DNA of 36,619 bases from a virus: IMG/VR virus record IMGVR_UViG_3300032828_000136, positions 1 to 36,619 of that record. The stretch is one strand, 5' to 3'. Within the stretch, counting starts at the first letter, position 1. Each line of letters begins with the position of its first letter. Both the position numbers and the translations under genes were made by a program. Positions 1 to 36,619 of this stretch are shown piece after piece. The notes below the pieces were generated by a model that searched no databases, was not told the origin of the DNA, and saw only the letters and a program-made list of their open reading frames with translations.

Positions 1-1704
1 GACGCCAGTGATCGCCGTGCCGGTCTCATGCTGATAAATCTGGCCCGATGTGTCCGAACCGAGCGGCATGCCGAGAATGGAGACGTCGCACCAGGCTGTT
101 CGAATAAGGGCACCGTAGTCCCATTCGAACTCATTTCCCTCGATGTGAACCTTAACGTAGCTATCGTTTTCGCCGGTCGACAGATTAGACGGATAGAACC
201 ATGCGACCTCATTAAAGGCCGAGTTCACACCGACCCGGACCTTGCTCTCATACGCGGATGAGATGTTCTGAAAGACCTGATCCCAGACCGTACAGGGTAG
301 GGGCGTGACGCCCCCAGCGCCAAGCGTGAAGAAATTATTGTTGGCCATCCAAAACGGATTGCCTGAGAGGATGCCGCAGGCGTGCGAACTAATCCACCCG
401 CAGCCGACGCCGACCTGGGTGAAGTTGAAGATCACGATCCCGCCGACATAGGTCATCGTGTAGACGTCGACGTCGGTCGAGATCAGGCCGAACTGCGGGC
501 ATTGAATTCCGCCAACGATCTTCGATCCCGTCGAAATTCTAAAGCTGCCGGCGGTGGTCTGGGTGCTGACGGTCCAGTTGGTGTAATCCGCCGCATTCGA
601 CCAGCGGACGATGAGCGGGTCCTGGACGCCCGTGCTCTGGCAACTGCGCCACGCAACCAGAATGAGCTGCGGCATGCTGATGAAGATGCCGCCGTTGAAG
701 AACGGCGCCGTGTTGACGACCTGCGCGTTCAGATAGCCAAGGTCAGGTGCCCACGCGTAGATCGGTCCATCGACCGGGCATGCGAGAAGGATTTCGCCCC
801 AGTTTGCGAGCGTCCAATCGGTCGTTGTGATCGGCGTACCGGCCGTTCCGGATATTGCCGTTCCGCTGCCAAATCCGCCTGAACCGAAGCCGCCGAAGCC
901 AAAGCCGGAGCCCGCCGATGCGGGACCGAGGGTGATGTAATAGACAAGCTGTGCCTTGCCGGCGTTCATGGTCGATGACGCGGTCGCCGAAGCCTGCTGT
1001 GTCGCCGTGATCGTGAACTGCGTGGAATCCGCGACGGACGTTATCTGATACTTGCCTTGGATCGTAATCCCGCCAACGGTCGTCGGTGCAATGAACTGCT
1101 GGAACAGTCCCGTCGTTGCAGTAAACCCATTGTTTGGAGCAACGCCCGTGATCGTTGCCGATCCCGTTGTCACTGAGAAAACCGGAAGGATGCCGCTTGA
1201 TGCGATCGTCACTGACGAAACCGCCGTCATCTTGATCGTGTAGGTGGTCGCGGCAAGGACGCTATTGATCGCATAGGCACCGTTCAGGAAAAAGCCGCCG
1301 ATCGAAATCGGCGTATTGAAATACACCGTATTGAACGTTGTCGCATTTGCCGCACTGTCGCCGACAGTGACAAGGCAACTACCCGTCGACACCGAGAAAT
1401 TCGGCGTCGGATTGGTCGTTGTCGTCTGCGGCGTGATCGTATTGTTGCCGGCCGATGTGATGACCGACAGGCTGGCCGTGGCGCCGATACCCAGATGCTG
1501 CACGCCCGCCGCGTCCTGCCACGGATGGAGTTCGCGGATCGTCGATCCGATCGTGAAGTTGACGTAGTTCTGCCAACCGCCGTAGGTCTGAACGAGGCTT
1601 TCCTTGTATCGGATGAGTTGGCTTTGCGAGATGCCAGCCTCGTTCGCGCTCATCGTGAGCTGCGTGTTCACACCAGGCCGAAGTTGGATTGCCCCCCACG
1701 GCAT
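1..1704 (-). CDS. Virion protein, probable tail nozzle/tail hub, C-terminus cut by window edge
   Basis: The frame stays open from an ATG at 1704 to base 1 (568 codons), so the C-terminus lies outside the window. The N-terminus reads MPWGAIQLRPGVNTQLT and is followed by a stretch with a conserved-looking YGGWQNYV. The rest is rich in Ser, Thr, Gly and Val with many beta-type segments, and there is a Gly/Phe run (FGFGGFGSGGFGSG) about residues 255-275. Proteins with this opening are common in podovirus-like alphaproteobacterial phages, next to head-tail adaptors. I infer a tail nozzle or DNA-retention (P22 gp10-like) role from position only. Its start lies 2 bases from the stop of the upstream adaptor gene, so the two are co-translated. 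Confidence 0.6.
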   Translation of the reverse strand, partial: MPWGAIQLRPGVNTQLTMSANEAGISQSQLIRYKESLVQTYGGWQNYVNFTIGSTIRELHPWQDAAGVQHLGIGATASLSVITSAGNNTITPQTTTTNPTPNFSVSTGSCLVTVGDSAANATTFNTVYFNTPISIGGFFLNGAYAINSVLAATTYTIKMTAVSSVTIASSGILPVFSVTTGSATITGVAPNNGFTATTGLFQQFIAPTTVGGITIQGKYQITSVADSTQFTITATQQASATASSTMNAGKAQLVYYITLGPASAGSGFGFGGFGSGGFGSGTAISGTAGTPITTTDWTLANWGEILLACPVDGPIYAWAPDLGYLNAQVVNTAPFFNGGIFISMPQLILVAWRSCQSTGVQDPLIVRWSNAADYTNWTVSTQTTAGSFRISTGSKIVGGIQCPQFGLISTDVDVYTMTYVGGIVIFNFTQVGVGCGWISSHACGILSGNPFWMANNNFFTLGAGGVTPLPCTVWDQVFQNISSAYESKVRVGVNSAFNEVAWFYPSNLSTGENDSYVKVHIEGNEFEWDYGALIRTAWCDVSILGMPLGSDTSGQIYQHETGTAITGV

Positions 1705-1705
1705 G

Positions 1706-2440
1706 TTACGCCCTCGGCGGTGTTGCGACTTGATTCGGGATTTGCGACGTCCAGGCCTGGCTCTGGAATTTCTGCCGCAGGCTGTCGACATCCGCCGACT
1801 TCATCAGCGTCGAATATTGGCTCTCCCAACTCTGCGCCAATTGCGGATTGTCACTCTGGCTGCCGAAGTCGCGCATATAGCCGGCCATGAAGACCATGGT
1901 CGCCGCGAGCATCAGCTCCGGTACGTTTTGTGTGAGCCACGTGCTGCTGTTGCTCGCAGAGAGAGCAGGCGGACGCGTCGTCGCGGTCACCTCGGTGCCG
2001 TAGCCCTGGTCAGGCGTCGGCCCGAAGATGATCAAGGTGTCGGTGATCCGCGAGAAATATTGCGGCTGCGCGGTGTTCGATGACGTCGCCGAAGGATAGA
2101 CCGCGTCGACCACGGCCTGACTCGTCGGCACCAAAGGAATGCGGGTCGCATAGCTCGACGTCGCGCCAGCCGGGACGAAGATATTGAAGGCCTCGATCGC
2201 GAGAAGCGTGCCTTGGGTGGTCGACAGCGAAACCGACCGGACACCGGATGATGTGGTGACCGATGTGTCGACGACACGCACGGCAGGGAGATCGAGATCG
2301 CGATAGAGGCGGCCCTCGGCATGATTGATTGCCGCATCCATGATGCCAGCGAAGTTGTTATCGCCGTTGACGAGCACAGAAGACGTGATCGCCGTGACGG
2401 ATGCGACTTCAGAGACCAGCGAATTATAGGTGATCGACAT
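1706..2440 (-). CDS. Head-tail adaptor protein (SU10-adaptor-like)
   Basis: A 244-residue protein with the layout of phage adaptor proteins. The N-terminal helical part has an AINHAEGRLYRDLDLP segment about residues 37-52. A beta-rich middle resembles the platform that reads back inferred geometry (PQYFSRITDTLIIFGPTP about 145-162). A helical C-terminus contains VPELMLAATMVFMAGYMRDF about 190-209. Such adaptors bind under the portal ring and connect it to the tail; the SU10/phiEco32-type adaptor is the closest family I know. It is flanked by other adaptor or nozzle genes, which fits. The family assignment is by pattern recognition and was not searched. Confidence 0.6.
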   Translation of the reverse strand: MSITYNSLVSEVASVTAITSSVLVNGDNNFAGIMDAAINHAEGRLYRDLDLPAVRVVDTSVTTSSGVRSVSLSTTQGTLLAIEAFNIFVPAGATSSYATRIPLVPTSQAVVDAVYPSATSSNTAQPQYFSRITDTLIIFGPTPDQGYGTEVTATTRPPALSASNSSTWLTQNVPELMLAATMVFMAGYMRDFGSQSDNPQLAQSWESQYSTLMKSADVDSLRQKFQSQAWTSQIPNQVATPPRA

Positions 2441-2446
2441 GGCACC

Positions 2447-3250
2447 TCAAATATCGTTGGGAGCGGCATCGGAGATGGCGAACACGGCCTGCGCGATCGC
2501 GACAGCCGAGATGCCATCGCCCTGAATGACAGCGCGGTGATACTGGTAATAGGTCGTGAACGTGGACACCCCGGTGATCGTCTCGCCCACACCGCCGGCC
2601 GTCGTTCCGGATGCGAGCGTTGTCCACGTCGACCCGTCGCTGCTGCCGTCGATCGTGTAGCCGGTGATGCCCGTCGCCGAGTTGAGGAAACCGCGATCGT
2701 TCGGCGCATAGAGCGCGTACGAGGAGAGGATGTGCGTCTGCGCGGCGACGGTCGACGGCGAGATCGATGTGACACCGCTCGGGAACGCCGCCCAATTCTT
2801 GCCGACCCAGTTATCGAAGCTCGAATTGGAAACAGAGAGCGCCGCGCACATCTCGGCACGTTTGTTCGTCGCGGAATTGAACGCGGCGTCGATCCCGGCA
2901 TTCAGCGTCAGATTGCCGATGTTCACCGCCTGCGGCGGCTGCGGCAGGAAATTGTCCTGCGGGTTGTAGCCGAGATACGAGACGGGATTGTCCGCGAGGA
3001 CATAGGACTCGGGACGCGGGTTCCTGATAGGGACCGGGTCCGGCGGCAGCACGATCGTGCGGCCGGATTCCTGCGGCACGTCCAGGCACGGCTGGCAAAC
3101 CAGGATGCGCAGGTTGAACAGGCGCGGACCTTGGAGCCAATCCCATTGCCACTGAAGCTGATCATGATTGTACATGAAGCCGCAGCGGTCACAGATCGCC
3201 GTCGCCCTGGGCGACCTCGCGCTGATCGTCGCTCGTCCGTGCGGCCTCAT
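2447..3250 (-). CDS. Virion protein with N-terminal zinc-ribbon and lectin-like C-terminal half
   Basis: I place the start at the ATG at 3250, which overlaps the TGA of the upstream gene (ATGA), rather than at a longer start 48 bases upstream. This gives 267 residues. Residues 20-60 hold two CxxC pairs (CDRCGF and CQPCLD) spaced like a small zinc ribbon, a module often seen in phage proteins near the tail adaptors. The C-terminal half (about 130-267) is beta-rich, with GFLNSATGITGYTIDGSSDG and YYQYHRAVIQGDG. It resembles discoidin or carbohydrate-binding beta-sandwich repeats (a W-x-T-L strand followed by YYQYHR). A role as a minor tail or adsorption protein is inference from its place between two adaptor-type genes. 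Confidence 0.6.
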   Translation of the reverse strand: MRPHGRATISARSPRATAICDRCGFMYNHDQLQWQWDWLQGPRLFNLRILVCQPCLDVPQESGRTIVLPPDPVPIRNPRPESYVLADNPVSYLGYNPQDNFLPQPPQAVNIGNLTLNAGIDAAFNSATNKRAEMCAALSVSNSSFDNWVGKNWAAFPSGVTSISPSTVAAQTHILSSYALYAPNDRGFLNSATGITGYTIDGSSDGSTWTTLASGTTAGGVGETITGVSTFTTYYQYHRAVIQGDGISAVAIAQAVFAISDAAPNDI

Positions 3251-3963
3251 CGCCGGTAATACCCGGAAAGGCCAGGCGTGACGTAAAGCGGCGTCCACTC
3301 CGTGTCTTCCGCCGCCGCGATCGACCAGGCTTCATCGCGGTCTGCCTTCCGCGCTGTCTCCAATTCGGGCTTGTAAATCCGGGCCAGCCGATGCGCGAGA
3401 TCGGCCGTGATCGCGTCAAAGAACCGGATCGGCAGTTCAAGGTTCTGGCCGTCCGCGATCTGGGCGTCCTGAATTTGGCGCGCGCGATAGTAATAGAATA
3501 CGTACGGGAACGCGTTATCCGGGACGAGATAGAAGGTGATCGTCGGCGAGATCAGCCGATCGAACCAATATTGCGACGGAAAGCCCTCCGTGTCCTTCGT
3601 GGAGATCGCGGCGTATTCGTCCCGCGAAATCGGGAACATGTAGCGGTCAAGCGTCGGATTGGAGCTATAGCGGACGTAGGCGGACAGGATCATCCGCGTG
3701 TCATCCGGGACGGAGTACGTGGCCGTGCCCTGCACGAGGCTGACGGACTGCAGGTCGATCGTCCAGAGATTTTGGCCAGGAAGGGTATTGAACCGCGTGA
3801 GCGCGAAGTTCAGTTCCATGATCGCGCGCTGCAGTTGCGTCTGCTCGATCTCGGTAGCTCTGATTTGGATGCGGTCGAAAGCGGTCAGAATGAAGTCGCC
3901 GCCGGACGGATTGAAGGTGTACGTCCCGCTTGTTACCGGACTTCCGTTAAATGGGCCGCTCAT
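3247..3963 (-). CDS. Head-tail adaptor/connector protein
   Basis: A 238-residue protein. An N-terminal helix (ATEIEQTQLQRAIMELNFAL, about 33-52) is followed by a beta-rich domain (WTIDLQSVSLVQGTATYSVP, then DRYMFPISRDEYAAI) and a helical C-terminus with LAHRLARIYKPELE. This alternation of a helical bundle, an all-beta platform and a return helix is the pattern of phage connectors of the SU10/P22 gp4 class. It ends in an ATGA overlap with the zinc-ribbon gene downstream. The start is the ATG at 3963 and has only a weak ribosome-binding site. A 16-bp palindrome (3994-4009) and a small hairpin with CCCGCT/AGCGGG arms (3965-3986) lie just upstream, so it may head its own transcript. Confidence 0.55.
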   Translation of the reverse strand: MSGPFNGSPVTSGTYTFNPSGGDFILTAFDRIQIRATEIEQTQLQRAIMELNFALTRFNTLPGQNLWTIDLQSVSLVQGTATYSVPDDTRMILSAYVRYSSNPTLDRYMFPISRDEYAAISTKDTEGFPSQYWFDRLISPTITFYLVPDNAFPYVFYYYRARQIQDAQIADGQNLELPIRFFDAITADLAHRLARIYKPELETARKADRDEAWSIAAAEDTEWTPLYVTPGLSGYYRR

Positions 3964-3993
3964 ACCCGCTGATATAGCACAGCGGGCGATGCA

Positions 3994-4009
3994 TTGAACA
4001 GATGTTCAA
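3994..4009. promoter_or_regulatory. 16-bp palindrome TTGAACAGATGTTCAA, copy 1 of 4
   Basis: A perfect inverted repeat with 7-base arms and a 2-base centre. It sits in the 47-base gap upstream of the adaptor gene that starts at 3963. Three relatives occur at 14198, 20151 and 21838. On the minus strand a TATATC lies 17 bases after the inner GTTCAA half, so the site could overlap the -35 region of a promoter. An operator role is inferred from recurrence and position. Confidence 0.6.
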
Positions 4010-4010
4010 A

Positions 4011-5072
4011 CTATTCGGCAGGCGACGCTTCTGCCTGCGGCTCATGACGACGGCGGCGTCTCGGCTCTGCTTCCGGTTCGGGTACCGGCTCGGCAACAGG
4101 CGGCGGAGCGGGCGGCGGTGCCTGCAGCATGGCGGTTAGGCGAGCGATCTCTGCCCGAAGTCTTTCGTTTTCGTCCTGCAGCAGCATCAGTTCGGTGGAG
4201 ACGCCCGCCCAGATCGCTTCGAAATAATCCAGGTCTTCAAGCGCGCCCTGCAGATAGGTCTTCGAATTGCTAAGCTGGCCGATCTGCTGATCCATCCCGG
4301 CAACGCGGTCGCCGACTTCCTTCTTGCGGGCCATGATTTTGCGGCCCATCGGCGTCGAGTCGGCGTAGGCATAGAGCGACGGCGACTGCATGATGTCGCT
4401 CTCGTACGGTGCCGAGATGCGAACACCACGTTCCTTTGCCCGCTGCCGGAAATAGAAGAACCCGGGCCGCTGCCGGATGTATTCGTCCCGACTGGCCATA
4501 TCGATGCCGTAAAGCGCGATCTCCGACGCACCGGTTTTCATGGCATAGGCCATCATCCATGCGAATGACGACGTGAAGAAGTCAGGTCCGAATTCAGCGA
4601 CCAGCTCCGTCTTCGGAAAGGGGATCGCGTTCGGAACGATGGACTGGATCGGCACCATGCTGCCATCGAGCGCCGGCCAGCGGTCCTGCATGAAGATCGG
4701 ACATTTCTGCTGCTTCAGCCATTCGATGTACGGCCTGCCGTAGCTCTCATGCTCCGGCCACAGAAGGTTGCTGTGCAATTCGAACCAAAGATTGAACCTC
4801 GGCAGAGCGTTCATGTTGCCGGGCGAGCACCCCCAAATTTGCCAGGACGGGTCGTTGTACGGCGCCAGCATCTTCGATGAAGGTGCGGTCCCGATGAGAG
4901 CGACCTTGAGAGGGACCCCCGGCGTCGGTACGACCCAGACAGCGCCAGGCGGGTTGACAGGGATCGGAGGCTGCTCACCTTCCTTGGTTGGCTCATGCGG
5001 TGCGGAAATATGAAGCGGGCCCGCCTGCCCATTTACCTGTCGCTCTGCAAACGTCGGCGTCAATACGGTCAT
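4011..5072 (-). CDS. Rossmann-like DUF115/MptE-like protein with coiled-coil tail
   Basis: A 353-residue protein. A disordered Pro-rich N-terminus (1-50) leads to a globular domain starting with VALIGTAPSS (57-66), PSWQIWGCSPG (75-85) and LWFELH (95-100). Near 185 is ASEIALYGIDMAS. This strand-glycine-loop opening with a GIDM strand later is the pattern of DUF115/MptE-like and sialyltransferase-type folds, including the Maf flagellin glycosyltransferases. Phages carry similar proteins of unknown role. Residues about 265-325 form a coiled coil (DENERLRAEIARLTAM) followed by a Pro/Glu/Arg-rich tail. It lies among tail genes, which suggests a virion-associated or assembly-linked enzyme. Glycosyl transfer is possible, but I see no catalytic residues that would settle it. 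Confidence 0.45.
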   Translation of the reverse strand: MTVLTPTFAERQVNGQAGPLHISAPHEPTKEGEQPPIPVNPPGAVWVVPTPGVPLKVALIGTAPSSKMLAPYNDPSWQIWGCSPGNMNALPRFNLWFELHSNLLWPEHESYGRPYIEWLKQQKCPIFMQDRWPALDGSMVPIQSIVPNAIPFPKTELVAEFGPDFFTSSFAWMMAYAMKTGASEIALYGIDMASRDEYIRQRPGFFYFRQRAKERGVRISAPYESDIMQSPSLYAYADSTPMGRKIMARKKEVGDRVAGMDQQIGQLSNSKTYLQGALEDLDYFEAIWAGVSTELMLLQDENERLRAEIARLTAMLQAPPPAPPPVAEPVPEPEAEPRRRRRHEPQAEASPAE

Positions 5073-5102
5073 GCGGCCCTCATCGAATAAGACCTGATAT
5101 CA

Positions 5103-5270
5103 TCATTCTGTTCGCGCGGACAATGGCGCCTGCGCGTAGGAAATCTGCGTAACCTGGAATTGCATGCTTGGCTGGCCACCGGAGACCGCGAACAGGCCGC
5201 TTGTCGCCGACGAAGAGCCGCCGGTTGATGCCACCGTCGTAAGGCCCGTCAGGAAGAGGAGAAGCGTCAT
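5103..5270 (-). CDS. Small 55-residue protein with hydrophobic N-terminus
   Basis: A short gene with ATG at 5270 overlapping the TGA of the upstream lectin-like gene (ATGA) and a stop at 5103. The protein begins MTLLLFLTGLTTVAS, which could be a signal or membrane segment. It continues with Ser/Gly-rich residues and ends in a more ordered part (MQFQVTQISYAQAPLS). The tight overlap and the complete filling of an otherwise empty gap support it as real. I do not recognise a family. Confidence 0.5.
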   Translation of the reverse strand: MTLLLFLTGLTTVASTGGSSSATSGLFAVSGGQPSMQFQVTQISYAQAPLSARTE

Positions 5271-6172
5271 CCGACCCCCATCATCGGCAGAAGCGAAGTT
5301 CGGAAATTGGGTCCTGGCCCCGGCGGCGTCGGCGCGCCTCCGCCAACCAGCGTCGCAAAAATCTCATCTTCCGGATACCAGAGAAGGCACCACGGGTCAT
5401 TTCCAAGGTATTTGGCCTCTGCGGTTGAGAGTTTCCGCCCGCGCCATGTGGCGCCGTAGAAGATAAAGCCATTGAAAAAGCAGGCAGCCCCGAAAGCCCC
5501 GGCAGAACCAAAGTACCCCAAATATATGCGATTGCCCGTGCCGTCATTGTTGGGGGCAAGACCCGTCCAGTTTGTGGTCTGGTAATATCCGCTATCGTCC
5601 ATATAGTAGCCTGTCCCAGTCGTCGCCGCCGTCAATACGCCGACAACGGTCGTGAAGTTTCCCGGCACCCAAGCTCTTCCGGTCGTAAAGGCATTGTCGC
5701 TATCGGCCCCGAAATTAACGACCGGCTGCCCGGTCCCCTGATCCCCAACCGCCCACCAGTTGTCGGCCGCCGTCGCATCAGCAAGAACGTAGATGAGCGT
5801 ATCGCTCCCAGAGGCGTTGATCGGCGATACGGGCATGAAGCCAGCCGCAAACGAGTATGGCGCGGTGCTCGTGAAGCTGTTTGTCCTAATATTAGCTGGA
5901 AAGGAAATGCCGTCAGCAAGGCTGGTGCTCGATTGCTGGGCATATTTCCAGCCAGACCCGAATGGCGATGGGGCGACGGCAGCAAGAGCCGATGGAGTCC
6001 CAACCTTGCTATGCGTTCCAATCTGGCCCGAGACGAGATCGATAACAACGCCGCCGCCACAATCATAGACATAGCAGATGAGTTTCTGTGCTAGAGGATG
6101 TGCCCAATTGATGCGCGGGATGCTCGGGAAAGGCTTTTTCCAGCCGCGACGCCATGGGATGGAAATCTGCAT
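5267..6172 (-). CDS. LamG/concanavalin-like phage surface protein
   Basis: A 301-residue protein. Its start MQISIPWRRGWKKPFPSIP and NWAHPLAQKLICYVYDCGGG are followed by beta strands typical of a concanavalin-type jelly roll. Near the C-terminus is WRGRKLSTAEAKYLGNDPW, then LLWYPED. This W-R-x-LS-x-E-x-P-W ending is characteristic of LamG-like phage proteins that carry glycan-binding domains on tails or capsids. It sits in the run of structural genes between the fibre and the adaptors. A role in binding cell-surface carbohydrate is inferred from the fold. Confidence 0.6.
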   Translation of the reverse strand: MQISIPWRRGWKKPFPSIPRINWAHPLAQKLICYVYDCGGGVVIDLVSGQIGTHSKVGTPSALAAVAPSPFGSGWKYAQQSSTSLADGISFPANIRTNSFTSTAPYSFAAGFMPVSPINASGSDTLIYVLADATAADNWWAVGDQGTGQPVVNFGADSDNAFTTGRAWVPGNFTTVVGVLTAATTGTGYYMDDSGYYQTTNWTGLAPNNDGTGNRIYLGYFGSAGAFGAACFFNGFIFYGATWRGRKLSTAEAKYLGNDPWCLLWYPEDEIFATLVGGGAPTPPGPGPNFRTSLLPMMGVG

Positions 6173-6181
6173 TGCGGACCT

Positions 6182-6673
6182 TCAGTATTGAACGGCAACC
6201 GGCCCGATTGAGATCAACGGGTATCCGTTGGTCGATGATGGCAATGTCGCGCCGCTGTTGTTTTGAATGAAGACCTTGGACGGAGACCAAGGCATTTTCA
6301 CAAGGCCAGAACCTCCAATGATATTGGAGCTTGCGTAAGAAACGGTCGAAAACGCGACAATAAAGTCCGGCGCTCTTCCGATCCCGATGCCAGACGATCC
6401 CGTCGTCGACTCGAATGTCGTGCCGCCATCCGGGCTGCGCAGGAACCATCCCGAAATGCTGCCACCGGCTGTCGGAGCAAATGAGGCGGTCACTTTAAGG
6501 TAGACCTCGCCCCAGATCGCTTGGCCAAATGACCCGGAAGACGTGAACGTGGAAGCGCTGACCGCTGTCAGGCTGCTCGCAAGACTGACCATCTCTGACG
6601 AGATGAGCGTCGTAACCGACGAAAAATATCCCGCCGTTGAGCCGCCGGTTGCTTCAAGGAAGTTCGTGGCCAT
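6182..6673 (-). CDS. Beta-rich virion protein, unknown role
   Basis: A 163-residue, Ser/Thr/Gly-rich protein with amphipathic beta strands. It includes GEVYLKVTASFAP, SISGWFLRSPDGG and KVFIQNNSGATLP, the last resembling the end of a jelly-roll or decoration-type domain. It has no signal peptide or membrane segment. The start at 6671-6673 shares one base with the stop of the gene upstream (TAATG), so the pair is translationally coupled. It is probably a fibre or accessory virion component, judged only by composition and neighbours. Confidence 0.55.
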   Translation of the reverse strand: MATNFLEATGGSTAGYFSSVTTLISSEMVSLASSLTAVSASTFTSSGSFGQAIWGEVYLKVTASFAPTAGGSISGWFLRSPDGGTTFESTTGSSGIGIGRAPDFIVAFSTVSYASSNIIGGSGLVKMPWSPSKVFIQNNSGATLPSSTNGYPLISIGPVAVQY

Positions 6674-7158
6674 TACGTCAGCCCTCCGATACTGCTGTTG
6701 GCCGCAGCGAGATCGCCACTATCAAGATTGCCCTCGACGCTGCTCTGATAAGGATAACTATTGGCCTGAGCCCATGACTGCGTTGTGGCCTTCGCGAGCG
6801 CGGTCAGATTTGCGATCGTCGCCCCTGACGATGGGAATGCGTCGAGAATCATGCCAACCGTCAAAAGGCCGATGTTGCCGCTGCCTCCAGTGAGAGGACC
6901 CGGTATCTGGAAAAGATTGAGCAGATTCGATTGCTTTTGCGCCGGGAGTCCAGAAAATTCAGACCAAGCAACGCAGTTGGCGATCTGGCTTCCGAGCACG
7001 CTTAATGTTGTCGGAATAGCGCCTGTTACCGTCCAATTATTGATGTTGGCAAGTTTCTGCGTGGTCGTCTGCGCAGACGACAGTCCTGTACCGGTCACGC
7101 CCGCAGGCGGCTGGATCGAGGAGTTCCACGCGGCGATGAGTGCATCATAATAACCCAT
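6673..7158 (-). CDS. Virion-associated protein, unknown role
   Basis: A 161-residue protein directly downstream of the giant fibre gene, 9 bases from its end. The N-terminal part, with MGYYDALIAAWNSS and KLANINNWTVTG, looks helical. The ILDAFPSSGATIANLTALAK stretch and the Gly/Ser-rich C-terminus are less structured. A purine-rich GGGGATAAG precedes its ATG. I do not recognise the family; position suggests a fibre-associated or tail protein. Confidence 0.5.
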   Translation of the reverse strand: MGYYDALIAAWNSSIQPPAGVTGTGLSSAQTTTQKLANINNWTVTGAIPTTLSVLGSQIANCVAWSEFSGLPAQKQSNLLNLFQIPGPLTGGSGNIGLLTVGMILDAFPSSGATIANLTALAKATTQSWAQANSYPYQSSVEGNLDSGDLAAANSSIGGLT

Positions 7159-7167
7159 CTTATCCCC

Positions 7168-10047
7168 TCATACGTTCGTCACGTAGAGCGCGGTCACAAG
7201 GAAACCACCGCTCGAATTGCTCAGGGTTGCGGTCCATGCCTGGCTCGATGCTGATTGCGGGACGGCCGCATCGACCGGCACCATGAAGCCGCGCGTGTCG
7301 AACGAGGGCACCTCGAAAACCATGCGCGACGTGCCACCCGAGGAGTCCTTGACCGTTACCTGCTGATAATTTGCCGAGGACAGATTGGCAAGCACGAGAC
7401 CGTAGAGATCGATGAAGTTGCCGCCCGATGACGTCGGCGTGATGTTCGTTTCTAGCACCGAACAGGAAAGGTCCGTCAGTTGAACGCCCTTGAGCGTGCG
7501 AAGCGCGGAATTGACGATCTGCTTGCCGGATTTATCGAACCACGCCTGGACCCGCTGGCCTGACGTTACCGACGTCGGGTTCGTCGAATTGTAGATGCCG
7601 CCGATCTTGACCGGATTGCCGCTATCGGTCGCGGCATTGGCGACGTCGCCCATCACCGAGAAGATGCTCGACGGGATGACCGTAGGATTGGAAGAAAGAG
7701 TGACGGTCGCGGCCGAAGAGAGGATGACGGTCGGATTGGAAGACAGCGTCACGGTGGGTGCGGACGAGAGTGACACCGTGGTGCTGCCGCTGACCGAAAC
7801 CGTGAAATTCGAGAAGGACGAGATCGCCACCGCCAGGGCAGGCGAGGCCGAACTGACCTGGGCCGTCACCACGGCCGCGACATTCGCCCCATTGGCAATG
7901 GCGACAAGGCCGGACGTGATCGAGGTGATCGTCGGGTTCGAAGAGAGGATCACCGTGGGGTTCGACGACAACGTAACGGTCGGAGCCGAGGACAAGGTGA
8001 TCGTGCCCGACGACACGGCGACGATATTGGTCACGCTGGTCGACAGCGCCACCGTAAACGCCGAGGACGGGATCACCGTTGGATTGGACGAAAGCGTGAC
8101 GGTCGGCGCCGAGGAAAGGGTCACCGTCGCCGACGATACTGCGACAATATTGGTCACAGCAGTCGAAAGTGCCACGGTGAACGCCGAGGACGGAATAACG
8201 GTCGGGTTCGATGAAAGCGTTACGGTCGGCGCCGAGGACAGCGTCACGGTGTTGGTTACTGCTGTCGAAAGAGCCACTGTAACCGCCGACGACGGCGTGA
8301 TCGTCCCGGACGAAACCGCAACGACGCTTGATCCGGAAACCGAAACCGAGAAGTTGCTGAAGCTCGAAAGTGCGACCACGAGGGCAGGCGATGCCGACGA
8401 CACCTGCGCCGTGACAACACCGACCGTGTTGGCCCCGTTGATGATCGAGATAGCGCCGGACGTGACCGACGTGATGGTGGGATTGGACGAGAGGATCACG
8501 GTCGGGTTTGAGGATAGGGTCACCGTCCCAGAGGACACGGCGACGACGCTGCTGCCCGTCGTATTGACCGAAAAGTTGCTGAAGCTCGAAATGGCGACCG
8601 CCAGCGCGGGATTGGCCGATGAAACCTGGGCCAACACAACGGCGGCGGTGTTGCTTCCCTGGACGATCGAGACTTGGCTCGATCCGGATGTCGTGACCGA
8701 GAAGTTGGAGAAGCTGCTGATCGCGACAGCCAAAGCCGGTGACGCGGACGAAACCTGTGCGGTCACGACGTCGGCGACATTGGAGCCATTTGCGATGGCT
8801 ACGATGCCCGATGCCAGGGATGTGATGGCCGGGTTTGAAGACAAGGTCACGGTGCCGGAAGAGACCGCAACCACGCTGCTGCCCGTGGTCGACACCGAGA
8901 AATTGCTGAACGAAGAAATAGCGACGGCGAGCGCGGGCGATGCCGAAGAGACCTGCGCGGTGACCACGGCTGCCACGTTGCTGCCATTGGCGATCGCCAC
9001 CAGGCCGGACGCGACCGATGTGATGCTCGGATTGGACGAGAGCGTCACTGTGCCGGAGGAAACGGCTACGATGCTGCTGCCGGTCGTCGACACCGAGAAA
9101 TTCGAGAAGCTGGATATGGCAACGGCCAGAGCCGGCGATGCCGACGAAATCTGCGCCGTCACAACGCCAACGGTGTTCGCGCCATTGATGATCGAAACCG
9201 CACCGGATGAGATCGACGCGATGGTCGGATTCGACGACAGGATGACGGTCGGATTGGATGAGAGGGTGACCGTCCCCGAGGAGACCGCGACGACGCTACT
9301 TCCGGAAACCGAGAAGTTGGAGAAGGACGAGATGGCGACCGCCAATGCCGGCGATGCGCTGCTCACCTGGGCCGTTACCACGCCGGCAACGTTGGCCCCG
9401 TTCGCGATCGCGACCAGTCCCGACGACAGCGACGTGATCGTCGGATTGGAGGACAGGATCACCGTGGGATTCGAAGAGAGCGTGACCGTGCCGGACGAGA
9501 CGGCCACGACGCTCGATCCGCCGGAAACGGTGAAATTGGAGAAGGAAGAGATCGCAACCGCGAGCGCCGGGATCGCAGAGCTGACCTGGGCCGTCACGAC
9601 ACCCGCGACGTTGGCACCATTGGCAATCGCCACCGTGCCCGACGTCACCGACGTCACCGTTGGGTTCGAAGACAGCGTCACCGTGGCCACGGAGGACGGG
9701 ATAACGGTGGGATTGGAGGACAGCGTCGCTGTCACCGACCCGGAAACGGTGGCGTTGATCACACCGGAAGAGACGGCGACGATATTCGTGGCCGCCGTCG
9801 ATAGATTGACGGTGCCGGTCACCGAAACCGAGGGGACACCCGTGATCGCGACATTGACCGTCGACGACGGGATGACAGTCGGGTTGGAAGAGAGCGTAAC
9901 GGCGATCGAACCCGCCGAGCTGCCCCAGAAATCACCGACCGAGATGACCTGGCGCTGCGACGTGTCCGGCTGCTGCACCGTCTGGACAAGCGTCGCAGAG
10001 GATGGTGTTGCAGGTGATGAACTCTGGAATTGGACGTTATTGACCAC
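7168..10047 (-). CDS. Giant repetitive Ser/Thr/Val fibre protein (959 aa)
   Basis: The start is a GTG at 10047 preceded by AGGAGG at 8-base spacing. Residues 1-50 are a short N-terminal part (MVNNVQFQSSSPATPSS). Residues about 50-798 are almost entirely repeats. One is a short strand unit (VTLSSNPTV and variants). The other is a longer unit of about 45 residues ending in PALAVAISSFSNFSV, present eight times with small changes. Residues 799-959 form a non-repetitive C-terminal domain (VKIGGIYNST, VQAWFDKSGK, NFIDLYGLVLANLSS, GFMVPVDAAVPQS), a sandwich-type domain common at the ends of phage virion proteins. Alternating hydrophobic and small polar residues suggest a beta-structured, probably trimeric fibre or whisker. 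Host binding is inferred. Confidence 0.7.
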   Translation of the reverse strand: MVNNVQFQSSSPATPSSATLVQTVQQPDTSQRQVISVGDFWGSSAGSIAVTLSSNPTVIPSSTVNVAITGVPSVSVTGTVNLSTAATNIVAVSSGVINATVSGSVTATLSSNPTVIPSSVATVTLSSNPTVTSVTSGTVAIANGANVAGVVTAQVSSAIPALAVAISSFSNFTVSGGSSVVAVSSGTVTLSSNPTVILSSNPTITSLSSGLVAIANGANVAGVVTAQVSSASPALAVAISSFSNFSVSGSSVVAVSSGTVTLSSNPTVILSSNPTIASISSGAVSIINGANTVGVVTAQISSASPALAVAISSFSNFSVSTTGSSIVAVSSGTVTLSSNPSITSVASGLVAIANGSNVAAVVTAQVSSASPALAVAISSFSNFSVSTTGSSVVAVSSGTVTLSSNPAITSLASGIVAIANGSNVADVVTAQVSSASPALAVAISSFSNFSVTTSGSSQVSIVQGSNTAAVVLAQVSSANPALAVAISSFSNFSVNTTGSSVVAVSSGTVTLSSNPTVILSSNPTITSVTSGAISIINGANTVGVVTAQVSSASPALVVALSSFSNFSVSVSGSSVVAVSSGTITPSSAVTVALSTAVTNTVTLSSAPTVTLSSNPTVIPSSAFTVALSTAVTNIVAVSSATVTLSSAPTVTLSSNPTVIPSSAFTVALSTSVTNIVAVSSGTITLSSAPTVTLSSNPTVILSSNPTITSITSGLVAIANGANVAAVVTAQVSSASPALAVAISSFSNFTVSVSGSTTVSLSSAPTVTLSSNPTVILSSAATVTLSSNPTVIPSSIFSVMGDVANAATDSGNPVKIGGIYNSTNPTSVTSGQRVQAWFDKSGKQIVNSALRTLKGVQLTDLSCSVLETNITPTSSGGNFIDLYGLVLANLSSANYQQVTVKDSSGGTSRMVFEVPSFDTRGFMVPVDAAVPQSASSQAWTATLSNSSGGFLVTALYVTNV
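7654..9900 (-). repeat. Coding repeat array inside the fibre gene
   Basis: The array encodes eight copies of a unit of roughly 45 residues built from a strand, an IANGANVAGVVTAQVSS segment and PALAVAISSFSNF. Between them lie many copies of a 9-10 residue TLSSNPTV strand. The protein copies are very similar, but the DNA copies differ at many third codon positions, so these are old repeats kept by selection on the protein rather than fresh duplications. Confidence 0.75.
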
Positions 10048-10059
10048 CTACGCGGCCTC

Positions 10060-10680
10060 CTATTTTGGAGACCTCTTGCGGTGCCTTGCAATAGCAGCAT
10101 CGATGTCGGCGAGCAGTTCGTTAGAACTCTCATCTTTGATGGCGGCCTCGCCGAGCCGGACCTGCGCCGCTTCCATCGCGGCCGAAGCGTCTGCCTTCGT
10201 CGCATTGGCGATACGAAGCTGTTCGTCCGCCTCCCACTTCACGCCGTTGGCGGCGTCATGGAGAGCGGAAACCTTCTCCGTCGTCTCCTTGTGCCACTTA
10301 TTGAAGGCTTCATGGCCTTCGTCGACCCGCGCGGCGAGGGCCGCCGCCTTCTCCTGCGTGGAATTGATGATTTCGGTCGCGCGGGCCTGGGCATCGGCGA
10401 CAATCTGGCCTGCCTGATCGTTCGCGGCACCGACGATCTGTGCAGCCTGCGTTTGCGCGTCCTTCAGGGCATCAATCGCCGCCTGCTCCCGCACCTGCAC
10501 GTCCTGCATCGCCCGGATCACGTCATGGCCGATGCGCAGCTTGTCCAGCGCGGCATCATGATCGGCCTTGGCGTCCTGCAGCATCTTCAGGCGATCAGTG
10601 AAATACTTCCCGCCCGCCACGACAGCAGCCAGATCGTCCTGGTTTTGCGCCTGCGCATTGGTGGGTGCCGATACCGACAT
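10060..10680 (-). CDS. Coiled-coil virion protein
   Basis: I take the ATG at 10680, which shares a base with the TGA of the preceding gene (TGATG), giving 206 residues. A longer in-frame start exists, but its 48 extra residues are the antisense of that neighbour. Residues 25-190 are almost wholly alpha-helical, with heptad-like patterns such as AIDALKDAQTQAAQIVGAAN and VSALHDAANGVKWEADEQ. The C-terminus is basic (IARHRKRSPK). It lies immediately upstream of the fibre gene. A rod-like fibre-anchoring or chaperone role is plausible but not shown. Confidence 0.6.
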   Translation of the reverse strand: MSVSAPTNAQAQNQDDLAAVVAGGKYFTDRLKMLQDAKADHDAALDKLRIGHDVIRAMQDVQVREQAAIDALKDAQTQAAQIVGAANDQAGQIVADAQARATEIINSTQEKAAALAARVDEGHEAFNKWHKETTEKVSALHDAANGVKWEADEQLRIANATKADASAAMEAAQVRLGEAAIKDESSNELLADIDAAIARHRKRSPK

Positions 10681-11036
10681 CAGATACCCGCCTGAATTGC
10701 CGTCATGGTGATGGTGCCTTGACTCGACCCGGCCGTAACGTTGAGCCGGATCGCGGACACCGGGAACGCGTAGTTGCCGGTCAGGTTCGAAGACGCCGAC
10801 GCCAAGGTCGAATTGAGAAACCACGTCGCATTTGACGAGATGAAGGTGCTTGTCCCGGTAAAATCAAACGAATGTTCAACGTTATAGGACGTGATCGCGC
10901 TGGTCGAATTGCAGACGACGCCAATGCCGATATTGAACGGCGTCTGCGTGATATCCGGGTAGAACACAAGCGAAGAGCCCAGCCCGAAAGTCGAACTGAG
11001 CCCAGTCACCGAATTTGACCAGCGGAGACCCGCCAT
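10680..11036 (-). CDS. Small beta-rich virion protein (118 aa)
   Basis: The protein begins MAGLRWSNSVTGLSSTFG and consists of short beta strands with many Ser, Thr and Asn residues. It includes SLVFYPDITQTPFNIGIGVV and FPVSAIRLNVTAGSSQG, patterns common in small phage decoration or tail-tip proteins. The start overlaps the upstream stop (TGATG) and the stop overlaps the downstream start, so it belongs to the same translational chain. No specific family is recognised. Confidence 0.55.
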   Translation of the reverse strand: MAGLRWSNSVTGLSSTFGLGSSLVFYPDITQTPFNIGIGVVCNSTSAITSYNVEHSFDFTGTSTFISSNATWFLNSTLASASSNLTGNYAFPVSAIRLNVTAGSSQGTITMTAIQAGI

Positions 11037-11206
11037 CAGTGCATCCCTTTAAGTGTCCTCGCGAGCGACACCATCTTCTTCATATGCGGGTCAGAAGATT
11101 TTGCCGCTTTGGCCATTTTAGCGGCCGGGATTTTCTCACCTTCCGGCACATGGAGCGCTCGGTGGAGCGCCCCCGGATGTTTGATCGCACCTTTGATCCA
11201 GTGCGT
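11036..11206 (-). CDS. Small basic protein, start codon uncertain
   Basis: The sequence WIKGAIKHPGALHRALHVPE followed by GEKIPAAKMAKAAKS and ending SLARTLKGMH is a well-known small phage protein type (a basic helical peptide with a GALHRALGVPEG-like core), so I am confident the frame is coding. The start is odd. There is no in-frame ATG, GTG or TTG after the stop of the upstream gene at 11221. The only reasonable site is an ACG at 11204-11206, just before His-Trp-Ile. A frameshift or sequencing error, or translation continuing from the upstream gene, are alternatives. It overlaps the next gene by one base. Confidence 0.5.
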   Translation of the reverse strand, partial: THWIKGAIKHPGALHRALHVPEGEKIPAAKMAKAAKSSDPHMKKMVSLARTLKGMH

Positions 11207-11220
11207 ACCACCGCCGGAAG

Positions 11221-11475
11221 CTAGTGCTTCGCCTCGGTGCTCGCAGTGTACGCGCTGCTGAAAGGGTGCTTGTCGGACCCGACACCGCCGCCACGCTTCT
11301 TGTGGATGCGCTTGTGCCCCTTGTGGCCGTGCACCGTGCCGTGGTGATGAACGCCGCCGCCGTGTTTCTTCTCTTCGGCCTCGTGCGCGACATGACTGCC
11401 GGCGCCCTCGTAAACCACACGGCCACCGTGCTTGCGGTGGTGGGCATGCTTCTTGTGGTGCTTGGTGTGACCCAT
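11221..11475 (-). CDS. His/Lys/Gly-rich small protein
   Basis: An 84-residue protein that starts MGHTKHHKKHAHHRKHGG. It remains very rich in His, Lys and Gly (EKKHGGGVHHHGTVHGHKGH) and ends in a more ordinary segment, SDKHPFSSAYTAS. Small His/Lys-rich proteins are common between capsid and tail genes in related phages. They may bind metal or nucleic acid, or be packaged with DNA, but this is speculation. An AAGGA precedes the ATG. Confidence 0.6.
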   Translation of the reverse strand: MGHTKHHKKHAHHRKHGGRVVYEGAGSHVAHEAEEKKHGGGVHHHGTVHGHKGHKRIHKKRGGGVGSDKHPFSSAYTASTEAKH

Positions 11476-11486
11476 ATCCCTGTTCC

Positions 11487-12464
11487 TTAAACCGAGGAGA
11501 ATTGGGTGGCGCCGAACAGAGGCGACACATTGGTGGACGAGATCGCGGCCATCGCGGAGGCGGCAGGGGTGACAACGATCTGAATACGAACGTTGCCCGT
11601 ATTAGACGCCAGCGACGAGGCCCAGGTGCCGCGCACGTCCGGCGTTGTGGATGTCTGCGTGGCGACGGTCGATGCAAGAACAATGGTCGCCGAGGACTGC
11701 ACTGCTGCCGCCGCCGTACCGAACGCTGTCGACGATGCATAAACCGCGAGGTTCAAGCCGGCATACGGCACCGCAAGCGGGAAGCCGAACACGTCGCCGA
11801 AGCCAACGATGACGCCGGTCGAGACAGGCGTGGTGCAATTGGTGATGCTGCTGATGTACTTGAACGCCTTCTTGCCGGTGATCGTGGTCGACCCAGCGGC
11901 CAGCGTCTCCGTCATCTTGTAGCCGTACATATCCCGGCCAGCGACCGAGAATGTGCCAGCGTCGCCGTTCGAAGACGGCCGGATGATGATGTTGCGGCCA
12001 GTGCCAGCACCAGGATTCCACATGCAGATCGAGCCGGCGGTGCCAAACGCCAGATACGCCGCCGTTGAGTCGAGTGCGATGAGGGTACCGGTCGCCTTGC
12101 CGGTCTCCGGCGCGATGATCGTCGTCGAATAGGTGCCGTTCGCCGTGGATGCGGCGGCAAGGGTGAACGTCGATGTGCCGGACGATGCCGTGGTCGACAC
12201 CAGTGCGTTCGTGGACGCCGTCGTCGGCTTAAAATCGACGATGCCCTGGTTGTTGAAGAAGCCGAACGTCAGGTTGGTGACGCCACCACCCGGTTCGTAA
12301 GCATATGCCGAACGCGGATCGAGGAACGAGTCACCAAGGTCGGTGATCTGCGGCGCACGCTGCTCATTGTGCTCGAAGTCCTGCCCGGTGATGCCGTCAC
12401 CGGACGTAGAACTAAGCGTGATGCCGAACTGGACGATCGGGCCAGATAATGCAGTAACAGTCAT
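11487..12464 (-). CDS. Beta-rich virion structural protein (325 aa)
   Basis: It begins MTVTALSGPIVQFGITL and DFEHNEQRAPQITDLGDSF. The middle is repetitive Ser/Thr/Ala sequence and the C-terminus ends in SSTNVSPLFGATQFSSV. It contains strand-turn patterns typical of capsid decoration or head-fibre proteins. A GGAG at 6-base spacing precedes the ATG. It is the next gene after the major capsid protein. I do not recognise a specific family; a head-surface protein is the best guess. Confidence 0.6.
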   Translation of the reverse strand: MTVTALSGPIVQFGITLSSTSGDGITGQDFEHNEQRAPQITDLGDSFLDPRSAYAYEPGGGVTNLTFGFFNNQGIVDFKPTTASTNALVSTTASSGTSTFTLAAASTANGTYSTTIIAPETGKATGTLIALDSTAAYLAFGTAGSICMWNPGAGTGRNIIIRPSSNGDAGTFSVAGRDMYGYKMTETLAAGSTTITGKKAFKYISSITNCTTPVSTGVIVGFGDVFGFPLAVPYAGLNLAVYASSTAFGTAAAAVQSSATIVLASTVATQTSTTPDVRGTWASSLASNTGNVRIQIVVTPAASAMAAISSTNVSPLFGATQFSSV

Positions 12465-12475
12465 CGGTTACTCCA

Positions 12476-13390
12476 TTACGAGGTCGGGTACGTGCCGTAG
12501 ATATGCCGCCAGTCGTAGTAGCTGGGCACGTAGCGCTGATAACCCTTGACGAGCAGATTGTCGGTCGAGAACTCGACGCTCATGTCGGTCTCAAACTGCT
12601 TGCGCATGAAGAAGACCAGCCCGGGCACGTTGGTGAGCACGAACCACGCGAACTGCGACGTCAGATAGTCATAGACCATGTAGCCTTCCTTGAAGGACTG
12701 CTCCATTTCCTTGACCGCGTTGATATCGTTGTTGCCAGTGCCGACGCGCAGCTCCGAACGGAAGAGACGCGCCGCGATCGGCTCCAAGTTCGGAGGAACG
12801 ATCAGCTTCTGGCCGCGCGCATGCTGCTTCAGACCCGCGTTGGTTTTCCAAGTCGAGCGGATGGTGATGCCCGCGTTCAGCAGCGACGTCTCGTTCAGAG
12901 AGACGTCGGGAGACGGCTGGTTGGCAATAGAGGTGCCGTCGATCGGGTGCGCGGGGTTGATCAGCGAGACACCGTCACCCTGAACCTGCGGGTTAAAGGT
13001 TGTGCCGTTGTTCAAAATATTGGCGGCGTAAACCTCTTCGGTCTCCTTGAAGGCCTCCATCAGGCCGTCGTTGTTCGGACCCCACTCTGCCTTGTACAAA
13101 TTATCGTCGATCGCGGGCCTGGTGATCGCGTACATGAGCCCGATCTCGAAGTGCTGGGCATTGTAGATGTAGCGTTGGCCGGCATTGTTATCAGTGGCGG
13201 TCGGCGAACCTTCGTTCTTGACCTGCGCGTAACCGAGGTAACGCATCGCGGCCCGGCGTTCCAACGCCATGTTCGATCCGACTTCCTTGAAAATCTGCGG
13301 CCATTGCCGCTCGATCATCGGATAGCGACCGTCGATGCCCCACAGTCCCGGGAGCAGAAGGTCTTTAATTTGTGAGAGTGCGACGGGCAT
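12476..13390 (-). CDS. Major capsid protein (Mu gpT-like)
   Basis: A 304-residue protein with landmarks of the gpT-like HK97-fold capsid family: MPVALSQIKDLLLPGLWGI, MIERQWPQIFKEVGSNMALE, YAITRPAIDDNLYKAEWGPN, AANILNNGTTFNPQVQGDG, and a C-terminal YQRYVPSYYDWRHIYG. It forms the shell of the head. The ATG at 13390 is preceded by a near-perfect TAAGGAGG at 6-base spacing, the strongest ribosome-binding site I saw in this arm, as expected for the most abundant virion protein. It sits downstream of scaffold and decoration genes. Confidence 0.85.
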   Translation of the reverse strand: MPVALSQIKDLLLPGLWGIDGRYPMIERQWPQIFKEVGSNMALERRAAMRYLGYAQVKNEGSPTATDNNAGQRYIYNAQHFEIGLMYAITRPAIDDNLYKAEWGPNNDGLMEAFKETEEVYAANILNNGTTFNPQVQGDGVSLINPAHPIDGTSIANQPSPDVSLNETSLLNAGITIRSTWKTNAGLKQHARGQKLIVPPNLEPIAARLFRSELRVGTGNNDINAVKEMEQSFKEGYMVYDYLTSQFAWFVLTNVPGLVFFMRKQFETDMSVEFSTDNLLVKGYQRYVPSYYDWRHIYGTYPTS

Positions 13391-13400
13391 CTATCCCTCC

Positions 13401-14096
13401 TTACGAGCTGCGAGCCGTCAGATTCAGACGGTCCGAGTTGTTGAGGCGGACGATGATCATGTTCGCCGGGCTGCTGTTGTCGGTGCCGTTGATGAAAGGC
13501 GTGGTGCCCGCGCCCGCCGGGCCCAGCAGTCCGCCAGGAGCGGCATAGGCCGAGTAGAAGTCGACGATCCGGAACGGTTGCGAATTGCTCGACGTCACCG
13601 ACGTCGATTCCACGGTTACGTTCGAATAACCTGTCGTGGTGTTGCCGGATGTCGTGACGTAAGTGATGCCAATATTGAGGCCCACCATCGACGACGTAAC
13701 GGCGCCCTTGGTCGACGCCTGCACAAGGAACTGCTGTTCCGGCGCATCGATGATGTACGCCTTCACGTCGCCAGTCGATCCGGTTACGGTTCCATTATAG
13801 AAGTTAGACCAGACGACGCGGCCAGCGGCCGGTTGAAACTGATAACAACCCTGGAAGACACCCCGGCACAGGAAGCCCGTCGACGTGGTGACCGAATTGT
13901 TGTTGACCGACGTGATGTAGGCGCCAGAGAGATTGGTCCCGCCATTGCTCGACGTCATCACGGGATCGCCCCGGAAGATCAAGCCTGCATCGGTCGATGC
14001 GATCCAGACAGGCGTCATGCCGGCGGTCGGCGACGCACCTTCGGCCAAACCGAAGGACTGGAACCCCATGGTGGGAGAGCCAAGCGTGTTCGTCAT
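13401..14096 (-). CDS. Capsid decoration/cement protein
   Basis: A 231-residue beta-rich protein. It begins MTNTLGSPTMGFQSFGL, then TPVWIASTDAGLIFRGDPV, FLCRGVFQGCYQFQP, and RVVWSNFYNGTVTGSTGDVK followed by AYIIDAPEQQFLVQAS. This order, with the GDPV and DAPEQxFLVQ motifs, matches a family of small capsid-stabilising proteins found next to gpT-like capsids. It is the gene immediately upstream of the major capsid protein, and AGGAG precedes its ATG. The 16-bp palindrome at 14198-14213 lies about 100 bases upstream, so it may be the first gene of a capsid transcript. Confidence 0.65.
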   Translation of the reverse strand: MTNTLGSPTMGFQSFGLAEGASPTAGMTPVWIASTDAGLIFRGDPVMTSSNGGTNLSGAYITSVNNNSVTTSTGFLCRGVFQGCYQFQPAAGRVVWSNFYNGTVTGSTGDVKAYIIDAPEQQFLVQASTKGAVTSSMVGLNIGITYVTTSGNTTTGYSNVTVESTSVTSSNSQPFRIVDFYSAYAAPGGLLGPAGAGTTPFINGTDNSSPANMIIVRLNNSDRLNLTARSS

Positions 14097-14197
14097 TGGA
14101 GGCTCCTAAGTGCCGCAGCGCGATACGCGAGCGGTTCATCACTTGGGCCTCCACGGCACGCGGAGGGTGGGCCATTAGACCAGCGCGGTCCAATGCG

Positions 14198-14213
14198 TTG
14201 AACATTAGTTCAA
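14198..14213. promoter_or_regulatory. 16-bp palindrome TTGAACATTAGTTCAA, copy 2 of 4
   Basis: TTGAAC and GTTCAA arms around a 4-base centre. It lies in the 140-base gap (14097-14236) between the decoration gene and the gene at 14237, the largest untranslated gap of the structural arm. On the minus strand TCTAAT follows the inner half by 18 bases and could be a -10 element for the capsid genes. I see no other gene in the gap. Confidence 0.6.
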
Positions 14214-14236
14214 AACATCAGACCGCGCAAGATTGT

Positions 14237-14860
14237 TTATTCCGGGATTTCGACCCGCTCCATGCTCTTCTTGATCCGATTGCCCATGAGAGCGGTCGGA
14301 TGCGTAGAGCCGGTAACGCCAGGAATACCATGACCGATCTGCTCTTCGGCGATCTGCAGTGGCAAATTGGCGTCGCGCCGCATAGCGCGATAGGCCTTTT
14401 CCTGCAGTTCAACCGGCCGGATAACCAGCATGCAGTCATCCACAGTGATCGGCCGGCTGTCATCGCCCTTGGGCATGAACATGCCGTCGAAAAGGCCGTC
14501 AAAGTCGGATTGGAAGACCGGCGTCCAGCCGCCACGCGTCATCTTGGCGAGTTCTTGCGGCATATCCATGCCCCGATTGGACTTCGTAATCCACTGCAGG
14601 GCGCCACCATCTTGGTAGAGTCTCTGAACGATTTCAGTCGGGATATGCAGACGGCTACCCTGTTCGAGGCCGACACCGACGAAGTCATCAGATTCCCAGT
14701 TCGGGCGCGCCTTCATCTTTGAGAAGATGGACGGCGTCTCGGCGCGATCGGCGGCTGCCGTCACCTGCTCCTTGCTCATGACCCGCTGCGTGCGCGGCGG
14801 GCGCCCGGGACGGCGGCGCGGCGGCTCAACTGGCGTGGCTACAGTTTCGGTTTCACTCAT
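14237..14860 (-). CDS. Conserved phage protein upstream of capsid genes
   Basis: A 207-residue protein with a Pro/Arg-rich start (RRRPGRPPRTQRVMS) and a structured core. The core contains SRLHIPTEIVQRLY, ALQWITKSNRGMDMPQELAK and GWTPVFQSDFDGLFDG. Proteins with a LHIP core, a variable tryptophan strand and a RxGWTPV motif occur between scaffold and capsid genes in several podovirus-like phages. The function is unknown. ATGA overlap with the scaffold gene shows co-translation. Confidence 0.6.
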   Translation of the reverse strand: MSETETVATPVEPPRRRPGRPPRTQRVMSKEQVTAAADRAETPSIFSKMKARPNWESDDFVGVGLEQGSRLHIPTEIVQRLYQDGGALQWITKSNRGMDMPQELAKMTRGGWTPVFQSDFDGLFDGMFMPKGDDSRPITVDDCMLVIRPVELQEKAYRAMRRDANLPLQIAEEQIGHGIPGVTGSTHPTALMGNRIKKSMERVEIPE

Positions 14861-15930
14861 TTACGTTGCTCCGAATAGGTGCCGTTGGCCTTCATCGTCT
14901 GGTACTGCTGCTTCTTCTTCGCGTAGAGATATTCCTTCTGCGCGTCGGTCATTGGCGGCATGTCCGGGCGATCCACGATTGAGGCGCGCGCGATCTGCCG
15001 CTCCTCCTCGGTGAGGGTCATCTTGGACGATTGCCGCTGGCCGGACGGCGTCGGCACATCGCGGGTTACAGGTGCCGTCATCGGCATGCTCCTTCTCTGT
15101 GGTTGCGGCGCGGGTTGGTGCTGTTGCGGCGCAGGCGGTGCCTTGAAGCCGAACTCATTGTCCAGCGCGTCGAAATAGGCGTCCGAAAATGCCGTCAGCC
15201 CCTTGGTTTCGGTCAGGTAGGTGTGCACGCCACCGATCTGACGGTTCTTGGCCGTGTCGTTAATGAACTCGGGATGATTGCGCAGCCAGGCCTGGGCCTG
15301 CGCCGGCAACGCGGCGATCCGTTGTTCGAAACCCGCCGGCTGTTGCGGCGTGGGTTGGCGCTGCGGTGCCGGCTGCGTTCGCTGCACCTCGCGACGGGAG
15401 TCAAAGGTCCGCTTGTTGTCTTCAAGACGATCGAGGCGAGCGCTGGCGACACCGATGATCCGCTGCGCCTTGGCGTGCGACGCCCAATCGCCAGCGGCCG
15501 CAGCATTCGCACAGTCGGCTTCGGCCTTGTCGAGCGCGGCCTGTTCGGCGGCGATCGCGGTGAGGACCGAATTGTATTCGGCATCCTCGCGATCGGACCG
15601 CTCCCGTTCCAGTTCAAAATCCCGCTCTTGCGCGCGCCGGAGCGCTTCGTCGCGCTGGCGGATTGCATCCCGCTGCAGCTCCTCGGCGCGTTTCTGCGCG
15701 TCAATGGCGCGTTGGAGCGCATCGTCGCTCGGTGGCGGCGGTGCAGGCGGGGCGGCTGGTGCAGGTGGCTCACTCGGCGGCGGTGTGGCGAGACTGATCT
15801 CGACATCACCCGGTTCGTCGTCGGAAAGCTCGATCTCGATATCGCCGACCGGCGGCGGTTCGGGATCGCGAAGCTCGACGGGCACCTCTTCGTGTGCAGG
15901 CTTACTACGCGGTGGTTTGATTCTCGGCAT
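14857..15930 (-). CDS. Probable head scaffolding protein
   Basis: A 357-residue protein with a very acidic N-terminus (PPVGDIEIELSDDEPGDVEI) and a Pro/Ala linker. A long charged coiled coil follows (residues about 75-200, with IDAQKRAEELQRDAIRQRDE). A globular segment near 215-275 contains AWLRNHPEFINDTAKNRQ and YFDALDNEFGFKAP. The C-terminus is basic (KEYLYAKKKQQYQTMKAN). The coiled-coil architecture, the ending rich in basic helices and the location just upstream of the capsid genes are what scaffolding proteins show. The start shares one base with the upstream stop (TAATG). Confidence 0.6.
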   Translation of the reverse strand: MPRIKPPRSKPAHEEVPVELRDPEPPPVGDIEIELSDDEPGDVEISLATPPPSEPPAPAAPPAPPPPSDDALQRAIDAQKRAEELQRDAIRQRDEALRRAQERDFELERERSDREDAEYNSVLTAIAAEQAALDKAEADCANAAAAGDWASHAKAQRIIGVASARLDRLEDNKRTFDSRREVQRTQPAPQRQPTPQQPAGFEQRIAALPAQAQAWLRNHPEFINDTAKNRQIGGVHTYLTETKGLTAFSDAYFDALDNEFGFKAPPAPQQHQPAPQPQRRSMPMTAPVTRDVPTPSGQRQSSKMTLTEEERQIARASIVDRPDMPPMTDAQKEYLYAKKKQQYQTMKANGTYSEQRK

Positions 15931-16355
15931 TAGAACACCAGATTCGGGTTGTTTGTCCGCATGCGGACCTTGTCGTACGGTAATAGACGACAGGCCACGC
16001 CGTTGATCTGCAGCGGCCAGCTATGGGAGTTCTGGAACACGACCCACGTGTGCAGTGTCGCGTTCTGTCCCAATTCGTCGTCTTTCTCGTACTGCATCGC
16101 GGCGATCGGACCGGCTTTCAGCACAAGGCCGACCTTGCCCTGGTGCTCGTCCTCTTTGACGTTGTCCATCGGACGGATGATCTTGCCCAGCGTGCCGTCA
16201 TTCCGCATAAGTTCGTTGCGGATGAATGTGCCAACCAGAACGAGATCGTTGAACACGTCGACACCGGACAGGTCGCCCACGGCATCGATCAATGCCTGCT
16301 TCGGGTCAGAGGCCCGCGATAGTTGCTCGATTTTAGGCGCGCCTAGCACCGTCAT
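15930..16355 (-). CDS. GroES-like (co-chaperonin-fold) phage protein
   Basis: About 141 residues from an ATG at 16355, which has GGAG 9 bases upstream; a GTG at 16370 would give 5 more residues. The layout parallels GroES: DLVLVGTF at the first strand, HQGKVGLVLKAGP at the second conserved strand, and HTWVVFQNSHSWPLQING ending in a hydrophobic strand like the GroES C-terminal segment (LLPYDKVRM). A mobile-loop-like stretch (IRPMDNVKEDE) lies between. T4 gp31 is a known phage co-chaperonin that helps fold the capsid protein. This gene's place between portal and scaffold fits that, but homology is by eye only. Its 5' end overlaps the upstream gene by 23 bases. Confidence 0.45.
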   Translation of the reverse strand: MTVLGAPKIEQLSRASDPKQALIDAVGDLSGVDVFNDLVLVGTFIRNELMRNDGTLGKIIRPMDNVKEDEHQGKVGLVLKAGPIAAMQYEKDDELGQNATLHTWVVFQNSHSWPLQINGVACRLLPYDKVRMRTNNPNLVF

Positions 16356-16551
16356 CGGGTTCATCTCCACTCAAATAAAAATCTGCGTCCTCTGAAATTT
16401 TCACTGCCAAATCGAGGCCTTGTATCTGGCCGCATAGCCGCAAGTAGGTCTTCTCGTCATGTCCGCCGCAAAGGGATTCCAGAATTTGCATTCGCGCGTC
16501 CCGAACCTTGTCTTCGAAAACGCGCGAATGCAGGCTCTTGATCGCCGTCAT
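16333..16551 (-). CDS. Small conserved helical phage protein (72 aa)
   Basis: A 72-residue protein with MTAIKSLHSRVFEDKVRDAR and ILESLCGGHDEKTYLRLCGQ, ending in an acidic tail. Small proteins of this pattern (DRVRDxRMxxLESLxxG...YLCGRIxGL) are commonly found just downstream of portal genes in podovirus-like phages. The function is unknown. The start shares one base with the upstream stop (TGATG) and its end overlaps the GroES-like gene. Confidence 0.6.
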   Translation of the reverse strand: MTAIKSLHSRVFEDKVRDARMQILESLCGGHDEKTYLRLCGQIQGLDLAVKISEDADFYLSGDEPDDGARRA

Positions 16552-17111
16552 CAGCCCTTCCGCTTGGCGATCGCCGCCTTTTCGAGACGGCCTTCCCCAC
16601 TGACCGCCCCGGCCGTCATCCCGCCTCGCGCGTAGCTATTGCGGGACGCCCGTTTGCCCCAGGCCTTGATGTCCGCCTTCGTGCTCTCACCGTCGATGTT
16701 GTGCTGCACCTTGCCGCCGCGCGCACGCATCGGCATCCCGGGAGGAGGCATACCGGGCGGCCCGCCAGGAGGTCCACCGGGAGGTGGCATGGGCGGACCG
16801 CCCGGGCCTGCGCCGGCCGGGAGAGGAACCGGCGTTGGCGCGGGACGCGGATTGACGATCGCGATGTTGGTCTGATGACCCTTGTGGTGGCCTTTGGTGA
16901 CGCGCCCGCCCTTGGCGAAACGCTTCGGCGCCTTCTTGCCGGCGACATGGCCGTCGTGCGCCTGTGCCGCCGATTTGCTGGTGACCTTACTAAAGGCGTG
17001 CGCATGCGGGCCGGTGTGGTGATGCTTGGCACCGGCCGGTTCGCCCTTCAGGATGTGATGGACGCGGCGATGCGAAACCTGATGTTCGCGGTGCATGTGG
17101 TGGCTATGCAT
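16551..17111 (-). CDS. His/Gly/Pro-rich basic protein between portal and scaffold
   Basis: The start is the ATG at 17111, two bases from the upstream stop, giving 186 residues. The first 40 residues are rich in His (MHSHHMHREHQVSHRR, HHHTGPHAHAF). The middle is basic with FAKGGRVTKGHHKGHQ and NIAIVNPRP. A PGGPPMPPPGGPPGGPPGMP run follows, and the C-terminus ends in MTAGAVSGEGRLEKA. Proteins with this KGGR-proline-SGEGRLEK arrangement sit in the same place in related phages. The composition suggests an intrinsically disordered DNA- or metal-binding virion or assembly protein. The role is unknown. Confidence 0.6.
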   Translation of the reverse strand: MHSHHMHREHQVSHRRVHHILKGEPAGAKHHHTGPHAHAFSKVTSKSAAQAHDGHVAGKKAPKRFAKGGRVTKGHHKGHQTNIAIVNPRPAPTPVPLPAGAGPGGPPMPPPGGPPGGPPGMPPPGMPMRARGGKVQHNIDGESTKADIKAWGKRASRNSYARGGMTAGAVSGEGRLEKAAIAKRKG

Positions 17112-17112
17112 T

Positions 17113-17337
17113 TTAAGCCCCTTTGATTTTGCCGTAGTTGCTGATCTGGCGCGCGGGAGCCGCCGTGAAAACTTCTTCCGGAGAGCGAGCGCTGTCGCCC
17201 TGCGCATTGGCGTTGGTCTGCGGCTCCCCGGCCATCTGCGCAGCGCGATCAACCGGATGGGTGCCGCGTTCGCCGGTTATGCGGTCCAACTTGTCGCTCC
17301 AAGATTTCTTGGCCTGCGCAAGATGAAGATGTGGCAT
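17113..17337 (-). CDS. Small hydrophilic phage protein (74 aa)
   Basis: I choose the ATG at 17337, which shares a base with the portal stop (TGATG). A GTG one codon upstream is also in frame. The sequence (MPHLHLAQAKKSWSDKLD, then AAQMAGEPQTNANAQGDS) is hydrophilic, with no recognisable domain. Its place directly after the portal and its coupling by overlapping codons argue that it is real. Confidence 0.5.
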   Translation of the reverse strand: MPHLHLAQAKKSWSDKLDRITGERGTHPVDRAAQMAGEPQTNANAQGDSARSPEEVFTAAPARQISNYGKIKGA

Positions 17338-20135
17338 CACTTGTCTCCCGCCGGTTTCGGCTTCTCCCGAGCCTTCTGTTTCGCTTTTTCGCCTTGGAGC
17401 TTCACCTCGTTGACCTTCTTGCTGTGCGAAAGGTCGACGTCGTGCCGCTCCTTGGTCATCTTCATCTCTTGATCGTGCTTCTCGCCTTCGCGCTTTTCCT
17501 TCGCTTCCGGCGTCCCGATTGCCTTCGCTTTGGCCTCGGTGACCTTCAACTCGGCATCGTGCTTCTCGCCCGCCCGATCATGCGTCTCCTGGTCGAGCCG
17601 CATCTTCTGATCATGGGCCTCGCCCTCGCGCTCGGTCTTGGCCTGCTCTGACGGTCCGATCGCCTTCGCCTTCTCCTCGGCGATCTTCTTCTGATTTTCG
17701 AGATTGGCCTCGTGCTTCTCGCGTTCGAGCTGAATCTGCTGCGCGTTGCGTTCGCGTTCGGCCTGCAGGTCCTGCTGGTGCTTCTCGCGGGTCGCCCGTA
17801 GTTCGTTCTCGTGCTTCTGGCGGTCCGCGACGATCTGCAGCGTGTGCTTCTGCGCGTCCTGCCGCAGTTCGGCCTGGTTTGACGCATGTTCGGACATCGC
17901 GTTGTGCGCGGTCTCAAACTGCTTGATGGCCATGTCCTGTTGCGCGGTCTGATTATCCCGATGCAGGTCATGCGCGTGGATGATCATTTCCGCCTGAACC
18001 CGCAGACGTTCCAGATACATCTCAAACTGCTGCTGCCGCTCTTTGAACGCGCGTTCCTGCTGCTTGTCCGCGAATTCAGCCTGCTGCTCCTTCGCCTGCA
18101 GCGCGACCTTGGCCTGATCGATCTGGGCCTTCATCTGTTCGGCCTGCGCCTTGGTCTGGATCGCGACCATGCGCGGATCGGGCGGCGGCGGTGCGGTCTG
18201 CGACAACAGCAGCCCGTCGCTATCAATGTCGGCGGTCCGCATGATCCGCTTCAACGCGGCGCGCTTGTCCATGTCCTGCGGATACTTCGTGACCAGCATG
18301 TCGATGATCGTCGCCTTGGCGATACGATGCAGCGACGTCGGGTTGTTCGGGTCGGACACCGGCACCAGTTCGCGCTGATCCAGCGCCTGCTTGAACTGCT
18401 CGATCGTCCATTGCCGCGCCGGTTTCTTGTTGTGACGCCAGAACGCTTCCGGGTCTTCCTTGAACCGCTCCTTCAGCAAGCCGAACTCTTCCGCCTGCGC
18501 GGCATGCAGCCGCTTGTGCACGGAGTCCATGATCTTGGTCGCCTGCTCGATCAGCGCCATCGTGGTGCCAACCGGCACGTCTTGTTTGCCCTCACCGATG
18601 TTGAGATCGGCGGTTTGGCCCAGGCGTTGCCCGACTTCCTCAATGTGCTGCGCGATCGCCGTGAACGCCGGGCCCGTGTCCTTGTACGGCGCCGGCATGA
18701 ACGCGTCCTGGATGCGCATTCCAGGCGGCACGTCGACCGGGAAGCCGCCACCAGGCGGGATGCGGATTTGGTTGATGTTCTGCCGTCCGGCCTGCTTGGC
18801 AAAGAGAAAGCCCGGGAAGTTCGAAAACATCCCGTTGTCGATCATGATCCGCCAGATCGCGGTCAACGCCATGGTGACGTTGCCGAGGATATGGATCAGG
18901 CCAAGCCCGTAGAAGCCAAGGCCCCGGATGAACGGGAACTGCACGAAAAACTGCTTGGCCAGGCACTGGTCATCGTCTTCATCCCAATTGCGGGTGACGG
19001 CGAGAATCTGCCGGGTGTGCTTCTCCAACGTGACGACATACGGGAGAGGCAGATTTTTGCCCTTGAACTGCTTCGGCGCGAACTCATCAAGATCGAGTTC
19101 GCAATAGCATTCGTAGACTTCGTAATCCGCGTCCTTCGGCTGCTGCGGCTGCGGCTTGTATCCACCGACTTCGGCCTTCTCTCTGTCGACCGCCGTCAAT
19201 TCGGCCGCAGGGTTCGGCGCGCTCAATTCGATGTCGCGATAGGCACCCGCGATCTGCATCCGCTTCAGCATCGACGGCCGCATCTTGATCCGATGCGTGA
19301 ACCGGCCGCAGCTCCGGATGTCGGTCGCCGCGTTGGACACAATAATGTCCTCGGCGTCGACCGATTCCGAGACAGGCCGCTTCTTCAAGATGTGGTTGTA
19401 GACCTTCTTGAAGCCGTCACCACCGAAGCCAACGTAAAACAACATCCTATCGGTGTCCGGGACGTATTCCGTCGCCGTCACGGTCAGGTAATGGTTCATG
19501 TCCTTTTCAAGCGCGGTGCCCAGTTCGTCCATCACCTGGCCCTCGGCGACAGGCGGCGGCGCAGGCGGCATCGGCGCGCCAGACATAGGCGGTGCGCCAG
19601 TTGGCGGCGGCGGGAACGGCATATCCGGGCGCATCGGCAGATCATTGCGCACCTTGAGCGGTCCGGTGGCCGGAAGAAGTTCGCCGCGCGCGGTTGCCTG
19701 GAAACGGATCGTGGCCTCCAACAAGAGCGGATGGCGGATCGTCGAAATGCCCTCCAATGGCGCCGACGACGTGCCGGTGTCGCCACGCGGCTCCTCGATC
19801 TTCAGACCGAGCAGGCGGATGCCGGTCGACCGCGTTTCCATCCAATCGGCCCGGGACCTGATGTCCAATTCGATACTGGTCAAGAGATCGTTCGCGATCC
19901 GGGAGAGTTCGCCGTCGTCGATCTCATCGGCGAGATTGCGGAAGAAATTGCTGTGATCCGGATTGCCAGCCTTCGGGCCATTGCCCTCTTCGAAGGTGGC
20001 GCTACCGTCCGGATGAAGGATTTGGACAACGCCGTCCTGGACCTTCGTGACGTGTGGGCCATCATCCAAATCATATTCGGCAGGCCCGGTCGGGCCCTGG
20101 TCATCCGAATTGATGAGGCGAAGGGTGGTGGCCAT
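17337..20135 (-). CDS. Portal protein with long coiled-coil C-terminus
   Basis: About 932 residues from the ATG at 20135; a TTG at 20147 is an alternative, and neither has a good ribosome-binding site. Residues 1-650 are the portal body: SSAPLEGISTIRHPLLLEAT, ELLPATGPLKVR, DMNHYLTVTATEYVPDTDRM followed by LFYVGFGGDGFKKVY, then GLGFYGLGLIHILGN and GGGFPVDVPPGMRIQDAFMP. The last 280 residues are one continuous charged helix (RVQAEMIIHAHDLHRDNQT and many KHEQ-rich heptads). They end in a duplicated segment of about 48 residues marked by KAKAIG. The dodecameric portal is the DNA gate at one head vertex; SU10/phiEco32-type portals also carry long C-terminal helices. The neighbouring terminase supports the call. 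Confidence 0.8.
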   Translation of the reverse strand: MATTLRLINSDDQGPTGPAEYDLDDGPHVTKVQDGVVQILHPDGSATFEEGNGPKAGNPDHSNFFRNLADEIDDGELSRIANDLLTSIELDIRSRADWMETRSTGIRLLGLKIEEPRGDTGTSSAPLEGISTIRHPLLLEATIRFQATARGELLPATGPLKVRNDLPMRPDMPFPPPPTGAPPMSGAPMPPAPPPVAEGQVMDELGTALEKDMNHYLTVTATEYVPDTDRMLFYVGFGGDGFKKVYNHILKKRPVSESVDAEDIIVSNAATDIRSCGRFTHRIKMRPSMLKRMQIAGAYRDIELSAPNPAAELTAVDREKAEVGGYKPQPQQPKDADYEVYECYCELDLDEFAPKQFKGKNLPLPYVVTLEKHTRQILAVTRNWDEDDDQCLAKQFFVQFPFIRGLGFYGLGLIHILGNVTMALTAIWRIMIDNGMFSNFPGFLFAKQAGRQNINQIRIPPGGGFPVDVPPGMRIQDAFMPAPYKDTGPAFTAIAQHIEEVGQRLGQTADLNIGEGKQDVPVGTTMALIEQATKIMDSVHKRLHAAQAEEFGLLKERFKEDPEAFWRHNKKPARQWTIEQFKQALDQRELVPVSDPNNPTSLHRIAKATIIDMLVTKYPQDMDKRAALKRIMRTADIDSDGLLLSQTAPPPPDPRMVAIQTKAQAEQMKAQIDQAKVALQAKEQQAEFADKQQERAFKERQQQFEMYLERLRVQAEMIIHAHDLHRDNQTAQQDMAIKQFETAHNAMSEHASNQAELRQDAQKHTLQIVADRQKHENELRATREKHQQDLQAERERNAQQIQLEREKHEANLENQKKIAEEKAKAIGPSEQAKTEREGEAHDQKMRLDQETHDRAGEKHDAELKVTEAKAKAIGTPEAKEKREGEKHDQEMKMTKERHDVDLSHSKKVNEVKLQGEKAKQKAREKPKPAGDK

Positions 20136-20150
20136 CCTTGTGACCAAGAA

Positions 20151-20166
20151 TTGAACGATTGTTTAA
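20151..20166. promoter_or_regulatory. 16-bp near-palindrome TTGAACGATTGTTTAA, copy 3 of 4
   Basis: TTGAAC and GTTTAA arms with a 4-base centre. It lies in the 43-base gap between the terminase stop (20179) and the portal start, so it is only 15-30 bases upstream of the portal ATG. It is the most degenerate of the four copies. Confidence 0.5.
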
Positions 20167-20178
20167 AGTAACACCGTT

Positions 20179-21819
20179 CTAGACCGGATACAATGCGCCG
20201 GCCCTGGGCTTGTACCGGGTCTCATCCTGCACCTCGAAGGCGCGCTCTTCCTTGCGGACCGCCCAGCCGGCGCGGCGCAGCCAGAGCAGGGCCATGCTGC
20301 AGGTGTCGGCCAGGTCGTCGTGGATGGCGCGCGGGACGATGGCGCACTGCTTGACCATGGCGTCCGCCCATTCCTTATCAGGCGCGTAGACCAGGCCTTC
20401 GGAGAACAGGTGCACCACGGTCTGCAGGCGCGCGACCTTGTCGGCCGATTTGATGAAGCCGGTGCGCGGGTTGACCAGTTCAATGCCGAAATCGAAATAG
20501 CCGAAGAGGCGGCCCAATTCCTGGCTGACGCTGTGCCCGGCCGCCTTGTCTTCGATGATCAGGCGATCGACCTTGAAGGCCTTGCAATCCGCGCCGACAC
20601 GGGTCGCAAGTTCATGGATACGAAGTCGCTCAGTCCAACAGAACATGAGAAAAATCTTGGGATTCCCGGCCTTGTCACGGAAAATGCCCCAGATCGAGAG
20701 CGCGGAAGGATCGTTCTCTTCTTTTTCGGTGTAGGCCGTGTCCAAAGCGCCCAAAATGAACTCGAAGCCCGGGTACTCGTTCTCTTTGGCACCATGCTGT
20801 TCCGCCGTTTCTTTATCCCATTCCTGCCACCATTCTTCGCGGATGATGCCGCCGCCACGCGGTGCAGGGGTCTGTTGAAATTGTCCAGCATAGGCGTAGG
20901 GCCCCAGTTCCAATTCCAGTTTGTGGACTTCACTTGCCGGAAACCGGTCCGGCCAGAGCAGTTCGCCTTCCTCGCTGCGCCGGTCGACCCAGAAAATATC
21001 GTCTTCATCGACGTTTTCGACGTCATCGCCGATGAACGTCTTGATCTTGTTCCCGACCCATGCGTTGACGTGCTGGCACGGCACATAGGACATCGGAACG
21101 CAGAAATGGACGTATTCCGACGCCATGTTCTGCAGGATGTGCCCGGATAGGTCGCCCTCGTGCACGCGCTGCATCACGACGATCATCGCGCCGGTCTTCC
21201 GGTTGTTGATACGCGACGGCATCGATTCCGACCACCAGCGGACCGTGCCTTCTCTGACGTCCTGAGATTCCGCTTCCTTCACCAGATGCGGGTCGTCGGC
21301 GACCAGGATGTCGGCGCCGAAGCCGGTGGCCTTGGCGTCGACCGACGAACACATCCGGTAGCCGCCCTTGTCGTTTTCGAAGTGACCCTGCGTGTCGCGG
21401 ATCAACTTGAAGCGCCCACCCCAGTGCTGCTGATACCAACGCGACTCGATCAGCCGCCGGCATTTAAGTGAGTGTTCCAGCGAAAGTTTTTCGGCGTACG
21501 ACGCGTAAAAAAATGAAACCTGCGGGCCAGAGAGCGGCCCCTTCTGGCGTTGCGCCCAAACCCAGGTAGGATAGCAGATCGAAACAATGAAGGTCTTGCC
21601 GGTGCGAGGCGGTTCGTTGAGCAGCAAGCGCGAGATATGGCCGCGCGTCACCGCTTCCATGTGATTGCAGATGTCTTCCAGGTGCCAGTTGTCGACGAAG
21701 TCTGACGGGTCGACTTCCGGCCACGCCTGCCGACAGAACTCATAGAAGCTGTTCTCGCATATCTCGGCGTTGCGCGCGGTATACGCTGCGTTAATGAGAT
21801 CAAGCGCCGGGGTGGCCAT
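20179..21819 (-). CDS. terL: Terminase large subunit (TerL)
   Basis: 546 residues. The ATPase part has Walker A in NEPPRTGKT (68-76) and a Walker B strand with ILVADDP (171-177), preceded by GAD. A RINNRKTGAMIVVMQRVHEG segment follows, as in other large terminases. The nuclease part starts with ALDTAYTEKEENDPSA (358-373) and supplies candidate metal ligands D360, E423 (in IIEDKA) and D501/D502 (IHDDLAD). The enzyme cuts and pumps DNA through the portal into the head. It starts at 21819 with no clear ribosome-binding site, 75 bases from the divergent ribbon-helix-helix gene. No small terminase gene is visible on either side of it. Confidence 0.9.
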   Translation of the reverse strand: MATPALDLINAAYTARNAEICENSFYEFCRQAWPEVDPSDFVDNWHLEDICNHMEAVTRGHISRLLLNEPPRTGKTFIVSICYPTWVWAQRQKGPLSGPQVSFFYASYAEKLSLEHSLKCRRLIESRWYQQHWGGRFKLIRDTQGHFENDKGGYRMCSSVDAKATGFGADILVADDPHLVKEAESQDVREGTVRWWSESMPSRINNRKTGAMIVVMQRVHEGDLSGHILQNMASEYVHFCVPMSYVPCQHVNAWVGNKIKTFIGDDVENVDEDDIFWVDRRSEEGELLWPDRFPASEVHKLELELGPYAYAGQFQQTPAPRGGGIIREEWWQEWDKETAEQHGAKENEYPGFEFILGALDTAYTEKEENDPSALSIWGIFRDKAGNPKIFLMFCWTERLRIHELATRVGADCKAFKVDRLIIEDKAAGHSVSQELGRLFGYFDFGIELVNPRTGFIKSADKVARLQTVVHLFSEGLVYAPDKEWADAMVKQCAIVPRAIHDDLADTCSMALLWLRRAGWAVRKEERAFEVQDETRYKPRAGALYPV

Positions 21820-21837
21820 GGGCCATGATCACATACA

Positions 21838-21853
21838 TTAAACAGATGTTCAA
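21838..21853. promoter_or_regulatory. 16-bp palindrome TTAAACAGATGTTCAA, copy 4 of 4, in a divergent promoter region
   Basis: It differs from copy 1 by a single base. It occupies the 75-base region between terL (leftward) and the ribbon-helix-helix gene (rightward), so one site could control both directions. Autoregulation by the ribbon-helix-helix protein is the simplest reading. Confidence 0.6.
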
Positions 21854-21894
21854 TTCATCTGGACGTCGGACGAAAATCGGTTCAATGTCGTCCA

Positions 21895-22047
21895 ATGCGG
21901 TCGACAACCTACCTTCATCTGCGGATCACGCTTGAATCGTCCACCAAAGACCGCGTCGAGCATTTGGCGCGCGAGGATCGGCGGTCGGTTGCCAACTATG
22001 TTCAGGTGTTGATCGAGAAAGACCAGCGGGAAAGGGAAACGGCATGA
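21895..22047 (+). CDS. Ribbon-helix-helix (Arc/CopG-like) DNA-binding protein, 50 aa
   Basis: The ATG at 21895 runs to a stop at 22047 and overlaps the next gene (ATGA). The layout is that of Arc/CopG repressors: a short beta strand LRITLE (9-14), a first helix STKDRVEHLARED (16-28) and a second helix VANYVQVLIEKDQ (32-44). Dimers insert the paired strands into the major groove of palindromic operators. It is transcribed away from terminase across the palindrome at 21838, and the same palindrome recurs in three other gaps of the structural arm. It is therefore a good candidate regulator of the late genes. That pairing is an inference. Confidence 0.7.
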   Translation: MRSTTYLHLRITLESSTKDRVEHLAREDRRSVANYVQVLIEKDQRERETA

Positions 22048-22262
22048 ACCGCGACGAAGCGATCAAAATCCGCAAGCGTTTGTTGAAGGGTGACCCGCCC
22101 TACGAAACAGACTCGATGGGCAACCTGCGCCGGAACGGCGGCGCGCGCGGGTTGGATGAGCTGAAGAAGCTTGGAGATTACAGCCCTGAGACCGCGTCGA
22201 TCCGCATGCTCTACGAGGCCCTGATCGCCATGTACGACCACATGTTGGAGAGGATGCGGTGA
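22044..22262 (+). CDS. Small helical phage protein, unknown function (72 aa)
   Basis: A 72-residue protein opening with MNRDEAIKIRKRLLKGDPPY. It contains GARGLDELKKLGDYSP and ends in a helix with MLYEALIAMYDHMLERMR. It looks wholly alpha-helical and amphipathic. It is joined by ATGA to the ribbon-helix-helix gene and by GTGA to the next gene, so it is a middle member of the operon. No family is recognised. Confidence 0.6.
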   Translation: MNRDEAIKIRKRLLKGDPPYETDSMGNLRRNGGARGLDELKKLGDYSPETASIRMLYEALIAMYDHMLERMR

Positions 22263-22462
22263 CCGACAAACTGACCAAGGAAGAAGTCCATTACGACGGC
22301 GGCGCGGTGCACCACCACTGCGGGCCGGTCTTCCACGACGACAAGTATTATTGCCAGCATTTCGAGCCGAGCACGCACCGCGTCGGCAGGTGCGACATCG
22401 TCCAGGGAGCGATCGCGCCGGAGATGGGATGCGACAGATATAAGAGAGTACGCAAGCCGTGA
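22259..22462 (+). CDS. Cys/His-rich small phage protein (67 aa, HiPIP-like pattern)
   Basis: The GTG start at 22259 overlaps the previous stop (GTGA). The protein has AVHHHCGPVFHDDKYYCQHF, then GRCDIVQGAIAPEMGCDRYK. The pattern YCxxF...GxCxIVxGxIxPxxGCxxY resembles small phage proteins related to high-potential iron-sulfur proteins. Four Cys plus several His could bind an iron-sulfur cluster or zinc; which one cannot be told from sequence. It overlaps the acetyltransferase gene. Confidence 0.55.
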   Translation: MTDKLTKEEVHYDGGAVHHHCGPVFHDDKYYCQHFEPSTHRVGRCDIVQGAIAPEMGCDRYKRVRKP

Positions 22463-22974
22463 CGCCAACCCTGTCGACCGAACGATTGACGCTGCGCCAA
22501 CTCACCAAGCCGACGCCGGACCATGTCCGTTGGCTCAACGATCCCGAAGTGACGCGCTATTCCGAGCAGCGCCACATCGAGCATTCGATGTACCGGCAAA
22601 TTCAGTACATCAATTCGTTCGAGGGCAATTCCCACATCTGGGGCATCTACCGCGTCGACAACAAGGCGAACATCGGGATCATCACCGCGACCCATGATCC
22701 GCCGAACAATCTTGCGGACGTCGGCATTCTGATCGGCGACGTCGACGTCTGGGGGCAGGGCTACGGCGCCGAGGCGTGGCGGGCCGCCTGCGACTGGCTT
22801 CTCTCGCCGGATGGCGGCGGCATGCGCAAGCTTGAAGCCGGGTGCATGCGCGCCAATGAGGCGATGATGAAGATCATCATCAAGAGCAGGTTCAAGCACG
22901 AAGGCGATCGCGCCAATCACTTCCTCCTCGGCGGCAATCCGGTGTCGGCCGCTCTGTTCGGGCGCTTCCCATGA
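22459..22974 (+). CDS. GNAT N-acetyltransferase (RimJ/RimL type)
   Basis: 171 residues, GTG start overlapping the preceding stop. It opens with TLSTERLTLRQLTKPTPDHV and HVRWLNDPEVTRYSEQRHI, the usual N-terminal pattern of RimJ/RimL acetyltransferases. Residues about 85-110 carry ADVGILIGDVDVWGQGYGAE, which holds the acetyl-CoA-binding QGYGAEA loop (R/Q-x-x-G-x-G/A). A GCMRANEAMMKIIIKSRFKH helix follows, as in the family. The substrate is probably an amino-sugar of the operon's product, judged from the neighbours. ATGA overlap with the next gene. Confidence 0.75.
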   Translation: MTPTLSTERLTLRQLTKPTPDHVRWLNDPEVTRYSEQRHIEHSMYRQIQYINSFEGNSHIWGIYRVDNKANIGIITATHDPPNNLADVGILIGDVDVWGQGYGAEAWRAACDWLLSPDGGGMRKLEAGCMRANEAMMKIIIKSRFKHEGDRANHFLLGGNPVSAALFGRFP

Positions 22975-23150
22975 CGAACGATGAAATCGTCGAACGGATT
23001 TTCGAGATCAGGGTGGCCAATAACTTCCCGTGGAAAAAGCTGATGAAATTGGCCCTGAAGCACGCGCCGGAAGAAGCGAAGGAGGCACTGCGGGAGATCA
23101 CGGACAACGACATCATGGTTTCGGCATTGGTACGGGATTTGACGCGATGA
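22971..23150 (+). CDS. Small helical companion protein of the sugar operon (59 aa)
   Basis: A 59-residue protein, MTNDEIVERIFEIRVANN followed by WKKLMKLALKHAPEEAKEAL and NDIMVSALVRDLTR. It is all-helical and charged. It is coupled by ATGA at both ends, between the acetyltransferase and the methyltransferase. Its IFxIR-x-NN-W-x-LMxxA pattern resembles small proteins I have seen in bacterial sugar-acid gene clusters, but I could not verify that. No function can be assigned; a chaperone or subunit role is a guess. Confidence 0.6.
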   Translation: MTNDEIVERIFEIRVANNFPWKKLMKLALKHAPEEAKEALREITDNDIMVSALVRDLTR

Positions 23151-23749
23151 GACAGGTTGAAGCGTTCATAAAAGGCGAAGGCGACGCGTGGTTCGAACGC
23201 AATCGCGAGAAGCTTCCTCCGGAACACGATCCGGTGGCGGTCGCGATCACGTATCTCGGCATTACCCCGAAGGCCGTCCTGGAAATCGGATGCTGCGATG
23301 GTTGGCGTCTTGCAAAGCTGCGCGAGAAGTACGGCTGCGCGGTTGCCGGCGTCGAGCCAAGCCGGAAGGCAGCAGCGGCAGCAGCGGACCGCAAGGTGCC
23401 GGTGTGGCAGGCGGCCGCCAGCGCGATGCCGGTGCGATCCGGTGCCTACGACGTCGTGATCTACGGCTTCTGTCTCTATCTCACCGATCCGGCTGATTGG
23501 TTTCGCATCGCGATGGAAGGCGATCGCGTGCTGAAGGACGGCGGGCATCTGATCATCCACGACTTCGCGAACGAAGGCTTCGATTACGCCCGCCCATACG
23601 AGCACCGCGATGGCGTCCTGTCCTATCACGTCGACTTCAGCCGCCTTTGGCGCGCGCATCCTTGGTATCGCGGCGTGAAGACGTGGCAATTCGCCGACGC
23701 GGCCGTATCGGTTCTGCAAAAGAATACCGAGATTGAGGTTCGCCAATGA
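23147..23749 (+). CDS. Class I SAM-dependent methyltransferase
   Basis: I choose the ATG at 23147 (ATGA overlap), which gives 200 residues; a longer open frame upstream is antisense and out of frame with the neighbour. The SAM-binding motif I is AVLEIGCCDGWRLAKL (43-58). The acidic end of the second strand is GVEPS (68-72), and a YDVVIYGFCLYLTD segment holds post-I motifs. LKDGGHLIIHDF corresponds to the later beta strands. The fold is of the Methyltransf_11 type. In this operon it probably O- or N-methylates the sugar or its N-acyl group, but the substrate is unknown. Confidence 0.75.
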   Translation: MRQVEAFIKGEGDAWFERNREKLPPEHDPVAVAITYLGITPKAVLEIGCCDGWRLAKLREKYGCAVAGVEPSRKAAAAAADRKVPVWQAAASAMPVRSGAYDVVIYGFCLYLTDPADWFRIAMEGDRVLKDGGHLIIHDFANEGFDYARPYEHRDGVLSYHVDFSRLWRAHPWYRGVKTWQFADAAVSVLQKNTEIEVRQ

Positions 23750-24615
23750 AGATCGGGATCGTCGGCTGCGGCAGCATCGGAAGCCGCCATCGAAGCAACG
23801 CGGTGAGATTGGGACATGAGACCAAGGTCTATGACCTGGCGATGAAGTGCGATTTCAAGTTTGAACGCGAATTGTACGACTGGTGCGATGCGGCGGTGAT
23901 CGCCACGCCGTCGCAGTTTCACGAAGGCCCGCTGCGCGCCTGTATCGAGCGCGGGAAGCATGCCCTGGTGGAGAAGCCGATCTCGGTTTCTGTGGGCGGC
24001 CTGCCGGCGCTGCTCGACCAGGCCAAGGCCAAGGGCCTCACCGTCATGATGGGCAACAACCTGCGCTTCCATCCATGCGTCACGCAGACCAAGCGATGGT
24101 TGATCGAAGGCCGGTTCGGAGAGCCGCGATGGGCCCACTTCCTGTGCGCGACAGAGCCAACCGCGACCGCGTTCCGCGACGGTGTGATCCTCAATACCGG
24201 TGCGCACGAGGTCGACCTGGCGCTGCATTTCTTCGGACCGGCGCGGATTTTGGCGTCCAGCGTGGAGCGCGACGGCGTCGACACCATTGTCGACTTCGTG
24301 CTGCGTCACGACAGCAGCGGCGTCCGCTCGTCCTTCCATCTCAACATCGTGTCGCCGAAGCGGGTGAGACAGTTCTGGATCGGCATGGAAGAGAAGACGC
24401 TTGGTGCCGATCTCGATCTGCGGCGGTTTGCCGGTGACGGCGACTACAACGGCTATCACTACGGCGGCAGCTATGCCGACGATTATGGGACCGAACTGCA
24501 GACGTTCATAGCACGAGCGCAGGGCGAAGACGGCACGCAGGGTCTGCCCGGCGCCACTGGCCGCGAAGGCCTCGAAACCCTGGCCATCCTCGAAGCGATA
24601 CGGGACATCAAATGA
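23746..24615 (+). CDS. Gfo/Idh/MocA-family NAD(P)-dependent oxidoreductase
   Basis: 289 residues. The dinucleotide-binding loop is GIVGCGSIGSRH (4-15), and EKPIS (76-80) is the family's lysine-containing motif. The active-site region reads NTGAHEVDLALHFFGP, with candidate residues H154 and D157. The length is a little under the usual 330-400 residues because the C-terminal part is short (QGLPGATGREGLETLAILEA at the end). Such enzymes oxidise or reduce a ring or side-chain carbon of activated sugars. Here it presumably acts on the sugar-acid precursor. The ATGA junctions on both sides show operon membership. Confidence 0.8.
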   Translation: MKIGIVGCGSIGSRHRSNAVRLGHETKVYDLAMKCDFKFERELYDWCDAAVIATPSQFHEGPLRACIERGKHALVEKPISVSVGGLPALLDQAKAKGLTVMMGNNLRFHPCVTQTKRWLIEGRFGEPRWAHFLCATEPTATAFRDGVILNTGAHEVDLALHFFGPARILASSVERDGVDTIVDFVLRHDSSGVRSSFHLNIVSPKRVRQFWIGMEEKTLGADLDLRRFAGDGDYNGYHYGGSYADDYGTELQTFIARAQGEDGTQGLPGATGREGLETLAILEAIRDIK

Positions 24616-26630
24616 AAACCGTCGCAGTGATCCAGGCCCGGATGGGCAGCACCCGCCTTCCAGGCAAGGTGATGATGGACCTTGGTGGGCGTCCAGTTCT
24701 GAACTGGTCTTGGCGTGCTGCCTATCAGGCAGCCGGCGTCGATGATGTTTGGATTGCTACATCGACAGAGCCGGCGGATGACGTGATCGATGCATGGTGC
24801 AAAACACATAGCATTCCCGTCTTTCGCGGGTCGGAGATTGACGTGTTGTCCCGTTTCGTCGGCTGCGCCCAGGTAAGCGACGCCGATCTCATTATCCGCA
24901 TAACCGGCGATTGCCCGTTTATAGACCCGGACATCATTGGCGGGATCGTACGCCTGCAGAAGCGGACCGGTGCGGACTTTGTCACCAATGTAAGCCCGCG
25001 CACCTATCCGGATGGTCTTGATATCCAGCTCATGACCCGGAAGGCGCTATTTGCGGCGCATAAATACGCCACCAGGCCGGTCGACCGCGATGGTGTCTGC
25101 ACCTGGATCGAGCGCAACCGGTCACGCTTCCCGGCCGAAACCCTGATCTGCCCGATCCCGGGATTGGAGACGGAACGGTGGGTGCTCGATACGGAGAACG
25201 ATCTCAAATTCTGCCGCGCGATCGCCGAGGAATGGCCATTCGAGAATCGAACACCATCGATGCTCGACATCCTGGACATCCTCGATCGGCAGCCAGAACT
25301 GCGCGACATCAACAAGCATCACCCCATGAACGAGCGCTATTTCGAAGCATTGGCGGAGGAGCCGATCTATGAAAGGACGTACGAAAGGTCGCAAGCAGCG
25401 CGGAAGCGCGCGGAAGCGGTCATCCCGCTCGGCTGCCAAACGTTCAGCAAGTCACATCTCCAATACCCTCAACCGTCTCCTTTGTTCCTTAGCCATGGAG
25501 AGGGAGCCCTATGCTGGGACATCGACGGAAACGAGTACGTTGATCTGGTCTCTGCGCTGCTGCCAAACGTACTTGGATATCGCGATCCAGATGTTGATGT
25601 GGCAATCCGCCGGCAGATTAGCGCCGGCATCTCCTTTAGCCTTGCTACCGAACTTGAAGCCGAACTCGCCGAAACGCTCTGCCGGCTCGTCCCGTGTGCG
25701 GAAGCGGTCCGGTTCGGGAAAACCGGCACGGATGCGACGACGGCGGCTATTCGGGCCGCGCGGGCCTTTACGGGACGTGACCGGGTCCTGATCTGCGGCG
25801 GGTATCACGGCTGGGCGGATTGGAGCGTCGAGCGGAATCTCGGCGTCCCGGAGGATGTGCGCGCTCTGACGACGCGCATCCCTTTTGGAGACATCATGGA
25901 GGCAACCCGCGCTCTCTTGGGATTACCGAAGTCATCCTATGCGGCGGTAATCGTCGAACCAGAAAGTAATCCGGACTATTTGGCGGGCCTGCGCGAAGTC
26001 TGCGACAAGACCGGCACCGTCCTGATCTTCGACGAGGTCATCACGGGCTTCCGGTTCGATCTCGGCGGCGCGCAGAAGCTTTGGGGCGTGACCCCGGATC
26101 TTGCGACCTTCGGCAAGGCTATGGCCAATGGCATGCCGCTTTCGGCTGTTGTCGGCAAGAAGAGCATCATGAAGCGCTTTGCGCCGCCGGATAACGTTTT
26201 CTTCTCGGGGACCTTCTTCGGCGAGACGCTCTCTCTCGCGGCGGCCATCGCGACGATTAAGAAGCTCGAAGCGCCGAGCTTCTTCCGCAATCTTCGCCTG
26301 ACCGGAGATCAACTTTGGCTTGGTGCCCATCGCCTGCTTGAGAAATACGGCCTTGAAGAAGCGATTGAGATCAAGGGCTATCCGACCTTCAAGCGGATCA
26401 AGTTCGTCACCGATGATATCGCCGCGCTGTTCCGGAAGGAGATGGTCGCCAGCGGCACCCTGATCATCGCGAGCCATAACATCTCGGCGGCGCATGGCCC
26501 GAACGAGATCGAGCGCGTCCTGAAGAGCTATGACCATGCGCTCGGCGTCATCATCGAGGCAATCGAGAAAGGCGACGTCAAGGAGCGCCTGGCCGGTGCC
26601 AGCGTCGGCCCGGGTGTGAGGGCATCGTGA
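24612..26630 (+). CDS. Bifunctional CMP-sugar-acid synthetase fused to class III aminotransferase
   Basis: 672 residues in two parts. Residues 1-235 are a SpsF/NeuA-type cytidylyltransferase: VIQARMGSTRLPGKV (6-20) is the nucleotide-binding signature, with ADLIIRITGDCPFIDPD (91-107) and TYPDGLDIQLMT (131-142). Residues 255-672 are a glutamate-1-semialdehyde-aminotransferase-like PLP enzyme. It has GEGALCWDIDGNEYVDLV, GYHGW (397-401), FDEVITGFR (473-481) and the probable PLP lysine K502 in ATFGKAMANG. The first part would couple a sugar acid to CMP; the second would transfer an amino group to the substrate. Such fusions exist in spore-coat (sps) and other glycan loci. The exact substrate is unknown. 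Confidence 0.8.
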   Translation: MKTVAVIQARMGSTRLPGKVMMDLGGRPVLNWSWRAAYQAAGVDDVWIATSTEPADDVIDAWCKTHSIPVFRGSEIDVLSRFVGCAQVSDADLIIRITGDCPFIDPDIIGGIVRLQKRTGADFVTNVSPRTYPDGLDIQLMTRKALFAAHKYATRPVDRDGVCTWIERNRSRFPAETLICPIPGLETERWVLDTENDLKFCRAIAEEWPFENRTPSMLDILDILDRQPELRDINKHHPMNERYFEALAEEPIYERTYERSQAARKRAEAVIPLGCQTFSKSHLQYPQPSPLFLSHGEGALCWDIDGNEYVDLVSALLPNVLGYRDPDVDVAIRRQISAGISFSLATELEAELAETLCRLVPCAEAVRFGKTGTDATTAAIRAARAFTGRDRVLICGGYHGWADWSVERNLGVPEDVRALTTRIPFGDIMEATRALLGLPKSSYAAVIVEPESNPDYLAGLREVCDKTGTVLIFDEVITGFRFDLGGAQKLWGVTPDLATFGKAMANGMPLSAVVGKKSIMKRFAPPDNVFFSGTFFGETLSLAAAIATIKKLEAPSFFRNLRLTGDQLWLGAHRLLEKYGLEEAIEIKGYPTFKRIKFVTDDIAALFRKEMVASGTLIIASHNISAAHGPNEIERVLKSYDHALGVIIEAIEKGDVKERLAGASVGPGVRAS

Positions 26631-26929
26631 CCCCAGATGAAAAACGAGAAAGGGATATAGCCCGACGGAAGAAATGGTTTGCGGCGCATCCTGGTTACGC
26701 GACGCGCAAAACACGAGAATTTCGCGAGAAAAATCCATCTTACTTTAAGGAGTGGGCGGCCAGCCACCGCGAGAACCTTCGGGCTGCAGATGACCGTTAC
26801 CGCAAAAAGGACCCCCATGCATACCGTACCAAGAAACGGGTGCAAAAGAAGAAGTGGCGCGAGAACAATCCTGAGAAGGACGCTCTCGCTTGCGCTAAAT
26901 GGCGCGAAAAGAACGGAATGTTTCTATGA
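26627..26929 (+). CDS. Small Lys/Arg-rich protein resembling the N-terminal repeats of phage HNH nucleases
   Basis: 100 residues, GTG start (GTGA) and ATGA end, so it is translated in the operon. It is built of short repeats of the form KKWFAAHPGY, TREFREKNPSYFKEW, RKKDPHAYRTKK and KKWRENNPEKD. This W-R-x-x-N-P-E-K repeat is typical of the region preceding the catalytic domain in phage HNH homing endonucleases, but no HNH histidines follow here. It is either a remnant left by a homing endonuclease or an independent small nucleic-acid-binding protein. It is the only non-sugar-type gene inside the enzyme run. Confidence 0.55.
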   Translation: MTPDEKRERDIARRKKWFAAHPGYATRKTREFREKNPSYFKEWAASHRENLRAADDRYRKKDPHAYRTKKRVQKKKWRENNPEKDALACAKWREKNGMFL

Positions 26930-27783
26930 AGTCGGTCTTGATAACAGGCGGTTCAGGAGCATTTGGCAGCGCCTTCGTCCGCGCGCTGTTATCGATGTAC
27001 GATTGTCCATCGCGGATTGCGATCTATTCGCGCGGCGAGCACCGGCAGGCCGAACTTACGCATGAACTCGCGCCGTTAGATACCCACAATACAGTCCGGT
27101 ATATGATCGGAGACGTTCGCGACCGCGTTCGCCTGCGGCGCGCGATGCAAGGTATCGATGTCGTGATCCATGCCGCCGCGCTGAAACGCATCGAAGTTGG
27201 TTTCTATAACCCGATTGAAATCGCCAAAACGAACATCATCGGGTCAATGAATGTCGTAGAGGCGGCTCAAGACGCTAAGGTCGGCCGTGTTATCGCACTT
27301 TCGACGGACAAAGCCTACCAGCCGGTGAGCCCGTACGGGACGTCAAAGGCCTTCGCGGAACAGCTCTTCCTGGCCGCGAACAATATGAGCGGTGCGCACG
27401 GACCGCGTTTCGCCGTCTGCCGGTATGGGAACGTCTGGAACAGCACCGGCAGCGTCGTGCCGACGTGGAAGAAGATGCTGCAGACCCAGAATTGGGTCCC
27501 GGTGACCGATCCGGAGTGCACCCGCTTCTTCATGACCATGGATGAGGCCGTGCTGCTGGTCATGAAGACGGCGGAGACCATGAAGGGCGGCGAGATCGTG
27601 ATCCCGACGCTGCCGGCGTACCGGCTTGGCGACCTGGCGGAGGCCATGGGCGCGGAGGCGACGGTCACAGGCCTGCCGAATTACGAAAAGAGACACGAGA
27701 GCATGGGCCCGGGCAATAGCAGCGACAAGGCGCGGCGGATGTCGGTCGATGAATTGAGGGAGGCACTGCGTTGCGCATCATGA
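26926..27783 (+). CDS. PseB-like UDP-sugar 4,6-dehydratase (SDR)
   Basis: 285 residues from the ATG at 26926, which overlaps the previous stop (ATGA). It has a glycine-rich NAD-binding motif TGGSGAFGSAF (7-17) and a GDVRDRVRLRRAMQGIDVVI strand region. The catalytic group is STDKAYQPVSPYGTSK (126-141), with D128, K129, Y137 and K141. The arrangement matches the inverting and retaining UDP-GlcNAc 4,6-dehydratases (PseB/LegB/CapD group). The product would be a 4-keto-6-deoxy sugar nucleotide, the first step of a pseudaminic- or legionaminic-type pathway. It is slightly shorter than typical PseB (about 330 residues). Confidence 0.8.
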   Translation: MKSVLITGGSGAFGSAFVRALLSMYDCPSRIAIYSRGEHRQAELTHELAPLDTHNTVRYMIGDVRDRVRLRRAMQGIDVVIHAAALKRIEVGFYNPIEIAKTNIIGSMNVVEAAQDAKVGRVIALSTDKAYQPVSPYGTSKAFAEQLFLAANNMSGAHGPRFAVCRYGNVWNSTGSVVPTWKKMLQTQNWVPVTDPECTRFFMTMDEAVLLVMKTAETMKGGEIVIPTLPAYRLGDLAEAMGAEATVTGLPNYEKRHESMGPGNSSDKARRMSVDELREALRCAS

Positions 27784-28664
27784 TGTCTGCCGCCGGATCG
27801 CCCGTGGCGCCTGGGATCATCCGGCACCTGCAGAAGCTGGGACATTACGTCATCGGGCACGATTGCCAGCCACTCGGGCCCGGCGCGAGCATGTGCAATA
27901 GATTCGTCGTGTCCCAAAAAGCAGCGATGCACCACGTCACCTACGTCAGCATGATCTTGGAGTGCGGGCCGAACCTTTATCTCCCATTTTTGGATGAAGA
28001 ACTTGAGGATGTATGCCTGCTCAACGAGAACATCGTCATGCGATCTCCGATCGACACCGTAAAAATCTTTACGAGCAAGGGGATACAGCAGGAAAAGCTT
28101 GAACACGCCGGTCTGCCGATAGCACCGCTAGACTGGCGCGGTGATTGGATTGCAAAGCCGGAGCGCGGCAGAGGAAGCAGAGGAATATTGCGCGGGTCAG
28201 GAGCGTTGCATTCTGGTGAGGTTCTTGCGCGAGCGTTAATGAATTATGGGCGCATTGTTCAGAAGTTCATAGATGGCGATGAGTATACGGTCGACGTCAT
28301 CACAGGGCTCGGTGGGGATTTCCTGTTCGGCGTTCCACGCCGCCGCATTCAGGCAAACAGCGTCTCGACCATCGGCCAGATCGTCATGGATCAAGAGATC
28401 ATCGGTCTAGCCAAAGCAGTGGTGAGCAAGTTCCAGTTTTACGGTCCCATCAACATCCAGATGATCCGCGAGAAGGACACCGGCAAACTTTACATCATCG
28501 AGGTCAACGCCCGCCTATCCGGGTCCTGCATGTTCACCGTCATGGCCGGCTGGGACATCTTGGCCGACACGATCCGATTACACCAGGGATTGCCCTTCGA
28601 GCCGCCCAAGCATGTCAAGAACGGCATTGTTATCCGCCGTCATTACGTTGAGAAGTTCGCATGA
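27771..28664 (+). CDS. ATP-grasp ligase
   Basis: The start is probably TTG at 27771, with GGGAGG 7 bases upstream; an ATG at 27780 would remove residues needed for the first strand (RIMMSAAG). This gives 297 residues. Residues 127-140 hold WIAKPERGRGSRGI, the ATP-binding lysine and glycine-rich flap. VQKFIDGDEYTVDV (163-176) is the hinge and strand with E171. INIQMIREKDTGKLYIIEVN followed by ARLSG (228-251) provides the metal ligands E244, N246 and R248. ATP-grasp enzymes form amide or thioester bonds with acids; here one might attach an amino acid or acyl group to the sugar's amine. It overlaps its upstream gene by 13 bases. Confidence 0.75.
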   Translation: MRIMMSAAGSPVAPGIIRHLQKLGHYVIGHDCQPLGPGASMCNRFVVSQKAAMHHVTYVSMILECGPNLYLPFLDEELEDVCLLNENIVMRSPIDTVKIFTSKGIQQEKLEHAGLPIAPLDWRGDWIAKPERGRGSRGILRGSGALHSGEVLARALMNYGRIVQKFIDGDEYTVDVITGLGGDFLFGVPRRRIQANSVSTIGQIVMDQEIIGLAKAVVSKFQFYGPINIQMIREKDTGKLYIIEVNARLSGSCMFTVMAGWDILADTIRLHQGLPFEPPKHVKNGIVIRRHYVEKFA

Positions 28665-29311
28665 CCGAACGCGTTCTTGTTGTTGCCGCCCATCCCGACG
28701 ATGAAGTCCTCGGCTGCGGCGGAACGATTGCCCGGCACGCGGCGGAAGGTGACGACGTGCACATCATCTTCGCCGCCGATGGCGAGACAGCGCGCGTGCA
28801 GGCCGCGCGGCATAACCGGAACATGGACGCGCAAGAGGCCATGAAGGTCCTCGGCGCCAAATCCGTGTTCTTTTGCGATTACCGGGATCAGATGCTGGAC
28901 ACCTTGCCGCTGATCGAGATCACCAGGAAGATCGAGGAAGAAGGTCGGCGGCTGCGGCCGACGATCGTCTATACGCATCATGCTGGCGACCTGAATCAGG
29001 ACCACCGGATCGTGCATCAGGCGACGATGACGGCATTCAGGCCGCTGCCGGAGAGCCCAGTGCATGCGATCTATACATTCGAGGTGCTTTCATCGACCGA
29101 GTGGGGCGCCGGGTTCGTGCCGAACCATTTCGTCGACATCACCGACTACTACCGCGTCAAACTAGAAGCTCTGAACTGCTACCATAATGAGATGCGACCA
29201 TACCCGCACGCGCGGAGCCTGACATCGGTCAATTCGCTCACATCCATGCGCGGCGCGTCTATCGGTCGGGAGCGCGCCGAAGCCTTCATGACCATGAGGA
29301 CGATCCGGTGA
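28661..29311 (+). CDS. PIG-L/LmbE-family deacetylase
   Basis: 216 residues. The zinc-binding motif AHPDDEVLGCGG (10-21) includes H11 and D14, and the second half is DLNQDHRIVHQA (110-121) with H115 and H119. These are the Zn ligands of GlcNAc-PI and mycothiol-type deacetylases. In the operon it would remove an acyl group from an amino-sugar nucleotide to expose a free amine, which the GNATs or the ATP-grasp enzyme could then re-modify. ATGA overlaps at its start and GTGA at its end. Confidence 0.8.
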   Translation: MTERVLVVAAHPDDEVLGCGGTIARHAAEGDDVHIIFAADGETARVQAARHNRNMDAQEAMKVLGAKSVFFCDYRDQMLDTLPLIEITRKIEEEGRRLRPTIVYTHHAGDLNQDHRIVHQATMTAFRPLPESPVHAIYTFEVLSSTEWGAGFVPNHFVDITDYYRVKLEALNCYHNEMRPYPHARSLTSVNSLTSMRGASIGRERAEAFMTMRTIR

Positions 29312-29760
29312 TCGGCCTGCGCCACGCAACCATTGCCGACTCCGATCGGCTGCTGCGCTGGCGCAACGATGTCGGCACCATGAGGGCGTTCTGGAACACG
29401 CAGCCGATAACGAAGGAAGAGCACGATCGGTGGATGCAGTTCCATGTCCTGAACGGCTATCCAACTCATCTCGTCCTGATCGCCGAGGGCGACAGCGGAC
29501 CGATCGGTGTGGTGCGTTTCGACGCCAAGCGAAAGGACGTCATGACCTACGACGTCAGCATCACCATCGCGCCGGAGTATCGGGACAAAGGCTACGGCCA
29601 CAGCGTGCTGCAGGCGGCCTGCGACACCATGCCGGAGGTGACGATCCGCGCCGACGTGAAGGATTGGAACATCGCGTCGCGGCGGATTTTCCTGCGCTGC
29701 GGGTTCGAAGAGACGGGAAATGAGGACGGCGTTGTTTCGTACGAGAGAGGACCACGATGA
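29308..29760 (+). CDS. GNAT N-acetyltransferase (PseH-like position)
   Basis: 150 residues, GTG start (GTGA overlap). It opens MIGLRHATIADSDRLLRWRND and has a PITKEEHDRWMQFHV segment as in PseH/LegH/RimI-type enzymes. The acetyl-CoA loop is ITIAPEYRDKGYGHSVLQA (89-107), which contains the R-D-K-G-Y-G signature. It ends in NIASRRIFLRCGFEETG, the usual family C-terminus. Being next to the DegT aminotransferase, it probably acetylates the new amine, as PseH does in pseudaminic acid synthesis. The substrate is not provable from sequence. Confidence 0.75.
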   Translation: MIGLRHATIADSDRLLRWRNDVGTMRAFWNTQPITKEEHDRWMQFHVLNGYPTHLVLIAEGDSGPIGVVRFDAKRKDVMTYDVSITIAPEYRDKGYGHSVLQAACDTMPEVTIRADVKDWNIASRRIFLRCGFEETGNEDGVVSYERGPR

Positions 29761-30866
29761 TCGGCCCAATAGCACCATACAACAGCATCACAAAGGTGGA
29801 GATCGCAGCCGCAATCGCCGCGATGGATGACGGCCCGCTCTCTGGCTATCTCGCCGGCCAGGAGCGCGGCGGCAAGATGGTCCGGGCCTTGGAGGACGCA
29901 TGGCAGGAGACGTTCAACGTCCGGCACGCGATCGCATGCAACAGCAATACCAGCGGCCTGATGGCGGCGGCGTTCGCCGTGGGCCTGGGTCCTGGCGATG
30001 ACTTCGCATGTCCTGCCATGACCATGACGGCGACGGCGGCAGCGCCGATGTTTACGGGGGCAACGCCGATCTTTTGCGATGTCGAGGATGAAACCTTTGG
30101 TCTTTCGGTAACCGGGCTCCCCTTTGAGGAGATCGATAATTGGCCGGTCTTCGCAACCAATCTCTTCGGCCATCCCTGCGATCTTCGCCGCATTCGCCAA
30201 TGGTGCGATGCCAACGGGACCTATCTCATCGAAGACAACGCTCAAGCGCCGTTTGCGACGGAGCGAGAGCGCTACACGGGCTGCATTGGACATATCGGCG
30301 TCTTCTCGCTCAACGTGCACAAGCATTTCCACTGCGGCGAGGGCGGCGTGATCGTCACCAACGATGATCATCTTGCATGGCGGATGCGCGGCTTTATCAA
30401 TCACGGCGAGCATATCATGGCGCCGATCGGGCTCAACCTGCGCATGCCGGAGGTTTCGGCCGCGATCGCGGGTGCCCAGCTTCGGCGGGCGTACGGCCTG
30501 GTCGCACAGCGGGTGGTGCAGGCCCAGGAGATCATCGCCGCGATCGGCGATGTCCCAGGCATCCGGCCGCCGGTAGTGCGGGACGATTGTGTCCACGTCT
30601 ATTATACGATTCCGTTCCTGATCGACGGCGATCGGGCCGCGTTTTGCCATGATCTGCGCAATGCCGGCGTCCCGGTCGTGGAGGGCTACGCCGATCCGCT
30701 GTACCGGATGACGGCGTTCAAGCAGTTCGGGATGCGCTGCCCAAACGCGGAAGATTTGCATGATCGCCGCCTGTTCTATATTGAGAACTGCGCGTATAAT
30801 TTTACACACGCGCAAATCTCACTCATCGGCGACGCGTTCAAGCGGGCGGCAGAGAAGGCGCGATGA
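29757..30866 (+). CDS. DegT/DnrJ/EryC1-family aminotransferase (PseC-like)
   Basis: 369 residues. The PLP lysine is K189 in SLNVHKHFHCGEGG (184-197). Asp160 in LIEDNAQA (157-164) would bind the PLP pyridine nitrogen. The early segment HAIACNSNTSGLMAAAFAVG (57-76) and PVVEGYADPLYRMTAF near 325 are family landmarks. The enzyme would put an amine on a 4-keto-sugar nucleotide, the second step after a PseB-like dehydratase. ATGA overlaps the upstream GNAT. Confidence 0.8.
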   Translation: MIGPIAPYNSITKVEIAAAIAAMDDGPLSGYLAGQERGGKMVRALEDAWQETFNVRHAIACNSNTSGLMAAAFAVGLGPGDDFACPAMTMTATAAAPMFTGATPIFCDVEDETFGLSVTGLPFEEIDNWPVFATNLFGHPCDLRRIRQWCDANGTYLIEDNAQAPFATERERYTGCIGHIGVFSLNVHKHFHCGEGGVIVTNDDHLAWRMRGFINHGEHIMAPIGLNLRMPEVSAAIAGAQLRRAYGLVAQRVVQAQEIIAAIGDVPGIRPPVVRDDCVHVYYTIPFLIDGDRAAFCHDLRNAGVPVVEGYADPLYRMTAFKQFGMRCPNAEDLHDRRLFYIENCAYNFTHAQISLIGDAFKRAAEKAR

Positions 30867-30916
30867 ACGTCATTGTCCAATAATGGATGGAGATTTTATA
30901 TGAGGCTGGTGATCGC
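30863..30916 (+). other. Gap with two six-codon reading frames in front of the NeuB-like gene
   Basis: The region begins with ATG at 30863, overlapping the DegT stop (ATGA), and encodes MNVIVQ before a TAA. A second frame at 30900 encodes MRLVIA and ends in a TGA that overlaps the NeuB-like ATG at 30917. Both look like the first residues of Rossmann-fold proteins and both sit in ATGA-style junctions. They may be scars of deleted operon genes. Chance is also possible. Confidence 0.3.
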
Positions 30917-31567
30917 ATGACAGAGATCGTAGCCGAGCTAAGTGGCAACCATGGCGGCAGCCTGCAGAACGCACACAGGCTGATCGATGCTGCAAAGGCA
31001 TCCGGCGCCGACGCGGTCAAATTCCAATGCTTCTCGCCGGAGCGGCAGGCCATAAAGCGCAATCGGCCGGACGTTTTGGCAATTGTCGACGCCCATCACG
31101 GCGGCGAGCCGCTGCTCGATCTCTATTATCGGGTGTGGACGCCTTGGACGTGGTTTCCGGCGCTCATCGCGCATTGCAAGGACATCGGGATTCCGTGGTT
31201 CTCGTCCGTGTTCGCGCCAGAAGACGTCGAGTACATGGAGAGTCTATCCTGCCCGCGATACAAAATCTCGGCGTGGGAGATTGGCGCACTGGATTGGCAA
31301 CTGATCAAGGCGGTAAAGGAAACCGGCAAGCCGGTCGTGATGAGCGTACGGCAAGCACCTGGCGTTATCATTCTCGACGCGACAGATTACAACGGCGAGT
31401 TTGTAACCTTGGGCCTTTCCGCGCATGGCGCGATCCTGCCGCACGTCGACGCGCCGATGGTTGAGTACCATCTGAAACTCGATGGCGTCGAAACTCCCGA
31501 TAGCAAGTTCTCGCTCACGCCCGCCGAATTTGCGAGGATGGCCACACTCATGGGCCGAATTGTCTAA
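30917..31567 (+). CDS. Miniature NeuB/PseI-like sugar-acid synthase (216 aa)
   Basis: A TIM-barrel of the N-acetylneuraminate/pseudaminate synthase family that condenses PEP with an amino-sugar. The start is the ATG at 30917; an in-frame ATG at 30887 gives 10 more residues. Landmarks are VAELSGNHGG (5-14), GADAVKFQCF (30-39), PWFSSVFAPEDVEYMESL (93-110) and YKISAWEIG (115-123). The segment normally carrying the C-S-x-Y-P strand is missing: after KPVVMS (138-143) the sequence goes to LGLSAHG (165-171) and VEYHLKLDG (182-190). These still retain histidines (H170, H185) where NeuB binds its metal. The C-terminal SAF domain is absent; normal length is about 340. Confidence 0.7.
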   Translation: MTEIVAELSGNHGGSLQNAHRLIDAAKASGADAVKFQCFSPERQAIKRNRPDVLAIVDAHHGGEPLLDLYYRVWTPWTWFPALIAHCKDIGIPWFSSVFAPEDVEYMESLSCPRYKISAWEIGALDWQLIKAVKETGKPVVMSVRQAPGVIILDATDYNGEFVTLGLSAHGAILPHVDAPMVEYHLKLDGVETPDSKFSLTPAEFARMATLMGRIV

Positions 31568-31671
31568 TTTTTGACATTTCGTGTGGCAGGAAGGTGACAG
31601 CGTTTTTCTGGGCCCGTGTCTATGTTCCGGCCATCCCCCGCGAATCGCGGGATAGTAGGAGCAAAGACATA
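31568..31671 (+). promoter_or_regulatory. Upstream region of the outer-membrane protein gene
   Basis: 104 bases between the NeuB-like stop and the barrel ATG. It contains TTGACA at 31571, a plausible -35 box, though no good -10 is at the usual distance. A hairpin with arms CCCGCG/CGCGGG (31637-31651) lies just before the AGGAG ribosome-binding site at 31657. It suggests that the barrel gene has its own promoter and a structured leader. Confidence 0.35.
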
Positions 31672-32520
31672 ATGAAGCGCTTTCTCACCGCAGCCATTCT
31701 GGCACTTGCCACCATCCCAGCGGCCAAGGCCGCAGATTTTCCGATCAAGGCGGCACCTGCCGCCGTCGCCCGATCTGTCTACGATTGGACAGGCCTCTAT
31801 CTTGGTATCAACGCCGGCTACGGCAACAATAGCAACTGCTGGGACATGAACGGCCTGCTGGTGCTTGGCTTCAATCCGGCCGTAGCCGAAGGCTGCAACG
31901 GCGCCAGCGGCGCGGTTGTCGGCGGCCAGGTCGGCTATCGCCACCAGCTATCCGGAACGAGCTGGGTGTTCGGCATCGAGGCCATGGGTGACTGGGCCGA
32001 TCTCACCGGCAGCAACCAGAGCAGCGCGCCTGGTGGCGTCGCCAACGCCCTGAAGCTTACAATCCCGGCCACCGTGTCGATCGGCCTGACCAACAGCACG
32101 AAGACCAACGCGATCGGCCTGTTCACCGGCCAAGTCGGCTATGCCTTCTTCGGCAACGTCCTGTGGTTTGTGGAAGGTGGCGCGGCGGTGACGAATAATA
32201 AGTACGACGGCGTCCTCACGGCATCGACGCCCGGGTTCTCCCTCGGTGCGGCGGATCACGCCAACGAGGTGAAGTTCGGCGGAGCGATCGGAACCGGCGT
32301 CGACGTGCAGTTCGCGCCGGGCTGGTCGGCCGGTGTGAAGTACGACCATCTGTTCATGGGCAGCCAGAACGTCGGGCTTGGGTTGACCAGCGCGGGCGTG
32401 GCACCCGGTGCGCTACCGGCTGCACCGCTGCTTGCGCCCGGCATGCCAACCAGGAACGAGAGCATCAGCTCTGACATTGATCTGGTGACGGTTCGCCTGA
32501 ACTACAGCTTCCGTCCGTAA
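31672..32520 (+). CDS. Outer-membrane beta-barrel protein, Omp25/Omp31-like
   Basis: I take the ATG at 31672, preceded by AGGAG, giving 282 residues. Residues 1-20 are a signal peptide (MKRFLTAAILALATIPAAKA) with a likely cut before ADF. The mature protein begins like Rhizobiales outer-membrane proteins, with YDWTGLYLGINAGYG (about 35-49). It goes on in alternating strands (VGGQVGYRHQLSGTSWVFG, NVLWFVEGGAAVTNNKYDG, PGWSAGVKYDHLFMG) and ends in VTVRLNYSFRP, an aromatic-ended final strand. It would insert in the host outer membrane as an 8-stranded barrel of the OmpA-like class. In a phage genome this is a host-derived extra gene. Confidence 0.8.
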   Translation: MKRFLTAAILALATIPAAKAADFPIKAAPAAVARSVYDWTGLYLGINAGYGNNSNCWDMNGLLVLGFNPAVAEGCNGASGAVVGGQVGYRHQLSGTSWVFGIEAMGDWADLTGSNQSSAPGGVANALKLTIPATVSIGLTNSTKTNAIGLFTGQVGYAFFGNVLWFVEGGAAVTNNKYDGVLTASTPGFSLGAADHANEVKFGGAIGTGVDVQFAPGWSAGVKYDHLFMGSQNVGLGLTSAGVAPGALPAAPLLAPGMPTRNESISSDIDLVTVRLNYSFRP

Positions 32521-32539
32521 GCGGACGGACCTCCAGGGA

Positions 32540-32572
32540 GGGCGGCACCGATGCCTCCGGTGCCGCCCTTTT
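32540..32572 (+). terminator. Rho-independent terminator of the accessory operon
   Basis: An 11-bp perfect stem GGGCGGCACCG/CGGTGCCGCCC (32540-32550 and 32558-32568) with a 7-base loop is followed by TTTTC. It lies 20 bases after the barrel stop and just before the end of the converging leftward genes. Confidence 0.85.
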
Positions 32573-32805
32573 CATTGGCTCGGCATGTCCGCGTGCTGCT
32601 TTGCACGCCCGGCACGCTTGGTGATGGCCTTGCGATCGTGTTCGTCGAGAATTTCCAGGTCCCAAAGGGGAGAACGAGAACCGCCCATGTAGCCCGGCGG
32701 TGGGAGGCGCCCGTCCTTCACCATTCGCTGACAGGAACGCGGCGTCGTGCCGTAACGGTCGGCCAGACTTTGCCAGCCGCTCAAATACTTTTTGCTCTTT
32801 GTCAT
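32572..32805 (-). CDS. Small helix-turn-helix protein (AlpA/excisionase-like)
   Basis: 77 residues. YLSGWQSLADRYGTTPRSCQ followed by RMVKDGRLPPPGYMGGSR matches the MerR/AlpA-type winged helix-turn-helix found in phage and excisionase proteins (helix, T-T-P-R-S turn, recognition helix, then a wing ending SPLWDLEILDEHD). The C-terminus is basic. It is the last gene of the leftward block and ends against the terminator at 32540. A role as excisionase or small regulator is plausible given the serine recombinase three genes upstream. Confidence 0.6.
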   Translation of the reverse strand: MTKSKKYLSGWQSLADRYGTTPRSCQRMVKDGRLPPPGYMGGSRSPLWDLEILDEHDRKAITKRAGRAKQHADMPSQ

Positions 32806-32811
32806 GAAGGA

Positions 32812-33051
32812 TCATCTCCGTGTGTCGCGTGGTTCTTTGTGTGTCGGCCAGGCGTCCATGGCGTCGGCCTGATCGAGCGCAGCTTTCACGATGCGCGCAT
32901 CACCGCCCCAGAACGCGACCTCGTTCGCGTACCAGCGCAACGCCTTCGCGGCGTGCTTGTCCTGCGCCCGGAGCAGGAAGACGGGCTCATCGTCCGGGAT
33001 TAGGCCCGCTGGGTCCTGGATGCGATCGTAGTCTGGCCTTGCGTGCTTCAT
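32812..33051 (-). CDS. Small conserved phage protein (79 aa)
   Basis: A 79-residue protein containing PDDEPVFLLRAQDKHAAKAL and FWGGDARIVKAALDQADAMD, a pattern seen in many phages of alphaproteobacteria (DEPxFLLRAQDxxA...GGDxxIVxxxxxHAD). The function is unknown. ATGA overlap with the gene upstream shows that it is part of the chain of small genes. Confidence 0.6.
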   Translation of the reverse strand: MKHARPDYDRIQDPAGLIPDDEPVFLLRAQDKHAAKALRWYANEVAFWGGDARIVKAALDQADAMDAWPTHKEPRDTRR

Positions 33052-33272
33052 TCCGCCGTCTCCGGGATTTCCGCCTCATCCAAAATCGGGCGCACGGCTG
33101 CATCCTTGGCGGCCCGCGCCAGATCAGCCAGGACGTGGTCCTTGCTTTCGCCGGCAAACCCGCATGGTAGTTCGGTCATGCTGGTCGGCCTGCCGTCAGG
33201 GTCATAAAAGACGCGGTGCAGCCCGAAGCCCTCGTCATCGCTGTAGCGGATCAGGCGGTAGTTCCAGGTCAT
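33048..33272 (-). CDS. Small conserved phage protein (74 aa)
   Basis: A 74-residue protein beginning [19 protein letters not shown] followed by RVFYDPDGRPTSMTELP. The latter half is helical and acidic (DLARAAKDAAVRPILDEAE). Proteins with a W-N-Y-R-V/L-I-R start and a xxFYDxDGxPTxxTE core are frequent in phages, with no known role. It is coupled by ATGA at both ends. Confidence 0.6.
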   Translation of the reverse strand: MTWNYRLIRYSDDEGFGLHRVFYDPDGRPTSMTELPCGFAGESKDHVLADLARAAKDAAVRPILDEAEIPETAE

Positions 33273-33457
33273 GTCGCGCCTTCGGAAGAGGCCAGGATCG
33301 CGGCAAGATCGCGCTCCAATCGCACAGTATCGATTTGCGGAATCTCTTCCGTCACCGGCTTCCCGTACGCGTCAAACCCCGAAATACGAAGCTTCTCCGG
33401 TAGATCGTATTTGCCGGAAAGGACAAGTGCCGCGTAAATGGCATTTCTAGTTTTCAT
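33269..33457 (-). CDS. Small protein, unknown function (62 aa)
   Basis: I use the ATG at 33457, which overlaps the recombinase stop (ATGA), giving 62 residues: [20 protein letters not shown], then [20 protein letters not shown] and a helical end. A longer upstream frame is only the antisense of the recombinase C-terminus. No family is recognised. ATGA overlap at its 3' end too. Confidence 0.5.
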
Positions 33458-34140
33458 GCCGCCGTCTCCATCCGCTTCACCCGCTCCATTACATTGGACA
33501 CGCCCTCTGGCGACCATTGCTTGCCGGTCGCGGACAGGATGCGCATCCGGTTCAACTCCGCCGCGATGGCACGAAGCGTCGTATGCCCGCGCTTCACGAT
33601 CTGCTCAATCTCCGGCATGGTGGCCATGGCGAACTCATCGGCGGTCTTGCGGCGGGATTCGGCGGCCCTCGCCGCGATCCGCGACATGTCCGGGTTGCCC
33701 AGCTTGGTGCCACGGGCCTTCGCCGCCGCGAGACAGGTCTTCGTCCGTTCGGAGATCAGCGCGGCTTCCTTCTCCGCCACCGCCGCATAGATGTGGAGCA
33801 TGAACGGCTCAACGTCCGGGCCCAGTTCGGTGACGATGAACGGCACCTTGTGCACCATCAGGCCGGAGATGAAATGGACGTCACGTCCGAGCCGGTCAAG
33901 CTTGGAGACCACGATCTTAGCGCCGATTTTCTTGGCAGAATCCATGGCCTGCCGAAGCATCGGCCGACGATCAAGAGCGTCGCTTCCCTTGCCGGTCTCA
34001 ACCTCGATGAACGATTGCACGATCGCGGCGTTATATGCAATTGCGAACCGTTCGATCGCGTCATTCTGCGCCTCCAAGCCGAGTCCGGACCGGCCCTGCT
34101 TCTGCGTGGAGACACGGATATAGGCGATCAAATCGGTCAT
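33454..34140 (-). CDS. Small serine recombinase (resolvase/invertase family)
   Basis: 228 residues from the ATG at 34140, which overlaps the upstream stop. The catalytic serine is in [17 protein letters not shown] (S11). [18 protein letters not shown] (about 77-94) is the resolvase R/D-R-L-G-R-D region. A helical middle follows, and a C-terminal helix-turn-helix ([19 protein letters not shown], about 185-203) reads DNA. The size is that of resolvases and DNA invertases rather than large integrases. It may resolve or invert DNA or act in integration; no obvious crossover site or invertible segment is visible nearby. Confidence 0.85.
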
Positions 34141-34307
34141 CGTCCGTCCTTCAGCCGTTGAACCCATGCCTCAAACGCCTCAAGCACCCTGCCATCAAGA
34201 TAAACGACATGGTCGCCATGCTCTCTCGGCGCGCGCAGGCAAACCTGCCATCCGTCAAACGACGCGTAGAGCCCGTCACCAAGATAAGTTTCGTTGGTCT
34301 CGGTCAT
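34137..34307 (-). CDS. Small phage protein (56 aa)
   Basis: A short reading frame from ATG at 34307 to TGA at 34137. The protein starts [20 protein letters not shown] and has [20 protein letters not shown] followed by AWVQRL. The YLGDGxYASFDG...VYLDxxVxxAxxxWVxRL pattern is common among phage proteins next to recombination genes. It overlaps both neighbours by ATGA. The function is unknown. Confidence 0.6.
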
Positions 34308-34891
34308 CGTCCGTCCCGTTCCTTCCGATCCGCGATCTCATCCAGAAGCGCCGCATACTCCCGCAGCATCGCCGCATCCATCCGTACAGACGGCGGGTTG
34401 CCATAAGCCCGGCCCGCAAAACCACGAAGCTGCGCCGCCACCGTGTGAAGCTTCAAACAATCGTCCGCCGTCATCGCATTCCTCTCCTGCACTTCCGTAA
34501 CAATCGCCGAGCCAGCGCCGTCGCCTATCATCGCCGATACTCCCGCCACTCCATCAGCCACAACAATGCCAGCAGCCCAGGCCTGCCGAACCATGTCCGC
34601 AGTCCCACGCCCGCCCGGAAACGCAATCACAAGGTCCGGCTTCCACTCAATCATGCGGGCATTCCGGCGCGGGCCCGCCGATGGACCATCGTTGACCCAA
34701 TCGGCATCGCACTGCCACCCTCGTATCTCGGGCTTGGTCGCGCGCCATTCCTTGGCGAAGCGGTCAACACCAGTCGGACAGCCACCTTGCATCAAGTCGG
34801 TGAACCGATGTTCGGCGTGCAGCCGATCAAGCGCGCGCCAGACTTGTCCTGGACCCCGGAAGTCACGACCGCCACAGACAACCACCTTCAT
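34304..34891 (-). CDS. DUF2493 (SLOG-fold) protein with extra C-terminal part
   Basis: 195 residues. Residues 1-112 are a DUF2493/YspA SLOG-type domain: MKVVVCGGRDFRGPG, MQGGCPTGVDRFAKEW, DADWVNDGPSAGPRRNARM, then KPDLVIAFPGGRGTADMVRQ. SLOG domains bind nucleotides or nucleic-acid-derived ligands. Residues 121-195 look like a separate protein that became joined. Two internal ATGs (34531 and 34474) each have a good ribosome-binding site, and the last 56 residues, MTADDCLKLHTVAAQLRGF onward, read like an independent small protein. So the locus may encode one fusion, two proteins, or both. Confidence 0.7.
   Translation of the reverse strand: MKVVVCGGRDFRGPGQVWRALDRLHAEHRFTDLMQGGCPTGVDRFAKEWRATKPEIRGWQCDADWVNDGPSAGPRRNARMIEWKPDLVIAFPGGRGTADMVRQAWAAGIVVADGVAGVSAMIGDGAGSAIVTEVQERNAMTADDCLKLHTVAAQLRGFAGRAYGNPPSVRMDAAMLREYAALLDEIADRKERDGR
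34528..34544 (-). repeat. 17-bp direct repeat of a translation start, copy within the SLOG gene
   Basis: On the minus strand the repeat reads GGGAGTATCGGCGATGA: a ribosome-binding GGGAG, 8 bases, then ATG. The identical 17 bases are at 35130-35146. Here they place an in-frame ATG at codon 121 of the DUF2493 gene. Confidence 0.7.
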
Positions 34892-35133
34892 CGCACCGCC
34901 TCATATCGCTTCGCTCTGCTATTGTAGGCCATCGCACCAGGCCGCTCCCGCATGAACTGTTGCAGGTCCGCAGACGCCTGCGGCGTCGACAGCCCAAACT
35001 TCCGCATCAAATGCTCCCGGTTGATAAATCCGTAAATCAACAACATCTCCGCAATCCAGGCCTGCCGATGCCGCACAAACCAACTCCCTTCGCCAACAGG
35101 CGTCGCGTTGTCCTGCTCAAGCAGGTCGGTCAT
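34888..35133 (-). CDS. Small winged helix-turn-helix protein
   Basis: I prefer the ATG at 35133, preceded by GGGAG at 8-base spacing, over a start five codons upstream. This gives 81 residues. It carries MLLIYGFINREHLMRKFGLS followed by TPQASADLQQFMRERPG and AMAYNSRAKRYEAV, a winged helix-turn-helix like the DNA-binding part of DeoR/WYL regulators, here without a sensing domain. It is probably a small phage or plasmid-type transcription regulator. ATGA overlap with the DUF2493 gene. Confidence 0.6.
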   Translation of the reverse strand: MTDLLEQDNATPVGEGSWFVRHRQAWIAEMLLIYGFINREHLMRKFGLSTPQASADLQQFMRERPGAMAYNSRAKRYEAVR

Positions 35134-35146
35134 CGCCGATACTCCC
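35130..35146 (-). repeat. 17-bp direct repeat of a translation start, original-looking copy
   Basis: Identical to 34528-34544. At this copy the GGGAG and ATG serve the small winged-helix gene in a normal position, so this is more likely the source copy. Confidence 0.7.
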
Positions 35147-35149
35147 ACC

Positions 35150-35215
35150 TCACGACACCACCCACAGAAGTAACCAGAACAGAAAGTCCGCCAAAGACCG
35201 TAACCGCCTGCTCAT
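35150..35215 (-). CDS. Tiny single-transmembrane peptide (21 aa)
   Basis: A 22-codon frame with ATG at 35215, GGAGG at 7-base spacing and a TGA at 35150. The peptide is MSRRLRSLADF followed by LFWLLLWVVS: a basic start and then a run of about ten hydrophobic residues. It could be a membrane peptide or a translation leader. The same bases read in another frame also give a hydrophobic, Val-rich stretch that ends in an ATGA at the next gene, so the frame choice is uncertain. The 115 bases upstream (35216-35330) show no convincing gene. Confidence 0.35.
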   Translation of the reverse strand: MSRRLRSLADFLFWLLLWVVS

Positions 35216-35330
35216 CTCAAAACCTCCGCATCGGCCAGCCGGGACTACTTAGGATGCCAGACTACAAATGTGACTGCGGGTCCGGCGCAGTCGTAAGGCA
35301 CCAACCGATTCATCAATGGATATCCGGTTT

Positions 35331-35549
35331 TCACCCACGGCTAGTCTTGCCGTTGGCGAGATCGACGATGCAGCCATTGGCTAGACGCACGCCGATAATC
35401 ACGTCGTCCAATCGGTAGTTATTGTTGTTGCCTCTAAGGCGATAGCCTGTGTCCTCTACGACACGTACATCGAACCATTGATTAGGTGCAGTCTGGCCCC
35501 AGTATTTGCTGCGTCGCTTGATGCGCGCAACGAGTTGCTGGTCCATCAT
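35331..35549 (-). CDS. Small protein, unknown function (72 aa)
   Basis: The ATG at 35549 is preceded by GGAG at 6-base spacing. The protein opens MMDQQLVARIKRRSKYWGQT and continues with beta-type residues (WFDVRVVEDTGYRLRG, YRLDDVIIGVRLANGCIVDL). The second half could be a small beta-barrel. No family is recognised. Confidence 0.5.
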   Translation of the reverse strand: MMDQQLVARIKRRSKYWGQTAPNQWFDVRVVEDTGYRLRGNNNNYRLDDVIIGVRLANGCIVDLANGKTSRG

Positions 35550-35588
35550 GTCAGTCTCCGTTTGGGTGAGAACCGGACAGGCATGGAT

Positions 35589-35807
35589 TCATCGAACATC
35601 CCACTTCGGGTCCTCCGGGTCATACGTCCGGTTCGCAATCTCCCGAACCCAAAGCTGATGCAACGCCTTCAACGGCTGCCGCACCCTCCGCACCGGAACC
35701 ATGTCCAATCCCATGTTCGCCTCACACCGCCTCGGGATCAGCCCGTCAACCGTCCACGGGAACGTGGTGCAATCGCACGGGAAGCCGTTCCAAGGACAAA
35801 GGCTCAC
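35589..35807 (-). CDS. Small conserved phage protein (72 aa)
   Basis: 72 residues, MSLCPWNGFPCDCTTFPWTV followed by DGLIPRRCEANMGLDMVPVR and RQPLKALHQLWVREIANRTY. Four Cys in the first half could form a small metal site. The pattern is one I associate with conserved phage proteins, not verified. ATGA overlap with the coiled-coil gene upstream. Confidence 0.55.
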   Translation of the reverse strand: MSLCPWNGFPCDCTTFPWTVDGLIPRRCEANMGLDMVPVRRVRQPLKALHQLWVREIANRTYDPEDPKWDVR

Positions 35808-35977
35808 GACCCGTACGTCCCCGCACCAATCAACTCCATCGCCCGTTCAAGACGCTTCTCGATCGCGGCAAGACGCCGCTCCATCACATCAACCCGCTCC
35901 AATAGGGCCTCCACATCCATGTGAAGCCCGGCAAAGGTCTGAAACCGGGCCGTAGCCATGTCCGCCTTCTTGCCCAT
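35804..35977 (-). CDS. Small coiled-coil protein
   Basis: 57 residues from the ATG at 35977; an alternative ATG is at 35959, and longer starts are weaker. MDVEALLERVDVMERRLAAI followed by EKRLERAMELIGA is one long amphipathic helix. It is coupled by ATGA to the downstream gene. The role is unknown. Confidence 0.45.
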   Translation of the reverse strand: MGKKADMATARFQTFAGLHMDVEALLERVDVMERRLAAIEKRLERAMELIGAGTYGS

Positions 35978-36037
35978 CACACATCCCACAGGTTGCATCA
36001 CGAAGATGGGTTGGTCAAAACCCCGGCCCAGTACCAA

Positions 36038-36328
36038 TTAGAGGTAGAAAATAGGCGGGAAGGGACGGGTCCCATCCCCACACGCAACGGGTCCCATCGA
36101 ACCCTGTAAATGGGCCCCTCTAGCAGATGGAACTGGAGTCCCAGAAACGGGTCCCTCGGCAGAAACATGGAAAGATATCGAAGGAGAGGGATTCAACTTT
36201 ATAGAGGCTCCGGCTGTGCGGGCGGCCCTGCCGGGTAGTCTTCCGGACCCAGTTGCGGGCGGCGCCGGTTCGTTGGGCCTGAATGGCCCGCTGCACGCGC
36301 CAGATGCGGCGCTATCGCCTTCAATCAC
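36038..36328 (-). CDS. Possible 96-residue Pro/Gly-rich protein (doubtful)
   Basis: The GTG at 36328 has GGAGG 9 bases upstream. The product is low-complexity and Pro/Gly/Ala-rich, with no recognisable fold, and it covers the direct-repeat region. The opposite strand is also open here for about 190 codons, which weakens the case. It could be a leader or a chance frame. Confidence 0.3.
   Translation of the reverse strand: MIEGDSAASGACSGPFRPNEPAPPATGSGRLPGRAARTAGASIKLNPSPSISFHVSAEGPVSGTPVPSARGAHLQGSMGPVACGDGTRPFPPIFYL
36065..36155. repeat. ACGGGTCCC direct repeats
   Basis: ACGGGTCCCATC occurs at 36065-36076 and 36087-36098 (exactly 22 bases apart). ACGGGTCCC occurs again at 36147-36155. Related GGAGTCCC and TGGGCCCC words lie between them. 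Because 22 is not a multiple of three, the first two copies cannot be explained as protein repeats. They could be protein-binding sites on the same face of the helix. Confidence 0.5.
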
Positions 36329-36345
36329 CTGCCAAATCCTCCCGT

Positions 36346-36375
36346 TTGTTCGATGTCAATCACGCTATCGAACAA
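36346..36375. promoter_or_regulatory. 9-bp inverted repeat TTGTTCGAT / ATCGAACAA
   Basis: Perfect 9-base arms (36346-36354, 36367-36375) separated by 12 bases. It lies just upstream, in the leftward direction, of the GGAGG at 36338 and between the doubtful 96-residue frame and the gene ending at 36429. It looks like an operator for the leftward small-gene block. Confidence 0.5.
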
Positions 36376-36428
36376 TAGGTCGTTTGACAAGCGGCAATGG
36401 TTCAACGGAAGTGGATAAAAAAGGACAG

Positions 36429-36619
36429 TTAGTTGAGCGAGTCTGGCGCGTCGTGCGTAGGATCAGGCGTAGGCACGGCATCAGCGGGCCGCAGAGCGGC
36501 GCTGATAGCGTTGGCCAGCGCGTCGCCATGTTCAGCGCGGATCATTTCAACGATCTCGGCGGCCGTCTTCTGCCCTTGGAACGCTCCAGGTGCGCCAGAC
36601 TCCTTGCGTTCAACGAGCA
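36429..36619 (-). CDS. C-terminal part of an unidentified gene, cut by window edge
   Basis: An open minus-strand frame from the right edge to TAA at 36429 gives 63 residues. They include KESGAPGAFQGQKTAAEIVE followed by MIRAEHGDALANAISAALRP and an acidic/Pro tail. The regular helix and clean stop suggest a real gene, but the fragment is too short to name. Confidence 0.5.
   Translation of the reverse strand, partial: LVERKESGAPGAFQGQKTAAEIVEMIRAEHGDALANAISAALRPADAVPTPDPTHDAPDSLN

Follow-up and report, generated by a model that had tools for sequence, protein, structure and literature searches.

A predicted pseudaminic-type nonulosonic acid pathway in a podovirus lineage, with a miniature PseI/NeuB-like synthase and a GT42-like putative transferase gene in the virion module

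The window analyzed here, a viral DNA stretch of 36,619 nucleotides, carries a ten-gene operon on its plus strand at positions 22459 to 31567, in which most neighboring genes are joined by stop/start overlaps. The operon lies on the terminase side of a podovirus genome whose minus strand encodes the terminase large subunit (TerL; 20179 to 21819; phrog_38, E = 4e-83), portal, major head protein (MCP; 12476 to 13390; phrog_371, E = 4.8e-7), and adaptor, and it starts about 640 bases from the TerL gene on the opposite strand. A preliminary description had called the operon phage borne, which is borne out by the virion and TerL genes on the minus strand and by the same operon/TerL layout in about 30 viral contigs. 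Because it recurs so often, the arrangement is far beyond chance, and the operon is real. TerL identity among these related contigs goes down to about 33 to 40%, and MCP identity across the lineage is 67 to 89%. Most of the gene content of the lineage looks lytic, and a recombinase is present. An outer-membrane-barrel-like open reading frame (ORF) adjoins the operon in the window.

All of the enzymes previously claimed for the operon were confirmed by profile, with every Pfam family above its curated cutoff (GNAT, methyltransferase, Gfo/Idh/MocA, CTP_transf_3 plus class-III aminotransferase, Polysacc_synt_2, ATP-grasp, PIG-L, a further GNAT, DegT, and NeuB); no operon enzyme scored at its NCBIfam equivalog cutoff. 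The first gene encodes a GNAT acetyltransferase (22459 to 22974; Acetyltransf_3, 66.6 bits) and is conserved next to TerL across about 30 phage contigs. It is followed by a SAM methyltransferase (23030 to 23749; Methyltransf_11, 47.9 bits), whose true start may be 23147, as the alignment to many relatives begins at residue 40, and by a Gfo/Idh/MocA sugar oxidoreductase (23746 to 24615; PF01408, 53.1 bits). The CMP-transferase and second aminotransferase of the preliminary description are both present, not as separate genes but as one 672-amino-acid fusion (24612 to 26630) of an SpsF-like cytidylyltransferase and a HemL-like class-III aminotransferase (CTP_transf_3, 88.6 bits; Aminotran_3, 159.1 bits) with intact GDCPFID, FDEV, and TFGK motifs. 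Judged by its scores, the cytidylyltransferase domain is SpsF/KdsB-like and not PseF (73.4 bits for KdsB versus 26.6 for PseF, below the PseF cutoff of 205.7). Bacterial genomes also encode this fusion, and many of them have it close to PseB/DegT/NeuB. A K/R-rich ORF of 100 amino acids between the fusion and PseB (26627 to 26929) had no relatives in the related loci compared and is probably outside the pathway.

The PseB-like inverting UDP-GlcNAc 4,6-dehydratase (26899 to 27783; likely start, 26926) had PseB as its best model by a wide margin (TIGR03589, 302.8 bits, versus 70.7 for LegB; PseB equivalog cutoff, 407.75). It matched Helicobacter pylori PseB/FlaA1 in the PDB (2gn4; E = 2e-68), and its TDKA and YxxxK motifs are intact. 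The next two genes, for an ATP-grasp ligase (27771 to 28664; ATPgrasp_Ter, 68.3 bits) and a PIG-L type N-deacetylase with an HPDDE motif (28661 to 29311; PF02585, 105.8 bits), are carried by only some lineage members and so look like optional tailoring genes rather than core ones. The preliminary description had suggested, partly from these two genes, an acyl or aminoacyl decoration of the sugar's amine. A second, PseH-like GNAT acetyltransferase (29308 to 29760; Acetyltransf_3, 64.4 bits; PseH TIGR03585, 32.1 bits, with a cutoff of 93.1) precedes a DegT/PseC-like sugar aminotransferase (29757 to 30866; PF01041, 187.9 bits), which at 369 amino acids is near full length and scored nearly equally with PseC (134.6 bits; cutoff, 423.5) and LegC (134.0 bits).

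A further candidate for the pathway, a GT42-like putative nonulosonic acid (NulO) transferase, is encoded 18 kb from the operon on the minus strand, inside the virion gene cluster (4011 to 5072). Ranks 1 to 4 of the Foldseek PDB matches to its AlphaFold model were CstII/CstI sialyltransferases (E = 1.5e-5 to 5.9e-4; probability, 1.00), including CstII 1ro8 (E = 1.5e-5) and CstI 2p56 (E = 4e-4), with modest TM-scores of 0.34 by query and 0.50 by target. Its alignment profile ranked GT42 enzymes among a few sub-significant PDB matches (E of about 0.2). Pfam CST-I (PF06002) matched nothing in the 26 records searched at E ≤ 10; this test is weak, as the control genomes also lacked a match. The protein is fairly likely to be a NulO transferase. 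Its profile matched 36 of 50 NulO-phage records, and there was one match among cultured-phage records. The gene is syntenic, lying between the MCP and adaptor genes in the capsid-tail module. In each of the 18 lineage contigs that extend past the MCP, it is present and has late virion genes around it. Searches of five operon-free relatives did not recover it, either in the fetched stretches or in the full records at a tblastn E of ≤1e-3. The position of the gene leans towards the virion, not the host, as the decoration target. Ser/Thr richness of virion proteins was dropped as a sign of O-glycosylation, as operon-free relatives also have 20 to 28%. The preliminary description had overlooked both this gene and the miniaturization of the synthase.

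The main alternative is that the NulO made by this pathway ends up on the host envelope, on O-antigen, LPS core, or flagellin, where it would block superinfection or readsorption of progeny; we consider this possible but somewhat doubtful. The known phage precedents for NulO act on the host surface: in Acinetobacter baumannii, the pseudaminic acid of the capsule is converted by the prophage enzymes EpaA/EpaB (PMC12053666), and capsule NulOs are the targets of phage O-acetyltransferases (PMC6586298). The structurally known GT42 enzymes are lipooligosaccharide sialyltransferases, and the barrel-like ORF adjoining the operon would also suit an envelope target. A Wzy_C-like (O-antigen-ligase-like) gene directly after NeuB in relative L004 points the same way but was seen in this one relative only. 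The late virion position of the transferase gene in 18 of 18 informative contigs argues against an envelope target, as do the absence of GT2 glycosyltransferases from all 27 records searched and the mostly lytic appearance of the lineage, its recombinase aside. A Maf-like glycosyltransferase was found among the related phages only in G006.

The last operon gene (30887 to 31567) encodes a miniature PseI/NeuB-like sugar-acid synthase of 226 amino acids, or 216 from position 30917, the start conserved in relatives and the likely one. The family named in the preliminary description, NeuB/PseI, was recovered (Pfam NeuB, 97.8 bits; gathering score, 22.1), but the protein is not of normal length and lacks the SAF domain. 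The Pfam model aligned at profile positions 1 to 120 and 195 to 229 of 241, with about 75 positions absent. PseI was the best NCBIfam model (142.9 bits versus 84.1 for NeuB_NnaB; PseI equivalog cutoff, 340.25), and the top Foldseek match of the AlphaFold model (pLDDT, 81) was Campylobacter jejuni PseI (8h2c; E = 3e-12). In this model, the eight barrel strands are kept, while barrel helices 5 to 7 and the SAF domain with Arg314 are gone. SAF (PF08666) was found in all 8 full-length controls and nowhere in the 11 mini-synthase records, where it was not detected in trans either.

The mini-synthases, 11 phage sequences, group in a single clade with 100/100 support and are under purifying selection (pN/pS, 0.30 to 0.44; dN/dS, about 0.2 to 0.3 in the least saturated pairs). 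Active-site positions were mapped by PDB alignments below residue 155 and by motif thereafter. All 15 mapped positions are invariant in the 11 sequences, compared to 70 of 201 alignment columns overall (hypergeometric probability of 5e-8, taking the sites as a random draw). They include the metal ligands His215/His236 and the PEP/substrate residues Glu25, Lys53, Gln55, Lys129, Glu134, Ser154, Tyr186, Ser213, Glu234, and Asp247. Fourteen of the 15 match known synthases, with Ser for Thr110 taken as kept; Ser132 is replaced by Ala in all 11. The preliminary description had let its reading depend on profile matches and unbroken active sites. The NeuB-like and CMP-transferase parts do match, with the mapped residues intact, although the synthase is without three barrel helices and the SAF domain.

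In the TerL tree, L018, which has a full-length synthase, nests among the mini-synthase phages; mini and full-length synthases therefore swap at one operon slot in one phage lineage. Every phage record has exactly one NeuB gene, and no second copy was found elsewhere in a mini-synthase phage. An assembly error or recent deletion was also ruled out, given 11 independent contigs with identical missing parts and purifying selection, and the mini-synthase does not look like a broken gene. No mini form was present among 55 bacterial matches in 289 genomes of one class, where every open frame was at least 302 amino acids, and the single NeuB match among cultured-phage records was a weak one, to an uncultured jumbo-size record. 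It is unlikely that the mini-synthase is catalytically dead and retained as a scaffold, regulator, or substrate binder, with NulO coming from the host. The lost helices, the uniform Ser132 replacement, and the missing Arg314, whose change to Ala inactivates Neisseria meningitidis NeuB (PMC6795526), would agree with a dead enzyme. In contrast, the invariant metal ligands and PEP/substrate residues, the occupation of the slot of a full-length synthase, and its status as sole NeuB gene in each record argue for function. The protein is a predicted sugar-acid synthase.

Every pathway step except UDP hydrolysis has a family match. As the preliminary description had noted, no PseG-like UDP-sugar hydrolase is visible in the window; there was none in 52 NulO-phage records (27 plus 25) either, while the same search detects PseG in bacterial genomes. 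No hydrolyzing 2-epimerase was found elsewhere in the phage, and the pathway therefore has a gap at UDP release. PseG is also absent from a second phage family, which combines PseB, a mini-DegT aminotransferase of about 200 amino acids, a synthase, and WbuX/WbuZ acetamidino genes, with two Maf/PseD-like genes in one member; this gene content fits pseudaminic-type chemistry. Of the pseudaminic/legionaminic-type pathway suggested earlier, the first type is supported over legionaminic- or sialic-type, because PseB is the best dehydratase model and PseI the best synthase model and structural match. That the pathway is one for a NulO appears probable. Another sugar acid or amino sugar as the product, for example if the class-III aminotransferase, oxidoreductase, and methyltransferase acted on a hexose and the synthase on an unusual aldehyde, would suit the subthreshold NCBIfam scores, the KdsB-like cytidylyltransferase domain, the GSA-aminomutase-like fusion half without an assigned role, and the absent PseG, but it is quite improbable given the clear lead of the PseB and PseI models and given that bacteria with the same fusion mostly have PseG (a match in 10 of 12, above cutoff in 4), often with PseB/DegT/NeuB nearby.

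We propose, with a probability of about 0.5, that the phages have a dedicated pseudaminic-type NulO pathway, which includes a transferase and probably serves to glycosylate a virion protein. From the computed gene content, lineage-wide conservation, mini-synthase selection, fold matches, synteny, and transferase co-occurrence, we infer the following chemistry, step order, product, and acceptor. The PseB-like dehydratase would act first, followed by the DegT aminotransferase and acetylation by a GNAT, and UDP would be released by a nonphage enzyme, either host PseG or an unrecognized one. The mini PseI-like synthase would then condense the sugar with PEP, the SpsF-like half of the fusion would perform CMP activation, and the GT42-like protein would move NulO from CMP-NulO onto a cytoplasmic acceptor. 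The oxidoreductase, class-III aminotransferase, methyltransferase, and optional ATP-grasp and PIG-L enzymes would tailor the sugar. The constant place of the transferase gene, flanked by capsid and tail-adaptor genes, would make a virion protein, possibly the MCP, the likeliest acceptor, and we give such an acceptor an even chance. Only tentatively do we extend this to a widespread phage lineage that makes NulO with an active minimal synthase and decorates its own particles by the virion-cluster GT42-like enzyme.

If a phage lineage holds a near-complete NulO pathway as a fixed trait and not as a transient moron, sialic-acid-like sugars would belong to the biology of phages. If active, the mini-synthase would show how much of the TIM barrel and SAF domain is dispensable, and whether Arg314 is. 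The GT42-like gene offers virion glycosylation a specific candidate, and the fact that two phage families both lack PseG suggests that they rely on the host or use a hydrolase of a new kind. The literature searched, the scope of which did not extend to subscription papers and preprints, yielded no account of a NulO pathway encoded by a phage or of a miniature NeuB.

The operon resembles the PseB-C-H-G-I-F pathway of C. jejuni and H. pylori and FlmA-B-H-D-NeuB-C of Caulobacter crescentus in having PseB-, PseC-, PseH-, and PseI-like genes and a cytidylyltransferase in one operon. Unlike these, it is phage encoded, lacks PseG, has a synthase without SAF and three barrel helices, has the cytidylyltransferase fused to a class-III aminotransferase, and adds a methyltransferase, oxidoreductase, ATP-grasp, and PIG-L. 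The flm operon, with its six genes, has been reconstituted in Escherichia coli K-12 (PMC7591256). Like N. meningitidis NeuB (1xuu) and C. jejuni PseI (8h2c), the mini-synthase has eight strands in its barrel, the metal ligands, and the majority of the PEP/substrate residues, but it has about 210 rather than about 340 amino acids and no SAF domain or helices 5 to 7. The putative transferase is similar to CstI/CstII in predicted fold, an N-terminal Gly-x-x-Pro-Ser motif, and a profile-aligned G-x-D motif region; it differs in lacking a PF06002 match, in its coiled-coil C terminus, and in its location in a phage virion cluster. Like the cytoplasmic flagellin glycosyltransferases Maf/PseD and FlmG, it would take NulO from soluble CMP-NulO and place it on a protein in the cytoplasm, although by sequence it is not of the Maf family (PF01973); the related phage G006 carries MptE/Maf-like genes. 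EpaA/EpaB of A. baumannii are likewise phage-encoded pseudaminic acid enzymes, but the pseudaminic acid they convert is one that the host is able to synthesize (PMC12053666), whereas here the phage encodes most of the synthesis, lineage-wide.

Genes for the terminase large subunit (TerL), an SU10-like portal, the major head protein (12476-13390), and an SU10 adaptor lie on the minus strand of the 36,619-b record, with portal kin in Pelagibacter phage HTVC023P, Roseobacter phage CRP-901, and Caulobacter phages. Facing them are ten plus-strand enzyme genes (22459-31567), most with stop/start overlap, encoding, in order, a GNAT, a methyltransferase, a Gfo/Idh/MocA oxidoreductase, an SpsF-like cytidylyltransferase fused with a class III aminotransferase, a PseB-like dehydratase, an ATP-grasp enzyme, a PIG-L deacetylase, a second GNAT, a DegT aminotransferase, and a NeuB-family synthase. 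The nonulosonic acid (NulO)-like operon of the preliminary description thus holds for its enzyme genes, but the CMP-transferase and second aminotransferase are one fusion, and the synthase is short. A 100-amino-acid Lys/Arg-rich open reading frame (ORF) without relatives separates the fusion and PseB genes (26627-26929, plus strand). Directly 3' of the synthase, an ORF with a signal-peptide-like start (31672-32520, plus strand) had no match in Pfam or NCBIfam; two relatives have a homolog, 60% and 28% identical, on the opposite strand, and we take it to be reminiscent of alphaproteobacterial Omp25/31 barrels. The tail region encodes a repetitive 959-amino-acid protein (7168-10047, minus strand; 35% Ser+Thr), and a serine recombinase of the DNA invertase/resolvase family (33454-34167, minus strand) hints that this phage undergoes integration or inversion.

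The operon is a trait of a phage lineage rather than an isolated cluster. Among IMG/VR contigs, about 30 share the order GNAT-methyltransferase-oxidoreductase-fusion-PseB-DegT-NeuB, adjoining TerL on the opposite strand, with identity in TerL falling from about 81% to about 33%. A few members lack single genes or have PseB/DegT after NeuB. The ATP-grasp, PIG-L, and second GNAT genes are variably present, and further genes found in other members encode a methyltransferase, an RmlD-like reductase, a formyltransferase, or a Wzy_C-like protein; the core can therefore be told apart from tailoring parts. At one locus (L004:10717-12024), an O-antigen-ligase/polymerase-like gene (Wzy_C, just below the cutoff) lies directly 3' of the miniature synthase.

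Our main reading, to which we assign a probability of about 0.52, is that the phage carries a pathway for a pseudaminic-type acid and its own GT42-like protein attaching it to a virion protein. The candidate gene (4011-5072, minus strand) matched no family in Pfam, PHROG, or NCBIfam. In a search with its AlphaFold model, the CstII and CstI sialyltransferases took ranks 1 to 4 (E values of 1.5e-5 to 5.9e-4), GT42 enzymes were among the few, subsignificant matches of its sequence profile, and its viral matches include MptE/DUF115 proteins; the modeled product is likely a transferase. The profile was found in 36 of 50 NulO-phage records, and many phages of a second family have homologs near the synthase. 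All 18 lineage contigs extending beyond the major head protein carry the gene, between that gene and the adaptor and on the same strand; contigs G012 and G025, which lack it, stop before or just past the major head protein. None of five related phages without the operon had it at tblastn sensitivity. Because of this position, a virion acceptor is favored over modification of the host envelope by the pathway, a possible but rather doubtful alternative. Ser/Thr-rich neighbors were rejected as evidence for a virion acceptor, since the operon-free controls have such proteins as well. A homolog adjoins the terminase in Microcystis phage Mvi-Yong1342-1 (L226:19902-20705; XAN61349.1, annotated as a type 11 methyltransferase), in which no NeuB was detected.

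The synthase (30887-31567, plus strand) has 226 amino acids, or 216 from the start used by its relatives. The helices that connect strands 5 to 6 and 6 to 7 in full-length homologs are missing from it, as are most of the helix between strands 7 and 8 and the whole SAF domain. Arg314, supplied by that domain, is a problem for this protein: the meningococcal enzyme was reported to be inactive when it carries the R314A mutation (PMC6795526), and no SAF domain was found elsewhere in the 11 miniature-synthase records, while 8 of 8 full-length controls had one. A dead synthase is nonetheless unlikely. Exactly the same reduced form occurs in 11 phage sequences forming a single clade (support, 100/100), with a pN/pS of 0.30 to 0.44. 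The 15 mapped active-site positions, chosen from PMC6795526 and general background on the family and taken from Neisseria meningitidis NeuB (up to Ser154 via PDB alignments, later ones by motif), are invariant across the 11; residue type is kept at 14 (Ser for Thr110), and Ser132 is replaced by Ala. The AlphaFold model has eight strands (pLDDT, 81; pTM, 0.82), with lower confidence around residues 150 to 190 (pLDDT, 53 to 73), and its first structural match was PseI 8h2c (E value of 2.9e-12; TM score of 0.78 by query). A phage with a full-length synthase (L018) nests among the miniature-synthase phages in the TerL tree and has otherwise the same operon; the two forms therefore hold the same slot. 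Further phage NeuB proteins of about 220 to 290 amino acids (L181, L182, L185, L189, L170, L173, L187, L212, L216, and L221) apparently lack SAF and retain more of the barrel, possibly a series of reductions.

That the product is a different sugar acid seems improbable, with PseB the best NCBIfam match of the dehydratase (302.8 bits versus 165 for FnlA and 71 for LegB) and PseI that of the synthase (142.9 versus 84.1 for NeuB_NnaB), while the DegT scores do not separate PseC from LegC (134.6 versus 134.0) and the cytidylyltransferase is SpsF/KdsB-like, not PseF-like. This alternative, the dead synthase, and host-envelope modification overlap. The dehydratase matched Helicobacter pylori PseB in the PDB (E value of 2e-68), with intact TDKA and YxxxK motifs. 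Because no pathway enzyme reached its NCBIfam equivalog cutoff, the predicted pathway works like a pseudaminic one but is not classifiable as canonical. As described previously, no PseG-like hydrolase is present in the window, nor did a search of 52 phage records find one; a hydrolyzing 2-epimerase was found in 0 of 36 records searched. Bacterial genomes with the same fusion often have PseB, DegT, and NeuB homologs nearby, and 10 of 12 had a PseG match (4 above the cutoff).

A second phage family, with at least a dozen members, has genes for PseB, a short DegT of roughly 200 amino acids, a methyltransferase, WbuX, WbuZ, a GNAT, an SpsF-like protein, and NeuB; WbuX and WbuZ form acetamidino groups. 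Their DegT, conserved throughout this family, has only about 170 to 225 amino acids (L008:9220-9846, L009:796-1470, L010:9420-10001, and some ten further loci), keeping the pyridoxal phosphate lysine region and an aspartate without the C-terminal domain. Among phages, the origin or spread of miniaturized NulO enzymes was therefore not a single event. In one member, the miniature-synthase phage G006, two MptE/Maf-like genes (L129:1625-2623 and 3236-4144), one with a weak PseD match, adjoin an SU10 adaptor.

Under the main reading, the phage would make a CMP-activated pseudaminic-type acid during infection, UDP-sugar hydrolysis would be borrowed from the host or performed by an unrecognized enzyme, and the GT42-like protein would attach the acid to a virion protein. 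Caulobacter FlmG is a precedent for attaching pseudaminic acid to protein in the cytoplasm (PMC7591256), and Acinetobacter baumannii offers one for host pseudaminic acid being tailored by a phage (PMC12053666).
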